Assembly: GCA_945898095.1 (NCBI GenBank)
Contig: CAMDHE010000001.1
Location: 61,512-125,511 of the forward strand
Length of the DNA: 64,000 nucleotides
DNA from: Roseateles toxinivorans
Lineage (GTDB): Bacteria > Pseudomonadota > Gammaproteobacteria > Burkholderiales > Burkholderiaceae_C
Direction: 5' to 3'
The stretch's first letter is position 1. Each line of letters opens with the position of its first letter. Under the pieces are notes generated by a model. The model saw nothing but the letters and a program-made list of their open reading frames with translations, did no database searches and had not been told where the DNA came from. A program made the translations under genes and the position numbers. Positions 1-64,000 of the stretch are shown piece after piece.

Positions 1-415
1 TGCATAGCGCTATCTGTGCAATCTCGAAAACTTCCCACTGCCTTCCAGTTTCTTATTCTTCAACTTTTTAAGTTGGTAGTCATAGTAGAGCAGCCATTTT
101 TCTGTGGACAAGTCTATTTTCTTCAATCTTGACAAGTACTTGCATGACCGAAAAGCCTGTGTGCCAGACCCTCTTGCTGCTGTCCGCGAAACGCTAACAA
201 GTTCTGAAAAGTTGCTTTGCCTGTGGATAAGCATGTAGTTGTAAAAAATTTATCCACAACTTTGTGCCTTGACAAAAAAAGTCAATCAAATGTGCAAATT
301 TTTAAAAAATCTGAACAAATTCGGGGAAAACACGAGGACTGATTGATTGAAATCGTCGATAAAGTGACGGTTTTATGACGTCAACCGGCCTATCAAATCC
401 GCCAGAAGGAAATGA
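1..415. other. AT-rich intergenic region with DnaA-box-like motifs
   Basis: This stretch has no convincing gene; the 74-codon minus ORF has no recognisable domain. It contains two perfect TTATCCACA sequences in opposite orientation (222-230 on the minus strand, 250-258 on the plus strand) and a one-mismatch copy at 103-111 (minus). There is also a small palindrome CAACTT-TTT-AAGTTG at 61-75 and A/T-rich sequence around 270-330. Such clusters occur at replication origins and at DnaA-regulated promoters. The neighbours seen here (GDSL lipase, OmpW) are not typical oriC flanks, but the left side is outside the window. Confidence 0.5.
222..258. promoter_or_regulatory. Inverted pair of consensus DnaA boxes
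   Basis: TGTGGATAA at 222-230 and TTATCCACA at 250-258 are exact matches to the DnaA box in opposite orientations, separated by 19 bp. A weaker copy, TGTGGACAA, lies at 103-111. The sequence match is direct; a role in initiation or transcription control is inference. Confidence 0.5.
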
Positions 416-1558
416 ATGATGAAAGATTTACAAACGAAATTTCTTGCGTTGGCAGTCAGCCTGATTGTTGCTGCTTGCGGAGGCGGCAGCACGGCCAACA
501 TCACGCCACTGACCAAAATCACAGCTGTCAAGGTCTTCGGCGACAGCCTGGCTGACTCGGGAACATTCGGTTTCAAGTTCACCGTTCAGGCGGTCGACGG
601 CCAGATATACCCCGAACGCGTGGCCGCCACTTACGGCCTCAGCTTGTGTAATTTCTATGTCTTCACCGGGACCACGTTCGCTGCCAACCCGAAGGCTGGA
701 TGCACCAACTATGCCATTGGCGGCGCGGTGATCAATAATTCCAGTCCGGTCAACCCACTCGGGATTCCAATTCAATTTGCCAACGCCGTTGCCGCAGGCA
801 ACTATGCGGCAACCGATCTTGCCTTGATCGATGGCGGCGGTAACGATGCTGCCGACCTGGTGGGGGCTTATCTGAAAGCTCCTTACGACGGCGGTGCCAG
901 CTTGGCCGCGCTGTTGGGTACCAAGCTGACACCAACGCAAGTTGGCACAGCTTTAGGAGGCGGCGCAGCGGGCATCGCCGCCGGTGGCGTCACTTATATG
1001 CAGGCGCTAGCGGATTATTTTTCCAACAGCATCAAGAGCAATGTGATTGGCAAGGGCGCAATGCAAGTCGCCATCCTGAACGTGCCGGGCATCACGAATA
1101 CCCCGCGCTTCCAGATGGTGCTGGATGGCATTGCTGCAGCCTATGGTGGTGGCACGGCGGGTGCTGCAGCAAGAGCGCAGTCAGATGCTTTGTTCAAGAG
1201 CTGGGTGGTTGCCTTCAACACACAGTTGAGTGCGAACTTTGCGAGCGAATCGAAGGTGGTGATCATTGATTTTTATACGGCCTTCAACGACCAAATTGCC
1301 GCGCCGGCGCAGTTCAGTTTAAGCAACGTCAAGACACCTGCCTGTCCGGTCGTTGGTTTGGGTTCGGATGGTCTGCCGGTTTACTCATTCCCAACCTGCA
1401 CTTCTGCCAGTTTGTCAGCCGCGATAACACCGGGGTCAACCGACCCCAATTGGTGGAAATCCTATGGCTTTGCTGACAGCTTTCACCCGACGCCCTATGG
1501 CCATCAACTGGTCGCTCAGCTGATTTCCAAATCCTTGGCCATCAAGGGCTGGCTGTAA
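416..1558 (+). CDS. SGNH/GDSL-family lipoprotein esterase
   Basis: A predicted secreted esterase/lipase of the GDSL (SGNH) family, 380 aa. The N-terminus is a lipoprotein signal with lipobox-like VAACGG near residue 20, so the protein is probably anchored in a membrane. Block I reads VFGDSLADSG with the nucleophile Ser near residue 42, a GGGND block III lies near residue 140, and the terminal Asp-x-x-His dyad is ADSFHPT near residue 360. AGAAGGA precedes the start with good spacing; ATG at 419 is an alternative. The next gene, an OmpW-like barrel, follows after 21 bp, suggesting co-transcription. The substrate cannot be told from the sequence. Confidence 0.85.
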   Translation: MMKDLQTKFLALAVSLIVAACGGGSTANITPLTKITAVKVFGDSLADSGTFGFKFTVQAVDGQIYPERVAATYGLSLCNFYVFTGTTFAANPKAGCTNYAIGGAVINNSSPVNPLGIPIQFANAVAAGNYAATDLALIDGGGNDAADLVGAYLKAPYDGGASLAALLGTKLTPTQVGTALGGGAAGIAAGGVTYMQALADYFSNSIKSNVIGKGAMQVAILNVPGITNTPRFQMVLDGIAAAYGGGTAGAAARAQSDALFKSWVVAFNTQLSANFASESKVVIIDFYTAFNDQIAAPAQFSLSNVKTPACPVVGLGSDGLPVYSFPTCTSASLSAAITPGSTDPNWWKSYGFADSFHPTPYGHQLVAQLISKSLAIKGWL

Positions 1559-1579
1559 AGCCAAGTTAAAGGAATACAT

Positions 1580-2248
1580 ATGAAAAACAACCTTCTTTGC
1601 ATCGCTGTTCTAACCCTCATCAGCACAGGCGCGGCACAGGCCCAATCAGCCGGCAGCTTTACCTTGCGCGGCGGTGCCACCTTGATCGCTCCACAGGTAT
1701 CGAGTGGCGATCTGAGCAGCCCCAGCTTTGCCGGCACCAAGATCAATGTGCTTGCTGCCAGCCAGGTCAGCGGCGGCATCAACTACATGCTGACCGACAA
1801 CATCGCGGTTGATTTGCCTCTGGGCATCCCATTCAAGCATCAGATCATCGGTGCCGGTGCAATCGACAACACCGGCAAGCTGGCCGATGTCGACGCCTTG
1901 CCAGTCACAATGTTGCTTCAGTACAAGGCAGGTTCGCCGACCAGCGACTTGCGCCCTTTTGTCGGCGTTGGTTTGACGATGGCGAAATTCTCCAACACAC
2001 GCAGCACGGCAGCCTTGACCGGCTTGACGGGCGGTACGCCAACGACACCGACAACGATGTCGATGAAGGATGCCAACGGTTCGACCTACCAACTCGGTGT
2101 TGCCGCCAGGTTGGGCGGACGCTGGACGCTGGATGTTTCAGCCACCAAGGTGATGTTGAAGACGATCGGCAAATTGTCGACCGGCCAGAGCATTGGGGTG
2201 ACCTTGAATCCGGTGGCATTTTCAGCCGGCCTCGGTTACACCTTCTGA
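1580..2248 (+). CDS. OmpW-family outer-membrane beta-barrel protein
   Basis: A 222-aa protein with a clear Sec signal peptide (cleavage after AAQAQ, around residue 22). Amphipathic strands follow, and the chain ends in a terminal aromatic (GLGYTF), the usual outer-membrane barrel signature. The pattern (signal, SAGSFTLRGGATLIAP, long variable loop, YQLGVAARLGGRWTLD) matches the OmpW family of small eight-stranded barrels. A Shine-Dalgarno AAAGGA precedes the ATG. It is probably co-transcribed with the GDSL lipoprotein upstream. OmpW proteins are thought to pass small hydrophobic molecules, which would suit a lipase partner, but that link is inference. Confidence 0.85.
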   Translation: MKNNLLCIAVLTLISTGAAQAQSAGSFTLRGGATLIAPQVSSGDLSSPSFAGTKINVLAASQVSGGINYMLTDNIAVDLPLGIPFKHQIIGAGAIDNTGKLADVDALPVTMLLQYKAGSPTSDLRPFVGVGLTMAKFSNTRSTAALTGLTGGTPTTPTTMSMKDANGSTYQLGVAARLGGRWTLDVSATKVMLKTIGKLSTGQSIGVTLNPVAFSAGLGYTF

Positions 2249-2260
2249 CAGACCACAAGT

Positions 2261-2282
2261 GTCGGCATCAATCGATGCCGAC
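2261..2282. terminator. Hairpin at the convergent ompW-like/queE ends
   Basis: GTCGGCATC and GATGCCGAC form a perfect 9-bp stem with a 4-nt loop between two convergent genes. The right arm lies inside the last codons of queE. It may act as a terminator for the + strand transcript; no long T-run follows, so strength is uncertain. Confidence 0.5.
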
Positions 2283-2912
2283 CACCTTGTGCATCTGAAT
2301 CGACAAGCGCCATTGCGGATGTTCCATGCAATAGGCGGCGGCTTCGCGGCGATGCTGAGTTCTCAGCACGCTGTCGAGGGGCTGTAAAAAGAAATGCTCG
2401 AAGGCCAGTTGTTCAAAACGTTCAGGCTTGGCCAGGAGCTGCGGGAAAACCAGTTTCAACTCATTCCCATGAGTCAGCACCAGCTCGGCATCAGCTTTCG
2501 GGCTGACGCAGATCCAGTCCAGCCCGACCGGCGCGGGCTGCGTGCCATTGGTTTCAACCGCGATCTCGAAGCCTTTGGCATGCAATGCGTCGATCAATGC
2601 CGAGTCGATCTGCAGCAACGGCTCACCGCCGGTGCAGACGACATAAGGCCGACCTAATTGCCCTTGGCTGTCCGACGGCCACAGCGCTGCGATCGCTCCG
2701 GCCAGTGATTTGGCATCAGCAAATTTGCCGCCTCCCTGTCCGTCGACACCGACAAAATCGGTATCGCAAAAACTGCAGACAGCTTCCGCGCGGTCCTGTT
2801 CGCGGCCGCTCCAGAGGTTGCAACCGGCGAAGCGGCAGAACACCGCCGCCCGTCCGGCTTGTGCGCCTTCGCCTTGCAGGGTGTAAAAAATTTCCTTGAC
2901 AGAATAAGTCAT
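2268..2912 (-). CDS. queE: 7-carboxy-7-deazaguanine synthase
   Basis: A radical-SAM enzyme that converts 6-carboxy-5,6,7,8-tetrahydropterin to 7-carboxy-7-deazaguanine in queuosine/preQ0 synthesis; 214 aa from the ATG chosen here (MTYSVKEIF). The ORF track start lies 20 codons upstream, inside queD. The N-terminal KEIFYTLQGEG motif is typical. The Fe-S cysteines read C-x14-C-x2-C (CNLW...CSFCDTDF) rather than the usual C-x3-C-x2-C, as known for Burkholderia-type QueE. The SAM-binding TGGEPLLQ motif and the VETNGT motif are present. It lies 8 bp after queD, so the two are an operon. Confidence 0.95.
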   Translation of the reverse strand: MTYSVKEIFYTLQGEGAQAGRAAVFCRFAGCNLWSGREQDRAEAVCSFCDTDFVGVDGQGGGKFADAKSLAGAIAALWPSDSQGQLGRPYVVCTGGEPLLQIDSALIDALHAKGFEIAVETNGTQPAPVGLDWICVSPKADAELVLTHGNELKLVFPQLLAKPERFEQLAFEHFFLQPLDSVLRTQHRREAAAYCMEHPQWRLSIQMHKVVGID

Positions 2913-2920
2913 CTTTGGCC

Positions 2921-4027
2921 TTAAACCGGGATCACTGGCCCATCGGTGTTTTCGCTCACTATCGCTCCACATCCCCGTGTTTCGTAAATATCTATGCGAT
3001 CGAGCGGGGGCAGCACCCGCCGCGCCTTGGCCAGCACCCAGGCCGCCAGGCTGGCATTGTCGCCATCAATCAGGTCGGCGATCTCGTACAGCGGTCGATG
3101 GTCGATCGCCTTGAAGATCGGATCGAACAGGGTTTTGACATCGCCGAAGTCGACTGTCCAGCCCATCAATTGGTCGAGCGCTGCGCTCAGATGCAGGCGC
3201 AAGGTGTAGGTGTGCCCGTGGACGCCGCCGAGCAGATTGCCTGCCGGCGCATGCTTGAGCATTGTCGCGCTATCCAGCGTCAACTCCTTCCAGATGCGGT
3301 AACGGCTGCCGTCGTAATTGGCGCCGCAGCTGCCGGTCTCGTACACGGTGATCCACGACAGTTCGGGCAGTTGGGGTTGCAATCTTTGCCACAGCCAGGA
3401 CGACATCAGCTCGCTGGTCGGGTTCTCAAGACCTTCGATTTCGTTCAGGCAATGGTAGTTGAGCAGGATCTGCAGCGGCGCCCAGATCTCGTCGAGATGG
3501 TCATAGTCGATGCTGATGTCGCGCTCGCCAAGGTCCTGATTCGCGTGGATGATGACCTCGAAACCATGGCCATGCATGCGGCCGCATTTATGCCCCAGCG
3601 GCACATTGGGCAGTTGGTGAGCGGCCTGGAAGCGGTAGCGCCGCCAGACATGGGCCATGCCATCGGCGTCGAGATCGACGCCTGAATGCTGGGTACTCTG
3701 CACGCCGACCTGCTGGATGCCCGGCACTTCAAACTCGGTCTCGAGGCGCTGACGGATCCAGCGCGCGATGTTCTCGTCGGTCGGTTGTTCGATCTGGTGG
3801 TTCAGCAACGCATGGTCGAGCGGCGCCACGCAGACTTCCAGGCGCCGTCGCAACTCCTCGACTTCAGCACCGGGGAATGGTGCCCAGTCTTGCGGCAGCA
3901 TTGCGCGCACGGTGGTGAAGTAGCTGTGGCCATGCAGATCGCGGCTGCGATGACCGGGCGGCAGCGCAGGGATCTGGCAGGCCGATTCGAAGCCGCATGA
4001 GGCAGCATAAATTGTCTGGGTATGCAT
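2921..4027 (-). CDS. queD: Three-domain 6-carboxytetrahydropterin synthase
   Basis: QueD makes 6-carboxytetrahydropterin from dihydroneopterin triphosphate. Family members are usually one domain of about 120-150 aa, but this chain has 368 aa and three PTPS-like repeats. Repeat 2 (about 128-245) is complete: zinc His137 (FQAAH), His152 and His154 (MHGHGF) and the catalytic Cys148 (HKCGR). Repeat 1 (about 7-110) keeps LHGHSY but has Cys17 in place of the first zinc His and Ser28 where the catalytic Cys should be. Repeat 3 (about 248-368) keeps VHGHTY but has Thr in place of the first His and no catalytic Cys. I infer one active domain and two structural ones. queE follows directly. Confidence 0.9.
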   Translation of the reverse strand: MHTQTIYAASCGFESACQIPALPPGHRSRDLHGHSYFTTVRAMLPQDWAPFPGAEVEELRRRLEVCVAPLDHALLNHQIEQPTDENIARWIRQRLETEFEVPGIQQVGVQSTQHSGVDLDADGMAHVWRRYRFQAAHQLPNVPLGHKCGRMHGHGFEVIIHANQDLGERDISIDYDHLDEIWAPLQILLNYHCLNEIEGLENPTSELMSSWLWQRLQPQLPELSWITVYETGSCGANYDGSRYRIWKELTLDSATMLKHAPAGNLLGGVHGHTYTLRLHLSAALDQLMGWTVDFGDVKTLFDPIFKAIDHRPLYEIADLIDGDNASLAAWVLAKARRVLPPLDRIDIYETRGCGAIVSENTDGPVIPV

Positions 4028-4045
4028 CAGTCAAAGCGCGCCGAT

Positions 4046-6289
4046 TCAGCGGCGGCCCCTTGTTTGCGAGAGTGGTTTCTTGCCCTTCAGATGGCGCTCG
4101 ATGCCGTCGTTGAGGCGGCCACGCAGGTCGACGACCGCCGCCAGATGGCCGTAAACGCCGGGGAAACGCAGATCCAGCCAGAGCCATAGGGTGCAGCTGC
4201 GCAGGGCCTGCTCCATCCGGTCGAGCCGGCTATGTTCGTCGACTTCCTGCAGGAACCAGGGCGCTCCGACTGAGCCGGTCAGCGCATGGCGACTGGCCCA
4301 GTCGAGATATTCCTGCACCTGCGAATCGGTGCGTGTGTCGACCGGCGCTTGGGCGTAGATGAAGCGCATCTTCAGCGACAGGCTGCCAGCTGCGCGGTCG
4401 AGGCGGTCGGCCAGCTCGAGCATCTGCTCCAGCTCAGCCACTTCGAAATGCGCATCGTCGAGGCGCAACTGGTCCATGAAAACATCGAGCACCGCGCGCA
4501 GCCGGCTCAGCCCCAGGCGCGAGGCGATCGTGTCGATATGCCACCAGTTCGGCGCCACCGCGGCCTTGAACTCGCGCGGAGCACGCGGCGATTTCGGCAA
4601 CAGCTCTTTCAAGGTTCTGGCCGCCGAGGGTTCGGCTTCGCGCAGCACGCCGACAAAGCCTTCATCATGCATGCCGTAGCGCCCGGCGCGCCCGGCAATC
4701 TGGTGCACCTCGGAGACGCTCAGTACGCGGTCTTCGAGACCATCGAACTTGGTCATGGTGCTGAACAGCACACGCCGGATCGGCAGATTCAAGCCCATCC
4801 CGATCGCATCGGTCGCTACCAGAATATGGCTCGCGCCCTGGGCAAAGCGCTCGGCTTCGCGCCGCCTCACTTCGGGCGGCAAGGCGCCATAGATCACCGA
4901 GACCGGATGACCGGCTGAATCGATCTGGTCGCGCAGCATCAGCACTTCGCGGCGGCTGAAAGCAACCACCGCATCGCCATGCTTGAGCATCGCGATCGGC
5001 ACTGCGGCCGGCAGCAATTGCACCTCCTGCTTGCGATCGAAATGCCGCACCGTGCAGCGCTCGCCGCACAGCCCCAGCAGGTTCTCGATCGCCGGCACCG
5101 CATAGGCCGAGCAGATGATGATCAGCTCGTTGGCCGGCACGGCCACGATCGCTTGCGTCCAGGCCCAGCCCCGGTACATGTCGAAGAGCATCTGCGCCTC
5201 GTCGATCACCGCCACATCGATCGCCTTGCTGGTGTTGACCATCTCGATCGTGCTCGAGACCACGCGCGCGGCCTCCGCCGGCACGTTTTCTTCGCCGGTC
5301 AGCAGCGAACAGGGCACGCCGCGCCCGACCAGGCGGTCGCGCCCCTCCAGGGCCAGCAAGCGCAGCGGCGCCAGATAAGCACCGTCATGGGCTTGCGCGA
5401 GCCGCTCGAAAGCCGCATGGGTCTTGCCGCTGTTCGGTGGGCCGACAAACAGCGTCACCGTGCGTTGCAAATGCCTTGCTGCCGGAAAGGTATCGGGGTA
5501 GCCCTGAAAGGCCAGTTCGCTGTTCAAGCCGGCCAGCATGTCGAGTTCGGCGACGCGATTTTCCCAACGATCCTGGGCCCGCGTACAGGCCGCTTTCAGC
5601 TCGGGGAAGGCCTGCGGCGTCGCGCATTCGACCTGCAATCGCGGCAGCAAGGATTCGAGATGTTCGACATGCCCGGAAGCGCTGCGCGCCAGCAGCAACT
5701 CCAGATGCTCGAGCAGTTCCTGGGCCTGTGCAAAAGCCGGTGCCGGCCCGACCGCGGCTTGTAGCGCTGCGAGGTCGCCATTGCGATAGAAATCCCAGAT
5801 GGCCGCATCGTCGACGGCGACGCGGAAAGCGATTGCCAACTGCCAACCCGGCTGCGACAGCTGCAAGGTATGGCTGCACAAACGTTGCCAGACCTTGCCC
5901 GCACGCGTCAGCCCGAGCGTTTCCAATTGAGCGCTGCGTTCTTGCATCAGCGCACGCACGGTCGGTGCGTTGCCCACCGCGTCGAGGTGGACCAAGGCGT
6001 TTGCCATCAAGCGGGGTTCGATCCAGCGGCTCGGGCGTGAGCCGGCGACGGCTTTTTGCAGCAGGATCAAACCTTGCTGATCGAGCTGATCTTCCTTGCC
6101 CTGTTCACCGGCAAAGTCGACCGGTGTGGTCACCTGCGGCAACTGGTAGGCGGACTGCCTGATGCGCAGCAATTGTTCGGGCCCGATGTCGGCCGGCATG
6201 CGGCTCTGATGGCGGGAAATGGGCAACGTCGGCGACGCTGCGACTGTCTTGATGATATGGGGCACCTTGAGAGTTGACCACAGGTTCAT
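4046..6289 (-). CDS. Suv3-like DExH/D-box RNA helicase
   Basis: A superfamily 2 helicase of about 747 aa. The P-loop is FVGPPNSGKTHAAF, motif II is IDEAQMLFD (DEAQ rather than DEAD), and a C-terminal helicase domain carries ATDAIGMGLNLPI and HQIAGRAGRYG. This set and order resemble Suv3, the mitochondrial RNA-degradosome helicase and its bacterial relatives. The first roughly 280 residues have no motif I recognise. The ORF track start overlaps the upstream ABC ATPase gene, so I chose ATG 6289; ATG 6199 is another option. Eighteen bases separate it from queD, so read-through is likely. Its RNA substrate is unknown. Confidence 0.8.
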   Translation of the reverse strand: MNLWSTLKVPHIIKTVAASPTLPISRHQSRMPADIGPEQLLRIRQSAYQLPQVTTPVDFAGEQGKEDQLDQQGLILLQKAVAGSRPSRWIEPRLMANALVHLDAVGNAPTVRALMQERSAQLETLGLTRAGKVWQRLCSHTLQLSQPGWQLAIAFRVAVDDAAIWDFYRNGDLAALQAAVGPAPAFAQAQELLEHLELLLARSASGHVEHLESLLPRLQVECATPQAFPELKAACTRAQDRWENRVAELDMLAGLNSELAFQGYPDTFPAARHLQRTVTLFVGPPNSGKTHAAFERLAQAHDGAYLAPLRLLALEGRDRLVGRGVPCSLLTGEENVPAEAARVVSSTIEMVNTSKAIDVAVIDEAQMLFDMYRGWAWTQAIVAVPANELIIICSAYAVPAIENLLGLCGERCTVRHFDRKQEVQLLPAAVPIAMLKHGDAVVAFSRREVLMLRDQIDSAGHPVSVIYGALPPEVRRREAERFAQGASHILVATDAIGMGLNLPIRRVLFSTMTKFDGLEDRVLSVSEVHQIAGRAGRYGMHDEGFVGVLREAEPSAARTLKELLPKSPRAPREFKAAVAPNWWHIDTIASRLGLSRLRAVLDVFMDQLRLDDAHFEVAELEQMLELADRLDRAAGSLSLKMRFIYAQAPVDTRTDSQVQEYLDWASRHALTGSVGAPWFLQEVDEHSRLDRMEQALRSCTLWLWLDLRFPGVYGHLAAVVDLRGRLNDGIERHLKGKKPLSQTRGRR

Positions 6290-6335
6290 GACCCGATCAA
6301 AACCTCTGGCTGCAGCTCGCGTTCTGCGGCAGATT

Positions 6336-7403
6336 TCAACCGACGCGATGGCCCTTTGCCGCATCGAACAGATGGGCGGCGGCGGCAGGCCAGTTCAGCA
6401 TCACCGGGTCGCCAACGCGCTGCATGACCTTGCCGGGCACGCGGGCAGTCAACAGGCCCAGCGCGGTCTCGACCTTGACATAGGTTTCCGGGCCGGTCGG
6501 CTCGAGCATGCTCAAGCGCCCTGCCAGGCAGCCCTGGTCGGACAGCGCGATGTCTTCGGGCCGGATGCCATAACTGAACGAGGTGCCGGAACTGGCGCTG
6601 ATCGCGGCGCTTTGGGTTTCATCCAGCGGCAACTGTTGTTGATGGCAAACCAGCCCAGCGCCGCTGCGCGAGGCTTCGATGAAGTTCATTGAGGGCGAGC
6701 CGATGAATTCGGCGACGAAACGGTTCGCCGGTCTTGCATAAATGTCGTCAGGCGAGCCGAGTTGCTGGACGCAGCCGTCCTTCATTACCGCAACCCGGTC
6801 GCCCAGCGTCATGGCCTCGACCTGATCATGGGTGACATAGACGGTTGTCGTCCTGGTGCGCTGGTGCAGCAGCTTGATTTCAGCGCGCATTTCAACTCTC
6901 AATTTGGCGTCGAGGTTGGACAGCGGCTCGTCGAAAAGGAAGAGCGAAGGGTCCCGCGCCAACGCCCGCCCCATCGCCACGCGCTGGCGCTGTCCACCTG
7001 ACAACTGACCCGGCTTGCGATCGAGTAAATGCGTGATCTGCAGCATCGCTGCGACCCGCTGCACCGCGGCTTCGCGCTGCGGCTTTGGCACTTTGCGCAT
7101 TTCCAGCGCGAAAGCAATGTTCCCGGCCACGCTCATGTTCGGATACAGCGCATAACTCTGGAACACCATCGCGATGTCGCGGTCGCGGCTGGGCAGGAAA
7201 GTGACATCGCGATCGGCCATATGGATGCTGCCCGAGCTTGGCGTTTCCAGCCCGGCGATCATGTTCAGCAGCGTGCTCTTGCCGCAACCCGAGGGGCCGA
7301 CCAGGATCAGGAATTCACCGGCCTCGACCTCGATGTCTATGCCCTTGAGCACTTCGACGGCGCCGAAGGTCTTGCGGATCTGGCGGATTGAAACTGCGCC
7401 CAT
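6336..7403 (-). CDS. Sugar ABC importer ATPase (MalK/UgpC type)
   Basis: The ATPase of the first carbohydrate importer, 355 aa. Visible motifs are Walker [10 protein letters not shown], the Q-loop FQSYALYP, signature [15 protein letters not shown], Walker [14 protein letters not shown] and the H-loop VYVTHDQ. A C-terminal OB/TOBE regulatory domain of the MalK/UgpC kind covers about residues 235-355. It follows the permease genes by 6 bp and completes the unit SBP-permease-permease-ATPase. A second, separate ATPase of the same type is encoded at 12994-14055, so each importer seems to have its own motor. Confidence 0.93.
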   Translation of the reverse strand: MGAVSIRQIRKTFGAVEVLKGIDIEVEAGEFLILVGPSGCGKSTLLNMIAGLETPSSGSIHMADRDVTFLPSRDRDIAMVFQSYALYPNMSVAGNIAFALEMRKVPKPQREAAVQRVAAMLQITHLLDRKPGQLSGGQRQRVAMGRALARDPSLFLFDEPLSNLDAKLRVEMRAEIKLLHQRTRTTTVYVTHDQVEAMTLGDRVAVMKDGCVQQLGSPDDIYARPANRFVAEFIGSPSMNFIEASRSGAGLVCHQQQLPLDETQSAAISASSGTSFSYGIRPEDIALSDQGCLAGRLSMLEPTGPETYVKVETALGLLTARVPGKVMQRVGDPVMLNWPAAAAHLFDAAKGHRVG

Positions 7404-7409
7404 TGATGT

Positions 7410-8270
7410 TCAGCCCTTTACTGCGCCGGCTGTCAGGCCGCGCACAAAATATTTGCCTGCCAGCGCATAGACGATCAGCGTCGGCAGCGCTGCGATCATG
7501 GCGGCGGCCATGTCGACGTTGTATTCCTTCACCGAACTCGAGGTGTTGGCCAGATTGTTCAGGCCCACGGTGATTGGCTTGCTGTCGGCCCCCGAGAACA
7601 CCACGCCGTAGAGAAAATCGTTCCACACATTGGTGAATTGCCAGATCAGCGTGACGACCAGAATCGGTGCCGACAAGGGCAGCATGATGCGGGTGAAGAT
7701 CTGCCAGAACGAAGCGCCGTCGAGCGTGGCTGCCTTGACGAGTTCATTGGGCAGGCCGGCGTAGTAATTGCGGAAGAACAGCGTCGTCGAAGGAATGCCG
7801 GCGATCACATGGACGACGATCAAACCCCAGATCGAACTGGCCAGCCCGAACCAGCCGAGCACCTGACTCATCGGCAGCAGCACCACCTGCATCGGCATGA
7901 AGACACCGAACAACATCAGCGCGAACATCAACTCGCTGCCACGAAAACGCCATTGGGTCAGCACATAGCCGTTGACCGCGCCGATGGCAGTCGAGATTGC
8001 TACCGCCGGCAGCACCATCAAGACCGAGTTCATGAAGAAGGGCTGCAAACCGCCGCAATCGGTGCCGGTGCAAGCGCTTGACCAGGCCTTGGACCAGGCG
8101 GCGAAGCCGGGCTTGACCGGCAGCGCCACCAGGCTGCTGTTGCGGATCTCGTCCATGTCTTTGAGCGAGGCGCACAACATCACATAAAGCGGCGTCAAAA
8201 AGAACACCGCAAAGGCCAGCAGCAAGGCCAGCAGCAGCAAACGTTGCAGACCGAACCGGTGACGGGTCAT
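7410..8270 (-). CDS. Sugar ABC importer permease (MalG type)
   Basis: An inner-membrane permease of 286 aa with six predicted membrane spans. The EAA loop (ELVKAATLDGASFWQIFTRI) contacts the ATPase. It belongs to the MalG/GtsC-like family of carbohydrate uptake permeases (CUT1). It overlaps the upstream permease gene by 4 nt (ATGA), so the two are translated together. With the glucose/mannose-type binding protein upstream, the expected cargo is glucose or short gluco-oligosaccharides. The exact sugar is inference. Confidence 0.9.
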   Translation of the reverse strand: MTRHRFGLQRLLLLALLLAFAVFFLTPLYVMLCASLKDMDEIRNSSLVALPVKPGFAAWSKAWSSACTGTDCGGLQPFFMNSVLMVLPAVAISTAIGAVNGYVLTQWRFRGSELMFALMLFGVFMPMQVVLLPMSQVLGWFGLASSIWGLIVVHVIAGIPSTTLFFRNYYAGLPNELVKAATLDGASFWQIFTRIMLPLSAPILVVTLIWQFTNVWNDFLYGVVFSGADSKPITVGLNNLANTSSSVKEYNVDMAAAMIAALPTLIVYALAGKYFVRGLTAGAVKG

Positions 8271-9145
8271 TTCCGCACCCGTAATTCCGAATAAAGGTAG
8301 GGCACGACGATGGCCGCGACGGTGGCCAGCATGAAGGTCGCGCTGGCCGCGCCCAGACCGATCTGGCCGCGCGAAAACGCCATCGTGTACATATAGGTGG
8401 CCGGCATGTCGGTGGCGTAACCGGGGCCACCGGCGGTCAATGCCATCACCAGGTCGAAACTCTTGATCGCCAGATGGCTGACCACCATCAGCGTTGAAAA
8501 GAACACCGGCCGCAGGCTCGGAATGATGATGCGCCAGTAGATCAAGGGCAGGCTCGCACCATCGACCTGCGCGGCCTTGATGATGTTGTCATCGATGCTG
8601 CGCAGTCCGGCCAGAAACAGCGCCATCACGAAGCCTGCGCTTTGCCAGACGGCGGCGATCACCAGGCAGTAAATGGCTTTGTCAGGGTCAACCAGCCAGT
8701 CAAAGCTGAAGTCGCTGAAGCCCCATTGCTGCATCAGCAACTCGAAGCCGGTACCGGGGTTCAGGATCCATTTCCAGGCCGTGCCGGTGACGATGAAACT
8801 CAGCGCCATCGGATAGAGGTAAATCGTCCGCAGCAAGCCTTCAGCGCGCAGCTTCTGATCGAGCAAGATCGCCAGCAGCAGACCCAGACCCATGCCACCG
8901 CCGATGAACAAGGCACCGAAGATCAGCAAATTCTTCATCGCCACCCACCAGCGCTCGGACTCGAACAGCGCTGCATATTGCTGCAAGCCGGCGAACTCGT
9001 AGCTGGGCAGCATGCGTGAATCCGACAGCGACAGGTAGCCATTCCAAGCCATCAAGCCATAGATGAACAGGAAGGACAGCAAGAAGGTCGGCGCGATGAC
9101 AAGCCGCGGCAGCCACGGGCTGCGTGGCGGGTGATGAGGATGCAT
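8267..9145 (-). CDS. Sugar ABC importer permease (MalF type)
   Basis: An inner-membrane permease of 292 aa, partner of the MalG-type subunit next to it. A hydrophobic first span (LVIAPTFLLSFLFIYGL) is followed by five more, and the EAA loop reads NIIKAAQVDGASLPLIYWRI. It starts 9 bp after the binding-protein gene and overlaps the next permease by 4 nt. The order SBP-permease-permease-ATPase is that of Pseudomonas gts-type glucose importers. Confidence 0.9.
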   Translation of the reverse strand: MHPHHPPRSPWLPRLVIAPTFLLSFLFIYGLMAWNGYLSLSDSRMLPSYEFAGLQQYAALFESERWWVAMKNLLIFGALFIGGGMGLGLLLAILLDQKLRAEGLLRTIYLYPMALSFIVTGTAWKWILNPGTGFELLMQQWGFSDFSFDWLVDPDKAIYCLVIAAVWQSAGFVMALFLAGLRSIDDNIIKAAQVDGASLPLIYWRIIIPSLRPVFFSTLMVVSHLAIKSFDLVMALTAGGPGYATDMPATYMYTMAFSRGQIGLGAASATFMLATVAAIVVPYLYSELRVRK

Positions 9146-9154
9146 GGCGGGTGG

Positions 9155-10423
9155 CTACTTCGTCCGCGCTGCCGTCGCGATCTGCTGCATCGCTTCGCGG
9201 GCGCTCATGCGGTCGCTGTTCCAGAATTGGCTGATCGCATCCTTGATCGCGCCTTCAACAGCTGAAGGGACTGCCATGCCATGCGCAATCGAAGGCAGCA
9301 GCGTGCCGGCCTTGGCGCTGCTGCCGAAGTCGCTCGATGAGCGCTTGGCGCATTCGTCGAACTTGTCCATCTTGACGCCCACGCGCACCGGGATCGAGCC
9401 TTTGTTGAGGCTGAAGGTCTCCTGGAATTCAGGCCCCATGATGGTCGCTGCCAGGTCTTTCTGGGCCATGGTGTTGGCTTCGTTTTTCAGCTTGAACATC
9501 GCAAACGAATCGATGTTGTAGGTGAAGGCCCTGGCGCTGCCTGGAGAGGGCGTGCAGATGAAATCCTTGCCGGGCGCCTTGCCGGCAGCGATGAACTCGC
9601 CCTTGGCCCAGTCGCCCATGAACTGCATGCCGGCTTCGCCCTTGATGACCATGGCGCTGGCCAGGTTCCAGTCGCGCCCGGGCGAATTCTTGTCGGTATA
9701 GGCTTTCACCCGCTTGAAAGTGCCCAGCACTTTTTCCATCGTGGCACTGTTCAGCGCGGCCTGGTCGAGTTGCACCAACGCCTGGCGATAGAAATCACTG
9801 CCACCGACGCCGAGTGCGACATCCTCGAACAGGGTCAGGTCCTGCCAGTTCTGGCCGCCATGAGCGACCGGTATCAGGCCGGCTTTTTTCAAGGCTTCGG
9901 CAGCCACGAAGAATTCATCCCAGTTGCTTGGCGCTTTGGCACCGGCGCGCTTGAAGGCTTGCGGGTTGATCCACAACCAATTGACGCGGTGCACATTCAC
10001 CGGCACGGCGATATAGCTGCCCTTGAACTTCATCTGGTCGCTGACCACCTTGGGCAGCAGATCGTCCCAATGTCCGGCCTTGGCCACATCATCGATATTG
10101 GTCAGCACGCCCTCGCGCGCCCAGTCTTGCAACGACGGGCCCTTGATCTGCGCGGCGGCCGGCGCATTGCCTGAGACCACGCGCGACTTCAGCACCGTCA
10201 TCGCCGAGTCGCCACCGCCGCCGGCAACCGCAAAATCCTTCCAGCTATGTCCCTTCGACTGCAAGCTGGTCTTGAGTGACTGCGCCGCCTTGGCTTCGCC
10301 GCCGCTGGTCCACCAATGCAGTACTTCAACTTCGCCAGCGCAGACGGGCATGGCGCTGAAATTGATCGCAGTTATTGCGGCCAAGGCTTTGCGACTGAAC
10401 GCGGGTTTGCATGCTTTTGTCAT
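9155..10423 (-). CDS. Sugar ABC importer substrate-binding protein (glucose/mannose type)
   Basis: A periplasmic binding protein of 422 aa with a Sec signal peptide (cleavage near AMPVCAGE). The mature N-terminus, EVLHWWTSGGEAKAAQSL, followed by AAAQIKGPSLQDWAREG, is typical of the glucose/mannose-binding GtsA-type cluster. Shine-Dalgarno CAGGAG lies just upstream of the ATG. It is the first gene of the importer operon. The region upstream (10476-10490) carries the AT-rich 15-mer also found before the response regulator and the second binding protein. A degenerate relic of the same protein type lies at 26310-26565. Confidence 0.92.
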   Translation of the reverse strand: MTKACKPAFSRKALAAITAINFSAMPVCAGEVEVLHWWTSGGEAKAAQSLKTSLQSKGHSWKDFAVAGGGGDSAMTVLKSRVVSGNAPAAAQIKGPSLQDWAREGVLTNIDDVAKAGHWDDLLPKVVSDQMKFKGSYIAVPVNVHRVNWLWINPQAFKRAGAKAPSNWDEFFVAAEALKKAGLIPVAHGGQNWQDLTLFEDVALGVGGSDFYRQALVQLDQAALNSATMEKVLGTFKRVKAYTDKNSPGRDWNLASAMVIKGEAGMQFMGDWAKGEFIAAGKAPGKDFICTPSPGSARAFTYNIDSFAMFKLKNEANTMAQKDLAATIMGPEFQETFSLNKGSIPVRVGVKMDKFDECAKRSSSDFGSSAKAGTLLPSIAHGMAVPSAVEGAIKDAISQFWNSDRMSAREAMQQIATAARTK

Positions 10424-10475
10424 CGATCGAGATCTCCTGGCGCAAGCCTGACCAGAAAGGTTGCGGCCCCAATTA

Positions 10476-10490
10476 TTAACGAAAAATTAA
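10476..10490 (+). promoter_or_regulatory. Candidate operator, copy 1 (TTAACGAAAAATTAA)
   Basis: This 15-mer sits 53 bp upstream of the start codon of the first sugar-binding protein. It differs by one base from the copy upstream of the response regulator and by two from the reverse-oriented copy before the second binding protein. The position match across three minus-strand genes suggests a common binding site; which protein binds is not shown. Confidence 0.5.
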
Positions 10491-10507
10491 CACTACGTAA
10501 CAAGGGG

Positions 10508-11998
10508 TTAACCCGCTGCCGGAAGCTTCACCCTGGCCAGCAGGCCATTCGGCTGTACCGGCAACAGTTCGACGCTGCCTGAATGGCGCTCGACGATTTC
10601 GCGCACGATCGCCAGACCCAGGCCGCAGCCAGTGCCGTCCCCGGTGCCGCGCACAAAGCGCTCGAACAGATGTTCGCGCTCGGACTCGGGCACGCCCGGG
10701 CCGTTGTCTTCAACTTCGAGCAGCAACTCGTTGCCTTGCCCATGCACGCGCACGGTTACGGTCGCGCCCCGTCCTGCATAGCGGACCGCATTGTCGATCA
10801 GGTTGATCAGCACCTCGCCCAGCAGCAAGCCGATGCCACGGACTTCGGCCGGGGCCGGCGGGGGACGGTCTTGCTCATCGCCATCGGGTTCGTCAAAGCC
10901 CAGATCGACGCCGGCCAGCAAAGCGCGCGGCACCATCTCGGCGGTGACATCACGGGCCAGTTGTCGCAGATCGACCGGCAAGCGGCTTTGCAGGCTGGCT
11001 GATTCGGGCTCGGCCCTGGCCAATGTCAGCAACTGATTGACCAGATGGGCGCTGCGCACCGCGCTTTCATGCACGCGCTTGAGCCTGGCGATCAAGGACG
11101 GCTCGGTCGCCTCCATCAAGGCCAGTTCGGTCTGGCTTTTCAATCCGGCCAATGGCGTTCGCAACTGGTGTGCGGCATCGCTGATAAAGCGTTTTTGCGC
11201 AGCGACATGGTGGTGGACTTCGCCGAGCAGGGTGTTCATCGCCCGGGCCAAGGCGCGCACTTCGAGCGGCGCGGCATTCAGCTGGATCGGCGTCAGGTCA
11301 TTGACTGCCCGGCCTTCGACCTTTCGCTGCAGCAGCGCCAGTGGCGCCAACCCGGCGCGGATGCCGGCCCAGACGACCATCGTCACCAGCGCGATCAAGG
11401 CCGACAAAGGCAGCACCAGATCGAGCATGATTTGGCGCGCCAGCTCTTCCCGGTTGGTGCTCGAGCGGGCCACTTGCACCAGCATGGTCTGACCGGGCGA
11501 GTCGGCATCGCCATAACGCAGATAAAGCGCAGCCACCCTGACGCGCTCGGACTTGTCCGCCCCGGCATTTGGCTGGTTCAGGATGCCGTCATAGAAATAG
11601 GGCTCACCCATCACCGGATCGGTGATCGTTGGCAGCGGCGGCAGGTTGCGGTTGCCGAGGATGAACTGCCCTGGCGGCGTGCTGACCGTGTAGAGCACGC
11701 GGTCGCTCGGGTCGGATTCGAGGATGTCCTGGGCGGCCCGCGGAAAGTCGATCAGCAGCCCGTTGCCTTGCGGCTTGACCTGGCGCGCCAAGGCTCTTGA
11801 GGCCTGCGACAGCGTGGCGTCGACCGCCTGGTTGGCATAGCGAACCGCCAGGTTGTAGGTGAACAAGCCGGCAGCCAGCCACATGATGATCTGCGGCAGC
11901 AGCAGCCAGATGAACAATTGCCGGTGCAGCGATGGGGCGCCGGTGGCTGCGCCCGGAAGAGCGGCCCACCAGCCAAGGCGCAGGAGTTTTTTGTCCAT
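10508..11998 (-). CDS. TctE-like sensor histidine kinase
   Basis: A membrane histidine kinase of about 496 aa. TM1 is WLLLPQIIMWLAAGLFTY near the N-terminus and TM2 is LVLPLSALIALVTMVVWAG. Between them is a periplasmic domain of about 140 aa resembling the N-terminal sensor domain of TctE-type kinases. HAMP, then the phospho-acceptor H-box FISDAAHQLRTPL, the N-box NLIDNAVRY, and G-boxes DNGPGVP and GCGLGLAIV follow. The ORF track start is 11 codons further up; I prefer MDKKLLRLGWW. No regulator gene is adjacent. The only OmpR-type regulator in the window is at 18581-19258, on the same strand at the head of the second importer gene set, so they are probably partners. Confidence 0.88.
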   Translation of the reverse strand: MDKKLLRLGWWAALPGAATGAPSLHRQLFIWLLLPQIIMWLAAGLFTYNLAVRYANQAVDATLSQASRALARQVKPQGNGLLIDFPRAAQDILESDPSDRVLYTVSTPPGQFILGNRNLPPLPTITDPVMGEPYFYDGILNQPNAGADKSERVRVAALYLRYGDADSPGQTMLVQVARSSTNREELARQIMLDLVLPLSALIALVTMVVWAGIRAGLAPLALLQRKVEGRAVNDLTPIQLNAAPLEVRALARAMNTLLGEVHHHVAAQKRFISDAAHQLRTPLAGLKSQTELALMEATEPSLIARLKRVHESAVRSAHLVNQLLTLARAEPESASLQSRLPVDLRQLARDVTAEMVPRALLAGVDLGFDEPDGDEQDRPPPAPAEVRGIGLLLGEVLINLIDNAVRYAGRGATVTVRVHGQGNELLLEVEDNGPGVPESEREHLFERFVRGTGDGTGCGLGLAIVREIVERHSGSVELLPVQPNGLLARVKLPAAG

Positions 11999-12133
11999 AG
12001 CGAGTTCAGGGAAAGCGACAGCCGCGAGCATAGCCGCCCGTTCCTTGAAAGCAGCAGCGAATGCCAGCGGGTCTCAGACGATCAAGCGATTGATTAACAA
12101 TTCATGAACATCGACGATTGGGCGTTTCCGTCT

Positions 12134-12958
12134 TCAGCGCGGCGCTTGATAAACGCGCACATGGTCGACTTCCAACGTCACCGGAAAGATTGCGTCGTCG
12201 ACCGGACCCCCGAGGTCGCCGCCGATGGCCAGATTAAGGATCAGGAATTGCGGCGCATCGAAAGGCCAGGCCGCGACGCCGGTCTTCGGGTTGGCATAAC
12301 TGAAATGCTCGACCCCATCGACGCCAAAGCGGATCAGCTCATGGGTCCAGAGCATCTGGTAGTTATGGAAAGCCTTGCAGGCATCGGGCAATTGCCGGCC
12401 ATTGCCGGCGCCATTGCCGCCGCTGCCGGCAGTTCGGTGCACTGTGCTGAAGATCCGTTCGGGGTCTTTACCGAGTTGCTCGAGGATGTCGAGCTCGCCA
12501 TCGGCGGGCCAGTTGCCGGCGCTGCCCAGCGTCCAGATCGCCGGCCAAGTGCCCTTGCCGCAGGGCATCCTGGCGCGGATCTCGAAAAATCCATAGGTCC
12601 AGTCGCCCTTGCCCCTTGTGATCAAACGGGCCGAGCTGTAATGCTGACCACCCCAGTCGGGTTCGTTCTTCAAGTCCTCGCGGGTTGCGGTGATCAGCAA
12701 TTTGCCCTGGCTTGCCCGGGCATTTTCAGCCCGCGGGCCGGCGTAATACTGCTGCTCGTTGTTGTACCAACCGTCCTTGTTGCGCGACTTGTCATGCAGC
12801 CATTTCGCCGGGTCGGGCAGGCCATCTTGCGTGAATTCATCGGCCCAGACCAGCTTGTAGCCGGCCGGCAAGGTGAGCGGCGCCGGCGCTGCATTGGCAG
12901 CCCCGCTGGCCAGCAGGGCCAAGCCGCAGAGCAGGCGGCGGATGAGAGAAAAATCCAT
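12134..12958 (-). CDS. Secreted GH16 endo-beta-glucanase (laminarinase-like)
   Basis: A glycoside hydrolase family 16 enzyme, 274 aa after choosing the ATG preceded by AAAGGAAAC; the ORF track starts 110 codons earlier, inside the neighbouring gene. A signal peptide (LLCGLALLASGAANA) targets it out of the cytoplasm. The catalytic motif DGELDILEQLG contains both active-site glutamates of GH16 (E-x-D-x-x-E). GH16 members with this layout cut beta-1,3 or mixed-linkage glucans internally. It lies between ABC ATPase 2 and the sensor kinase. It should supply oligosaccharides to the GH3/GH1 enzymes of the locus. Laminarin is the most likely substrate by family, not proven. Confidence 0.92.
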   Translation of the reverse strand: MDFSLIRRLLCGLALLASGAANAAPAPLTLPAGYKLVWADEFTQDGLPDPAKWLHDKSRNKDGWYNNEQQYYAGPRAENARASQGKLLITATREDLKNEPDWGGQHYSSARLITRGKGDWTYGFFEIRARMPCGKGTWPAIWTLGSAGNWPADGELDILEQLGKDPERIFSTVHRTAGSGGNGAGNGRQLPDACKAFHNYQMLWTHELIRFGVDGVEHFSYANPKTGVAAWPFDAPQFLILNLAIGGDLGGPVDDAIFPVTLEVDHVRVYQAPR

Positions 12959-12993
12959 CTTGTTTCCTTTTGAAATTGCTTTGCCGGCCAATG

Positions 12994-14055
12994 TCAGCTC
13001 AGCAGACAACCCGCAGCATCGAAACCGATGGCCTGGCCAGCCAGCGGCTTCAGCCAAAGGGTCTGGCCGGCTTGCAGATGGCTCAGCTCGCTGCCGACCT
13101 TGGCATTGAGCAGTCCATCTTGTCCTTCCAGCTTCAGGTGCAGGATCGACGCATCGCCCAGATGCTCGGCCAGCACCAGCGTTGCCGGCACCGCCGTCGA
13201 GTCGAGCGCGGTCAATACCTGCAACTGCTCGGCGCGCAGGCCGGCGCAGCTTGCCTGTGGGGCGATTGATGAGCTCAGCGTGGCCCACAAGGTCAGCTGC
13301 GCCGCGCTGGCATCCGCTGCGGGGCGATCAATCAGGTTGATCCGCGGCGCGCCCAGAAATGCCGCAACAAACTTGGTAGCCGGGCGGTTGTAGAGGGCCA
13401 TCGGTGCGCCTTGCTGCTCGATGCGGCCCTGATGGAAGACGGCGATGCGGTCGCCCAAGGTCATCGCTTCAACCTGATCATGGGTCACATAGATCATCGT
13501 CGTGCCCAGCTCCTGGTGCAGGCGCGAGAGCTCGATCCGCATCTCCACCCGCAAGGCCGCATCGAGGTTGGACAGCGGCTCGTCAAACAGGAAGACCTTG
13601 GGCTTGCGAACGATGGCGCGGCCGATCGCGACCCGCTGGCGTTGGCCGCCCGACAACTCCTTGGGGAAGCGGGTGAGCAGCTCGGTGATGCGCAGCGCCT
13701 CGGCGGTGCGGCCTACTTGTTGCTCGCGCTCACGCTTTGAAACCCCGGCCATATGCAGCGCGAAGCCCATGTTTTCGGCCACCGTCATATGCGGGTAGAG
13801 GGCATAGCTCTGGAACACCATCGCCGCGCCGCGGTCGGCCGGGCGCAGTTCATTGGCGCGCTGGCCGTCGATCAGCAATTCGCCACGGTCGATGTTTTCC
13901 AGCCCGGCGATCATGCGCAGCAGCGTCGACTTGCCGCAGCCCGATGGCCCGACAAAGACGATGAACTCGCCGTCCTCGATCTCCAGGTCAACGCCCTGGA
14001 TCACGTCGACCGCACCGAAACTCTTGTGGATGCCGCGCAGGCTTACCTGGCCCAT
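12994..14055 (-). CDS. Sugar ABC importer ATPase 2 (MalK/UgpC type)
   Basis: The ATPase of the second carbohydrate importer, about 353 aa from MGQVSLRG; the longer ORF track start lies inside the GH1 gene. Walker [10 protein letters not shown], signature [15 protein letters not shown], Walker [14 protein letters not shown] and the H-loop IYVTHDQ are intact, with a MalK-type regulatory tail. It begins 1 nt after the GH1 stop codon. The order is regulator, SBP, permease, permease, GH1, ATPase, GH16, so a cytoplasmic beta-glucosidase is embedded in the importer operon. Confidence 0.93.
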
Positions 14056-14056
14056 A

Positions 14057-15421
14057 TCAAACCCTCGCTCTGTGGTCAGCAGCATGACAGCGCTGCAGAA
14101 ATTCCCGATACCAATGCGCGCTGTCTTTGAGCCTGCGTTGCTGCGTGGCGTAGTCGACATGGACCAGGCCGAAGCGCTTCTCATAGCCGCTGGCCCATTC
14201 GAAGTTGTCCATCAGGCTCCAGACCATATAGCCGGCCATCGGCACGCCCTTGTCGAGCGCGTCGGCGACAGCGGCGATATGGGTCTGCAGATAATCCTTG
14301 CGGTCGGCGTCATGCACCTGGCCGTCGCACAGCGGGTCCTTGAAGGCGCCGCCGTTTTCGGTGATGTAGAGCGGCGGCAAGACATGGCTGCGGTGCAGCC
14401 TCAGCAGCAACTCGGTCAGCCCTTGCGGGTAGATCTCCCAACCCATGTCGGTGACCGGTAGACCCAGCGCCTTGGCATCGAAAGGCAGGCCGGCGCTGGC
14501 GACATGACGGGTGTAGTAATTGATGCCGAGGTAATCCATCGGTGTGGCGATATGGGCCATGTCGCCGGTTTCGATCAGCGGCGCATCGGGCCCTAGTTCG
14601 GCCAGCACTTCCGCTGGGTAGCCGACATTGAAAAGCGGGTCGGTATACCAGCGCAGGTCGCGCGCATCATGCATCTGTGCCATGGCCAGATCGGCGGCGC
14701 TGTCGGTGGCCGGCATCGCTGGTGACATGTTCAGCACGATTCCCAGCTTGGCTTTGCACCCATCGGCGCGCAGCGCTTGCAGCGCCAGGCCATGGCTGAG
14801 CAGCAGATGGTGCGAGACCTGTGCGGCGACCGCACGGCTTTTGATGCCGGGGGCAAAGATGCCAAGTTGATGGCCCAGCACCGCCATCACCCAGGGCTCG
14901 TTATGGGTGGTGATGCCGGTCAGGCGATCGCCCAGGCGCTGGTTGATGCCGCGGGCATAGTCGACGAAGCGATGCACGGTGGCGCGTGCGGCCCAGCCGC
15001 CCTGCTCCTGCAGCGCTTGCGGCAGATCCCAATGGTTCAGCGTCAGCCAGGGCTGGATGCCGCGCGCCAGCAAACCGTCGACCAGGCGTTCGTAAAAGTC
15101 CATCCCGGCCGGGTTCCAGGCCCCGGCGCCCAGCGGCTGAACCCGCGGCCAGGAGACCGAGAAGCGGTAGGCGTCGACGCCCAGCGAGGCGATCAGGTCG
15201 AGGTCGGACTCAAGCCGGTGGTAATGGTCGCAGGCGATGTCGCCATTGCTGCCATCCTTGATGGCGCCCGGAAGCTGGCAGAACTGGTCCCAGATCGAGG
15301 CGCCCTTGCCATCGGCGGCGGCAGCGCCTTCGATCTGGAAAGCACTGGTGGCCACGCCCCAGCAGAAGTCGGCCGGGAAGCGGTGGTGCAGCAGCGAAAC
15401 GGCGGTAACGGCAATCGTCAT
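14057..15421 (-). CDS. GH1 beta-glucosidase (cytoplasmic)
   Basis: A family 1 beta-glucosidase of 454 aa with no signal peptide, expected to hydrolyse imported beta-gluco-oligosaccharides in the cytoplasm. The N-terminal [15 protein letters not shown] motif is typical. The acid/base Glu is in [10 protein letters not shown] and the nucleophile in YITENGGAF. The chosen ATG (MTIAVTAV) is 49 codons into the ORF track frame, 35 bp after the permease stop codon. The second GH1 at 24939-26303 has the same length and similar motifs, so the locus has two paralogues, one tied to the importer and one to the TonB-receptor operon. Confidence 0.95.
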
Positions 15422-15456
15422 GGGGTCAATCAGGCAAGGGTGAGTCGGCGCGGCGG

Positions 15457-16278
15457 CTATTTGACGGCGCCGGCGGTAAGCCCGGCGATCAATTGGCGCG
15501 AGAAGATGAAGAACAACACCAGCAGCGGCACGGTGGCGATGGCCGAGCCGGCCATCAGCGCGCCCCATTCGGTGTTTTCAGGGCTCTGGATGCTGCGCAG
15601 GGCCAGCGGCAAGGTAAAGGAGTCGGCGCTGCGCATCACGATCAGCGGACCGATGAAGTTGTTCCAGGAACTGATGAAGGTGATCAGCCCCAAGGTGCCC
15701 AGGGCCGGTTTCAGCAAGGGCAGCACGATGCGCCAGTAGATGCTGAATTCGCCGCAACCATCCATCCGCGCGGCTTCGAGCAATTCGGGGGGAATCGCGC
15801 TGAGGGCGAATTGCCGCATCAGGAAAATCCCGAAAGCGCTGGCGGCGCCGGGAATATAGAGCGCCCGATGCTGGTCGATCCAGCCCAGCGCATCCATGAT
15901 CATGAAGCTAGGGATCATGCTCATGAAGGAAGGCAGCAACATGGTTGCCATCACCAGGCCGAACAGCGTCTGCTTGTGGCGGAACTCGAACATCGCGAAG
16001 GCATAGCCGGCCAGCGAGCAGAAGAACAGCGTCAGCAGCGTCGAGGCGATCGCCACATAGACGCTCCAGCCGACATTGCGCCAGAACGGCAGCCTTGCGT
16101 TGAGGATTTCCAGATTGGCCTGGAACGAATTGCTGAAGAACAGCGGCAGCGGCTGGCTGAAAATCTCGGTGCGCGTGTGGGTGGCGAACACGAACATGAA
16201 GTAAAAAGGCGCCAGCATCAGCAAGGCCCCGCAGCCGACCAGCAGATAAGCCGGCCAGGTTTTCATTGAAGCCTTCAT
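15457..16278 (-). CDS. Sugar ABC importer permease 2 (MalG type)
   Basis: An inner-membrane permease of 273 aa, CUT1 family, with six spans and the EAA loop ELLEAARMDGCGEFSIYWRI. It ends in LIAGLTAGAVK, as MalG-type subunits do. It overlaps the upstream permease by 4 nt. It is the partner of the 16275-17174 subunit and the binding protein at 17177. Confidence 0.9.
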   Translation of the reverse strand: MKASMKTWPAYLLVGCGALLMLAPFYFMFVFATHTRTEIFSQPLPLFFSNSFQANLEILNARLPFWRNVGWSVYVAIASTLLTLFFCSLAGYAFAMFEFRHKQTLFGLVMATMLLPSFMSMIPSFMIMDALGWIDQHRALYIPGAASAFGIFLMRQFALSAIPPELLEAARMDGCGEFSIYWRIVLPLLKPALGTLGLITFISSWNNFIGPLIVMRSADSFTLPLALRSIQSPENTEWGALMAGSAIATVPLLVLFFIFSRQLIAGLTAGAVK

Positions 16279-17174
16279 GCCGCGGACCTCCTGGCGCTGA
16301 AAGCGCGGTTGGTCAACCAGGTCAGCATCGCCACGATCAGGAACAAGATCCAGCTCATCGCGCTCGAGCCGCCGAAGTCGTTGAAGTCAAAGGCCATGCG
16401 GTACAGGTAGACCGCCGAGGTCATCGCCGATTGGTCGGGGCCGCCCTTGCCATTGGTGAGGATGAAGGGCTCTTCGAACAGCTGCAGCCCGCCGATGACG
16501 CTGAGCATCACGCCGAAATAGATCATTGGTTTCAGGCTCGGCAGCGTGATGCGCCAGAACTGCTGCCAGCGGCCGGCACCGTCCATCTCGGCGGCCTCGT
16601 AAAGGTCTTTCGGGATCGTCTGCAGCGCCGCTATATAGAGCACCAGATTGAAGCCGAGGTAACGCCAGAAGACGATCAGGGCGATCGCCGGCTTGATCGT
16701 GCCGGGCTTGTTCAACCAGTCGATCGGCGCCATGCCGAACAAGCTGTCGAGGCCCAGATTGACCAGACCATAGTCGCGCGAGAACAGCGAGCTGAACATG
16801 ATCGCGATCGCCACGCTGGAGGTGATGTAGGGCAGGAAATAGGCGCCGATCATGAAATCCCGGCTGCGCTTGAACGACTGGTGGATGAATACCGCCAGCG
16901 GAATCGCCACCAGATGCTGGGGCAGCCCGGAGGCCAGCGCCAGCCAGAGCGTATTGCCCAGCGATTTCCAGAACCAGGCGTCGCCGATGGCGAAGTAGAA
17001 GTTCTCCAGCCCGACATATTGCATCGCGCCCAGGCCACTGGTCGGCTCCCAGGACTGGAAGGCCAGATAAAGCGAGAACAGCAGCGGGAAGACGCCGAAC
17101 AAGGCGAACAGGCCGAGGAACGGGCTGATGAACAGATAAGGGGCCCAGCGGGGCGAAAGTCTCGGCATCTGCAT
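16275..17174 (-). CDS. Sugar ABC importer permease 2 (MalF type)
   Basis: An inner-membrane permease of 299 aa with six predicted spans (first YLFISPFLGLFALFGVFPLLFSLYLAF) and the EAA loop DLYEAAEMDGAGRWQQFWRI. It starts 2 bp after the binding-protein stop codon and overlaps the downstream permease. It resembles permeases of oligosaccharide importers such as those for cellobiose or lactose rather than of the gts cluster. Substrate range is therefore likely different from importer 1; this is inference. Confidence 0.9.
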   Translation of the reverse strand: MQMPRLSPRWAPYLFISPFLGLFALFGVFPLLFSLYLAFQSWEPTSGLGAMQYVGLENFYFAIGDAWFWKSLGNTLWLALASGLPQHLVAIPLAVFIHQSFKRSRDFMIGAYFLPYITSSVAIAIMFSSLFSRDYGLVNLGLDSLFGMAPIDWLNKPGTIKPAIALIVFWRYLGFNLVLYIAALQTIPKDLYEAAEMDGAGRWQQFWRITLPSLKPMIYFGVMLSVIGGLQLFEEPFILTNGKGGPDQSAMTSAVYLYRMAFDFNDFGGSSAMSWILFLIVAMLTWLTNRAFSARRSAA

Positions 17175-17176
17175 GC

Positions 17177-18442
17177 TCAGCGGTGGGCGCGGCGTGCGAT
17201 CAGGCGGCCGGCATCGGCCAGCGCCTGCTCGATGCCCTTGCCCTCGTCGAGCACATGGTCGAGTTCGGCGCTGATCACTTCATCGGCGAAATTGTTCTGC
17301 TTGTGCACCTTCACGGCGGTGATGCGGCGCGCTGCTTCGCGCCAGATCAAACGCGCCTTCTGACCGCCGAGGAAGGGCAGGCCCTCCTCGAAGAACGGAT
17401 CGTCATAGGTCTCGACCAGCGCCGGGAAGGAATCCTGGGCCTTGAAAGCGGCGAACTGCAGTTCGCGGTCGAGCGTCATCATCTGGATGAACTCCCAGGC
17501 CAGGCCCTTGTTCGCCGCTGCCGAATGGCGCGGAATCGCGTAGAAACTACCGCCATAGGCAGCGAAGGCGTTCTCGGGCAGTTGGGCCGCACGCCACAGG
17601 CCGCGGGTGGCTGGCGCGACCCAGTTGTTGAGTTGGCCGACCAGCCAAGCGCCGCCCAGTTCGGTCGCCAGCTGGCCGCGCTTGAGCCCTTCGGCCCAGT
17701 CGTTCGACCAGGCGCCGACGCGTGCATCGAGCTGGTTCTGACGCACTTTGCGGGCGACTTCAAAGGCGCGCACGAAGCGCGGCGAGGTCACCAGCACGCG
17801 CGAATCCTGGTCGAAGTAAAGGCCTTGGCCAGGCTGGATGCCGGTGCGCAGCAGGATGTCCTTGATCTCCTGGACATTGGCGATCAGATAGGCGCCTGTG
17901 CGGCGCTTGATCTCGATGCCGGCTGCGACATAGCTGTCCCAGCTGCGTGTCAGCTGCTCGACGCCGACCCCGGCTTTGCTCAGGATGTCGGCCCGGTACA
18001 GCATGGTGCCCGGGCCGATGTCGGCCGGTGCTGCCACCACCGCACCGCTGCGATTGGTCGCCTGGTCATAGGCGAAGCCGGCATAGCGCTGGCGCATGGC
18101 GCCGATGTTGTAAGGCGCTTTCGCCAGATCGTCGAGGCCCGCGCCATGGGCGAAGCGGCCGACATAGCCAACCTCCAGCGCCATCACGTCGGGCAGGTAG
18201 ACCGCTGTCGACAAGGCCGTCGTCATCGCCGTGTGATGGTCGCTGTAGGGGCGGCTGACGACCTTGATTTCGACTTCGGGGTGCAAGCGGCGCCAATGCG
18301 GGATCGCTGCCTCGACGATCTTGTCGACCAGCGGGAAGGCCGCCACCGTCAATTGCTTGCTGGCTGCAGCTTGCACGCCAGCGCCAGCCAGCAAGCTTGC
18401 GCCCATGACGGCGCGGCGCGAGAGCTCGCCGGGGGCTGTCAT
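17177..18442 (-). CDS. Oligosaccharide ABC importer binding protein (possible Tat substrate)
   Basis: A periplasmic binding protein of 421 aa, family 1 extracellular solute-binding type. The N-terminus carries twin arginines, LSRRAVMGASLLAGAG, then AAASKQLTVAAF, so export by Tat is possible. The mature chain contains SRPYSDHHTAMTTAL and an ALEVGYVGRFA region typical of lactose/oligosaccharide-binding members. It is the first transport gene of importer 2, downstream of the response regulator with a 138-bp gap. That gap carries the reversed copy of the AT-rich 15-mer at 18497-18511. Confidence 0.88.
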   Translation of the reverse strand: MTAPGELSRRAVMGASLLAGAGVQAAASKQLTVAAFPLVDKIVEAAIPHWRRLHPEVEIKVVSRPYSDHHTAMTTALSTAVYLPDVMALEVGYVGRFAHGAGLDDLAKAPYNIGAMRQRYAGFAYDQATNRSGAVVAAPADIGPGTMLYRADILSKAGVGVEQLTRSWDSYVAAGIEIKRRTGAYLIANVQEIKDILLRTGIQPGQGLYFDQDSRVLVTSPRFVRAFEVARKVRQNQLDARVGAWSNDWAEGLKRGQLATELGGAWLVGQLNNWVAPATRGLWRAAQLPENAFAAYGGSFYAIPRHSAAANKGLAWEFIQMMTLDRELQFAAFKAQDSFPALVETYDDPFFEEGLPFLGGQKARLIWREAARRITAVKVHKQNNFADEVISAELDHVLDEGKGIEQALADAGRLIARRAHR

Positions 18443-18496
18443 CTTGGCAATTCCTGGGTCAAGCGGCTGGCTGACATGGGGGGTTCGGCTTGAATA

Positions 18497-18511
18497 TTAA
18501 TTTATTATTAA
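18497..18511 (-). promoter_or_regulatory. Candidate operator, copy 2 (TTAATAATAAATTAA on minus)
   Basis: Read on the minus strand this is TTAATAATAAATTAA. It differs in two positions from TTAACGATAAATTAA upstream of the response regulator, and the match extends two further bases (TA). It lies 55 bp upstream of the start codon of the second sugar-binding protein. Confidence 0.45.
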
Positions 18512-18580
18512 TATCTTAAAGCCGGATGCAGGGCCTGGCTATGGGCACAAACCTTGAGGCCCTTGGACTGGCGGCGAAGT

Positions 18581-19258
18581 TCAGGTGTCCAGCGTGCCGG
18601 TTTCGAGCAGATAGCCCAGGCCGCGCACCGTGCGGATCGACAGTCCCGAGCCTTCGAGTTTGCGCCGCAAGCGGTGGATATAGACCTCGATTGAGCCGGC
18701 GCCGTTGTTCTCGCCGCGGTCCTGGGCCCAGGTCTGGCTGATCTGCTCCTTGGTGACCACCCTTGCGAGTTGCATCAGCAACAAGTTCAGCAAGTCCCAT
18801 TCGCGCGGACTGAGCTCGAGCGCTACACCGTGCAAGCTTGCACGGTGGGCGTCGCGGTCGAAAACCAGCGCGCCGAACGTGATCCCGCCAGAGACCGGCG
18901 GACCGCGCCGCAACAAGGCATGAAGCCTGGCCTCGAGTTCAGGAAAATCAAAGGGCTTGGTCAGATAGTCATCGGCACCGGCGTTCAGTCCGGCCACCCG
19001 GTCATCGAGGCTGTCCAGCGCCGTCAGCACCAGCACCGGCAGTTTGCGTTTGGCTTCACGCAAGCGCTTCAGCACTGTCAGGCCGTCGATCATCGGCAGC
19101 CCCAGATCGAGGATGGCAATGTCGAATGGTTGCTTGAGCAGCAGATATTCGGCCACAGCGCCGTTCGCCGCATGTTCGACATCGAAACCGGCCAGCCGTA
19201 ATTGAGCCGTCAAGGCATCGGCAAGGATCGCGTCGTCTTCAGCCAGAAGTAGGTTCAT
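18581..19258 (-). CDS. OmpR-family response regulator
   Basis: A DNA-binding response regulator of 225 aa from MNLLLAEDD; the ORF track start is 16 codons upstream. The receiver has the acidic pocket AEDD, phospho-acceptor Asp in AILDLGLPMIDG, Thr in VLTALD and Lys in YLTKPFD. The C-terminal winged helix (about 125-220) has ELSPREWDLLNLL and IEVYIHRLRRKLE, typical of the OmpR/PhoB and TctD/QseB type. It is the first gene of the minus-strand run and is transcribed away from the TonB-receptor gene, sharing a 183-bp divergent promoter region with it. It probably receives phosphate from the kinase at 10508-11998. Confidence 0.93.
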   Translation of the reverse strand: MNLLLAEDDAILADALTAQLRLAGFDVEHAANGAVAEYLLLKQPFDIAILDLGLPMIDGLTVLKRLREAKRKLPVLVLTALDSLDDRVAGLNAGADDYLTKPFDFPELEARLHALLRRGPPVSGGITFGALVFDRDAHRASLHGVALELSPREWDLLNLLLMQLARVVTKEQISQTWAQDRGENNGAGSIEVYIHRLRRKLEGSGLSIRTVRGLGYLLETGTLDT

Positions 19259-19309
19259 CGCTGCGTTCACCCGGTTGACCCCCGTCGTCGCAATTTTGCA
19301 ACCCAAGGG

Positions 19310-19344
19310 TTAACGATAAATTAATAATGTTTAATATTCGTTAA
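19310..19344. promoter_or_regulatory. Candidate operator, copy 3, imperfect palindrome in divergent promoter
   Basis: TTAACGATAAATTAA at 19310-19324 matches the motif before the two sugar-binding proteins. With the downstream half it forms an imperfect palindrome whose outer arms are TTAACGA and TCGTTAA. It lies 52 bp upstream of the response regulator start and about 98-132 bp upstream of the TonB-dependent receptor, so it could control both directions. Confidence 0.5.
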
Positions 19345-19441
19345 GAATACACCTGACGCTTGCTGATGCCGTCTGGCGGCCCAGTGTACTGTCCGAGCCA
19401 CAACGCAAGAGACTCGCCCCGCGAGTCACAGGAGACACCCA

Positions 19442-22219
19442 ATGAATAGTTCAATCAAGCTGCGCAAACCAGCCCGTCGCCATCAGGCGCTTCAGATCCA
19501 TCCGATCGCGGCCGCTTGCGCCGTGCTCTTGTTCGCAGCCGGCGCTGCCCAGGCGCAGCAAGCCGCCAATGTGCTGGAGACGGTGTCCGTCTCGGGCATT
19601 GCGCGCGGTATCGAGACATCGATTGCAACCAAGCGCAATTCTGACTCGATCGTCGAGGCGATTTCGGCCGAGGACATCGGCAAGTTGCCTGACGTCAGCA
19701 TTGCCGAGTCGCTGGCTCGTCTGCCAGGTCTGGCGGGACAACGGGTGGCTGGCCGCGCTCAGGTGATCCAGATCCGCGGCTTGTCGCCGGACTTTGCCGG
19801 GACCTTGCTCAATGGTCGCTCGCAGGTCACCACCGGTGATAACCGTTCGGTCGAGTTCGATCAATTCCCGTCCGAGCTGATCAATTCGGCCGTCGTCTAC
19901 AAGACCGGCGATGCATCGCTGGTGGGCCAGGGGCTGTCGGGCACCATCGACATGCGGACCTTGCGTCCGCTCTCCGTTGACGGCCGCAAGGTGGTGCTGA
20001 ACGCGCGCCTGGAATCCAATTCCAACGGTTCCGTCAATTCCAATACCGACAGCAACGGCAAGCGCTTCAGTGCTTCCTATGTCGACCAGTTCGCTGACCG
20101 CACAATCGGCATCGCCTTGGGTTTTGCACACCTCGATTCGCCTGGCCAGGAACTGCATTACAAGGCCTGGGGTTTCGGCAAGGAAAATCCTGATTGCCTG
20201 GCCCATATCGCCGACTGGGGTTGCGGCCCGATGATCGGGCTGCCCACGACAGCCACCACCTTGAACGGTTTTGAAGCCACGGCGATCTCGCGCAAGCAGT
20301 CCCGCGACGGCCTGATGGGCGTGTTCGAGTACAAGCCGAGCAAGGATCTGCACAGCACGCTGGATCTGTACTACTCGAAGTTCAAGAAAGAAGAAACGAT
20401 GCGCGGCCTGATGGGCAGCATCGGTGACGGTTGGGGTGGCCCTACTTCGGGCGCCACGTTCACCAATGTCGTGACCACGCCAGTCGGCGGCTCGACCAGC
20501 CTGGTCACTTCGGCGACAGTGGCCGGTGTGCCGAATATGGTGGTTCGCAACGACCTCAACACCCGTGACGACGAGCTCAAATCGCTGGGCTGGAATACCA
20601 AGGCCAAGCTGGCTGGTGGCTGGACCGGTGTGGCTGACCTGAGCTATTCCAGCGCTTCGCGCAAGGAAAACGTCATCGAGACCTATGCCGGTATCGGCAG
20701 GACCTTGACCACGTTCAATATGAGCGTGCCGACCGGCTCGGGTTATCCCAGCCTGGTGCCCAACAACAGCTATTCCGACGCCAGCAAGGTCTTGCTGAGC
20801 GACCCGGGTGGCTGGGGTCATGATGGCCTGTGGAAAAAGCCGCAGATCAAGGACACGATCAAGGCCTTGCGTCTTGACGCGAAGAAGGACCTTGATGGTT
20901 TCTTCAGCTCGGTCGATCTCGGTGTCAATTTCGAGACGCGCCAGAAAGATCGCCAGATGAATGAGCTGGCGGCTGATCTGAAGAACGGCCGCACAGCGAT
21001 CGCCGTGCCAGCCGGTCTGCAGCAACCCGCCACCTCGCTGAGTTTCGCTGGCATACCCGGTGTGCTGTCCTACGACGTGATGGGCGCCTTGAACTCGCTG
21101 TACACCTTGAAAGCGCAGGCGGCTGACCAGATCATCAACCGCAATTACGAAGTCAGCGAAAAGGTCACCACGGCCTTTGCCAAGGTCGGCATCGATACCA
21201 AGCTCGGCTCGGTGCCGGTGCGCGGCAATGTCGGTCTGCAAGCGATCCATACCGATCAGAGTTCGCATGGCTGGTCCAAGCTCAGCGGGACTTTCTCCGA
21301 AGTGACTCGCGGCAGTTCCTACAACGATGTGTTGCCGAACTTGAACCTGAATTTCGAGCTCAGCGACGACCGTTATATCCGGCTGGGTTTGGCCAAGACG
21401 CTGGCACGCGGCCGCATGGACGATATGAAGGCCGGAGCTGACGTCAATATCACCAAGGCCACTTCGGGCGTGACGACCTGGGGTGGTAGCGGCGGTAACC
21501 CAGAGCTGCAGCCCTGGCGTGCAACTTCGTTTGACCTGTCCTTCGAGAAATACCTGGGCAAGCGCAGTTATGTGGCGGCAGCGATCTTTTACAAGGATCT
21601 CGAAAGCTATATCTACACCAAGAAGATCGAGACCAACTTCAGCGCATTCCCGAACACCAGCAACCCTGCGCTGGCGACTCCAGTCAATCCGCTGGCCATG
21701 TACACCACACCGGCCAATGGCAATGGCGGCTATGTCCGCGGGGTCGAGCTGAGCAGCTCAATGGATGCCGCTCGCTGGGTGCCGGCGCTCAGCGGTTTTG
21801 GAGTTTCAGCTAGTGCGACCTATACCGAGAGCAATGTCCATCCCAATGGACCAGGAACCTCGGAGAAGCTGCCGGGTCTGTCGGGTGTCACGGCCAACCT
21901 GACCGCTTATTACGAGAAGAACGGGTTCTCCACCCGGATCAGCGAGCGCTATCGTTCGGCCTTCCGCGGCGAAATCAACGGGCTGCACAATGCGCGTGAA
22001 TTCACCGAAATCCTGGCCGATCGCCAAGTCGATGCGCAAGTCTCCTATGAGTTCCAGCAAGGTGCTTACAAGGGCTTGTCGCTGCTGCTGCAAATCAACA
22101 ACCTGACCGATTCGCCTTATGCGACCAGGCTGGGTAATGGCCTGGGTGATGCAATCGCCCCTGGCGAGTACAACAAGTTCGGTCGTCAAGTGCTGTTTGG
22201 TATCGGTTACAAGATGTAA
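19442..22219 (+). CDS. TonB-dependent receptor for glucan oligosaccharides
   Basis: An outer-membrane TonB-dependent receptor of 925 aa. A long signal peptide ends at AAQAQQ. A TonB-box-like stretch, LETVSVSG, follows, then the plug domain (EDIGKLPDVSIAESLARLPG, IQIRGLSPDFAGTLLNGR) and a large barrel ending in GIGYKM. This plug pattern is that of the sugar-linked TonB receptors seen in Caulobacter and Xanthomonas carbohydrate loci, which pair no SusD protein. A Shine-Dalgarno AGGAGAC lies before the ATG. It heads the plus-strand glycosidase operon and would take up glucan fragments across the outer membrane. Cargo is inferred from neighbours. Confidence 0.93.
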   Translation: MNSSIKLRKPARRHQALQIHPIAAACAVLLFAAGAAQAQQAANVLETVSVSGIARGIETSIATKRNSDSIVEAISAEDIGKLPDVSIAESLARLPGLAGQRVAGRAQVIQIRGLSPDFAGTLLNGRSQVTTGDNRSVEFDQFPSELINSAVVYKTGDASLVGQGLSGTIDMRTLRPLSVDGRKVVLNARLESNSNGSVNSNTDSNGKRFSASYVDQFADRTIGIALGFAHLDSPGQELHYKAWGFGKENPDCLAHIADWGCGPMIGLPTTATTLNGFEATAISRKQSRDGLMGVFEYKPSKDLHSTLDLYYSKFKKEETMRGLMGSIGDGWGGPTSGATFTNVVTTPVGGSTSLVTSATVAGVPNMVVRNDLNTRDDELKSLGWNTKAKLAGGWTGVADLSYSSASRKENVIETYAGIGRTLTTFNMSVPTGSGYPSLVPNNSYSDASKVLLSDPGGWGHDGLWKKPQIKDTIKALRLDAKKDLDGFFSSVDLGVNFETRQKDRQMNELAADLKNGRTAIAVPAGLQQPATSLSFAGIPGVLSYDVMGALNSLYTLKAQAADQIINRNYEVSEKVTTAFAKVGIDTKLGSVPVRGNVGLQAIHTDQSSHGWSKLSGTFSEVTRGSSYNDVLPNLNLNFELSDDRYIRLGLAKTLARGRMDDMKAGADVNITKATSGVTTWGGSGGNPELQPWRATSFDLSFEKYLGKRSYVAAAIFYKDLESYIYTKKIETNFSAFPNTSNPALATPVNPLAMYTTPANGNGGYVRGVELSSSMDAARWVPALSGFGVSASATYTESNVHPNGPGTSEKLPGLSGVTANLTAYYEKNGFSTRISERYRSAFRGEINGLHNAREFTEILADRQVDAQVSYEFQQGAYKGLSLLLQINNLTDSPYATRLGNGLGDAIAPGEYNKFGRQVLFGIGYKM

Positions 22220-22233
22220 TTATTGCCATGCCG

Positions 22234-22266
22234 ACACCCCTTGCGGCCGCAGGCGGCAAGGGGTGT
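22234..22266 (+). terminator. Hairpin terminator after the TonB-dependent receptor
   Basis: ACACCCCTTGC and GCAAGGGGTGT form a perfect 11-bp stem with an 11-nt loop, 15 bp after the receptor stop codon and followed by a moderately T-rich stretch. It would act as an attenuator, lowering expression of the glycosidases relative to the receptor. Confidence 0.7.
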
Positions 22267-22374
22267 TTCCGTTTTCGAAATCAATACAAGCCTCACCAAC
22301 AGGATTTGCAAAAATTGAAACAGCCAGGCTTGTCGGCCCCTACAGTACAAGCCTCATTGCAGGAAGGCGTAACG

Positions 22375-24942
22375 GTGTCGGCACGGATTTCATTGTGGTC
22401 TGAGGGTTTCAGAGATTTTCGTCCTCAACTGCCCTTTCTGCGGCTTGCGGCCGGAGCCTGCATGGCCCTGCTACTCGTTGCCGGTGCCAATGGTGCGCCG
22501 CACAGCCAGGCAGATTGGCCGCAGATCCACAGCGCGATCCGCCAGGATCCGGCGCAGGAATCCCGCATTGCCGCCATCGTGGCGCAAATGACGCTGGCGC
22601 AGAAGATCGGGCAGATGACCCAGCCCGAGATCAAGTTCATTACGCCGGATGAGGTCAAGCGCTTTTATATCGGCTCGGTGCTCAACGGCGGCGGTTCCTG
22701 GCCAGGCAATGACAAGCAGGCTTCAGCCAGCGATTGGTTGCAGCTCGCCGATGCTTATTGGGCTGCATCGATGGCCACCGATGCGGCGGTCAAGCTGCCG
22801 CTGATTTGGGGCACCGACGCGGTCCATGGCCACAACAATGTGCGCGGTGCCACGCTCTTTCCGCACAATATAGGCCTTGGCGCGACGGCCGATGTCAAGC
22901 TGGTCGAAGCGATCGGCGCGGCCACGGCCAAGGCGGTTCGGGCCACCGGCATCCAATGGGTTTTTGCGCCGACGCTGGCGGTCGCCCAGGACATGAACTG
23001 GGGCCGCAGCTACGAGAGCTATTCCGCCGATCCGGCGCTGGTGGCGCGGCTCGGCGCCGCCCATGTGCGCGGCCTGCAGGGGCAGTTCAAGGATGACGCC
23101 AATGTTGTCGCCACGGCCAAGCATTTTTTGGGCGATGGGGGCACCGACCAGGGCCGCGACCAGGGCGTCACGCTGGCGACCCGAGAGCAAATGATAGCCA
23201 TCCATTTGCAGGGCTATGTCGGTGCGATTGGCGCCGGCGCCCAGACGGTGATGGCTTCGTTCAACAGCTGGAACGATGTCAAGCAGGGCATCAATTACGG
23301 CAAGATGCATGGCAGCCGCGCGCTGCTGACCGATGTGCTGAAGACAGCGATCGGTTTCGACGGCTTCGTCGTCTCCGACTGGAACGGCATCGGCCAGATT
23401 CCTGGCTGCAGCAATGCCAGCTGCGCCCAGGCGATCAATGCCGGCATCGACATGGTGATGGTGCCCGAGGAATGGCGCGCCTTCATCAAGAACACGATGT
23501 TGCAGGTCGAGCGCGGAGAAATCCCGATCGCGCGCATCGACGATGCGGTCAGCCGCATCCTGCGCGTCAAGCTGCGCGCCGGCTTGTTCGAGCAGTCGCC
23601 GGGCAAGAATGCCTGGGCCGGCCGGGCCGATGCGCTGCAGGATCGGGCGCTGGCGCGCCGTGCGGTGCGCCAATCGCTGGTGCTGCTGAAGAACCAGCAG
23701 CAGGCGCTGCCGCTGCGTGCCGGCCAGCGTTTGCTGGTTGTCGGCAACAGTGCCGACAGCCTTGAAAATCAGAGTGGCGGCTGGTCGCGGACCTGGCAGG
23801 GCAACGACAACAAGAACAGCGATTTCCCCGCCGGCCAGACGATCCTGTCCGCTGTTCGCGCGGCTGCGGGCGAGGGCCAAGTCAGCTTCAGCAAGAGCGC
23901 TGCCGGCGTCGTCCTCAAGGCTTTCGACGCGGTGATTGCCGTGATCGGCGAGACGCCTTATGCCGAGGGCAATGGCGATATTCCAGCCTCGGGGACCTTG
24001 CGCCATTCGAGCCGCTATCCGCAAGACCTGGCGCTGCTCGACGCGGTGTCGGGCAAGGGCCCGAAGGTGATCACGGTTTTCGTCGCGGGCCGGCCGCTTT
24101 ACACCAATGATTTGTTGAACCGTTCCGATGCTTTTGTGATGGCCTGGTTGCCCGGCACCGAGGGCGGCGGCGTGGCCGATCTGCTGTTCGCCAGCCCCGC
24201 CGGGGCTGACTTCAGCGGGCGCCTGCCCTTCGCCTGGCCGCAGGCCGCTTGCGCGGGTGGCACGCCCTTGTTTGCTGCTGGTTATGGCCTGGCTTATGGC
24301 GCGGCTGGCGAAGTGGGCCGCCTTGCCGAGCAGATACCGTCGGGCGGCTGTGGCGCGAGAAACGAGATACAGATCTTCAGGCAAGCGGCGGTACCGCCCT
24401 ATACCTTCGAAGTCGGCAGCGCGGTGGGCCGCTGGCAGGGGCGATCGATTCCGGACGATCCGAATCAGCGCCTGGCCCTGCCGGCCCAAGGCGCGCCGGA
24501 CATCGAGGTTTCGACCGTACAGATCCATACCCAGCAGGACGCCAAACGAATCGCCTGGTCGGGCCCGGCAAGGTTTTCGGCCTGGGGCTTGCAAAAAACC
24601 GATCTGAGCGCCTTCCCTGAGGCCGCGCTATTGTTCGACAGTCGGGTCGAGCAGCCGCCACAGGCCCCGGTGACGCTGACGATGATCTGCGGCAGTTCTT
24701 GCCAGGGCTCGCTCGACCTCACCGATCTGTTCAAGCGCATGGCTTCGCAGCCGCCACGCACCATCAAGATTCCGCTGGCCTGTTTTGCGGCGCGCGGCGT
24801 CTTGTTGAACCAGGTCGAAGTGCCTTGGCGCATCACCACGACCGGCCCGTTCATCGCCGCTTTTGCCAATATCCGTATCGCCGCCGGCGCCGCTCGCGAC
24901 GCCGACGCCTTGCCCTGCAATTCATTCCCCATCAGCCCATGA
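22375..24942 (+). CDS. GH3 exo-beta-glucosidase/glucanase (ExoP-like)
   Basis: A family 3 glycoside hydrolase, about 855 aa if translation starts at the GTG preceded by AGGAAGG; the ORF track start lies in the terminator. A signal sequence (LAAGACMALLLVAGANG) indicates export. The catalytic nucleophile Asp is in GFVVSDWNG and the substrate-binding KHFLGDGGTDQG motif is present. After the (alpha/beta)6 domain a further C-terminal beta-rich domain of about 180 aa follows, as in ExoP-type exo-1,3/1,4-beta-glucanases. The stop codon overlaps the GH1 start (ATGA). It would release glucose from beta-glucan chain ends in the periplasm. Confidence 0.93.
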   Translation: MSARISLWSEGFRDFRPQLPFLRLAAGACMALLLVAGANGAPHSQADWPQIHSAIRQDPAQESRIAAIVAQMTLAQKIGQMTQPEIKFITPDEVKRFYIGSVLNGGGSWPGNDKQASASDWLQLADAYWAASMATDAAVKLPLIWGTDAVHGHNNVRGATLFPHNIGLGATADVKLVEAIGAATAKAVRATGIQWVFAPTLAVAQDMNWGRSYESYSADPALVARLGAAHVRGLQGQFKDDANVVATAKHFLGDGGTDQGRDQGVTLATREQMIAIHLQGYVGAIGAGAQTVMASFNSWNDVKQGINYGKMHGSRALLTDVLKTAIGFDGFVVSDWNGIGQIPGCSNASCAQAINAGIDMVMVPEEWRAFIKNTMLQVERGEIPIARIDDAVSRILRVKLRAGLFEQSPGKNAWAGRADALQDRALARRAVRQSLVLLKNQQQALPLRAGQRLLVVGNSADSLENQSGGWSRTWQGNDNKNSDFPAGQTILSAVRAAAGEGQVSFSKSAAGVVLKAFDAVIAVIGETPYAEGNGDIPASGTLRHSSRYPQDLALLDAVSGKGPKVITVFVAGRPLYTNDLLNRSDAFVMAWLPGTEGGGVADLLFASPAGADFSGRLPFAWPQAACAGGTPLFAAGYGLAYGAAGEVGRLAEQIPSGGCGARNEIQIFRQAAVPPYTFEVGSAVGRWQGRSIPDDPNQRLALPAQGAPDIEVSTVQIHTQQDAKRIAWSGPARFSAWGLQKTDLSAFPEAALLFDSRVEQPPQAPVTLTMICGSSCQGSLDLTDLFKRMASQPPRTIKIPLACFAARGVLLNQVEVPWRITTTGPFIAAFANIRIAAGAARDADALPCNSFPISP

Positions 24943-26303
24943 CAGCCAGCCACTTGCCCGCCATCAGCCGCAGCCAATTTCCCGCCGATTTCCGCTGGGG
25001 CTGCTCAACCTCCTCCTACCAGATCGAGGGTGCTGCCTTCGAGGATGGCCGCGGCGAATCGATCTGGGATCGCTTTTGCGCCACGCCTGGCCAGATCCGT
25101 GACGGCAGCAGCGGTGCGGTCGCCTGCGACCATTACCACCGCTGGCCCGAAGACCTCGATCTGGCGCAAAGCCTCGGCGTCAATGCCTACCGCTTCTCGA
25201 TCGCCTGGCCGCGCATCCTGCCGAGCGGCCGCGGCGCGATCAATCAAAAAGGCCTGGATTTCTATTCGCGTCTGGTCGACGGCATGCTCGAGCGCGGGCT
25301 GCAGCCCTGGGCGACGCTGTACCACTGGGACCTGCCGCAGGCTTTGCAGGAGCAGGGCGGCTGGGCCAGCCGTGACACCGTCGATGCCTTTGTCGAATAC
25401 ACCGATGTGGTGACGAGATCGCTGGGCGACCGCGTCAAGCATTGGATCACCCACAACGAGCCCTGGTGCACCGCCTTTCTGGGCAACCATGGTGGCGGCC
25501 ATGCGCCGGGCTTGAACAGCTACAAGACGGCCTTGCAGGTCTGCCACCATCTGCTGCTTTCGCATGGCATGGCGCTGCCGGTCATCCGCCGCAATGTGCC
25601 CGAAGCCCAGGCCGGTATCACCCTGAGCCTGCACCCGATCGTTGCGGCCACCGACAGCCCGGCCGATGTCGCGGCGGCCTTGCGCCATGACGGCATGCGC
25701 AACCGCTGGTTCCTGGATCCTTTGTTCGGCCGTGGTTACCCGGCTGATGTGCTGCCCTTGCTGGGTGCCGACGCCCCCGATATGCATCACAGTGACCTGG
25801 CGCTGATCGCCACGCCCTGCGATTTTCTCGGCGTCAATTACTACTTTCCGGAGCGGGTTGGCGACGCGGCGGGCGACGGGCAGGAACATGGGCCGATCGC
25901 CACAACCGTGGTCTCGACCCCCGATGTCGAGCGCACTGCGTTCGGCTGGGAGGTCGCACCCCAGGGCATGGTCAGCTTGCTGCAGCGGGTTCAGCGCGAC
26001 TATGCGCCGGCACAGATCTATCTGACCGAAAACGGTTCGACCTATGACGATGTGGTGAGCCCGGACGGCAGCATCGATGACCCGCAGCGGCGCAGCTATC
26101 TGGCCCGCCATCTGCTGGCGGCCCGCCAGGCCGTCGAGGCCGGTGTGCCGCTGAAAGGCTATTTCGCCTGGAGCCTGCTCGACAACTTCGAATGGGCCGA
26201 AGGCTATCTGCGCCGCTTCGGCCTGACCTATGTCGATTACACGACCCAGCAGCGCCGGCTCAAAGCCAGCGGGATCTGGTACCGCGAGTTCTTGCACCGC
26301 TGA
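24939..26303 (+). CDS. GH1 beta-glucosidase, second copy
   Basis: A family 1 beta-glucosidase of 454 aa, without a signal peptide. The ORF track start is 80 codons upstream inside the GH3 gene; the ATG at 24939 overlaps the GH3 stop as ATGA. N-terminal FRWGCSTSSYQIEGA, acid/base Glu in THNEPWCTAF and nucleophile Glu in YLTENGSTY are intact. It is a paralogue of the 14057-15421 enzyme and ends in the same LKASGIWYREFLHR type of tail. A cytoplasmic role on imported di- and trisaccharides is expected. Confidence 0.95.
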   Translation: MTASHLPAISRSQFPADFRWGCSTSSYQIEGAAFEDGRGESIWDRFCATPGQIRDGSSGAVACDHYHRWPEDLDLAQSLGVNAYRFSIAWPRILPSGRGAINQKGLDFYSRLVDGMLERGLQPWATLYHWDLPQALQEQGGWASRDTVDAFVEYTDVVTRSLGDRVKHWITHNEPWCTAFLGNHGGGHAPGLNSYKTALQVCHHLLLSHGMALPVIRRNVPEAQAGITLSLHPIVAATDSPADVAAALRHDGMRNRWFLDPLFGRGYPADVLPLLGADAPDMHHSDLALIATPCDFLGVNYYFPERVGDAAGDGQEHGPIATTVVSTPDVERTAFGWEVAPQGMVSLLQRVQRDYAPAQIYLTENGSTYDDVVSPDGSIDDPQRRSYLARHLLAARQAVEAGVPLKGYFAWSLLDNFEWAEGYLRRFGLTYVDYTTQQRRLKASGIWYREFLHR

Positions 26304-26309
26304 CCGGCC

Positions 26310-26565
26310 ATGGCTCGATTGCTGAAACTCGCGGCCATCGACCTGGCCTTGCTGGCCGGCGCGGTGCAGGCTCGGGCCCCCAGGGCTGAAGCGATCCCTG
26401 GGTGGACCGCAGGTGGAGAATCGGCAGCCGTAAAGACGCTGGCCCGAGCCCACCGCAGGGCGGCCTTGCCTGGGTCGACAACGCGGAGGCATTTGGCGAG
26501 CAGGCACCGGCCGTGGCGTCAAGGCTTATGTCGAGGCGCAGCGTGCGTCCTCGGCGCCGCCGTAA
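26310..26565 (+). pseudogene. Relic of a sugar ABC binding-protein gene
   Basis: A short decayed gene between GH1 and the first halogenase homologue. It starts with a signal-peptide-like MARLLKLAAIDLALLAGAVQA, then GWTAGGESAAVKTLARAH. After a frame change the sequence continues as GGLAWVDNAEAFGEQAPAVA. Joined, this resembles the mature N-terminus of glucose/mannose-type binding proteins (compare HWWTSGGEAKAAQSL in the intact gene at 9155-10423). A third frame gives GVKAYVEAQRASSAPP and a stop at 26563, possibly the old C-terminus. At least two frame changes and a large internal deletion are needed. The identification is mine from pattern only. Confidence 0.6.
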
Positions 26566-26592
26566 ACAGCCCTCGCGGGCTGCCCTTCTACC

Positions 26593-26614
26593 GCCCCGCC
26601 AGGAATGGCGGGGC
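26593..26614 (+). terminator. Hairpin just upstream of halogenase homologue 1
   Basis: GCCCCGCC and GGCGGGGC form a perfect 8-bp GC stem with loop AGGAAT, followed by TTCT and, 16 bp on, the ATG of the next gene. A second small hairpin (CAGCCC-TCGC-GGGCTG) lies at 26568-26583. It could be a terminator for the GH3-GH1 unit or a translational control element for the halogenase gene. Confidence 0.5.
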
Positions 26615-26629
26615 TTCTCGGGAATTCCT

Positions 26630-28147
26630 ATGAGCTTGCCTCCCCTCAAAAGAATCGTCATCGTCGGCGGCGGAACTGCCGGCTGGATGACGGCCGCGAT
26701 GCTGTCCAAGCTGTTGACGCCGACATACCAAGTGCGACTGATCGAGTCGGACGAGATCGGCATCATCGGCGTCGGTGAGGCCACCATCCCGCATATCCGC
26801 GCCTTCAATCTGGCCCTGGGTATCGACGAAGACGAGTTCGTTCGCGCCACTCAGGGCACCTTCAAGCTCGGCATCGAGTTCGTCAACTGGGGTGCGATCG
26901 GCGATCGCTATATCCATGGCTTCGGCAAGGTCGGCCAGGAACTCGATGGGATTTCTTTCCACCATTACTGGCTGCGCCTGCTCGGCGAAGGCAGCCGCCA
27001 GGCCGGCGACCTGAGTGAATACTCACTTAATACAATGGCTCCCAAACATGCGAAGTTCATGCGCGCGCGGCCCGATATGGCCGGCTCGCCGCTGGCCGAT
27101 CTGAACAGTGCCTTCCATTTCGACGCCAGCCTCTACGCGCGCTTTCTGCGCGGCTTTGCCGAGCAGCGCGGCGTGCAGCGCACCGAAGGCAAGATCGAGC
27201 AGGTGTTGCAGCGCGAGCCCGACGGCCATATCAGCGCCCTGCGCCTGGCCAGCGGCGAGCTGATCGAGGGCGATTTCTTCATCGACTGCTCGGGCATCCG
27301 CGCCTTGCTGATCGAGCAGACCTTGAAAACAGGCCATGAAGACTGGACCCATTGGCTGCCCTGCGACCGTGCTTATGCCGTGCCCTGCGCATCGGCCGGC
27401 CCTTTGCTGCCGATGACGCGCTCGACCGCCCATGGTTCTGGCTGGCAATGGCGGATTCCGCTGCAGCACCGTACCGGCAATGGTCATGTCTATTCGAGCC
27501 GCTTCATGGGCGACGATGAAGCCAAGGCCATTTTGCTGGCCAATCTCGACGGCGAACCGCTGGCCGAGCCGCGTCAGGTGAAGTTCGTCACCGGCCGGCG
27601 GCGCCAGTTCTGGAACGGCAATTGCGTCGCGATCGGCCTGTCGAGCGGCTTTCTTGAGCCGCTCGAGTCGACCAGCATCCACCTGATCCAGATGGGCATC
27701 ACAAGGCTGATGGCGATGTTCCCTCATGCCGGGCTCGACCAGGCCGACATCGACGAATACAACCGCCAGACCAGGTCCGAATACGAAAGCATCCGTGACT
27801 TCATCATCCTGCATTACAAGGCCACCGAGCGCAGCGATACGCCGTTCTGGAACTATTGCCGCACCATGTCCGTCCCCGAATCGCTGCAGCGCAAGATTGA
27901 TCTGTTCAGCAGCAACGCGCGCTTTTTCCGCGACGGCAACGAGCTGTTCACCGAACTGAGCTGGTTGCAGGTGCTGATCGGCCAGCGCATCCGCCCGCGC
28001 GGCTACCACCCCTTCGTCGACCACCGGCCGCGCGCCGAGGTTGAGGAATTCGTCAGCAATATTCGCGAGGTGATCCAGCGCTGCGTTGCGGTGATGCCGA
28101 CGCAAGCGGATTTCATCGCCGCCAATTGCACGGCCAAGCCGCTATGA
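26630..28147 (+). CDS. Flavin-dependent (tryptophan-type) halogenase homologue 1
   Basis: A 505-aa FAD-dependent halogenase-family protein. The FAD-binding motif is IVIVGGGTAGWM at the N-terminus. The halogenase hallmark W-x-W-x-I-P is present as GWQWRIPL. Lys79 in GTFKLGIEF and Glu346 in PLESTS fall at the same residue numbers as the catalytic Lys79 and Glu346 of PrnA. The ORF track start is too long; I use the ATG at 26630. Homologues of this type are known next to TonB receptors in Xanthomonas and Brevundimonas, where natural substrates are unclear. The stop codon overlaps the start of a paralogue (ATGA). No flavin reductase gene is nearby. Confidence 0.9.
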   Translation: MSLPPLKRIVIVGGGTAGWMTAAMLSKLLTPTYQVRLIESDEIGIIGVGEATIPHIRAFNLALGIDEDEFVRATQGTFKLGIEFVNWGAIGDRYIHGFGKVGQELDGISFHHYWLRLLGEGSRQAGDLSEYSLNTMAPKHAKFMRARPDMAGSPLADLNSAFHFDASLYARFLRGFAEQRGVQRTEGKIEQVLQREPDGHISALRLASGELIEGDFFIDCSGIRALLIEQTLKTGHEDWTHWLPCDRAYAVPCASAGPLLPMTRSTAHGSGWQWRIPLQHRTGNGHVYSSRFMGDDEAKAILLANLDGEPLAEPRQVKFVTGRRRQFWNGNCVAIGLSSGFLEPLESTSIHLIQMGITRLMAMFPHAGLDQADIDEYNRQTRSEYESIRDFIILHYKATERSDTPFWNYCRTMSVPESLQRKIDLFSSNARFFRDGNELFTELSWLQVLIGQRIRPRGYHPFVDHRPRAEVEEFVSNIREVIQRCVAVMPTQADFIAANCTAKPL

Positions 28148-29655
28148 CCCATCCGGCCGCGCTCAATATCGTCATCGTCGGAGGCGGCACGGCAGGCTGG
28201 ATGACGGCGGCCGCGCTGTCCAAACTGCTCGGCGATCAGTACCGGATCCAGCTGGTCGAATCGGACGAAATCGGCACCATCGGTGTGGGCGAAGCGACGA
28301 TTCCGAACATCAAGAACTTCAACGCGACCTTGGAAATCGACGAGGACGAGTTCATCCGCGCCACCCAGGGTACGTTCAAGCTGGGCATCGAGTTCGTTGA
28401 CTGGGGCGCCATCGGCGACCGCTATATCCACGGTTTCGGCAAGGTCGGGCAGGAATTCGATGCCCTGGCCTTTCACCATTACTGGCTGCGCCTGCGCCGG
28501 CAGGGGCTGGCCAGTGATCTGGGCGACTATTCGATCAACACGGTGGCGCCCTTGCAGGCCAAGTTCATGCGCCCGCGCCCCGAGATGGCCGGCTCGCCGC
28601 TCGCTGACATCGCCTATGCCTACCATTTCGATGCCAGCCTGTATGCGCGCTTTCTGCGCGACTATGCCCAAAAGCGCGGTGTGCTGCGCAGCGAAGGGCG
28701 GGTTGTCGAGGTGCTGCAGCGCGAGCCCGATGGGCATATCAGCGGTGTCAGGCTCGATGGCGGCGAATTGATCAGCGGTGATTTCTTCATCGACTGTTCA
28801 GGCATCCGTGCGCTGCTGATCGAACAGACCTTGCATTGTGGTTATGACGATTGGCGCCATTGGCTGCCCTGCGACCGCGCGATTGCCCTGCCTTGCGCCA
28901 GCGCCGGGCCCCTGTTGCCGATCACGCGCTCGACTGCGCGCAGCGCCGGTTGGCAATGGCGCATCCCGCTGCAGCACAGGATCGGCAACGGCCATGTCTA
29001 TTCCAGCCGCTTCATGGGCGACGAAGAAGCCGGCGCCATCCTGCTGGCCAACCTGGACGCCGAACCCTTGGCCGAGCCGCGCACGATCGCCTATGTACCC
29101 GGCAGGCGCAAGCAGTTCTGGAACCGCAACTGTGTCGCGATCGGACTGGCGGCCGGATTCTTCGAGCCGATCGAATCGACCAATATCCAGCTGATACAGA
29201 CCGCCCTGGCGCGGCTGATCGCCTTCTTTCCGCATGCCGGCATCGAGCCGGCCGATGTCGACGAGTACAACCGGCAGACCGAGTTCGAATATGAGCGCAT
29301 TCGCGACTTCATCATCCTGCATTACAAGGCGACCACCCGCGATGATTCGGCCTTCTGGAACTACTGCCGCGGGATGGACATCCCTGACACCCTGCAGCGC
29401 AAGATCGACCTCTATGCCAGCAACGGACGCATCTTCCGTGAGGGCGGCGAGTTGTTCGCCGAGCTGAGCTGGTTGCAGGTCATGCAGGGTCAGGGTATCG
29501 AGCCGAGGGGCTATCACCCCTTCGCCGACAAACTGCCGCAGCAAGACCTGCTTGAATTCATGGCCAATGTGAAGGATGTGATCAAGCGCTGCGTCAAGGT
29601 GATGCCGGATCAAGCTGATTTCATCAAGGAAAATTGCGCGGCGGGGCGGCCATGA
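28144..29655 (+). CDS. Flavin-dependent (tryptophan-type) halogenase homologue 2
   Basis: A 503-aa paralogue of the preceding gene, clearly from a duplication as most motifs are alike. It has FAD motif IVIVGGGTAGWM, Lys79 in GTFKLGIEF, GWQWRIPL, and Glu344 in PIESTN. ATG at 28144 overlaps the previous stop codon. Its own stop codon overlaps the next gene's ATG. Both copies keep the residues needed for halogenation chemistry. A role in modifying aromatic or glycan-linked molecules is speculation; the link to glucan use is only by gene position. Confidence 0.9.
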   Translation: MTHPAALNIVIVGGGTAGWMTAAALSKLLGDQYRIQLVESDEIGTIGVGEATIPNIKNFNATLEIDEDEFIRATQGTFKLGIEFVDWGAIGDRYIHGFGKVGQEFDALAFHHYWLRLRRQGLASDLGDYSINTVAPLQAKFMRPRPEMAGSPLADIAYAYHFDASLYARFLRDYAQKRGVLRSEGRVVEVLQREPDGHISGVRLDGGELISGDFFIDCSGIRALLIEQTLHCGYDDWRHWLPCDRAIALPCASAGPLLPITRSTARSAGWQWRIPLQHRIGNGHVYSSRFMGDEEAGAILLANLDAEPLAEPRTIAYVPGRRKQFWNRNCVAIGLAAGFFEPIESTNIQLIQTALARLIAFFPHAGIEPADVDEYNRQTEFEYERIRDFIILHYKATTRDDSAFWNYCRGMDIPDTLQRKIDLYASNGRIFREGGELFAELSWLQVMQGQGIEPRGYHPFADKLPQQDLLEFMANVKDVIKRCVKVMPDQADFIKENCAAGRP

Positions 29656-30500
29656 GGCCGGCGCTGAGGCTGCTGGCCTGCTGGCTGGCCCTGGTCGCGC
29701 CAGCGACTTTCGCTGCCGATGCAGCGCAGCCTTTCAACGTCGCCACCTACAACCTGCGGCTCAATCTCGTCGAGGATGGCGTCAACGCCTGGCCCAAGCG
29801 CAAGGAGGCGGTCAAGGCCTTGATCCGCTATCACGAGTTCGACATCTTCGGCACCCAGGAAGGCATGCCCTTGCAGATTGACGAGCTGGCCGAGATGTCC
29901 GAGTTTGCCTATGTCGGCGTTGGCCGCGATGACGGCAAGCGCGCCGGCGAACATGCGGCGATCTTTTTCCGCAAAGCGCGTTTCAAGGCCTTGAAACATG
30001 GCGACTTCTGGTTCAGCGAAACGCCAGACCGGCCTTCGAAGGGCTGGGATGGGCGTTGCTGCAACCGGCTGGCCAGCTGGGTGCAATTGCACGACCTGCT
30101 CAGCGGCCGCAGCTTCTATGTTTTCAGCTCGCATTTCGACCATGAGGGCGTGCAGGCCAGGCGCGAGTCGGCCAGGCTGCTGCTGCGCAAGATCGCCGAG
30201 ATCGCGGCCGGCTCACCGGTGATCAACCTGGGCGATTTCAATTCGACGCCCGAGACCGAGCAGATTCAGCTGATGCAAGCAGCGCAGCGCGATGCCTACC
30301 GGGTCAGCGAGACCGCGCCCTACGGCCCGGTCGGGACCTTCAATAATTTCAAGATCGACGCCGCCATGGCCGAGCGCATCGACTATGTCTTTCTCAGCCC
30401 CGGCTTTCGCGTGCTCAAGTACGCCGTGCTCAGTGACTCCTACGCCGGGCGCTTCCCTTCTGATCATCATCCGGTCGCGGTGCGGCTGAGCCTGGACTGA
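29652..30500 (+). CDS. Secreted endonuclease/exonuclease/phosphatase-family protein
   Basis: A 282-aa protein with a signal peptide (LLACWLALVAPATFAADA). The metal-dependent phosphodiesterase fold shows its motifs in order: VATYNLRL, the Glu in FGTQEGM, FSSHFDHEG, LGDFNSTPE and PSDHHPVAV. These are the catalytic residues of DNase I/sphingomyelinase-like enzymes. Proteins of this kind are often encoded in carbohydrate utilisation loci without a known function. It overlaps the halogenase gene by 4 nt, and the GH3 gene starts 1 nt after its stop codon, so it is in the operon. Confidence 0.88.
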   Translation: MRPALRLLACWLALVAPATFAADAAQPFNVATYNLRLNLVEDGVNAWPKRKEAVKALIRYHEFDIFGTQEGMPLQIDELAEMSEFAYVGVGRDDGKRAGEHAAIFFRKARFKALKHGDFWFSETPDRPSKGWDGRCCNRLASWVQLHDLLSGRSFYVFSSHFDHEGVQARRESARLLLRKIAEIAAGSPVINLGDFNSTPETEQIQLMQAAQRDAYRVSETAPYGPVGTFNNFKIDAAMAERIDYVFLSPGFRVLKYAVLSDSYAGRFPSDHHPVAVRLSLD

Positions 30501-30501
30501 G

Positions 30502-32751
30502 ATGTTCGTCTTGCACTCAAAACGGGCGCTTCATTGCGCTGCAGCCCTGCTGCTCTTGACCCTGACCCTGGGCGCCAAAGCACAGGCCTTGCAGGACAAG
30601 GTCGAGCGCCTGCTGCAGCAGATGACGGTCGAGGAAAAAATCGGCCAGCTGACCCAATATTCGGGCGACTGGCGAGCCACCGGCCCGGTGACTTTCAAGG
30701 GCAACCATGAAGAGGGCATCCGGGGTGGCCAGATCGGCGCGATGTTGAATGTGCTGGGTGCCAATTCGACCCGGGCCTACCAGCAGATCGCGATGCAGTC
30801 GCGCCTGAAGATCCCGCTGCTGTTCGGCCAGGACGTGATCCATGGCTACAAGACCACCTTCCCGATTCCGCTGGCCGAAGCCGCCAGTTTTGACCTCGAA
30901 GCGATCGAGCGTTCGGCGCGAATTGCCGCCACCGAAGCTGCCGCCAGCGGCGTCCACTGGACCTTCGCGCCGATGGTCGACATCGCCCGCGATCCGCGCT
31001 GGGGCCGGGTGATGGAAGGCGCTGGCGAGGACAGCTGGCTGGGGTCGAAGATCGCCTATGCCCGTGTGAAGGGATTCCAGGGGCGCCAGCTCGGCGACAC
31101 CGATGCGGTGATGGCCACAGTCAAGCATTTCGCCGCCTATGGCGCTGCGGTTGCCGGACGCGATTACAACTCGGTCGACATGAGCGAGCGGATGCTCTGG
31201 GAAACCTATCTGCCGCCGTTCAAGGCAGCGCTCGACGCGGGTGCTGCGACCTTCATGAATGCCTTCAACGATTTGAACGGCATTCCGGCCAGCGGCAGCC
31301 AATACCTGCAGCGCGAGATCCTCAAAGGTCGCTGGGGCTTCAGCGGCTTTGTCGTCTCCGACTGGGGTTCGATCGGCGAGATGGTCCCGCATGGCTATGC
31401 CAAGGACGCCAGGGGCGCGGCGCTGGCTGCAATCAAGGCCGGCAGCGACATGGACATGGAGAGCAACGCCTACCGCAACCACCTCGGGCCCTTGATCGCT
31501 GACGGCCTGGTGCCGGCAACGCTGCTCGACGATGCGGTGCGCCGGATCCTGCGCAAGAAGTTCGAGCTCGGCCTGTTCGACGATCCCTATCGCTTCAGCG
31601 ATGCCAAGCGCGAGTTGGCGATGTTGAACCAGCCCGCGCACCGCCAGGCGGCACGCGCTATGGCGGCCAAAAGCATCGTGCTGCTGAAGAACAAGCCGCG
31701 CATCCTGCCCTTGAGCGCCAGCGGCAAGACGATTGCCTTCATCGGCCCCCTGGTCAAGGCCGTCGAAGACAACCTGGGCGCCTGGTCGGTGAAGCTGCCC
31801 GATGTTGACTATTCGAAGTTCATCGTCTCGCAATGGGACGGTGTGAAAAACCGTCTCGGCCCGGGCAGCAAATTGCTCTACGCCAAAGGCTGCGACATCG
31901 AGGGCGAACGGCGCGACGGCTTCAAGGAAGCGGTAGCCGTGGCGCTGCAGGCCGATGTCGTGTTGGTCAGCGTTGGCGAAAGCGCCGGCATGAGCGGCGA
32001 GGCCAAGAGCCGCGCCAGGATCGGCCTGCCCGGCGTGCAGGAAGATCTGATCAAGGCCCTGCATGCCACCGGCAAGCCGATCGTCGTGCTGATCAATGCC
32101 GGCCGGCCGCTGATCTTCAACTGGACTGCCGAGCATGCGCAGGCGATTCTCTACACCTGGTGGCTGGGCAGCGAGGCTGGCAACGCCATCGCCGATGTGC
32201 TGTTCGGCGCGCACAACCCTTCGGCGCGTCTGCCGATCAGCTTCCCGCGTGCGGAAGGGCAGATTCCGATCTATTACAACCATTTCAATACCGGCCGTCC
32301 GGTAGCGGCTGACACGCAGGAAGCCTTCAAATCCGGCTATATCGACGTGCAGAATTCGCCGCAATATCCCTTCGGTTTCGGCCTCAGCTACAGCGACTTC
32401 GAATATACCGATTTGAAGCAAGACCGGCAAAAAATTGGCGGCCAGGACAAGCTCACCGTTTCACTCAAGGTCAGCAACAAGGGCCAACTTGCCGCCGATG
32501 AATTGGTGCAGCTTTATCTGCGCGATCGGGTCGCTTCGGTGGTGCGGCCGGTCAAGGAATTGCGCGGTTTTCGGCGCATCCATCTGCAGCCGGGCCAGAC
32601 CCGCGAGCTCAGCTTTGTGATCGAACGCGAACAGCTGTCATTCTTCAACGAGCGCCTGCAATGGGCGGCCGAACCCGGCGAGTTTGACCTGATGATCGGT
32701 GCGAGTTCAGCCGACATCAGGCTGCGCAGCAGCTTCGAGCTCACTGAATGA
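30502..32751 (+). CDS. GH3 periplasmic beta-glucosidase (BglX-like)
   Basis: A family 3 beta-glucosidase of 749 aa with a signal peptide (ALLLLTLTLGAKAQA). N-terminal MTVEEKIGQLTQ, substrate-binding KHFAAYGAAVAGRDYN and the nucleophile Asp in GFVVSDWGSIGE are intact. The second alpha/beta domain is followed by a fibronectin type III-like C-terminus (VSLKVSNKGQLAADELVQLYL). The whole resembles E. coli BglX in length and order. Its last codons overlap the GH2 gene start. It likely trims beta-linked glucose from oligosaccharides in the periplasm. It is more distant from the ExoP-like GH3 upstream, so the two should have different preferences. Confidence 0.95.
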   Translation: MFVLHSKRALHCAAALLLLTLTLGAKAQALQDKVERLLQQMTVEEKIGQLTQYSGDWRATGPVTFKGNHEEGIRGGQIGAMLNVLGANSTRAYQQIAMQSRLKIPLLFGQDVIHGYKTTFPIPLAEAASFDLEAIERSARIAATEAAASGVHWTFAPMVDIARDPRWGRVMEGAGEDSWLGSKIAYARVKGFQGRQLGDTDAVMATVKHFAAYGAAVAGRDYNSVDMSERMLWETYLPPFKAALDAGAATFMNAFNDLNGIPASGSQYLQREILKGRWGFSGFVVSDWGSIGEMVPHGYAKDARGAALAAIKAGSDMDMESNAYRNHLGPLIADGLVPATLLDDAVRRILRKKFELGLFDDPYRFSDAKRELAMLNQPAHRQAARAMAAKSIVLLKNKPRILPLSASGKTIAFIGPLVKAVEDNLGAWSVKLPDVDYSKFIVSQWDGVKNRLGPGSKLLYAKGCDIEGERRDGFKEAVAVALQADVVLVSVGESAGMSGEAKSRARIGLPGVQEDLIKALHATGKPIVVLINAGRPLIFNWTAEHAQAILYTWWLGSEAGNAIADVLFGAHNPSARLPISFPRAEGQIPIYYNHFNTGRPVAADTQEAFKSGYIDVQNSPQYPFGFGLSYSDFEYTDLKQDRQKIGGQDKLTVSLKVSNKGQLAADELVQLYLRDRVASVVRPVKELRGFRRIHLQPGQTRELSFVIEREQLSFFNERLQWAAEPGEFDLMIGASSADIRLRSSFELTE

Positions 32752-32783
32752 GCTACCGAATGAGCTACCAAATGAGCTACCGC
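32748..32783 (+). repeat. Three tandem 12-bp repeats at a start codon
   Basis: ATGAGCTACCGA, ATGAGCTACCAA and ATGAGCTACCGC follow each other without gaps, each with an in-frame ATG (MSYR-MSYQ-MSYR). The first ATG also overlaps the upstream stop codon. A slip in copy number would change the number of start codons without changing frame. Confidence 0.85.
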
Positions 32784-34619
32784 ATTTTGCGCTCGTTGAT
32801 GCTCTTGCTGGCGCTGCTCGTCCTGCGGCCCTGCGAAGCGCTGGAACAGCCTTTGTTGACCAATCTGGCGAACCGCCAGACGATCTCGCTGAACGGTGCC
32901 TGGCAGGCCATCGTCGACCCTTATGAGGCCGGCTATTACAACTATCGGCGCGAGCCCTATGACCGGAAAACGCAGCGATCAAACTCGGCCTTTTACAGCA
33001 ACCATCATGCGACGGACAAGGCGGAGCTGGTCGAATATGACTTCGATAAATCGCCGACGCTGAATGTGCCCGGCGACTGGAATTCGCAAAGCGAAAAGCT
33101 CTTTTACTACGAGGGCAATGTCTGGTTGAAGCGCAGCTTTGACTTCAGTCCCAGCCAGCAAGGCGGGCGGGTATTCATCCATTTCGGCGCCGTCAGCCAG
33201 CGCGCCGAGGTCTACTTGAACGGCACCAAGCTCGGGGTTCATGACGGGGGTTTCACGCCCTTCAATTTCGAGGTCACGTCCTGGCTCCAACCGAAGGGGA
33301 ATTTCCTCGTCGTCAAGGTCGACAACATCCGGCGCGCCGAAGCCGTGCCGACCAGCAGCACCGACTGGTGGAACTACGGCGGCATCACCCGCGATGTCAC
33401 GCTGATCGAAGAACGCAAAACCTTTGTCGAAGACCATGTCCTGCAGTTGAAGCCGGGGACGCTGCAGACGCTGGCCGGCGCCATCCGTTTGAATGGCGCA
33501 GCCGGCGGCGAGCGGGTGACGGTCAGCATCCCCGAACTGCATCTCGAGAGGGTCGTCAGCGTTGATCGCGCCGGCCTGGCCAGTTACGAAATCGAAGCGC
33601 CGGGCCTGAGCCTCTGGTCGCCGGCCAGACCCAAGCTCTACGAGGTGGTCGTCACGCTCGGTGCGCAAGCTTTGCGTGACGCGATCGGCTTTCGCAGCAT
33701 CGCAACGCGCGGCGCCGAGATTCTGCTCAACGGGCAGCCGATTTTTCTGCGCGGCATCTCGATTCACGAAGAAAACGCGCTGCAAGGCCGGCGTGCCTAC
33801 AGCGAGGCCGATGCGCTGCAGGCCTTGAGCTGGGCCAAAGAGCTCGGCTGCAACTATGTGCGCTTGGCCCATTACCCGCACAACGAAGCGATGCTGCGGC
33901 TTGCCGACCGAATGGGCTTGATGGTCTGGGAGGAAATCCCGGTCTACTGGACCATCGCCTTCAGCAATCCCGCCACCTTGGCCAATGCCAGCGAACAGCT
34001 GGCGGCCATGATCCGGCGCGACCGCAACCGCGCCTCGGTGATCATCTGGTCGGTGGCGAATGAAACGCCGCCGGGTGCGGCGCGCAATGCCTTTCTGGCC
34101 CACCTGATCGATCAGACCCGCAGACAGGATCCGGGCCGGTTGGTCAGCGCGGCGCTCGAAACCCATCAGGAAGGCGATGTGACGGTCGTCTCAGACCCGA
34201 TCGGCGAGTTGCTGGACATCGTCGCCTTCAATCAATACCGTGGCTGGTATGGCGGCAGCCTTGATGATGCGCCACAGGCGCGCTGGGAGATTCGCTCTGA
34301 CAAGCCGGTGCTGGTGTCGGAATTCGGCGGCGGCGCGTTGCAGGGCCTGCATGGCCCGCGCGAGCAGCGCTGGACCGAGGAATACCAAGCCTATCTGTAC
34401 CAGCAGAACCTGGCGATGCTGGAAAAAATCCCGAATCTGCGCGGCCTGAGCCCCTGGATTCTGGCCGACTTCCGCTCACCAAGGCGGGTCTTGCCCGGCA
34501 TCCAGGATGGCTACAACCGCAAGGGCCTGATCTCCAACCAGGGCATCAAGAAGCAGGCGTTTTTTACGCTGCAGGACTTCTATCGAAAGATCGCGGCGCG
34601 CGGCTCGCAAGCCGAATAG
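32748..34619 (+). CDS. GH2-family glycoside hydrolase
   Basis: A family 2 glycosidase of 623 aa (beta-galactosidase, beta-glucuronidase and relatives). A signal-like segment (LRSLMLLLALLVLRPCEA) follows the MSYR repeats. Domain order: sugar-binding jelly roll (about 40-220, WLKRSFDF, AEVYLNGTKLGVHDGGFTPF), Ig-like domain, then TIM barrel with NYVRLAHYPHNE, acid/base Glu in IIWSVANETPPG and nucleophile Glu in KPVLVSEFGGGALQG. The catalytic pair is intact. Its presence suggests the target glycan has a side sugar beyond glucose. The specific sugar cannot be given from sequence. Confidence 0.92.
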   Translation: MSYRMSYQMSYRILRSLMLLLALLVLRPCEALEQPLLTNLANRQTISLNGAWQAIVDPYEAGYYNYRREPYDRKTQRSNSAFYSNHHATDKAELVEYDFDKSPTLNVPGDWNSQSEKLFYYEGNVWLKRSFDFSPSQQGGRVFIHFGAVSQRAEVYLNGTKLGVHDGGFTPFNFEVTSWLQPKGNFLVVKVDNIRRAEAVPTSSTDWWNYGGITRDVTLIEERKTFVEDHVLQLKPGTLQTLAGAIRLNGAAGGERVTVSIPELHLERVVSVDRAGLASYEIEAPGLSLWSPARPKLYEVVVTLGAQALRDAIGFRSIATRGAEILLNGQPIFLRGISIHEENALQGRRAYSEADALQALSWAKELGCNYVRLAHYPHNEAMLRLADRMGLMVWEEIPVYWTIAFSNPATLANASEQLAAMIRRDRNRASVIIWSVANETPPGAARNAFLAHLIDQTRRQDPGRLVSAALETHQEGDVTVVSDPIGELLDIVAFNQYRGWYGGSLDDAPQARWEIRSDKPVLVSEFGGGALQGLHGPREQRWTEEYQAYLYQQNLAMLEKIPNLRGLSPWILADFRSPRRVLPGIQDGYNRKGLISNQGIKKQAFFTLQDFYRKIAARGSQAE

Positions 34620-34656
34620 AAGTCCCTTGACCAACCCATCTCGACAGCAACTCTGT

Positions 34657-36126
34657 ATGACCAAACCCTTGTTCCTGCGCCACTTATTTCGCGGCCTGCC
34701 GGCCATCCTGGTGCTGGCCGCTGGTTGCGGCTCGGGCGGATCCTCTTCGGCCGGTGCCGGCGATCCGGTCAGCGGCCCGCAAGTGCAGGCCTGGGTGACC
34801 AGCGCCGACAAGACGCTGCTGCTGGCCCGCGTGGCCGACCCGGTTTTCACCGAGCTGCAGCCGGTGGCTTTGACGATTGATGTCGATGCCAGCCAGCGCT
34901 TCCAGACTATGGCCGGCTTCGGCGCGGCGATCACCGATGCCTCGGCCTGGTTGATCCAGAACCGCATGAGCGAGCCGCAGCGCGATGCCTTGCTGAAGGA
35001 GTTGTTCGGCCGCGGGCCCGATGGCGTCGGCTTTGATTTCGCCCGCCTGACGATCGCTGCTTCCGACTATTCGCTAAGCCATTACAGCTTCAACGATCTG
35101 CCTGCCGGCCAGACCGACATGGCGCTGGCGGGCTTTTCGATCGACCCGCTGCGTGCTGCGACGCTGCCGGTCGTCAAGCGCGCGCTGGCGGTGAATCCGC
35201 AGCTGCAGTTGATGGCTTCGCCCTGGAGCGCGCCGGCCTGGATGAAATCCAGCGGCAGCATGATCAAGGGCAGCCTGAAGCCCGAGATGTACGGCGTTTA
35301 TGCCGCCTATCTGGGGCGCTATCTGGATGCGATGGCCGCCGAGGGCGTGCCGATCTTTGCCTTGACCTTGCAGAATGAGCCGGATTTCGAGCCCGGGGAC
35401 TACCCCGGCATGCGCGTCGATGCGGCTGCCAGGGCCGCGTTGATCGGCCAGCATCTGGGCCCCTTGCTGGCCAGCCGCAACGTGAAGACCCGCTTGTTCG
35501 ACTGGGACCATAACTGGGACCAGCCGCAATCGCCGCTGGCGGTGCTCGGCGATCCGATCGCAAGGCCTTTTGTTGCCGGTGTGGCCTGGCATTGCTATGC
35601 CGGCGATGTCTCGGCCCAGAGCCAGGTGCATGACGCTTACCCCGACAAGGAAACCTGGTTCACCGAATGCGCCGGTGGCGATTGGGCGCCGAGCTGGGCG
35701 GTCAGCTTGCCCTGGATGATGCATAACCTGGTCATCGGCAGCACCAGGGCCTGGGCCAAGGGCGTGCTGATGTGGAACCTGGCGCTGGACGAAAACCATG
35801 GGCCGCATCTCGGCGGTTGCAAGGACTGCCGCGGCGTTGTCACGATCGATTCGAAAAGCGGCGCGGTGACCCGCAATCTCGAGTATTACGGTCTGGCCCA
35901 TGCCAGCAAGTTCGTGCGTCAGGGCGCACAGCGTATTGCTTCGTCGGCCGCCCAGGACGGGGTCGAATCGGTCGCCTTCCGCAATGCCGATGACGGCTCG
36001 ATCGCCCTGATCGTCAGCAATAACGAAGCGCAGCCGCGCAGCTTTGCGGTGCGTTTTGCCGGTCGGCAGTTCAAGCAGCAATTACCTCCGCAGAGCGTCG
36101 CCACCTATACCTGGACGGCACCATGA
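34657..36126 (+). CDS. GH30 glucanase lipoprotein (endo-beta-1,6-glucanase-like)
   Basis: A family 30 hydrolase, about 489 aa. The lipobox ILVLAAGC marks a lipoprotein, probably facing the periplasm or cell surface. RFQTMAGFGAAITDASAW begins the barrel. The acid/base Glu is in LTLQNEPDF and the nucleophile in WFTECAGGDW. A C-terminal beta domain ends the chain. Bacterial relatives include glucosylceramidases and endo-beta-1,6-glucanases; with GH16 and GH3 nearby the latter is likelier. I chose ATG 34657; the ORF track uses TTG 34627, ten codons earlier. The stop codon overlaps the next gene (ATGA). Confidence 0.9.
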   Translation: MTKPLFLRHLFRGLPAILVLAAGCGSGGSSSAGAGDPVSGPQVQAWVTSADKTLLLARVADPVFTELQPVALTIDVDASQRFQTMAGFGAAITDASAWLIQNRMSEPQRDALLKELFGRGPDGVGFDFARLTIAASDYSLSHYSFNDLPAGQTDMALAGFSIDPLRAATLPVVKRALAVNPQLQLMASPWSAPAWMKSSGSMIKGSLKPEMYGVYAAYLGRYLDAMAAEGVPIFALTLQNEPDFEPGDYPGMRVDAAARAALIGQHLGPLLASRNVKTRLFDWDHNWDQPQSPLAVLGDPIARPFVAGVAWHCYAGDVSAQSQVHDAYPDKETWFTECAGGDWAPSWAVSLPWMMHNLVIGSTRAWAKGVLMWNLALDENHGPHLGGCKDCRGVVTIDSKSGAVTRNLEYYGLAHASKFVRQGAQRIASSAAQDGVESVAFRNADDGSIALIVSNNEAQPRSFAVRFAGRQFKQQLPPQSVATYTWTAP

Positions 36127-38099
36127 GCGGCGCCAAGGCTGTGCTGCGTTGCTGCATGGCGCTGTTGCTGATCGCTGTGGCGGGCAGCGCCCGGGCCGAG
36201 CTGCGGCTGCATGGCCTGTTCAGCGACCATATGGTGCTGCAGCGCGATATGCCCTTGCGGGTCTGGGGCTCAGCCGCGCCGGGCGAAGCGGTGCAGCTGG
36301 TGTTTCGCGGCCAGTCCTTGCGAACCCGCGCCGATGCCCGGGGCCGCTGGGAGATGCGGCTCAAACCCGAGCCGGCCGGCGGCCCCGACATCCTGCGGGT
36401 CAGCGGCGCCAGTCAGCAGGTCTTGCTGCAGGATTTGCTGGTCGGCGAGGTCTGGCTGTGCAGCGGTCAATCGAATATGGAATGGTCGCTGATCAATGCC
36501 AGCGACGGGCCGGCTGATGTCGCGGCGGCTGCCGATCCGCTGCTGCGCCATATCAAGATTGCCCATCGTGCATCCTTGCAGCCCATTGACGACATAACGC
36601 CCACCGCCTGGCAGGCCAGCTCGCCCGCAACGGCCGGGGAATTCAGCGCTGTGGCCTGGCATTTCGCGCGTCGATTGCGGCGCGAGCTCGGCGTGCCTGT
36701 AGGTCTGATCAACGCCTCCTGGGGCGGCAGCCATCTCGAGACCTGGATGAGTCGGCAGGCAATCGCCGGCCAGAAAGACCTGCGCGGCTGGTTGCCGCAG
36801 TTGCCCGCGACCAACCAGGAATTCAGCGCTCGCGACCGGGCTGCCAAGCTGGGACAAATGCGTCGCTGGCAGGGCGAGGCAGCGCCAGCCGACCTGGTCA
36901 GCGCCTGGGCCGACCCGGCCTATGACGACAGGCATTGGAAAAGCCTGCTCGTTCCGGGCGCCTGGGAGTCGCAGGGGCTGGCTGGTTTTGACGGGCAGGT
37001 CTGGTATCGCAAGACGATAAAACTGACAGCGGCCCAGGCGCAGCAAGCGGCCATGCTGCATCTGGGCAAGGTCGATGACTGCGACGAAACCCATGTCAAC
37101 GGCGTCAAGGTCGGTGGCTTCTGTGGCTGGGATCAGCAGCGGCGCTATATGTTGCCCGCCGGCCTGCTCGTGGCCGGCAGCAATCTGATCGCGGTGCGGG
37201 TGCGCGACGATGGCGGGGGCGGCGGCCTGCATGGCGCTGCCGCGGCCGTGAAGCTGCAGCTCGGTGACAGCGAAATCGGCCTGGCTGGCAACTGGCAGGC
37301 GCGGATTGAAGCGCCCTTGCTCAAGGACGCCCCTGACTTCAACGACCTGCCGACCCTGCTGTTCAACGGCATGCTCAACCCATTGGTCGGCTATGGCATG
37401 CGGGGCTTGCTCTGGTACCAGGGCGAAAGCAATGTGCCCCGCGCAGCGCAATATGGCCAGATCTTCCCGGCCTTCATTGGCGATTTGCGCCAGCGCTGGG
37501 GTCAGGGCAGTTTCCCCTTCTATTTTGTGCAGCTGGCGGCTTTTCTGCCCTTGAAGGACAACCGCCTGAGCGGCAGCCCCTGGGCCGAACTGCGCGAAGC
37601 GCAGCGGTTGACGCTGGCCGTTCCGGATACCGGCATGGTCGTGGCCACCGACATCGGGGACGCTGGCGACATCCATCCCCGCAACAAGTTTGCCGTCGGA
37701 CAGCGCCTGGCCGGCCTGGCGCTGCGCCAGCTTTATGGCCAGCCGAATCTGACCGCCGAGGGGCCGACGCTGCAGCGCGTGCTGAGAAAGGCCGACCGGA
37801 TTGAACTGCAGTTCGCCAATGTCGGAAAGGGCTTGCAAGCCAGGGGCCTGCCCTTGCTCGGTTTCACGATTGCCGACGCATCGCAGGTCTTCCTGCCGGC
37901 TCAAGCAAGCATCGTTGATGACCGCGTGATCGTCTCGCATCCGCAATTGCGCCATCCGCAAGCAGTGCGCTTTGGCTGGGTCGACAACCCGCAGGAAAGC
38001 AATCTTTTCAACAGCGCCGACCTGCCCGCTGCACCGTTCCGCACCGATAGCTGGCAGCTGGTGACGCAAGGGGCATCTTTTCAGCCACCAGTGCCCTGA
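36123..38099 (+). CDS. Sialate O-acetylesterase-like carbohydrate esterase
   Basis: A 658-aa secreted protein of the sialate O-acetylesterase (SASA, SGNH) type. A signal peptide ends at GSARAEL. An N-terminal beta domain has HGLFSDHMVLQRDMPL. The catalytic Ser is in LCSGQSNMEW and the partner motif DIGDAGDIHPRNKFAVG gives Asp/His. Between the two halves of the catalytic domain is an insert of about 140 aa resembling a GH2 sugar-binding jelly roll (WYRKTIKL, HVNGVKVGG). Despite the family name, such proteins often remove acetyl groups from plant or microbial glycans. It is the last gene of the operon. Confidence 0.88.
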   Translation: MSGAKAVLRCCMALLLIAVAGSARAELRLHGLFSDHMVLQRDMPLRVWGSAAPGEAVQLVFRGQSLRTRADARGRWEMRLKPEPAGGPDILRVSGASQQVLLQDLLVGEVWLCSGQSNMEWSLINASDGPADVAAAADPLLRHIKIAHRASLQPIDDITPTAWQASSPATAGEFSAVAWHFARRLRRELGVPVGLINASWGGSHLETWMSRQAIAGQKDLRGWLPQLPATNQEFSARDRAAKLGQMRRWQGEAAPADLVSAWADPAYDDRHWKSLLVPGAWESQGLAGFDGQVWYRKTIKLTAAQAQQAAMLHLGKVDDCDETHVNGVKVGGFCGWDQQRRYMLPAGLLVAGSNLIAVRVRDDGGGGGLHGAAAAVKLQLGDSEIGLAGNWQARIEAPLLKDAPDFNDLPTLLFNGMLNPLVGYGMRGLLWYQGESNVPRAAQYGQIFPAFIGDLRQRWGQGSFPFYFVQLAAFLPLKDNRLSGSPWAELREAQRLTLAVPDTGMVVATDIGDAGDIHPRNKFAVGQRLAGLALRQLYGQPNLTAEGPTLQRVLRKADRIELQFANVGKGLQARGLPLLGFTIADASQVFLPAQASIVDDRVIVSHPQLRHPQAVRFGWVDNPQESNLFNSADLPAAPFRTDSWQLVTQGASFQPPVP

Positions 38100-38182
38100 C
38101 GAAAACCCGTCGCGAAGCATCCGCAGCCCGGTCGTGGTGAGCCCGCCGAACATCCCCGGGATAGGTGACCTTTACCCCAACC

Positions 38183-38260
38183 TGTAGCCCGCCATGCAGC
38201 GCAGCGCAATGCGGGGCCCGCTGAGCCAAACCTACCCGCATTCTGGCCCGTAGCCCGTCA
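38183..38260. repeat. REP-like repeat pair A
   Basis: TGTAGCCCGCCATGCAGCGC..GCGGGG (38183-38216) is followed by an inverted, partly degenerate half (ACCCGCATTCTGGCCCGTAGCCCGTCA, 38234-38260). Each half can form a hairpin from CCCGC..AT and AT..GCGGG. The same sequence recurs at 47270-47452 and 50814-51057. Confidence 0.85.
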
Positions 38261-38264
38261 CGGC

Positions 38265-38373
38265 CGAACCGGGTGAAGTTGGTCCTTCTCGGCCAATCCT
38301 TGCGCACCGGCGCCGATGCCCAGCGCCCGCTGGGAGATGCGGCTCAAACCCGAGCCTGCCGATGGCCCTGACA
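38265..38373 (+). pseudogene. Duplicated fragment of the esterase gene
   Basis: CTGGGAGATGCGGCTCAAAC and its surroundings match the coding sequence at about 36285-36392, where the intact gene reads GRWEMRLKPEP. Most bases are alike over about 100 bp, but small insertions and deletions break the frame and no start or stop fits. It is a non-functional partial duplication lying 170 bp after the complete gene. Confidence 0.75.
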
Positions 38374-38611
38374 TGATGCCCGCCACCCCGTTCGCTGGCT
38401 GCTATGGACCCAAGCAATATTGCTCCCGCGGCTCGACTTCAGCAGGTGAACGGACGATGCATGGCGTGGCGTTTGCACCGCGCGCCACTCGGTACCGAGG
38501 ATCGGTTTTCTTTGATGGGCAAGGAGGCAGGAACGTTGACTTTCTACTGACAGCTGGACGATAGCCTGGCCCGGTAATGAGTTGTCTTTTGTGGAGGGCC
38601 GTCAACCCCGG

Positions 38612-39391
38612 CTAGCCATTGGACAGATTTGTCCCATCAAACAGTATGAGTCCAAGTAATTTGGCCGATGCTTGCATGACCGGAATCTTTGTTTCCAGAT
38701 CCTTCATTTTCATTCGAGAAGTAAGTGAATGAGTGGAAAGACAACTACACAGGACGCCATTCCGGTCGTAGATGGGAACGGCCGCACCAATCATTCCATC
38801 AAACCATTCTTCATTGTCTACCGAGTAACCACGCGCTTCGATTCGGTCCAATTCAGCAACGAAATCATCCTCCGTCAATATCGTGTTGATTGCCCTTTTT
38901 GTGCGGTCAGTCCTTCTGAAGATTTCAATTGCTGATTGCCGTTTAAAGGTACTTAAATATAGCTTGCCTGATGCGCTGCCCGTCAATGGCAGACGATCAC
39001 CGACCTTGACATTGTGTTGCAGGGGCCAGTGAGACTCAAAGCGATCGAAATAAACAATCGATTCGCCGTTAGGCACTGATAGGCTGACAGTTTCGGCCAA
39101 CTCCGCCGATAACTGTTTGAGAACAACACGTTGCAATGTGATTTGAGGCTCTTGCCTGAGGCTGGCAAGCATCAAAGCACGTAGTTGAACCCCTGGCACA
39201 TAGGTTCCGGCGGGGCTGAGCGCAATGAATTTTTCGTCGGTGAGTGATTCCAAATGTCGATAAACCGTCGGCAATGGTATGTCTAGCCCTTCGGACAACC
39301 GGGCAGCCGTCGCCAAGTTTGGCTCATCGACAATTTTTCTCAAGATATCAAGCACACGCTGAGATGCAGTTCGCTTAATAATTTTTTCCAC
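38612..39391 (-). CDS. IclR-family transcriptional regulator
   Basis: A 259-aa regulator. The N-terminal winged helix reads SQRVLDILRKIVDEPNLATAARLSEGLDIPLPTVYRHLESL, and a C-terminal effector domain has FDRFESHWPLQHNVKVGDRLPLTGSASGKLYL, both typical of IclR. It lies 54 bp downstream of the aldehyde dehydrogenase gene on the same strand and likely controls this set and the divergent transporter operon. Base composition is noticeably more AT-rich than the glycosidase genes to its left. The effector is unknown. Confidence 0.92.
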   Translation of the reverse strand: MEKIIKRTASQRVLDILRKIVDEPNLATAARLSEGLDIPLPTVYRHLESLTDEKFIALSPAGTYVPGVQLRALMLASLRQEPQITLQRVVLKQLSAELAETVSLSVPNGESIVYFDRFESHWPLQHNVKVGDRLPLTGSASGKLYLSTFKRQSAIEIFRRTDRTKRAINTILTEDDFVAELDRIEARGYSVDNEEWFDGMIGAAVPIYDRNGVLCSCLSTHSLTSRMKMKDLETKIPVMQASAKLLGLILFDGTNLSNG

Positions 39392-39445
39392 CTTTTTTGT
39401 TAATATAATAGACCGGCCTAGTTAAATCTGATGGGCATGAAGAGG

Positions 39446-41020
39446 TCAGCCAGCGACGCAACTACGAACGTCCGTGTTGGCGACGGCCTTTTGGACCACC
39501 GGATCCATCGGGCTCACAGATCTCACTGTGGCTGTCTTATTCTGGGTAAAAAAGTCAATCGCATTTTTCCCTTGAACTTTGTTATTGCCGACCAATGATC
39601 CCTTGATGCCGCCAAATGGTAGATAGGGATGGGGCGCACAAATTCCAACATTGACGCCAACCATTCCGACATCCGCTTCTTCAATAAATTTCTCAATATA
39701 GTAGTTATTCTGCGTAAATATGCAGGCACCATTTCCTTGAGGGTGATTTTTTATAAGTTGCAAAGCGCTATTTAAGCAGTTCACTTTCATGATGCTCAAT
39801 ACTGGGCCGAATATCTCTTCCTGGGCGATTCGCATGCCGGGTGCTACGCCCGTAAAGATCGTCGGGCCGACAAAGTAGCCCTGCCGGTTTGCATTGGGCA
39901 GCGGGGGGTTGCGACCGTCCATGGCTAGCGTAGCACCCTCCTTTATTCCCAATTGAATGTAGTTTTCAATTTTTACTTTGGCGTTCGCGGATATGACGGG
40001 ACCCATAAATATTTCCGGATCACGCGCATCACCGAGCGCGATGTTCGACGATGCAACAATCAGGCGGTCGATCAGCTCGTCATGAATCTCTGGAACCACC
40101 GCAATATTGGACACCGCAAGACAGCGCTGCCCAGCTGAACCATAGCCGGATGTCAGAATATTTTCGACCAGCAGATCCATTGGGGCGTCTTCCATTGCGA
40201 CCAGGAAGTTCTTGGCACCACCCAGCAACATGGTCTTCTTGCCGTTGCGGCCACACCCTTCAGCGATAGCTTTAGCCGTTGGCGTGGAACCAACTAAACA
40301 AACACCAGCCACCGCTTCATTATCGTACCATGCCTCGACGACCTCACGGTCGCCGTGGACCACGTTCACCACGCCAGCTGGCAGATCGATATCCACAAGC
40401 AGTTGCATCATTCTCTGCATGAATAGCGGTGACTCGCTGGATGGCTTATATACGAACGTATTGCCAGTAGCAATGGCGACGGGAATGAACCAGCCAAAAA
40501 CCAAAGCAGGAAAATTGAACGGCGCAACTCCGCAAAAAACACCCAATGGCACCTTGATCACACGCCCGTTGATGTTTTGCGCAATTCCTTGAATTGTTTC
40601 CCCTTGCAACAATGCAGGAATGCTGCAAGACATTTGAACAATTTCAATGACACGACTCACTTCTCCGCGCGCCTCTGAAATGTGTTTTCCCTGATCAAGT
40701 GCGATGCTTTGCGCCAGATCCTCATGATTGGCCCGCATCACATTGTAGATCTTGAAGATGTACTCCATTCTCTTCGGTAGCGGCGTCGCTCGCCATGCAG
40801 GAAACGCGAGGGCGGCTGCTCTTACCGCCTGATTGGATACTTCGGCCGTTGAGTTTGGCACGGAGCCTATCACTTCACCGGTTGACGGATTTATCAGTGG
40901 AGTAGTTGCGTCAACGCCCTCTAATGTCCACTTGCCATCGATAAAGTTTTTGATCTGAATTGTCTGGCTACCACGGCCCATTTCGACTGGACTATCTTTT
41001 TCGGATGAAATATTTCCCAT
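39446..41020 (-). CDS. mmsA: CoA-acylating methylmalonate-semialdehyde-type dehydrogenase
   Basis: An aldehyde dehydrogenase of 524 aa. IKNFIDGKW at the start and the run FCGVAPFNFPALVFGWFIPVAIATGNTF are those of methylmalonate-semialdehyde dehydrogenases, which form acyl-CoA rather than a free acid. The catalytic Cys is in GSAGQRCLAVS. The C-terminus includes FGGIKGSLVGNNKVQGKNAIDFFTQNK. The classical role is in valine or inositol catabolism, but here the neighbours are a TauABC-type transporter, an iron alcohol dehydrogenase and a YeiH exporter. A related sulfo-aldehyde could be the substrate. An AAAGAGAT sequence precedes the ATG. Confidence 0.88.
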   Translation of the reverse strand: MGNISSEKDSPVEMGRGSQTIQIKNFIDGKWTLEGVDATTPLINPSTGEVIGSVPNSTAEVSNQAVRAAALAFPAWRATPLPKRMEYIFKIYNVMRANHEDLAQSIALDQGKHISEARGEVSRVIEIVQMSCSIPALLQGETIQGIAQNINGRVIKVPLGVFCGVAPFNFPALVFGWFIPVAIATGNTFVYKPSSESPLFMQRMMQLLVDIDLPAGVVNVVHGDREVVEAWYDNEAVAGVCLVGSTPTAKAIAEGCGRNGKKTMLLGGAKNFLVAMEDAPMDLLVENILTSGYGSAGQRCLAVSNIAVVPEIHDELIDRLIVASSNIALGDARDPEIFMGPVISANAKVKIENYIQLGIKEGATLAMDGRNPPLPNANRQGYFVGPTIFTGVAPGMRIAQEEIFGPVLSIMKVNCLNSALQLIKNHPQGNGACIFTQNNYYIEKFIEEADVGMVGVNVGICAPHPYLPFGGIKGSLVGNNKVQGKNAIDFFTQNKTATVRSVSPMDPVVQKAVANTDVRSCVAG

Positions 41021-42082
41021 TGTTCGATCTCTTTATTGTGTTAAAAATTAATTACCGCTGATTGAAAATGCTGGCCCCGGCGCCATCCCAGCGTGATTTT
41101 TTTCTGAAAAATCCGACCGGAAATTTGGTGTATTCCGAAGCTCTGAGTAAGCGACTATGGGGGGCCGAACCGTTTCAAATCGAAGCACCGCAACCCCCAT
41201 TTGGACCGCGTTGCCATCTCCAGGCCTCGATCGACACAAGGGATGCTCTGCATAACCCCTCTCGGCTTGTGCTAGCGCGGCCTCGGGCGGTCTGCGGCGT
41301 TGCATTTCTTGCCAATAGCACGCGCTATTGGCCGCAAAATGCGGCTTGCATCCCATCCCGATCCGCGCTGCACCCGCTCGAGTTGAGTTATGCAGAGCAT
41401 CCCGAGCTCCCCGGCCATAGCCTGCCAGCTGGTAAGTTGACCCGCTCTTCGGCAAAGGGCTTTGGCTCAGTTTCTGACCGAAATTCGGGCCACTCAAGCA
41501 AGTTTGCGACGGAAGTGGCCCCGCAAGAAAGGCTCGCGGGGCTCGGGTCAGAGCATGGAAGTTCCTCATAATGAATAAAATTTTCTCATATTTAATCAGC
41601 TTATGCAAGCCTGAAAAATGCAACAAAGTCGACCATCCGGTTCACCGCGGCGGGAAACAACAGAGGCGCGGATGAAGGCGATGGCCGGGTGCTGTACCGC
41701 CTAACCCAGTGGTCAGATCTGTCCTGACCAATCAGTTCGATCCGAACTTATCCCCCTCTTTGCCTCACTGTGCGGGCGGCCATTTTCCCATGGCAGATAG
41801 CGGGCAAGTCGCGCTGCTGCTACAGGCGGCAAACGACTTTGGCTCTGGCGGGTCGAGGCGTGCGACCAGGCAATGCCGCCCTTGTGGCAAGTGCGGTGCG
41901 GTAATTGAACAAGACGGCATCACGACTCAAATTCGTAAAAAAATGATAATTTTTTTCTCATGATGTTGATTTCCCTTAGCGAGTGCATTACACTTTATTT
42001 GGGAATTTTCTTCTCATAGCGCTTGGTCGCTCGTCGAGTGATGGCATTGGCTCTTGGATTCACGAAGGCAAAGGTAGCAAAG
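41021..42082. other. Long divergent intergenic region with a MITE-like element
   Basis: More than 1 kb between mmsA (minus) and the alcohol dehydrogenase (plus). Several ORFs in the track cross it, but none has a recognisable domain. It contains the 164-bp inverted-repeat element at 41240-41403. Around it, sequences such as AAATTTGG at 41124 and AAATTCGGG at 41482 look like further repeat debris. Promoters for both gene directions must lie here. Confidence 0.6.
41240..41403. mobile_element. MITE-like element, 164 bp, perfect 17-bp terminal inverted repeats
   Basis: GGGATGCTCTGCATAAC at 41240-41256 is the exact reverse complement of GTTATGCAGAGCATCCC at 41387-41403. Similarity continues imperfectly further inside (CTCGG..GCGCGG at both ends). 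No transposase is encoded inside. I see no clear target duplication (flanks CACAA and GAGCT). The shape is that of a non-autonomous element derived from an insertion sequence; the parent IS is not in the window. Confidence 0.75.
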
Positions 42083-43249
42083 ATGCAAGACAGCGTTCGA
42101 GTTTGCGTGCCGAGGTTCTTGCAGATCGGTAGAGGAAGCGTGTCGAAGCTTCCAAGCATCATTGAAGCAATAGGCTCCGCCAGACGCCCCCTGATCGTGA
42201 CCGACAAAGTCATGGTTGCAATCGGACATGTCGCGAGAGTCACGGACTTGCTCGACGAGGCCGGGATAAGCTATGGAATATTCGATGAAACGACACCAGA
42301 CCCTACGGACATTGCTGTCCAGCGCGGCATAGCTGCGTTGAGAGAAGGGGGCTTCGATAGCTTGATTGGACTTGGTGGAGGCAGTCCGATCGATACGGCG
42401 AAAGCGATTGCCGTCATGTCGCAGAATAGTGAGAACATTCTGGATTATCGGCCCCCTAGCCAGTTCAATAATAGCGGTTTACCGGTGATTGCCATACCGA
42501 CGACAGCCGGCACCGGCTCAGAAGTTACACATCATATGGTCATAGTCGTTGAAGCCACGCAGGAAAAAATATCCTGTCGAGGTGAGGCCTTTGTACCGAC
42601 GGCCGCAATTATTGATTGCGAGCTAACCCTCTCCAAACCGCCACGAATAACGGCAGACACGGCACTTGATACCTTGACGCATGGAATCGAGGCTTACGTG
42701 AGCGAGAAACGCTCCTTGTTTTCCGATCGGATGGCACTTGATTGCATGCGCTTGGTTAGCAAATTCATTGAGCGCGCATACCATGACGGAGGCGATATCG
42801 AAGCGCGAGAAGGGTTGATGCTGGCGGCGACTCTTGGTGGTCTGGCATTCTCGAATTCGTCCATTTGTTTGATTCATGCGATGAGCCGGCCGCTGGGCGC
42901 TTTATTCCACGTTCCACATGGACTGAGCAATGCAATGCTGCTGCCGAAAATCACCGAGTTTTCACTCAGCAGTAGCATTGAGCGGTATGCAGACTGCAGT
43001 AGAGCTATGGGCCTTGCGGCAGAAGATGACAGCGCTGAGCTTGCGGGACGAAAACTGGTGTCAGGTCTTTTCTGCTACACAGAAATAATGAAGGTCCCTT
43101 CGATTTCAGAGTTTGGAATCAGAAAAGAAGAATTCGATTCATCTCTGGATCAAATGGCGAAGGATGCTATAAGCTCGGGCGCACCGCGTAACAATCCCCG
43201 CCTGGCCACGCAAGCGGAAATCGTCGAACTATATCAACAAGCGTGGTAG
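42083..43249 (+). CDS. Iron-containing alcohol dehydrogenase
   Basis: A group III alcohol dehydrogenase of 388 aa from MQDSVRVCVPR; the ORF track start is 20 codons upstream. GLGGGSPIDTAKA binds the nucleotide. Metal ligands are seen as Asp and His in TALDTLTHGIEAY, His in LIHAMSRP and His in HVPHGLSNAMLLP. PTTAGTGSEVT is conserved. In sulfonate pathways enzymes of this family interconvert sulfoacetaldehyde and isethionate. The position in front of a TauABC-type importer suggests the imported compound is an alcohol or is made from one. The substrate is inference. Confidence 0.9.
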   Translation: MQDSVRVCVPRFLQIGRGSVSKLPSIIEAIGSARRPLIVTDKVMVAIGHVARVTDLLDEAGISYGIFDETTPDPTDIAVQRGIAALREGGFDSLIGLGGGSPIDTAKAIAVMSQNSENILDYRPPSQFNNSGLPVIAIPTTAGTGSEVTHHMVIVVEATQEKISCRGEAFVPTAAIIDCELTLSKPPRITADTALDTLTHGIEAYVSEKRSLFSDRMALDCMRLVSKFIERAYHDGGDIEAREGLMLAATLGGLAFSNSSICLIHAMSRPLGALFHVPHGLSNAMLLPKITEFSLSSSIERYADCSRAMGLAAEDDSAELAGRKLVSGLFCYTEIMKVPSISEFGIRKEEFDSSLDQMAKDAISSGAPRNNPRLATQAEIVELYQQAW

Positions 43250-43397
43250 CAGTTCGTCAATGTAAATATTTCAACAAAATACCACAGGGAGAAAACCGAT
43301 GCATCAGTCAGGCTTATCTGGTATTATTGACTTTCCTCAGAGGAAAGCTTCGATCAATTCTGGAAACGAACAATTTATCAACTCGGGAGTATTAAAA

Positions 43398-44390
43398 ATG
43401 GGGTCTTTCATGAATCTATTTCTTAAATATGTGATTCGTTCCATCGCGCTTGCCGCGGGCGTAGTTGCATTTTCTGCTACTGCCCAGGGGACTATTCCGA
43501 AAGAAATCCGACTGGACTTTGCTTATTACTCCCCACCCGCGCTTGTTGCAAAGAAATTTGGCTGGATGGAAGAAGAGTTTAAAGCTGAAAAAGCTACTAT
43601 TAAATGGGTATTCAGTCAAGGTAGCAACAACTCGCTTGAGTATTTGAACTCAGGCAGTACAGATTTTGCATCGACCTCGGGGATTTCGGCATTAGTTGCT
43701 CGCACCAATGGTTTCCCGGTCAAGATGGTGTACATCCTCAACACCAATGAAGCCTCCGTTCTAATGGTAGCCAAGGACTCACCGATAAAGACATTTGCTG
43801 ATCTCAAAGGCAAAAAGATTGCAGCGACGAAAGGCACTGACCCGTACTTCTTCACCTTGCGTGCACTTGCCGCCAATAAAATGACGCGCGACGATGTTGA
43901 GCTCGTTCACCTTCAACACCCTGAAGGTCTGCAAGCACTCCTGCGTGGATCGGTTGCAGCATGGGCCGGGCTTGACCCGCATATGGCCGCTGGCGAAGTC
44001 AATAGTGGCATTCGCCCGATCTACCGAAACTCGGCATTCAGCAGCTACGTGCCTTTGAATACTACTGAGAATTTCATAAAGAATCACCCCCAGGCACTTG
44101 AGCGCGTTTTGAAAGTGTATGAACAAGCTCGCATTTGGATTCTGCAAAATCCCGATGAAGCCGCCCGTATCGTATCAACCGAATCCAAACAAACATTTGA
44201 AGTGATTCGGCAGAATCTGACGCGCGCAAATTTCACCAAGCCAATTCCTGAAGCGATTCACACAGACACCATCAGGGCGACGCTTCCGATCCTGGTCGAT
44301 GAAGGCATCGTAAAACGTGACAGCAATATCAATGCTGCCATGGATAGCCTTGTGGATACCAGCTTCGCTAAACGTGTAGTCAAGCCCTGA
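43398..44390 (+). CDS. NitT/TauT-family ABC substrate-binding protein
   Basis: A periplasmic binding protein for taurine/sulfonate/nitrate-type ligands, about 330 aa. The signal peptide is FLKYVIRSIALAAGVVAFSATAQG. Mature features include YYSPPALVAKKFGWMEEEF, VFSQGSNNSLEYLNSGSTDFAS and KGKKIAATKGTDPYFF, typical of SsuA/TauA-like proteins. The ORF track start at 43299 also has a good Shine-Dalgarno (AGGGAG) and would add 33 residues before the signal, which is atypical, so I prefer 43398. It starts about 150 bp after the alcohol dehydrogenase. Confidence 0.85.
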   Translation: MGSFMNLFLKYVIRSIALAAGVVAFSATAQGTIPKEIRLDFAYYSPPALVAKKFGWMEEEFKAEKATIKWVFSQGSNNSLEYLNSGSTDFASTSGISALVARTNGFPVKMVYILNTNEASVLMVAKDSPIKTFADLKGKKIAATKGTDPYFFTLRALAANKMTRDDVELVHLQHPEGLQALLRGSVAAWAGLDPHMAAGEVNSGIRPIYRNSAFSSYVPLNTTENFIKNHPQALERVLKVYEQARIWILQNPDEAARIVSTESKQTFEVIRQNLTRANFTKPIPEAIHTDTIRATLPILVDEGIVKRDSNINAAMDSLVDTSFAKRVVKP

Positions 44391-44404
44391 AATTTGGAAT
44401 AGCC

Positions 44405-45211
44405 ATGCAGCAAGGTGTTTCAGACAGAATCGTGCCGCCAATAAAGAGGCCGATTCTGGAAATTAAAGGGCTCTACCTGCCGATTGCAGTGACGGTGATA
44501 GTTGAGTTGGCAGTCTATTTTGGACTTGTCTCTAAGACCTTGCTGCCACCGCCGTCGGAAATAGCCCGCACGCTTTATGATCTCGCACTGGGTCCGTTGT
44601 GGAAACATATCGGATTCAGCACGATGCGTGTATTCACAGGCTTTGTGATCGGCGCAGGGCTAGGCACGGCGGCAGCCATGATCGTCGGCTTGAGTCGCAA
44701 TGCAGAAAAGCTGCTGGACCCCTCATTTCAAGGTCTTCGCGCAATTCCAAGCCTGGCCTGGGTACCTTTGCTGCTCCTCTGGTTGGGTATTGATGAGAGC
44801 TCGAAGATTGCAATGATTGCCATTGGTGGATTCTTCCCCGTCTATTTGAGCGTTTTGGCTGGGATACGCAATGTCGACCGTAAACTGATTGAGGTTGGCG
44901 AGATGTACGGCTTCAGCCAAGCAGAACTTGCCCAGCGAATTTTTCTGCCCGCAGCGATGCCTTACTTGTTCACCGGACTTCGCACAGGATTAAGTGTGGC
45001 TTGGATGTTTCTGGTGGCTGCAGAACTTCTCGCTGCGACAAAGGGCGTCGGCTATCTGCTCACCGATGGTCGCGAGACTAGCAGGCCCGATACTGTATTG
45101 GCGGCCATTATTGTTTTAGCGCTGCTGGGTAAATTTTCGGATGGGATTCTAAAATCCCTTGAAACTCGCTCGCTAGTCTGGCGAGATTCCATGGAGAGCC
45201 GAATCCAATGA
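44405..45211 (+). CDS. NitT/TauT-family ABC permease
   Basis: An inner-membrane permease of 268 aa in the SsuC/TauC family. It shows six spans and the EAA-loop region VGEMYGFSQAELAQRIFLPAAMPYLFTGLRTGL, plus the family motif SLAWVPLLLLWLGIDESSKI. It starts 14 bp after the binding-protein gene and overlaps the ATPase gene by 4 nt. The three genes form one importer. Confidence 0.92.
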   Translation: MQQGVSDRIVPPIKRPILEIKGLYLPIAVTVIVELAVYFGLVSKTLLPPPSEIARTLYDLALGPLWKHIGFSTMRVFTGFVIGAGLGTAAAMIVGLSRNAEKLLDPSFQGLRAIPSLAWVPLLLLWLGIDESSKIAMIAIGGFFPVYLSVLAGIRNVDRKLIEVGEMYGFSQAELAQRIFLPAAMPYLFTGLRTGLSVAWMFLVAAELLAATKGVGYLLTDGRETSRPDTVLAAIIVLALLGKFSDGILKSLETRSLVWRDSMESRIQ

Positions 45212-45963
45212 GCACGATTTCTCCGCCACAGCCGCCGCTGCTGTCGATAGCTGTTCAGAGCAAAGCCTTCGGGCCGAAAGAGATTCTTGGGAATGTCTCT
45301 CTCGATATATTTCCGGGCGAAATTGTGACTCTGTTGGGAGCGAGTGGCTGCGGCAAGAGCTCGCTCCTGCGGTTGATCGCCGGACTTGATCAAAGCTACG
45401 ACGGGAAGATTTCGTTAAGCGGTAAAGAGCTCACCGGTATCACGCAACAGATAGGGTTTATCTTCCAAGAGCCACGTTTGATGCCTTGGTTGACGGTCGC
45501 AGAAAACGTGGCATTTCAGGCAAAGTCGCCCCGCAATGAACGCGCCACAGTTTCCGCATTGTTGGAGGAGGTTGGCCTGTTTGGAACGGAGGAATTGCTG
45601 CCGAAGCAGTTGTCCGGTGGTATGGCTCAGCGCGTGTCGATTGCTAGAGGGATGTTCTCCAAGCCTGATCTGCTTTTGCTGGATGAGCCCTTTAGCGCGG
45701 TGGATGCGTTCACGCGGATGAAATTGCAGGACTTGCTGCTCAATATGCTGCGACTGCACAGGAACACAGTGCTTATGGTGACCCACGATATCGACGAGGC
45801 CATCTACCTGAGTGATCGGATCGTGGTGATTGGCGGACAACCTGGCATCATTCGGGAAATCATCGAGGTCGATTTCCCCCGACCCCGCGACCGCCGCGAC
45901 GCCACTCTTACCGGCCTACGGGCCAAAGTGCTTGACGCACTCCATGGCATCAACGTGATCTGA
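45208..45963 (+). CDS. NitT/TauT-family ABC ATPase
   Basis: The ATPase of the sulfonate-type importer, 251 aa. Walker A is GASGCGKSS, the Q-loop FQEPRLMPWLTVAENV is the SsuB/TauB form, the signature is LSGGMAQRVSIARGM, Walker B LLLLDEPFSAVDAF, H-loop VTHDIDEAIYL. ATG overlaps the permease stop codon (ATGA). Confidence 0.93.
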   Translation: MSTISPPQPPLLSIAVQSKAFGPKEILGNVSLDIFPGEIVTLLGASGCGKSSLLRLIAGLDQSYDGKISLSGKELTGITQQIGFIFQEPRLMPWLTVAENVAFQAKSPRNERATVSALLEEVGLFGTEELLPKQLSGGMAQRVSIARGMFSKPDLLLLDEPFSAVDAFTRMKLQDLLLNMLRLHRNTVLMVTHDIDEAIYLSDRIVVIGGQPGIIREIIEVDFPRPRDRRDATLTGLRAKVLDALHGINVI

Positions 45964-46158
45964 GATACAAAACTTTCATCTCAGCCCTTACCCTGATGGT
46001 GCCGCGCCGGGCGATTGAGCCAATGCGCCAATTTACCGGATGTCAACCGGGGGGAATATGGCCCTCAGGGAAATTTGCGCAACAATCCGGCCGGACGCCG
46101 TCAACCGCAGAACCACTTCTGGCGCGCTGCCGGTGATGATGCTTGCTCGCTCCATCCG

Positions 46159-47232
46159 ATGTGGGAGAACCTATTGACGCCGCCTGTCACCGCCTTGCCG
46201 CAGTCGAAGCTCGCGAAAGTTGCTCATCTTGTGATCAAGATTTCCCCCGGGTGCGCATTGGCGGGCGTGATCGCCATGGCGGCCACCTTGGTCTCAACCC
46301 TGCACGGCGGACCGCAACTGCTTTATGCCTTGTTTTTCGGCGTGGCGTTTCACTTTCTCAGTTCGGACCCCAAAGCAAAGCCCGGGATTGAATTCTGCTC
46401 ACGCACGGTCTTGCGCCTTGGTGTGGGCTTGCTGGGCGCACGAATCACTGGCGCGCAGATCGCGGGGCTGGGTTGGTCAACGGCTGCGATAGTGATCGGT
46501 GCTGTGCTGACGACCCTGTTTCTTGGCTATCTGCTGGGAAAGCGTCTTGGGCTGACTCGCGCTCAAGGCGTGTTGTCGGGCGGGTCTGTGGCCATCTGCG
46601 GTGCATCGGCAGCGCTGGCCATTTCATCGGTCTTGCCGCGAAACAAGGAAAACGAGCGCTTTACCCTGATGGTGGTGGTCACCGTGACCGTCTTGTCCAC
46701 GGTTGCCATGGTGACCTACCCATTGATTGCGAAGTTTTTGCATTTGCCGCCTGAGTTGGCGGGCCTATTTCTGGGCGGAACGATTCACGATGTAGCCCAG
46801 GTGGTAGGCGCGGGCTATATGCTGAATCATGAAACAGGCGACTACGCGACGATCGTTAAATTGTTTCGTGTCTCGATGCTGGCCGTCGTCGTCGTCGTTA
46901 TATCCAGCATGTTCAAGGCCGAAAGAGAGCGGCATGAAAATGGAACCTCGACGGCAAAGCAAGCCATGGTTCCCTGGTTTTTATGGGTATTTGTTGCGCT
47001 GGTGGCGATCAACTCATTGGGCTATGTATCCACAGCAGTTCAGCAGAGTTTAAATACGGTGTCGCGGTTGTGCTTGGTCGTGGCAATTGCGGCCTTGGGT
47101 ATCAAGACCTCGTTTCGTCAATTGTCCAAAGCGGGCTGGCGCCCCTTCACCTTGCTGCTGGCAGAAACTGTGTGGATGGCCGCCTTCGTACTTGCCGCAA
47201 TCTATCTGCGCAGCGTAGGACTCCAGGCATAA
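46159..47232 (+). CDS. YeiH/TauZ-family putative sulfate exporter
   Basis: A membrane protein of about 357 aa with roughly ten hydrophobic spans, in the UPF0324/YeiH family, TauZ of Paracoccus being the best-known member. Typical segments are GVAFHFLSSDPKAKPGIEFCSRTVLRLGVGLLGARITG, LSGGSVAICGASAALAISSVLP and GLFLGGTIHDVAQVVGAGYML. The ORF track begins at TTG 46015, adding 48 residues that look non-coding, so I take ATG 46159. In taurine degraders this family is proposed to expel sulfate or sulfite made by desulfonation, which is the main reason I read the segment as sulfonate-related. Confidence 0.85.
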   Translation: MWENLLTPPVTALPQSKLAKVAHLVIKISPGCALAGVIAMAATLVSTLHGGPQLLYALFFGVAFHFLSSDPKAKPGIEFCSRTVLRLGVGLLGARITGAQIAGLGWSTAAIVIGAVLTTLFLGYLLGKRLGLTRAQGVLSGGSVAICGASAALAISSVLPRNKENERFTLMVVVTVTVLSTVAMVTYPLIAKFLHLPPELAGLFLGGTIHDVAQVVGAGYMLNHETGDYATIVKLFRVSMLAVVVVVISSMFKAERERHENGTSTAKQAMVPWFLWVFVALVAINSLGYVSTAVQQSLNTVSRLCLVVAIAALGIKTSFRQLSKAGWRPFTLLLAETVWMAAFVLAAIYLRSVGLQA

Positions 47233-47269
47233 CCCGCAGGAGTGCGATCTTTTCAACAGCGCCAAACCA

Positions 47270-47452
47270 CCCCGCATTCCGGCCTTTGGCCTCATGACGG
47301 GCTACAAAAAACCTGCCCTGTAGCCCGTCATGCAGCGCAGCGCAATGCGGGGCCAAGCTTGCCAAACCGCCCCGCATTCCGGCCTTTGGCCTCATGACGG
47401 GCTACAAAAAACGCGCCTTGTAGCCCGCCATGCAGCGCAGCGCAATGCGGGG
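47270..47452. repeat. REP-like array B (two 100-bp tandem units)
   Basis: Four half-repeats alternate in orientation: CCCCGCATTCC..GGGCTAC at 47270-47305 and 47370-47405, and TGTAGCCCG..GCGGGG at 47319-47352 and 47419-47452. The two units are spaced exactly 100 bp. They lie between convergent yeiH-like and CHAT genes and could also help stop transcription or protect 3' ends. Confidence 0.9.
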
Positions 47453-47466
47453 CCAAGCTTGCCAGC

Positions 47467-50400
47467 CTATTTCCAGTTCCCCATCAAGATGAACGGCGCC
47501 CAAAAGAACGGGTGCTGGTAACGCGGCTGGGCTTGCAGGGCGAGCTGGGCCTGGCGTAGCGCTTCGATCTTGCTCAAATGCAGGGTCTGGCGCTTGCGGT
47601 ACATGTCGGCCATCAGGGCGGCGGTGCTCTGGTCGGCCACCGGCCACAGCGTTGCCAGCACGGCGCGGGCACCTTGCTGCTGGGCGATCACGCCAAAGCC
47701 TTCGATCTCGCGGCCTTGCTCATCCCGGCCGCCGCCCAGGCCGGTATCGCAGGCTGACAAGGTCAGCAGATCGACCTGGTCGAAACGGTAATTCTGCTGC
47801 CGGATGTCGCCCAGCGTCAGCTGTTGCCCGTCACCCAGCAGCAGGAATGAATTGACCTCGGTGCCCGGGCTGAAACGGAAATGGCTGGCGATATGCAGCA
47901 CCGGAAACTGCCGCTGGCTGACGTCCTTCAAGCGCTGCGCGGTGAAGGCGCCATCGAGGTAGACCTCGCCGGCCAAGGCCGCTGATTTGTCGGCAGCCTT
48001 GCCGCCATTGCCACCGCGCACGATGCCCCTGATCTCGGCCTCAACCCCCGGCAGCGGCGCAAACTCGCCGAGTTGGCGCGTCACGCCCAGACCCGCGGCC
48101 TGCCATTGCGGCGCCACCGCATCGCGCAGCCGCTCCCGCGCCACGCTGGTGTAAAGCGGCAGGTTCCAGCGCTGCGCCAGATAGCGCCGGCCATCGTGCA
48201 GCGCGCCGAAAGGCAGGTAGCGCAGCGCACCATCCAGCGACAGCATCACGGTGCGCGCGCCGGCCTGTTCAAGATCCTTGGCAACCGGTGCGATCAGCAA
48301 CTGATAGAGCGCCTGCGCAGCCGGCAGCGGATCCGATTTCGGGTCGCGCAGCAGCCGCCGGAAGGTAGCGATCTGGCGGTTCAAGTCCTTGGCGCTGACC
48401 TTGCTGCTGCGCGCCAGTTGCACGCCCGGGCCGGTCAGCAGCAGGTTGACCTGGTCCTCGCTCAGATAGATCTGCAGCAGCAGCGAGCCCTGGCCGAGGC
48501 CGGCGAGCATGCTGCGCAAATCAGCCAGCGCCTTGACGCTCGACTCGGCCAGCTCCACCTGCCGCGCCGGCCCCTGGCGCGCAAAGTCCTCGCGCATCGC
48601 CGTCATGGAGGCATCGAATGCCGTTTGCGCCACCTTCAGGTCGGCCGCCAAGCTGAGCTGGCGCTGCTTTTGCTCGGCGCTGAGGCCTTGCTTGCCCAGC
48701 TTGAGCAAGCCCTGCTGCTCTGCGCCGATGGCAGCCAGTTGGCCCGAGATCTCCTGATAGCGGCTCATCCAGCCCTGTTCGGTCGGGTTGTAGCCGATGC
48801 GGGTGCGGCCCGGGTCGGGCGTGGCGCTGCGGCGGATGAAGTCGAACTGTTCGTCCTCCTTCAGCATGTCGAGCACCATCTGCGCTTCGGGCAGCCGGCC
48901 GGCATCGGTCAACGCCGAGGCCAGCCGCTGATAGGTCGAAGCGACCGAATCGGTATAACTGCGCAATTCGGTGCTGCCGATTCCGGCCGCCTGTTCACGC
49001 ATCGCCTGGTAATTGTTGACCGCCTGTTTCAACAGAGTTATGGCAAACGGCCGGTCATTCGAGGCCAGATGCATCGACGCCAGACCGGCCAGCGCCAGCG
49101 CCGTGTTCGGATGCGCCGGGCCCGAAGTATTCTGATAAATGCTCAAAGCGCGTTGTTGCAGCGGCATGGCCTGCGCTGGCAGACCGAGGGCGACATTGAT
49201 CTGTGCCATTGTCTGCAGGCTGGCTGCAAGGTCGGTATGCCAGGCGCCGAGCGACTTCTCGCGGATCGCCAGTGCCCGCTGTTGTAGCGGCAGGGCCTGT
49301 TCCGGATGACCGCCAGCCAGGTGGGCGGCGGCGAGGTTGTTGAGGATTGCTGCCACGCCGGGATGTTCGGGCCCGAGGGCTTTCTCGCGGATCGCCAAGG
49401 CACGTTCGAGCAGCGGCACAGCCAGGGCGTCCTGGCCCAGGGCAATATGCGTCTGTGCCAGGTTGTTCAGCATCTGCGCCGTGTTCGGATGCGCGGGGCC
49501 GAGCGTCTTTTCATAAATCGCCAGCGCCCGCAGCCTTATCGGCAATGCCTTGTCAAACTGCCCCATCCGGGTGTAGGTCGTGGCCAGATTGCTGAGACTT
49601 CCCGCCAGGTTCAGATGCTCGGGGCCGAGCGTTTGCTCGAAGATCGCTGCAGCCCGCTGCTGCAAGGGCAGGGCCTTGTCGAAGCTGGCCATGGCGCCAT
49701 AGGTCGAGGCCAGATTGTTCAGACTGGTGGCTGTGGCTGGATGGCTTGGCCCTAAGGTTTTTTCATGGATTGAAAGACTGCGCAGTTGCAGCGGCAAAGC
49801 GAGGTCACGCCTGCCAAGCACCGCATAGTTGTCAGCCAGATTGTTCAGCAAGGCCGCTGTGTCGGGGTGCTCTGGGCCGCGTGTTTTTTCCTGAATCGCC
49901 AGTGCGCGCAAACGCAGCGGCAAGGCTTTGTCAGGCATACCAAGAGCGGTTTCGACCAAAGCCAGATTACTCAAACTCGTTGCGATCAGCGGGTCTTCAG
50001 GCGCCAGCGCTTTTTCCCGGAATGCCAGCGCCTGTTGAAGAAGCTGCGAGGCCTTGCCGTACTGCCCGGTCTGATACAAGACTGCGGCCAGATTGTGCAG
50101 ACTTACCGCGATCAACGGATCCCCAGGCGGAAGCAGTTTTTCGCGGATCGCCAGAGCTCGCTGGTGCAGTGCCTGGGCCTCGGCGTAATGGGTCATTGCC
50201 GCCTGGTTCATGGCCAGATTGTTCAAGCTGGCGGCCACGTCCAGATGAACTGGCCCAAAGGCTCGCTCCCTGATCGCGATGACTCTCTGGTTGATCTGCA
50301 ATGCTTGCTGGTGCTGGGCCAATGCTGAGTGGGTCTCGGCGAGGTAGTGCAGGGCAACGGCAGTCTGCAGATGTTCGGTGCCTGAAGTCGATTCGGCAAT

Positions 50401-50709
50401 GGCTACGGCCCGCAACAGCAGCGCCTGCGCAGTCTTGTGGTTCCCCAAGGCGGATTCGGCCTGACCTGAGAGCGTCAGCGCATCGCCGACCTGAGCGTCT
50501 GCAGCGCCCGGCAACTGCCCGGCCAGCGCCAGAGCTTGCTCGCTGAGGACCTTGGCATGCTTGAAATCACGACGGTCGATGGCCGCCTGCGCCTCCTGAA
50601 TCAAGCGCGCCAAATCCGGCCCCGCCGGTTGTGCACCAGCCGTGACGACAATCAGCAGCAAAGGCAACAAAATGACTTTCAACCCGGCCTTGCCCCACTT
50701 CATCCCCAT
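47467..50709 (-). CDS. Secreted TPR-CHAT protease-like protein
   Basis: A large protein of about 1080 aa (starting at M just after GGAG; the track start lies in a REP). A signal peptide (LKVILLPLLLIVVTAGAQPAG) is followed by about a dozen tetratricopeptide repeats of the kinesin-light-chain kind (LNNLA, PLQQRALAIREK, LGPEHP) up to around residue 640. Then comes a linker helix region and a C-terminal CHAT domain. The caspase-like dyad is His943 in LHIASHF and Cys987 in LSACDTG. The CHAT family includes proteases activated by TPR-sensed partners, some in defence (Craspase). No CRISPR or gasdermin-like gene is adjacent. The target is unknown. Confidence 0.9.
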   Translation of the reverse strand: MGMKWGKAGLKVILLPLLLIVVTAGAQPAGPDLARLIQEAQAAIDRRDFKHAKVLSEQALALAGQLPGAADAQVGDALTLSGQAESALGNHKTAQALLLRAVAIAESTSGTEHLQTAVALHYLAETHSALAQHQQALQINQRVIAIRERAFGPVHLDVAASLNNLAMNQAAMTHYAEAQALHQRALAIREKLLPPGDPLIAVSLHNLAAVLYQTGQYGKASQLLQQALAFREKALAPEDPLIATSLSNLALVETALGMPDKALPLRLRALAIQEKTRGPEHPDTAALLNNLADNYAVLGRRDLALPLQLRSLSIHEKTLGPSHPATATSLNNLASTYGAMASFDKALPLQQRAAAIFEQTLGPEHLNLAGSLSNLATTYTRMGQFDKALPIRLRALAIYEKTLGPAHPNTAQMLNNLAQTHIALGQDALAVPLLERALAIREKALGPEHPGVAAILNNLAAAHLAGGHPEQALPLQQRALAIREKSLGAWHTDLAASLQTMAQINVALGLPAQAMPLQQRALSIYQNTSGPAHPNTALALAGLASMHLASNDRPFAITLLKQAVNNYQAMREQAAGIGSTELRSYTDSVASTYQRLASALTDAGRLPEAQMVLDMLKEDEQFDFIRRSATPDPGRTRIGYNPTEQGWMSRYQEISGQLAAIGAEQQGLLKLGKQGLSAEQKQRQLSLAADLKVAQTAFDASMTAMREDFARQGPARQVELAESSVKALADLRSMLAGLGQGSLLLQIYLSEDQVNLLLTGPGVQLARSSKVSAKDLNRQIATFRRLLRDPKSDPLPAAQALYQLLIAPVAKDLEQAGARTVMLSLDGALRYLPFGALHDGRRYLAQRWNLPLYTSVARERLRDAVAPQWQAAGLGVTRQLGEFAPLPGVEAEIRGIVRGGNGGKAADKSAALAGEVYLDGAFTAQRLKDVSQRQFPVLHIASHFRFSPGTEVNSFLLLGDGQQLTLGDIRQQNYRFDQVDLLTLSACDTGLGGGRDEQGREIEGFGVIAQQQGARAVLATLWPVADQSTAALMADMYRKRQTLHLSKIEALRQAQLALQAQPRYQHPFFWAPFILMGNWK

Positions 50710-51141
50710 GCGCATCTCCAGGATTTTTATCAAGTGCCGCAGCATCAGCCAATTCAGGTTTTTTGGCAAATAAATCAAATTTTGCCCTTCGATGCCGCCC
50801 CGTAACACGACCCGTAGCCCGCCATGCAGCGCAGCGCAATGCGGGAAAAACCGCGCCAAACCACCCCGCATTCCGGCCTTTGGCCTCATGACGGGCTACA
50901 AAATCCGGCCCGTACCCTATGGGTAGCCCGCCATGCAGCGCAGCGAAATGCGGGATCAACCGAGCCGATCCGACGACCCGCATTCCGGCCTTCGGCCTCC
51001 TGACGGGCTACAAAAGACAGCCCTGTAGCCCGCCATGCAGCGCAGCGCAATGCGGGGAAAATCGTGTCAAGCCCAAGCCCGTTCCGGCCGCCGGCCCCTT
51101 CGACAAGGTGAGCGCGGGCGTCGTCCTTGCTTTTGCGCTGA
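50710..51141. other. Intergenic region filled with REP-like repeats
   Basis: About 430 bp between the CHAT gene and the propeller gene, both on the minus strand. REP array C takes up most of it. The promoter of the CHAT gene should lie in the AT-rich stretch at about 50745-50800. The remaining 85 bp near 51060-51140 show nothing I recognise. Confidence 0.6.
50814..51057. repeat. REP-like array C (five half-repeats)
   Basis: Half-repeats lie at 50814-50845, 50864-50899, 50923-50954, 50977-51011 and 51025-51057, in alternating orientation. They match array B closely, with a few base changes (for example CAGCGAAATG in the third). Spacers vary from 13 to 23 bp. Confidence 0.88.
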
Positions 51142-52278
51142 TCAGGGCTTTTGCAGCGCCTTTTTCCAGTCGCGATAGAGGTCCAGATCAACCCCGTCGG
51201 GATAGTTCAGATAGCCCGGCAGATGGCCTTTCACGCCGAGCACGCCGTATTGCCAGATGATGGCCTTGGTTTTGCGGTCGACGACGATGACGCGGTCGTG
51301 CAGGTCGTCGACGATCAGCACATCGCCGGTTTCGGGCAGCTCGCGTGCGATCGATGGGTGGTCGAGGGCCTGTTCGCCTTCCTTGAAGAAATAGTCCCAG
51401 CTCGGTTTGCCGGTGGCGGGGTCGAAGATCACGACCCGGCCCGGCTTGCTGAAATCGGCCACGATGACCTGTTTGCCATCGACGGTCGGGAACGCATCCG
51501 ACGGATAGCGGATATTCGGCGCCCGCACGCTCCACAACAGCTTGCCGGCGCGGGTGATGCGCGAGATCCAGGCGCCGGTGATTTCGCTGACCAGGATGTC
51601 GCCGTTTTCCATCGGCGTGGCGCCGTTTGGATGCCCCAGTTGATGCGGCGGGTTGTGGCGGCATTTGCCCGGTTCTCCCCATTGGGTGGCGATGCTGTTG
51701 TCCTTCGGATCGATGATCAGCACGCGGCAATTGCGGATGTCGGCGGTCATGAACTTTCCATCGGCCAGCAGATGCGCATCGTCCGGATAGTTCAGCAGCC
51801 CGGCCGATTTGCCGCGCCGGTCGGGCACGCCATAGGTCCAGGTGATCGCGCGCGCCTCGTAGTCGACGATGTGGACATCGAAGTTGTCTTCTTCGCTGAC
51901 CGCGAGCTGGCGGCCATCGGCTGAGAAGTTCACATCCTCATTGCCGCGATAGAGCAGCAGGTTCGGCGAAGGGAACTCCCAGATGATGCGTTTGTCGGGC
52001 GCGATCTCGATCAGCCGGTTATTGCGCCGGTCGGCAATCACGATTGGGTAGGGCAGCGGTTTGCCCCAGGAGGCGACCGGGTTCTTGCGGTTGCCGGTGA
52101 CCGGCGGAATCGGCGGCAATTTGACGCCACTCGAAACGATGCCTGCACCTGTCATTTCGGCCGTGACCTGCACCGCGACACCGGGTTCTTTTGGCGGCTT
52201 TTCAGACTTGGCCGCAAGCGCCGGCGCTGCCAGCAGCAAGCTCGCGAAGAGGGTGGCGATGAGGTGAGGTTGCTGCAT
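51142..52278 (-). CDS. Secreted beta-propeller (PQQ/NHL-like) protein
   Basis: About 378 aa from MQQPHL, with signal peptide LFASLLLAAPALAA. Repeated blade-like segments of 45-50 aa follow: IVIADRRNNRLIEIAPDKRIIWEF, VHIVDYEARAITWTYG, RVLIIDPKDNSIATQW, RVVIFDPATGKPSWDY, RVIVVDRKTKAIIWQYG. These show the D-x-x-x-x-x-I-x-W pattern of PQQ-like and NHL propellers. No catalytic residue stands out. A binding or signalling role in the periplasm is possible. The carbonic anhydrase gene lies 94 bp upstream on the same strand. Confidence 0.7.
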   Translation of the reverse strand: MQQPHLIATLFASLLLAAPALAAKSEKPPKEPGVAVQVTAEMTGAGIVSSGVKLPPIPPVTGNRKNPVASWGKPLPYPIVIADRRNNRLIEIAPDKRIIWEFPSPNLLLYRGNEDVNFSADGRQLAVSEEDNFDVHIVDYEARAITWTYGVPDRRGKSAGLLNYPDDAHLLADGKFMTADIRNCRVLIIDPKDNSIATQWGEPGKCRHNPPHQLGHPNGATPMENGDILVSEITGAWISRITRAGKLLWSVRAPNIRYPSDAFPTVDGKQVIVADFSKPGRVVIFDPATGKPSWDYFFKEGEQALDHPSIARELPETGDVLIVDDLHDRVIVVDRKTKAIIWQYGVLGVKGHLPGYLNYPDGVDLDLYRDWKKALQKP

Positions 52279-52372
52279 GGTTGGCTTGCCTGCTGGATGA
52301 ACAAGCCACACCATGCCCGACCGGCTGCGCCACATTCTTGATGGTTCTCAAGCCTTGATGGAACGGCTAGCT

Positions 52373-53134
52373 TTAACGCCCTTCGCTGACGCTGCGGCCA
52401 TGCAGCGGCTGCACAGGCCTTGCGTTATCAGGGAACAGCTGGTGCAGGCTTGCCAGTTGCGCGCTTGACAGTTGCAGCGGCTGCTTCAGCACCAGCCACA
52501 GCACGCCCTCGGTGCAGGGTGGCGCGGTCAGCGAGCCGGCATAGCTGTAATAGCCGCGCTCAGCCGGCAGCCATTGCGCCGGGTCGATCGCCGGCAGCTT
52601 GTGTTCAGCCTTGTCGCTGCGCGCTGGCATCTGCGGCAGCAAGCCGGCCATTGCCTTGTTTTCGGCGCCTTGCCTGAACATCAGCACCAGCGAGACCAAT
52701 TGGCCCGACCGGCTCTTGTGCAGAAAATGCATGGCCAGCGGGAACTCTTCGCCCTGCAAGCGGTCGCCGCCGGGCGTGTGGAAATGGAATTGCTGCAAGC
52801 TCAAGTGCTCAGTGCCGATCGTCAGCTGGCTGCCTTTGGCAATGCGCACCCGCACCGTATGGCCATCGTTGACGATGCTGGCCGGCGCGCTGCGGTAGTC
52901 GAACTGCAGCGGCTTGGCGGTCTGGTTGATGCTGGCGCTGGTGATGTCGATCGGCGATTGCCGCTGGCCGCGCCCGCACAAAGCGTAGTCAGGTTGCATC
53001 CCGGCCCAATGCTCGGGACCCTGGTCGCCGCTGTATTGCCAATGCAGCTTGTCGGCTGCGGCTGCCGACGACAGGGCAGCCAAGCACAAGGCCAGGCCGG
53101 CGAAGAGTTTTTTCGGAAAACGGGTGCTTGGCAT
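52373..53134 (-). CDS. Alpha-type carbonic anhydrase with altered second shell
   Basis: A periplasmic alpha-carbonic anhydrase-family protein, 253 aa, signal peptide to SSAAAAD. QSPIDI and the zinc histidines in QFHFHTP and AMHFLHK are present, and YSYAGSLTAPPCTEGVLWLVL matches the conserved C-terminal block including the Thr199 equivalent. By alignment to known bacterial members (HFHVPSEN...MEAHFVH), the Glu106 equivalent is Gly (TPGGD) and the Glu117 equivalent is Ala. Both normally tune the zinc-bound water, so activity may be low or changed. Confidence 0.85.
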   Translation of the reverse strand: MPSTRFPKKLFAGLALCLAALSSAAAADKLHWQYSGDQGPEHWAGMQPDYALCGRGQRQSPIDITSASINQTAKPLQFDYRSAPASIVNDGHTVRVRIAKGSQLTIGTEHLSLQQFHFHTPGGDRLQGEEFPLAMHFLHKSRSGQLVSLVLMFRQGAENKAMAGLLPQMPARSDKAEHKLPAIDPAQWLPAERGYYSYAGSLTAPPCTEGVLWLVLKQPLQLSSAQLASLHQLFPDNARPVQPLHGRSVSEGR

Positions 53135-53242
53135 CAGGCGTCGAGCCTAGCGGATTGGGGCCGCAGCACCTTGATGCAGATTGGTTGTTGCATCGCGCAG
53201 TTGCTGGATCTGGCACAGTCGGCCATCAGCTCAGCTCGATGG

Positions 53243-55288
53243 ATGCCCATGCCCGCAAATTCCGAAGCCCAGATCACCCGCTACCAGAACTGGCTGCGTA
53301 GCGAACGCGGTCTGCAGTTCGACAGCTATGACGCGCTGTGGCAATGGTCGGTCGACGATCTGCCGGCCTTCTGGGGTTCGATCTGGGATTATTTCGAAGT
53401 CGAATCGCCAACGCCCTATCGCCAGGTGATTGCTGCCGAAGTCATGCCGGGTGCGCAATGGTTTGAAGGCGCGCAGCTGAACTATGCGCGCCAGGTCCTG
53501 CGCCATGTCGACAAGGCTGATGCGGCCGGCTGTCCGGCGATCGTCTTTGCCGATGAGCTGATGCTGGCCAGCGGCGCGCTGCGTGAGTTGTCCTGGCCCG
53601 AGCTGAAGCGGCAGGTGGCGGCGTTGGCTCTGGCGCTGCGCGAAATGGGCGTGCAGAGGGGCGACCGCGTTGGCGCGGTGCTGGCGAACCGGCCCGAGAC
53701 GGCGGTGGCTTTTCTGGCCTGCGCGAGCATTGGCGCGATCTGGTCGATCTGCTCGCCCGATATGGGGCCGGTGTCGGTGCTCGACCGCTTTCGTCAGATC
53801 GCGCCCAAGGTCCTGATCGCGGCGGACGGCTACCGCTGGGGCGGCCAGGCCTATGACAGGCGCGAGGCGCTGGCCGAGTTGCTGCCCGAGTTGCCGAGCG
53901 TCGAGCAGCTGATCCTGTGGCGGCATCTGAACCTGGCTGCCCCCTTGCCCGAGCTGCCGGGCCGGCAAGTCCATGATCTGGCTTCGCTGCTGAGCGCCAG
54001 CGGGCCGGCAGTTGATGCCTTCGAGCCGGAATGGCTGCCCTTCGACCAGCCGCTCTGGGTCGTTTATTCCAGCGGCACCACCGGCCTGCCCAAGCCCATC
54101 GTCCATGGGCATGGCGGCGTGATGCTCGAGGCGCTGAAATGCGGCACGCTGCACAACAATTTCGGCCCTTCGGCGCTGACCGGCGAGCGTTTTCACTGGT
54201 TCTCGTCGACCGGCTGGATCATGTGGAACAGCCAGGTGGCCGGCCTGCTTGGCGGCACCACCTTGTGCATCTATGACGGCAACCCAGCCGGTGCCAACGG
54301 GCCGGGCCAGCCACCGGACTGGGGCACGCTGTGGCGCTTTGCCGGCGCTGCCGGCGTGACATTTTTTGGTGCTGGCGCAGCCTTTTATTCGGCTTGCCTG
54401 AAGGCCGGCACCTCGCCGCAGCGAGAGGTCGATCTGTCAAAGCTGCGGGCGATCGGCTCAACCGGCTCGCCGCTGGCCGAAGACGCCTATCGCTGGATCT
54501 GGGCGCAGCTGCCCAAGGTCGATGGCCAAGACATCTGGATCGCCACCATCAGCGGCGGCACCGACTTCGCTGGCGCCTTCATCGCCGGCCTGCCAACGCT
54601 GCCGGTAATCGCCGGCGAAATGCAATGCCGCTGCCTGGGTGCGGCGGTCGAGTCCTGGAGCGAAACCGGTCAAGCCTTGCTCGATGAAGTTGGCGAGCTG
54701 GTCTGCGTCAAGCCGATGCCCTCGATGCCTTTGTACCTCTGGGGTGACGAGCAAGGCCAGCGGCTGCACGACAGCTATTTCGATATGTTCCCCGGCGTCT
54801 GGCGCCATGGCGACTGGATCCGCCTGATGCCCCATACCGAGCTGGGTGCGACGGGTGCGATCATCTACGGCCGCAGCGATGCGACGATCAACCGCCATGG
54901 CGTGCGCATGGGCACTTCCGAGCTGTACCGTGCGGTCGAGGCCCTGCCCGAGGTGATCGATAGCCTGGTCGTCGACCTCGAATACCTGGGCCGCGAAAGC
55001 TGGATGCCCTTGTTCGTCGTGCTGCGCCCCGGCCTCACGCTCAACGCTGCGCTGACCTTACGCATCAAGGCCGAAGTGCGCCGCGCGCTGTCGCCGCGCC
55101 ATGTGCCCGATCAGCTGTTCCAGCTCGACGGCCTGCCGCGCACCCTGTCGGGCAAGAAGATGGAGCTGCCGGTGAAGAAACTGCTGCTCGGCGCCGACCC
55201 CGACAGCGTGATGAAACGCGATGCGATGGTCAATGCCGACAGCATCGGCTGGTTCGTGGCGTTGGCGCGGCAGCGCGCTGGGGGGTGA
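53243..55288 (+). CDS. aacS: Acetoacetyl-CoA synthetase
   Basis: An adenylate-forming ligase of about 681 aa joining CoA to acetoacetate with ATP. The ORF track frame runs 257 codons further upstream, antisense to the carbonic anhydrase; I take MPMPANSEAQ. An N-terminal acetyl-CoA-synthetase-like cap (LPAFWGSIWDYFEV) is followed by the AMP-binding core YSSGTTGLPKPIVHGHGG and FHWFSSTGWIMWNSQ, and by the C-terminal lid with LSGKKMELPVKKLL. The C-terminal Lys in the lid is the usual acyl-adenylation residue. The tail PVKKLLLGADPDSVMKRDAM is typical of AacS. It acts in ketone-body or polyhydroxyalkanoate metabolism. Confidence 0.9.
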   Translation: MPMPANSEAQITRYQNWLRSERGLQFDSYDALWQWSVDDLPAFWGSIWDYFEVESPTPYRQVIAAEVMPGAQWFEGAQLNYARQVLRHVDKADAAGCPAIVFADELMLASGALRELSWPELKRQVAALALALREMGVQRGDRVGAVLANRPETAVAFLACASIGAIWSICSPDMGPVSVLDRFRQIAPKVLIAADGYRWGGQAYDRREALAELLPELPSVEQLILWRHLNLAAPLPELPGRQVHDLASLLSASGPAVDAFEPEWLPFDQPLWVVYSSGTTGLPKPIVHGHGGVMLEALKCGTLHNNFGPSALTGERFHWFSSTGWIMWNSQVAGLLGGTTLCIYDGNPAGANGPGQPPDWGTLWRFAGAAGVTFFGAGAAFYSACLKAGTSPQREVDLSKLRAIGSTGSPLAEDAYRWIWAQLPKVDGQDIWIATISGGTDFAGAFIAGLPTLPVIAGEMQCRCLGAAVESWSETGQALLDEVGELVCVKPMPSMPLYLWGDEQGQRLHDSYFDMFPGVWRHGDWIRLMPHTELGATGAIIYGRSDATINRHGVRMGTSELYRAVEALPEVIDSLVVDLEYLGRESWMPLFVVLRPGLTLNAALTLRIKAEVRRALSPRHVPDQLFQLDGLPRTLSGKKMELPVKKLLLGADPDSVMKRDAMVNADSIGWFVALARQRAGG

Positions 55289-55388
55289 TTCAATTGGCGG
55301 CTGGCGGTTGATCCGAGAGTTTGCCTGTGCCAGGGGTCGCCGTCGTCAAATGGCCCCGGCATCCGAGGCGATGGTGGGAGCCAAGGGG

Positions 55389-55670
55389 TCATGGGAATAG
55401 CGACTCTTCGGACTGCAACTTGCCCTTGGGCAAATGCTTGGCTGCATCGGCCTTGACCGCCGTCAGCTGCCTGGCGTTCAGTGGCCCGCTATCGGCCGCG
55501 TAGGAAGCCAGGGTTTCCTCAGCCAACCTTGCCAAAGCGAGGTGAACAACCTGGGTCTCAGGAACACCCAGCCGCGTCGCCATGGACTTGACCGTCTTGC
55601 GAGTGACCCCTAGAGCCGAATCCGTAGGTCGGAACTTCAGCAACAGGGAATCTTTGGCGGTGGCCATCAT
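55389..55670 (-). CDS. Small RHH/antitoxin-like protein, orphan
   Basis: A 93-aa hypothetical protein with a strong Shine-Dalgarno TAGGAG before the ATG. The middle (TRKTVKSMATRLGVPETQVVHLALARLAEETL) has the look of a ribbon-helix-helix DNA-binding segment as in antitoxins. No toxin-like gene is found on either side; the gap to the ligase gene is 100 bp. It could be a lone antitoxin or a small regulator. I do not recognise the exact family. Confidence 0.6.
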   Translation of the reverse strand: MMATAKDSLLLKFRPTDSALGVTRKTVKSMATRLGVPETQVVHLALARLAEETLASYAADSGPLNARQLTAVKADAAKHLPKGKLQSEESLFP

Positions 55671-55829
55671 GCATCTCCTACAAGGATATGGGAAGGATAT
55701 ACGTTGAAGTTACGGCTGCATATTCGCAGCAGTTGACTACTCTGCAGGGCCGCAGAAGGCGCATCGCTCCCCCGAGTTTCTCGCCCAGCCGCCACAATGC
55801 AGGCTTGATCGCTACCCGCTGACCTAAAC

Positions 55830-56504
55830 ATGAACTTGCACGATGACTTTTCTCTGCGCGTGGTCGCCCTGGCGGCCGATGCGACCTGGACCCCTTCGCC
55901 GCAAGCTGGGGTCTCTCGATTGATGCTCGACCGGGTCGGTGCTGAAGTGGCGCGTGCCACCAGCATCGTGCGTTACCAGCCCGGGTCAAGCTTCGAGCGC
56001 CATGTGCATGGCGGGGGCGAAGAGATTCTCGTTCTTGAGGGCAGCTTCTCCGACGAAAGCGGTGATCATCCGGCCGGCACCTACCTGCGCAATCCGCCGG
56101 GCAGCGCACACAAGCCCAGCTCGCAGGGCGGATGCCTGCTGTTCGTCAAGCTGCGCCAGTTTGCCGCCGATGACCTGAAGCCATTGCGGATCGATACCCA
56201 CAGCGGCCATTGGCGCCAAGGCATGGTGCCCGGCTTGACCGTGCTGCCCTTGCATTCGCACGACGGGGTCGACACCGCGCTGGTGCGCTGGGCCCCTGAA
56301 ACGAAGTTCAACACCCATGTGCATCCGGGCGGCGAGGAGATCCTGGTGCTGGAAGGCGTCTTCAGCGACGAAGGTGGCAGCTACCCCGCAGGCAGCTGGC
56401 TGCGCAGTCCGCGCTGGAGCCGCCATACCCCGTTCACCGGGCCGGAGGGCGCACTCATCTACGTCAAGGTCGGCCAACTCGGCGCCGAGCTGATGGCCGG
56501 GTGA
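55830..56504 (+). CDS. Double-cupin protein (ChrR-like cupin domains)
   Basis: A 224-aa protein made of two similar cupin domains (about 1-115 and 116-224). Each has the metal-binding motif, FERHVHGGGEEILVLEGSFSDE in the first and FNTHVHPGGEEILVLEGVFSDE in the second. The form is that of the cupin half of ChrR anti-sigma factors, but the zinc-binding N-terminal domain of ChrR is absent. No sigma factor gene is next to it. An oxygenase-like or metabolite-sensing role is equally possible. Confidence 0.8.
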   Translation: MNLHDDFSLRVVALAADATWTPSPQAGVSRLMLDRVGAEVARATSIVRYQPGSSFERHVHGGGEEILVLEGSFSDESGDHPAGTYLRNPPGSAHKPSSQGGCLLFVKLRQFAADDLKPLRIDTHSGHWRQGMVPGLTVLPLHSHDGVDTALVRWAPETKFNTHVHPGGEEILVLEGVFSDEGGSYPAGSWLRSPRWSRHTPFTGPEGALIYVKVGQLGAELMAG

Positions 56505-56527
56505 GTTGCCCTGCAGGAAGGTAAAAC

Positions 56528-57541
56528 TCAGTCCACGCTGGCGCCTGATTCGCGCACGACCTTGCCCCATTTGAGGGTTTCGGCCTGGATGAAGGCGGCG
56601 AACTGTTCGGGTGTTTCGCTGACGACTTCGCCGCCCTGTTCGCTGATTCTTTTCTTCACATCGGCCTGACCCAGCACCTTGATGATCGCCTGGCTCAGTT
56701 TGCTGATGACCGCCGGCGGCGTGCCGGCAGGTGCCAGCAGGCCGAACCAGGACGTGGCCTCGAAACCAGGCAGGCCGCTTTCGGCAATCGTCGGAAGATT
56801 CGGCAGTTCGGGCGAGCGTTGCGCCGTGGTCACGGCGACGGCGCGCAACTTGCCTGAACGCACATGCTGGATCGACGAAGGCATGTTGTCGAACATGACG
56901 TTGGTCTGCCCGCCGATCAGATCGATCAGCGCCGGTCCGCTGCCCTTGTAGGGCACATGTTGCATCTCGATCTTGGCCATCGAATTGAAGAGCTCGCCTG
57001 AGAGATGGATCGAGGTGCCGTTGCCCGAGGACGCGTAGCTGACCTTGCCAGGGTTGGCCTTGACATAGGCGATCAACTCGGCCACGGTCTTGTACGGCTG
57101 CGAGGGGTTGACGACCAGCATATTGGGCACATTGGCCACGCGCGACAGCGGCGCGAAATCCTTGATCGCGTCAAAGGGCATTTTCTTGTAGAGGCTGCTG
57201 TTGATCGCATGGGTGCCGACGGTGCCCATCAGCAGCGTGTAGCCATCGGGCGCCGCCTTGGCGACCAGCTGACCGCCGATATTGCCGCCGGCGCCGCCCT
57301 TGTTTTCGATCACCACGGTCTGGCCCAACTCGACCGACAGCGCCTGCCCCACGATGCGCGCCAGCAGGTCGGTCGTGCCGGCCGGCGGAAACGGCACGAC
57401 GATGGTGATGTTCTTCGACGGGTAAGCCGATTGGGCTGCTGCCGGCAGGCTGGACGTCAACCCGGCACCGAGGCAGGCTGCTGCAGCCAGCAAACCAAAA
57501 GTCCGGCGATTCCGGGCGAGCGGGTGCAATTTTCTGAACAT
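56528..57541 (-). CDS. Bug-family (TctC) periplasmic solute-binding protein
   Basis: A 337-aa binding protein; ATG chosen after AGAAGGAAATCGCC, 34 codons into the track ORF. Signal peptide LLAAAACLGAGLTSSLPAAAQSA. The mature start YPSKNITIVVPFPPAGTTDLLAR, then VIENKGGAGGNIGGQLVAKAAPDGYTLLMG, are hallmarks of the Bordetella uptake gene (Bug) family, hugely expanded in Burkholderiales. No TctA/TctB membrane genes are adjacent, as is usual for Bug proteins. Ligands are small carboxylates or aromatic acids; the actual one is unknown. Confidence 0.92.
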   Translation of the reverse strand: MFRKLHPLARNRRTFGLLAAAACLGAGLTSSLPAAAQSAYPSKNITIVVPFPPAGTTDLLARIVGQALSVELGQTVVIENKGGAGGNIGGQLVAKAAPDGYTLLMGTVGTHAINSSLYKKMPFDAIKDFAPLSRVANVPNMLVVNPSQPYKTVAELIAYVKANPGKVSYASSGNGTSIHLSGELFNSMAKIEMQHVPYKGSGPALIDLIGGQTNVMFDNMPSSIQHVRSGKLRAVAVTTAQRSPELPNLPTIAESGLPGFEATSWFGLLAPAGTPPAVISKLSQAIIKVLGQADVKKRISEQGGEVVSETPEQFAAFIQAETLKWGKVVRESGASVD

Positions 57542-57678
57542 GGCGATTTCCTTCTGTGTGAGGCGATCAATGCTTGGCTGCCAGCGGGCCGGTGGTTTGA
57601 CAAGCGCATCGCCGGCAGGCTGCACAGAAGCGCAGTCTGGCATGGAATGAGGGGGCGGCTTATGCTGGGCTTCCCTAG

Positions 57679-59081
57679 TCTTACTCTGTCATAAAAATGG
57701 CATAATATTTCTAGCTTTCCTTTTGAAGGGATGAGATGGACATCGCTAAAGAATTCGATGACTACATGGCGCACCTAGTGCAAGGGCTTGGTCATGCGGA
57801 CCGGCATTCCGGATTGATTGGTTATTGCACAGGTCTGATGCTGCCGTTGTCGCGCAAGAGCGTGGAGCCCATTGCCGCACGAGTGGACCCCTTGCATGCC
57901 AGCGCGAAACATCAGTCGCTGCACCACTTTGTCGCCAAGGCCCAATGGAGCGATAAGGAGTTGTTGCGTCGCATAGCGCAATGGGTCGTGCCCCAGATGA
58001 ACTTCACCGCTGGCGGTTGGTGGATCATCGATGACACCGGATTTCCCAAGAAGGGCAGGCACTCGGTGGGGGTGACGCGCCAATACTGTGGTGTGTTGGG
58101 CAAAAAAGATAACTGCCAGGTTGCGGTGAGCGTAACGCTGGCATGCGAGCAAGGCAGCTTGCCGGTTGCCTGGCAACTGTACTTGCCTCACGTATGGGCG
58201 GAAGATGTCTCGCGTCGAGCCAAGGCCGGTGTACCCGAGGACATCGAATTTGCAACCAAGCCCCAGATCGCTCTACAACAGATACAAGATCTGTTGAGCG
58301 AAGGGGCGCCCCATCATTGCGTGCTGGCCGATGCCGGATATGGCATCGACTACGCATTCCGCCAAGGACTGACTGATCAGGGCCTTGCCTATGTGGTCGG
58401 CATCACCTCAGCCGTGGTGGTCTGGCCACCCGGAGTGAAGCCGCTGCCGCCCAAGCCCTACAGCGGCACGGGCCGCCCGCCAGTGGTGCCACGGCGTACG
58501 GCCGAACGCCAACCCGTGAACGTCAAGACAATGGCACTGGGTTTGCCCAACAGCGCATTTCACGACATCAGTTGGCGTGAAGGCAGCAACGAGTTGCTGA
58601 CGGGTCGTTTTGCCGCATTGAGGGTACGCTGCGCGGGTGGCAATGTCGGAAAGGCCCGTCTGCTTCCTGAGCAATGGCTGCTCATCGAGTGGCCCGCCGA
58701 TCAAGCCGAGCCAGAGAAATACTACCTATCCACAATGCCAGAGACGACAGCCTTAAACGATCTGGTCCATGCCGCGCACATGCGATGGCGCATCGAGCGC
58801 GATTACCAGGACTTGAAGCAGGATTTGGGATTGGGTCACTATGAAGGACGCGGCTGGCGGGGCTTTCATCACCATGTAACCTTGAGCATTGCGGCGTACG
58901 GCTTCCTGATGGCAAAACGACTCAAGACTGGCGGTGATGTCGGCGGTAAAAAAGAACATCGTCCCATGCCAAATGCCTGTCATTCCCAACGATTACGTCC
59001 CTCGAGGCAGCCCAGCGAGCGCAGCGCCAAGTCACAAACTCGATCACAACGTTGCCTGGTAGGCACCTACCGCACGTCTGA
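57679..59081 (+). mobile_element. IS701-family insertion sequence, right part lost
   Basis: The left end is placed at 57679, directly after CTAG (57675-57678), which fits the YTAR target I recall for this family. It begins TCTTACTCTGTCATAAA. The transposase gene fills the element. I find no inverted copy of the left end on the right. The last recognisable transposase-like codons (VTNSITTL in another frame) lie near 59050 and that frame stops at 59081, so the element is truncated there and runs into the xylose genes. Confidence 0.65.
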
Positions 59082-59175
59082 GGTGAGCGCGGACGATGTG
59101 TTGGGCACGATCATTGCCAGCAAGAAGGTCGCGCGGGTTAGCCAGTGTTTCGGTCCACAGGGCGCCGGAACGTGA
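57736..59175 (+). CDS. IS701-family transposase, 3' end frameshifted
   Basis: A DDE transposase; the first about 400 residues look intact. Catalytic candidates: Asp in WWIIDDTGFPKKGRHSVGVTRQY, Asp in VLADAGYG and Glu in HMRWRIERDYQDLK. After MAKRLKTGGDVGGKKEH the frame no longer matches the family. The expected tail is found in pieces in the other frames: VIPNDYVPRGSP in one and AQRQVTNSITTL in another. The first shift coincides with a run of six A. Translation then continues into sequence that ends TGA overlapping the xylB start, so the last about 30 residues belong to something else. Probably inactive. Confidence 0.85.
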   Translation: MDIAKEFDDYMAHLVQGLGHADRHSGLIGYCTGLMLPLSRKSVEPIAARVDPLHASAKHQSLHHFVAKAQWSDKELLRRIAQWVVPQMNFTAGGWWIIDDTGFPKKGRHSVGVTRQYCGVLGKKDNCQVAVSVTLACEQGSLPVAWQLYLPHVWAEDVSRRAKAGVPEDIEFATKPQIALQQIQDLLSEGAPHHCVLADAGYGIDYAFRQGLTDQGLAYVVGITSAVVVWPPGVKPLPPKPYSGTGRPPVVPRRTAERQPVNVKTMALGLPNSAFHDISWREGSNELLTGRFAALRVRCAGGNVGKARLLPEQWLLIEWPADQAEPEKYYLSTMPETTALNDLVHAAHMRWRIERDYQDLKQDLGLGHYEGRGWRGFHHHVTLSIAAYGFLMAKRLKTGGDVGGKKEHRPMPNACHSQRLRPSRQPSERSAKSQTRSQRCLVGTYRTSEVSADDVLGTIIASKKVARVSQCFGPQGAGT

Positions 59176-60641
59176 GCGCGCCTCCTTTTGTGATCGGCCT
59201 GGATCTAGGTACTTCCGGCGTCAAGGCCGTGCTGCTCTCGGCCAATGGCGAATTGGTGGCTGAGGCTGTAGCCCCATTGGAGGTCTCTCGTGCGCAGCCG
59301 CTGTGGTCTGAACAGGCACCTGCCGATTGGTTGGCCGCTACTGACCAGGCCATGCAAGCTTTGCGCTCGCAGGCCAGCGCTGCCGACTGGCAAGGCGTGC
59401 GGGCGATGGCTGCAGCAGGCCAGATGCACGGCGCGGTATTGCTGGACGCCGAAGGTACGGTATTGCGGCCGGCCATCCTGTGGAACGATGGCCGCAGCCA
59501 GTTGCAGTGCGCTGAGCTGGAATTGCGCGAACCGGCCACAACGCAGATCACCGCAAACCGCGCCATGGCCGGGTTCACCGCACCCAAGCTGATGTGGGTG
59601 GCGGCGAATGAACCCGCAATATTTGCACGAGTCGCCAAAGTGTTGCTCCCGAAGGACTGGCTTGTCTGGCAATTGGCGGGTGTGATGAGCAGCGACTGCT
59701 CGGATGCGGCCGGCACGCTGTGGCTGAACGTCGCCGAGCGCTGCTGGAGCGAAGCGATGCTGGCCGCCAGCGGGATGCGCCTCGACCAGATGCCGGCTTT
59801 GCACGAAGGCCCCGATGCCGTGGGCCAACTGTTGCCGATTTGGGCGGCGCGTTGGGGCTTGCCGGTTGATGTCCAACTCGCAGCAGGTGCTGGCGACAAC
59901 GCGGGTGGTGCCGTTGGTGTCGGTGTCGTGCGTCCTGGCGAAGGTCTCCTGTCGCTGGGTACGTCAGGGGTCATCTTTGTGGCGACTGACGGCCCGCAAG
60001 CCAACCCCGATCGTGGCGTGCACACCTTCTGCCACGCGCTGCCGGGCACCTGGCACCAGATGGCCGTGCTGCTGTCTGCCAGCAGCGCACTGAGTTGGTG
60101 GTGCCGCATCTGTGGCCTGGCACCAGCCCAACTCCTCGCCTCGCTGCCAGCGGGCGAGGTGCGCGAATCGGCCCCGCTGTTCCTGCCCTATCTTTCTGGC
60201 GAACGCACGCCGCATGCCGACCCCGGCGCCACCGGCAGCTTTCACGGCCTGACCCATACGCACAGCCGCGATGATCTGAGCTATGCCGTGCTGGAAGGCG
60301 TAGCCTTTGCATTTGCCGACGGCATGGCCGCATTGCGCGAAGCTGGCAGTGACCCGAAGCGCTTGCTGGCCATCGGTGGCGGTGCGCGCTCGGACACCTG
60401 GCTGCAACTGCTGGCCGACACCTTATGCATTCAGATTGATCGGCCGGCGGGTGCTGAAGTGGGGCCGGCACTCGGGGCGGCACGACTGGCAATGATGAGC
60501 CTGGGCGCCGCGCGAGACGAGGTCATGCGAGCGCCTGATTTGGCGCAGACCTTCTCTGCAGATGCCGCCCGCAGCGCGGCGTTGCAACTCCGTCTGGCGC
60601 GTTACCGCGCTGCTTATGCGCCCTTGCGAGCGCTGTCCTGA
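59172..60641 (+). CDS. xylB: Xylulokinase
   Basis: A FGGY-family sugar kinase of about 489 aa that phosphorylates D-xylulose. The N-terminal [18 protein letters not shown] binds phosphate, [10 protein letters not shown] is the xylulokinase form of the substrate loop, and the C-terminal [15 protein letters not shown] motif binds ATP. I start at GTG 59172 because it overlaps the preceding stop codon as GTGA and removes a nine-residue tail with no homology. xylA follows 20 bp on. No xylose transporter or regulator is in the window; the upstream part of the operon seems lost at the insertion sequence. Confidence 0.93.
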
Positions 60642-60661
60642 ATCCTGTAATCGAGCAAACC

Positions 60662-61975
60662 ATGAACACCGTCTACAGCATCGTTGACTCCATCCGCTAC
60701 GAGGGCCCGCAAAGCAGTAATCGCCTGGCTTACCGCTGGTACGACGCGCAGCGAGTAGTACTGGGCAAGCCCTTGGTCGAGTGGCTGCGACCCGCCGCCT
60801 GCTACTGGCATAACTTTTGTTGGGCTGGGCAAGACCCCTTCGCGCTGGGCGGCAACCTCTTTGAACGCCCCTGGTTCAGCGGTGAGCCATTGGCCGCCGC
60901 GCAGATGAAGTTGGACGCTGCGTTTGATTTTTTCCAGAGGCTGAACATGCCGTTCTGGTGCTTTCATGACCGCGACGTCGCACCCGAAGGCACAACGCTG
61001 CGCGAATCCAATGCCTACTTGGATGCGGTGCTGGAACGCGCGGCGCTCAAGATGCAGGACAGCGGCGTGCAATTGCTGTGGGGCACGGCCAATCTGTTTT
61101 CGCATGGGCGCTATATGGGCGGCGCCGCCACCAACCCTGACCCGGAGGTCTTTGCCTACGCCGCGGCCCAGGTCAAACATGTGCTGGAGTGGACGCAGCG
61201 GCTGAACGGCGCGAACTACGTGCTCTGGGGCGGCCGAGAAGGCTATGAAACGCTGCTCAACACGCGGCTGGCGGCTGAACTGGATCACTATGGTCGCTTT
61301 CTGGCCGCCGTGGTCGAGCACAAGCACAAGATCGGCTTCAAGGGCACCCTGCTGATCGAACCCAAGCCGCAGGAGCCCACCAAACACCAATACGACTACG
61401 ACAGCGCCACCGTCTATGGCTTCCTGAAGCGCTACGGGCTGGAAGGCGAGGTCAAGGTCAACCTGGAGGTGAACCATGCCACTCTGGCGGGTCACAGCTT
61501 CGAGCACGAAGTGGCCACCGCCGCCGCCCTGGGTATCCTGGGTTCGATCGACGCCAACCGCGGCGATGAACAACTGGGCTGGGACACAGACCAGTTTCCC
61601 AACAACCATGTGGCCCTGGTGCCCGCCATGCTCGAAATCATCCGCTACGGTGGCCTTGGTGCGGGCGGCATGAACTTCGACGCCAAGGTGCGGCGCCAAA
61701 GCATCGAACCCACCGACCAACTGGAGGGCCACATCGGCGGCCTGGATACCTTGGCCCGTGCTTTCCTTTGTGCGGCGGCCCTGCATGAGTCGGGTGAACT
61801 CGACCGCGCTGTCGATGAACGCTATTCAGGCTGGAGCGGTGAACTGGGGCGTCACATCGAGGCGGGAGCCAGTCTGGACGACTTGGCAAGTCGTGTTCAT
61901 CAGTTGGGTCTGTCACCTCAACCCCGGTCGGGCCGTCAAGAGCGACTGGAAAATCTGGTCAATCGATACATCTGA
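60662..61975 (+). CDS. xylA: Xylose isomerase
   Basis: A 437-aa class II xylose isomerase that turns D-xylose to D-xylulose. Catalytic and metal motifs are [12 protein letters not shown] (His), [17 protein letters not shown] and the metal ligands in [17 protein letters not shown], with [20 protein letters not shown] near the C-terminus. The length is as expected, so it is complete. The product feeds xylB next door. Confidence 0.96.
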
Positions 61976-62004
61976 AAAGGTCAGCGCCGGCAATGGCACC
62001 CAAA

Positions 62005-62021
62005 TCTTACTATGTCATAAA
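62005..62021 (+). repeat. Second copy of the presumed IS left end
   Basis: TCTTACTATGTCATAAA matches 16 of 17 bases of the IS701-type left end at 57679-57695, in the same orientation, 30 bp after the xylA stop codon. Similarity stops just after. It could be a remnant of a second insertion, so the xyl genes may once have been flanked by two copies. Confidence 0.45.
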
Positions 62022-62204
62022 CTTAGACGTAGGGTCACCGAGCTGAAATACTGTTCAGATGGTTTTTTATGGATAATCCAGTCTCATCGAAACCAAGGTG
62101 GGGATGACGGATGATGTGCCGCCGCCGCGAGCACGAAAGCTCCGCTGCGGCGCTGCCGCGAGATTGGCAGCAGGTACTGCAACGAAATCGTCAGCATGAA
62201 GCCA

Positions 62205-63722
62205 CTATGCACCAACAGGGTTCGTCCTCTGCGACCCTGCATACCAACCCAGCGGCGCGGCGCCCAGCGACCTTGTGATCTGCTGCGGCTCGGAATAGCT
62301 TTCAATGCCCCAGTGGCCCAATTCACGCCCGATGCCGCTGGCCTTGAATCCACCCCAGGGGCCCTGCACGAGCGCCGGGCCGGCGCAGTTGATCCACACC
62401 GTGCCCGCCTGTAATTCGGCGGCCACGCGCTCGGCGCGCGCCGCGTCGGCGCTGAACACTGCGGCGGCCAGTCCGTACTCGCTGTCATTGGCGTCTGCCA
62501 CAGCCTGCGCTTCACCGTCGAAGGCGCGCACGCACAACACGGGGCCGAAGATCTCCAGACGCCAAGCGTCGCTATCGGCGGGCACATCATCAAGGATTGT
62601 CGGCGGGACAAACCAACCCTGCTCCTGGCCGGTTACGTGACTGCCGCCCGCCACCAAGCGTGCGCCGGCCGTCACGGCAGCGTCGATCGCACCGCGAACC
62701 CGAGCGCACTGCACGGCACTGATCAGTGGGCCCATCTCGGTCGCGGCATCGAGCCCCGCACCGACACGGATTGCATTGGCGCGCTCTGCCAAGCGCTCGA
62801 CGAAGTCACGATGCACGCTGCGCTCGACCAGCAAGCGCGATGTGGCGCTACAAACCTGGCCGGCGTTGTAGAAGATGCCCATCAGCACCCACTCGAGCGC
62901 CGCGTCGAGGTCGGCATCGGCGAACACGATGGCCGGAGACTTGCCGCCCAGTTCAAGCGTCACGCGCTTTAGATCGCGGGTCGACGCCGCCAGGATCTGC
63001 CGACCCACGCTGCCGCTGCCGGTGAACGACACCTTGTCGACCTGGGGATGGTTCACGAGCGACGCACCAACTTCGGCACCGGTGCCGGTGACCACGTTGA
63101 ACTGGCCGCGTAGCGCGCCCGCCGCATGCACGATGCCCGCCAGCGCCAGCGTTGACAACGACGCCCACTCCGACGGTTTCATCACCACCGCGTTGCCTGC
63201 CGCCAGCGCCGGGGCCAGCTTCCAGGCGGCGAGGATCAGCGGGAAGTTCCATGCCGTGATCAGCGCCACCACCCCCAGCGGCACGCGGCGAACGCGCATC
63301 GTGAAGTCGTCACTGTCGAGCCGGGGGTATTGGTCAGCGAGCACACCGTGTTCCAGTAATTCGGCATGGTACTCAAAGACGCGCGCCGCGTCGGCGACAT
63401 CGATCTCGGCTTCGCGCAGCGGCTTGCCCACATCCTGCGTTTCCAGGCGGGCCAGTGCGCTGGCGTGCTGACGCAACCCGGCGGCGATGCCGTGCAGCAG
63501 CTTCGCACGTTCGCTGTACTGTGTCGCCCGCAGCGTCGGCACGGCGCGCCGCGCTGCCGCGACGGCCAGCTCGACGTCGCTCGCGTCGGCAAAGGCCAAC
63601 TCGGCGATTGGCGCTTCGTTCGCAGGGTCCAGCGCGGTCCAGCGCTCGCCATGGCCTTCAACCCAGGCGCAGTCGATGAACAGGCTGCCGCCGATAAGGG
63701 GATGGTCGATCAAACGATTCAT
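62205..63722 (-). CDS. NAD(P)-dependent aldehyde dehydrogenase (betaine-aldehyde type)
   Basis: A 505-aa aldehyde dehydrogenase. ITAWNFPLILAAWKLAPALAAGNAVVMKPSEWA binds the nucleotide, VTLELGGKSPAIVFADAD holds the general base Glu, and the catalytic Cys is in NAGQVCSATSR. WINCAGPALVQGPWGGFKASGIGRELG is close to betaine-aldehyde and gamma-aminobutyraldehyde dehydrogenases. Its start codon overlaps the stop of the M81-like gene by 4 nt (ATGA), so both belong to one operon. The true substrate is not evident. Confidence 0.9.
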   Translation of the reverse strand: MNRLIDHPLIGGSLFIDCAWVEGHGERWTALDPANEAPIAELAFADASDVELAVAAARRAVPTLRATQYSERAKLLHGIAAGLRQHASALARLETQDVGKPLREAEIDVADAARVFEYHAELLEHGVLADQYPRLDSDDFTMRVRRVPLGVVALITAWNFPLILAAWKLAPALAAGNAVVMKPSEWASLSTLALAGIVHAAGALRGQFNVVTGTGAEVGASLVNHPQVDKVSFTGSGSVGRQILAASTRDLKRVTLELGGKSPAIVFADADLDAALEWVLMGIFYNAGQVCSATSRLLVERSVHRDFVERLAERANAIRVGAGLDAATEMGPLISAVQCARVRGAIDAAVTAGARLVAGGSHVTGQEQGWFVPPTILDDVPADSDAWRLEIFGPVLCVRAFDGEAQAVADANDSEYGLAAAVFSADAARAERVAAELQAGTVWINCAGPALVQGPWGGFKASGIGRELGHWGIESYSEPQQITRSLGAAPLGWYAGSQRTNPVGA

Positions 63723-64000
63723 GCAGTGTCCAGGTTCAGAGGCTGAGCCACGGGCACAAACCCAAGGTCCAGTGGGTAGAGCGGCCGACGCAGGTGCCGG
63801 TAATCAAATCCTTTGGGGTCCAGCGAAAGGCTGCCCGGGCTGGCGCAGAAAACGAAGCGCCGTGCCAGGCCCTTGAAGCCGTTGACGAAGTGGGTCGAGC
63901 CCTTGACGACAACCAGGCGCTTGGCACTCGGATCGATGCCGTGTTCGGTGAAACATCGTGGATCGAATACCTGCTGGCGCAGGCTGTTGACGACGATGTC
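63719..64000 (-). CDS. M81-family metallopeptidase (MlrC-like), C-terminal part
   Basis: The last 93 codons of a minus-strand gene continuing beyond the window. Visible residues include LRQQVFDPRCFTEHGID, then AKRLVVVKGSTHFVNGFKG and VFCASPGSLSLD, which match the C-terminal domain of MlrC-like proteins (M81 peptidases). The stop codon (63719-63721) overlaps the aldehyde dehydrogenase start. The catalytic metal site is in the missing part, so activity cannot be judged. Confidence 0.75.
   Translation of the reverse strand, partial: DIVVNSLRQQVFDPRCFTEHGIDPSAKRLVVVKGSTHFVNGFKGLARRFVFCASPGSLSLDPKGFDYRHLRRPLYPLDLGFVPVAQPLNLDTA

Follow-up and report, generated by a model that had tools for sequence, protein, structure and literature searches.

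Putative BrvH/Xcc4156-type flavin-dependent halogenases in a TonB receptor-headed glucan gene cluster of Roseateles toxinivorans

Many flavin-dependent halogenases (FDHs) act in antibiotic biosynthesis. In a stretch of 64,000 nucleotides of the Roseateles toxinivorans genome (the window), two adjacent genes encoding FDH homologs, which we denoted FDH1 and FDH2, lie among genes for glycosidases and a TonB-dependent receptor, raising the question of what halogenases would do in a sugar utilization locus. Our preferred reading, to which we assign a probability of roughly 0.6, is that FDH1 and FDH2 arose by a recent duplication, are cytoplasmic and catalytically intact halogenases of the BrvH/Xcc4156 type, belong to a TonB operon for beta-1,3/1,6-glucan, and act as a dispensable, receptor-associated accessory. 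Halogenases of this type are common in proteobacterial genomes and have been studied as biocatalysts.

The halogenase pair and its characterized relatives

The original prediction, made from the nucleotide sequence, described two open reading frames of 505 and 503 aa that keep the FAD motif, W-x-W-x-I-P, Lys79, and the second catalytic residue, Glu346 or Glu344; all these features were recovered in both proteins (Table 1). A profile search with PF04820 (Trp_halogenase, cut-off 21 bits) matched FDH1 with 654.5 bits and FDH2 with 649.9 bits over positions 1-457 of the 458-position profile. The two proteins are 72% identical and combine the hallmarks of FDHs, namely, the GxGxxG FAD motif (GGGTAG at residue 13 of both), WxWxIP (WQWRIP at residue 272 of FDH1 and 270 of FDH2), and the catalytic Lys and Glu, the latter within F-x-EP-x-ES (starting at residues 341 and 339, respectively). 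In the alignment, Lys79 and Glu346 of FDH1 correspond to the catalytic Lys and Glu of PrnA, in agreement with the PrnA numbering noted at the outset. The Lys79-Glu346 pair is conserved in 140 of 154 family sequences, FDH1 and FDH2 included, and the HxF stacking motif is retained as well (H96 and F98). Comparison of the two genes by the NG86 method gave dN of 0.21 and dS of 0.84 (dN/dS ~0.25), so that both copies have been maintained as proteins under purifying selection; together with the full-length PF04820 matches and the complete motifs, this bears out the view that the pair is intact. A stretch of the form ELF-x-E-x-SW-LQV-x-x-GQ is conserved for the most part in the FDH1/FDH2 group, with E438, F440, W445, V448, G451, and Q452 invariant in 17 sequences, and appears to lie near the location of the Trp-binding motif of PrnA.

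The fold comparison used a predicted model of FDH1 only (AlphaFold2, mean pLDDT 90.3), for which the best PDB matches in Foldseek were 6y1w (Xcc4156), 9luq, and 6frl (BrvH), with TM scores of ~0.95 and 47-52% identity. In sequence searches of the PDB, these three entries all matched at 1e-141 or better and PrnA at 1e-79 to 1e-86. Sequence, fold, and tree proximity to 6y1w, 9luq, and 6frl thus place FDH1 and FDH2 with the indole-active, non-tryptophan FDHs, as new members of the BrvH/Xcc4156 type. They do not group with the free-tryptophan halogenases PrnA, RebH, and PyrH, which share with them the fold, the FAD motif, and the catalytic Lys and Glu but are only ~33% identical. In the free-tryptophan enzymes, the substrate is held by a substrate-binding loop and a C-terminal motif (Trp4, YYEN) (PMC8269204); the C-terminal stretch of PrnA aligned to our proteins with gaps, and no counterpart of YYEN was found.

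A structure alignment of FDH1 with BrvH of Brevundimonas sp. BAL3 gave ~47% identity (TM 0.93-0.94). BrvH has the same Lys, Glu, FAD, and WxWxIP motifs and adjoins a second FDH that is 42.7% identical to it (PMC5945002), but its branch falls outside the main FDH clade with FDH1 and FDH2, and the duplication that produced our pair is far younger. Xcc4156 of Xanthomonas campestris (49% identity, TM 0.95) falls within the same large clade but groups with FDHs of a different subclade. The top PDB sequence match, titled in the PDB as the tryptophan halogenase of Pseudoalteromonas sp. L11 (9luq, 50-52% identity), also belongs to a subclade other than that of FDH1 and FDH2. BrvH was shown to halogenate in dependence on halide, O2, and FADH2 (PMC5945002), and the same is stated of Xcc4156 (PMC7336383). 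Both enzymes are active on indoles and inactive on free Trp, bromide is preferred by BrvH and is the exclusive halide for Xcc4156, and the native substrates of both are not known (PMC5945002, PMC7336383). From homology to these characterized relatives, we infer that FDH1 and FDH2 are catalytically active.

In the phylogenetic tree, FDH1, FDH2, and one homolog from the same taxonomic family (locus L035) form one clade with a support of 98; the pair arose by a recent duplication within the lineage and does not represent an ancient system of two enzymes. The corresponding locus of another relative (L041) encodes two FDHs ~10 kb apart, and a third paralog (63%) is encoded elsewhere in the genome studied here, directly after another TonB receptor and beside GH13 and DUF6445 genes, in an alpha-glucan locus. 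An FDH homolog is present in 33 of the 201 genomes of the taxonomic family, and a scan of public genomes yielded at least 574 FDH relatives among the matches listed. The view of a duplicated pair in a glycan locus as unusual finds no support: BrvH is also encoded in an adjacent pair, and arrays of two to five FDH genes recur in Sphingomonas, Asticcacaulis, Cellvibrio, Aestuariibacter, and others. Tandem FDH genes next to a TonB receptor gene are common, and the pair is an ordinary representative of a widespread receptor-associated FDH group.

Organization of the gene cluster

The FDH genes belong to a cluster at 19442-38099 that has the composition of a TonB-receptor carbohydrate utilization locus, with a receptor, five glycosidases, and an esterase encoded on one strand (Table 1). 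The carbohydrate utilization (CUT) loci of Xanthomonas and Caulobacter similarly bring together TonB receptors and glycan-processing genes (PMC1790865), although halogenases are not mentioned in the main text of that paper. The combination of GH3, GH1, BglX-type GH3, GH2, GH30, and SASA esterase suggests beta-1,3/1,6-glucan as the substrate. Signal peptides and the lipobox were called by eye from the N-termini, and by this measure FDH1, FDH2, and GH1 lack a signal peptide, and the receptor, the endonuclease/exonuclease/phosphatase-family (EEP) protein, the BglX-type GH3, and the esterase have signal-peptide-like N-termini.

Table 1. Features of the cluster, in window coordinates
Feature	Position	Strand	Basis
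TonB-dependent receptor, TIGR01782 (TonB-Xanth-Caul), cluster head; DxxGW loop (W458)	19442..22219	+	585 bits, cut-off 310
GH3 with Exop_C domain, exo-beta-1,3/1,6-glucosidase-like	22228..24942	+	profile matches
GH1 beta-glucosidase, no signal peptide; start overlaps GH3 stop by ATGA (24939-24942)	24939..26303	+	TIGR03356, 620 bits, cut-off 478.5
Frameshifted, decayed 5' remnant of ABC solute-binding-protein (SBP) gene	26304..26518	+	frame-wise matches to SBPs after GH1 in L041, L045, L056, L096
FDH1, flavin-dependent halogenase homolog, 505 aa, no signal peptide	26630..28147	+	PF04820, motifs, AF2, Foldseek
FDH1 putative catalytic codon, K79	26864-26866	+	
FDH1 putative catalytic codon, E346	27665-27667	+	
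ATGA stop/start overlap, FDH1-FDH2	28144..28147	+	sequence
FDH2, FDH1 paralog, 503 aa, no signal peptide	28144..29655	+	PF04820, identity to FDH1
FDH2 putative catalytic codon, K79	28378-28380	+	
FDH2 putative catalytic codon, E344	29173-29175	+	
ATGA stop/start overlap, FDH2-EEP gene	29652..29655	+	sequence
Exported EEP-family protein	29652..30500	+	PF03372; signal-peptide-like N-terminus
GH3 beta-glucosidase, BglX type, signal-peptide-like N-terminus	30502..32751	+	NF011678, 810 bits, above cut-off
GH2, beta-glucuronidase-like	32748..34619	+	profile matches
GH30, endo-beta-1,6-glucanase-like, lipobox-like N-terminus	34627..36126	+	PF02055; NF053856, 324 bits, below cut-off 700
SASA-family carbohydrate esterase, signal-peptide-like N-terminus	36123..38099	+	PF03629

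The gene arrangement is as if the FDHs were co-transcribed with the glycosidases, as had been proposed. The accompanying claim of ATGA coupling stands for FDH1/FDH2 and for FDH2 and the EEP gene but fails at the upstream end, where GH1 extends to 26303 and FDH1 begins only at 26630. Likewise, GH1 is indeed located upstream and a GH3 downstream of the pair, except that the EEP gene separates FDH2 from the GH3. A scan for promoters and terminators returned signals no more than in shuffled sequences, so that the operon boundary cannot be drawn from it, and Rfam and tRNA scans of the 64-kb window gave no matches. Profile searches detected no flavin reductase among the cluster genes, a point against the preferred reading, nor do these genes include biosynthetic or aromatic-degradation genes. 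A RiPP-like precursor peptide was considered as an FDH substrate and rejected: between 26630 and 38099, genes overlap or are at most ~7 bp apart, leaving no room for a precursor gene.

The 326 bp between GH1 and FDH1 hold the frameshifted start of an SBP gene. In the four related loci named in Table 1, the SBP gene directly follows GH1 and is followed by permease genes; the FDH gene comes after that for the ABC ATPase in L061, L088, and L096, and the order in L035 is ATPase-FDH-GH30. Given these gene orders, the GH1-FDH1 junction looks like a deletion scar, and the ancestral order was probably GH1-SBP-permeases-ATPase-FDH-GH30. RNA structure in the gap was unconvincing (z = -1.9), and the decayed gene explains the gap better.

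Association of the halogenases with TonB receptors

The original prediction also held that such homologs occur near TonB receptors in other Proteobacteria, which proved to be the case. Among 100 related loci, the immediate upstream neighbor is visible for 109 FDH genes or arrays, and for 74 of them (66 on the same strand) it encodes a TonB-type receptor, a count that describes only the subfamily of FDH1 and FDH2, because the loci were selected by similarity to these two proteins; receptors account for ~10% of the non-FDH genes in the same loci. In the taxonomic family of the window, a TIGR01782 receptor above the cut-off is encoded in 31 of 33 FDH-positive vs 15 of 168 FDH-negative genomes (Fisher p ~1e-22), and the FDHs of the two exceptions are merely 31-34% identical. 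FDH distances correlate with the distances between the adjacent receptors (r = 0.80 for 50 pairs; 0 of 2,000 permutations as high), which could come from co-inheritance within an operon alone. The association as such is not described in the open literature searched, a coverage that mostly excludes subscription journals.

FDH loci carry either alpha-glucan enzymes (GH13, GH97, GH31, or pullulanase) or beta-glucan enzymes (GH1, GH3, GH16, or GH30), and therefore, the FDHs follow the receptor and not a particular glycan. Beta-glucan loci of this type but lacking an FDH also exist, for example, those with the order TBDR-GH1-SBP-permease-ATPase-GH30 in two genomes (L238 and L239); hence, any role of the FDHs in glucan use is not obligatory, and these loci represent natural controls. 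The glycan-linked aromatic substrate suggested in the original prediction is not favored, considering the alpha-glucan loci, the FDH-free beta-glucan loci, and the lack of signal peptides in the FDHs, unlike most of the glycosidases. Rather than the glycan, the FDHs probably modify an aromatic group of a peptide, protein, or metabolite. Statistically, the partners of BrvH/Xcc4156-type FDHs are TonB sugar receptors, as opposed to natural-product clusters or any one glycan.

Proposed role and alternative explanations

For FDHs in general, it is established that FADH2, O2, and halide yield a hypohalous species that reaches Lys79 (PMC5945002, PMC7336383, PMC8269204). Under our preferred reading, a general cellular reductase would supply FADH2 to FDH1 and FDH2; its reaction with O2 would give a flavin hydroperoxide that oxidizes halide, possibly bromide as in BrvH and Xcc4156; and the hypohalous species would move to Lys79 and, with the participation of Glu346 or Glu344, on to an electron-rich aromatic ring. 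This ring would sit in a wide pocket that opens to the surface and does not accommodate free tryptophan. Upon induction of the operon, the modified group may be part of a peptide, a protein (the receptor being one candidate), or a cytoplasmic metabolite, and the FDHs would be tied to the receptor rather than to a particular glycan and would be dispensable.

A more specific form of this explanation, which we consider rather unlikely, is that a Trp of the newly made TonB receptor is halogenated or oxidized prior to export. The candidate is the Trp of the DxxGW loop (W458 of the receptor in the window). Within the main receptor clade, every receptor adjacent to an FDH has this Trp (45 of 45), and 14 of the 19 receptors without an FDH detected in the vicinity lack it (L215 was left out of this count because an FDH was found in its locus). 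The loop contains several of the few strongly discriminating receptor positions, FDHs co-occur near receptors with genes for Cupin_8 and the 2OG-oxygenase-like DUF6445, and an open active site, as in BrvH and Xcc4156, might accommodate peptides, which have been suggested as possible substrates (PMC7336383). The loop Trp is, however, kept in receptors of FDH-free loci (L200/L238 and L202/L239, the beta-glucan loci mentioned above, and L185), is lacking in twelve more distant FDH-adjacent receptors, and could simply bind sugar. Moreover, the motif was chosen after inspection of the data, the receptors that serve as non-FDH controls are low in number and fall close together on the tree, and FDH adjacency changes only ~5 times on the receptor tree, so that the contrast rests on few independent events. 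The loop Trp is thus a hypothetical FDH target, not a finding. A search for an invariant aromatic residue common to all FDH-adjacent receptors and missing elsewhere found none, because conserved differences mostly track the receptor tree; the DxxGW loop alone stands out, with the counterexamples given.

Action on small molecules appears possible but doubtful. Indoles or phenols, for example, aglycones freed from imported aryl-glucosides by the cytoplasmic GH1, could be halogenated for detoxification or signaling, in line with the bromination of indole and its derivatives by the characterized relatives, the shared lack of signal peptides in GH1 and the FDHs, and the retained HxF motif. The rate of BrvH on indole is low, however (2.5 mU/mg, PMC5945002), alpha-glucan loci, in which such an aglycone is not expected, encode these enzymes too, and the cluster lacks biosynthetic and aromatic-degradation genes. 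Loss of halogenation in vivo, with the proteins acting as flavin monooxygenases or oxidases (hydroxylation or release of peroxide or hypohalite, possibly without halide), would accord with weak matches to the profiles of QhpG and LodB, two flavoenzymes with annotated roles in protein maturation, and with weak similarity to the structure of a peptidyl-Trp dihydroxylase (7ctq). Because every catalytic halogenase residue is retained and the closest structures include enzymes with demonstrated bromination, we regard this scenario as unlikely. An unrecognized secondary-metabolite cluster, which the use of many FDHs in antibiotic biosynthesis might suggest, is highly improbable: the genes around the pair encode a receptor, glycosidases, an esterase, and an EEP protein but not a single biosynthetic enzyme, and the association with glycan genes recurs across Proteobacteria. 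Given the statistical tie to TonB sugar receptors, the question of the FDH target becomes testable, the receptor and the induced metabolome being the first places to look.

In the relatives, a cassette SapC-Cupin_8-FDH-DUF6445 is frequent beside the receptor. Within the taxonomic family of the window, 16 of 29 Cupin_8, 14 of 42 SapC, and 6 of 21 DUF6445 hits are located within 2 kb of an FDH gene, with ~0.2% expected per hit; the genome studied here encodes no Cupin_8 and one SapC, located elsewhere. Four DUF6445 sequences share an invariant H-x-D...H...R pattern, as in 2OG-Fe(II) oxygenases. In multi-FDH arrays, Lys79, Glu346, or both are missing from a divergent member (14 cases among the 154 sequences), and such members look like pseudo-enzymes. 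Speculatively, and with little confidence, TIGR01782 sugar receptors might be served by dedicated cytoplasmic O2-dependent enzymes (an FDH, often with SapC, Cupin_8, and DUF6445) that halogenate or oxidize a receptor aromatic residue post-translationally, with the apparently dead FDHs of large arrays as recognition or scaffold subunits and the pair in the window as the minimal form. The predicted DUF6445 model is unreliable (pLDDT 45.5), and several DUF6445 genes directly adjoin TIGR01782 receptor genes in loci without an FDH.

The probable glucan operon and its receptor

In the gap between the GH1 gene and FDH1, the first of the two tandem flavin-dependent halogenase homologues (FDHs), only the 5' part of a gene for an ABC sugar-binding protein (SBP) remains, and it is frameshifted; locus comparison showed that the gene order at this position in relatives is GH1-SBP-permeases. 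Two beta-glucan loci of the same type (L238, G031:C17; L239, G157:C1) have the order TonB-dependent receptor-GH1-SBP-permease-ATPase-GH30 with no FDH and are natural controls. A tryptophan in the DxxGW loop of the receptor is present in all 45 FDH-adjacent receptors of the main clade and is missing from 14 of 19 receptors of the same clade with no FDH found nearby; this correspondence has counterexamples.

FDHs in other gene neighborhoods

In large FDH arrays, sequence alignment revealed a divergent FDH-like member in which one or both of the catalytic residues Lys79 and Glu346 (FDH1 numbering) are missing and which is mostly encoded immediately after a canonical FDH. Such proteins are putative pseudo-halogenases. 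The genomes of relatives also contain a repeated cassette, SapC (PF07277)-Cupin_8 (PF13621)-FDH-DUF6445 (PF20043), in several cases with TonB receptors close by. DUF6445 genes often directly adjoin TIGR01782 receptors, including those without an FDH. An HxD...H...R pattern, invariant in four DUF6445 sequences, resembles that of 2OG-Fe(II) oxygenases.

Coordinates of features in the window, in related loci (L) and in genomes of relatives (G:contig)
Feature	Location	Remark
DxxGW loop, W458	window 19442-22219	in the TonB-dependent receptor
SBP gene, 5' remnant	window 26304-26518	frameshifted; between GH1 and FDH1
SapC-Cupin_8-FDH-DUF6445 cassette	G429:C1:177169-181096	example
Same	G384:C1:2200492-2204498	example
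Same	G324:C8:64713-68706	example
Same	G035:C13:190141-194354	example
DUF6445	L034:5605-6321	minus strand; homologues elsewhere
DUF6445 site	G008:C1:2219268	
Same	G037:C76:3577	
Same	G161:C36:58442	
Same	G175:C1:1711054	
Same	G035:C1:1191141	
FDH-like protein without Lys79, Glu346 or both	L048:8986-10611	
Same	L067:7530-9011	
Same	L104:5787-7472	
Same	L106:4464-5945	one of two
Same	L106:7518-8984	one of two
Same	L107:56-1525	
Same	L111:5834-7429	
Same	L112:5864-7429	
Same	L114:7544-8989	
Same	L116:5857-7428	
Same	L118:7523-9004	
Same	L119:7505-8992	
Same	L128:5953-7482	
Same	L133:7382-9004	

Other genes in the window

Upstream of the receptor gene, a divergent minus-strand cluster (window 7410-19306) encodes two ABC sugar-transport systems, a sensor kinase, a response regulator and a second GH1, which is 55% identical to that of the FDH operon. 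Also on the minus strand are genes for a protein of 1140 aa whose many TPR repeats are accompanied by a CHAT domain at the C-terminus (window 47467-50889) and for a 368-aa protein that matches 6-pyruvoyl-tetrahydropterin synthase at three separate places (window 2921-4027).
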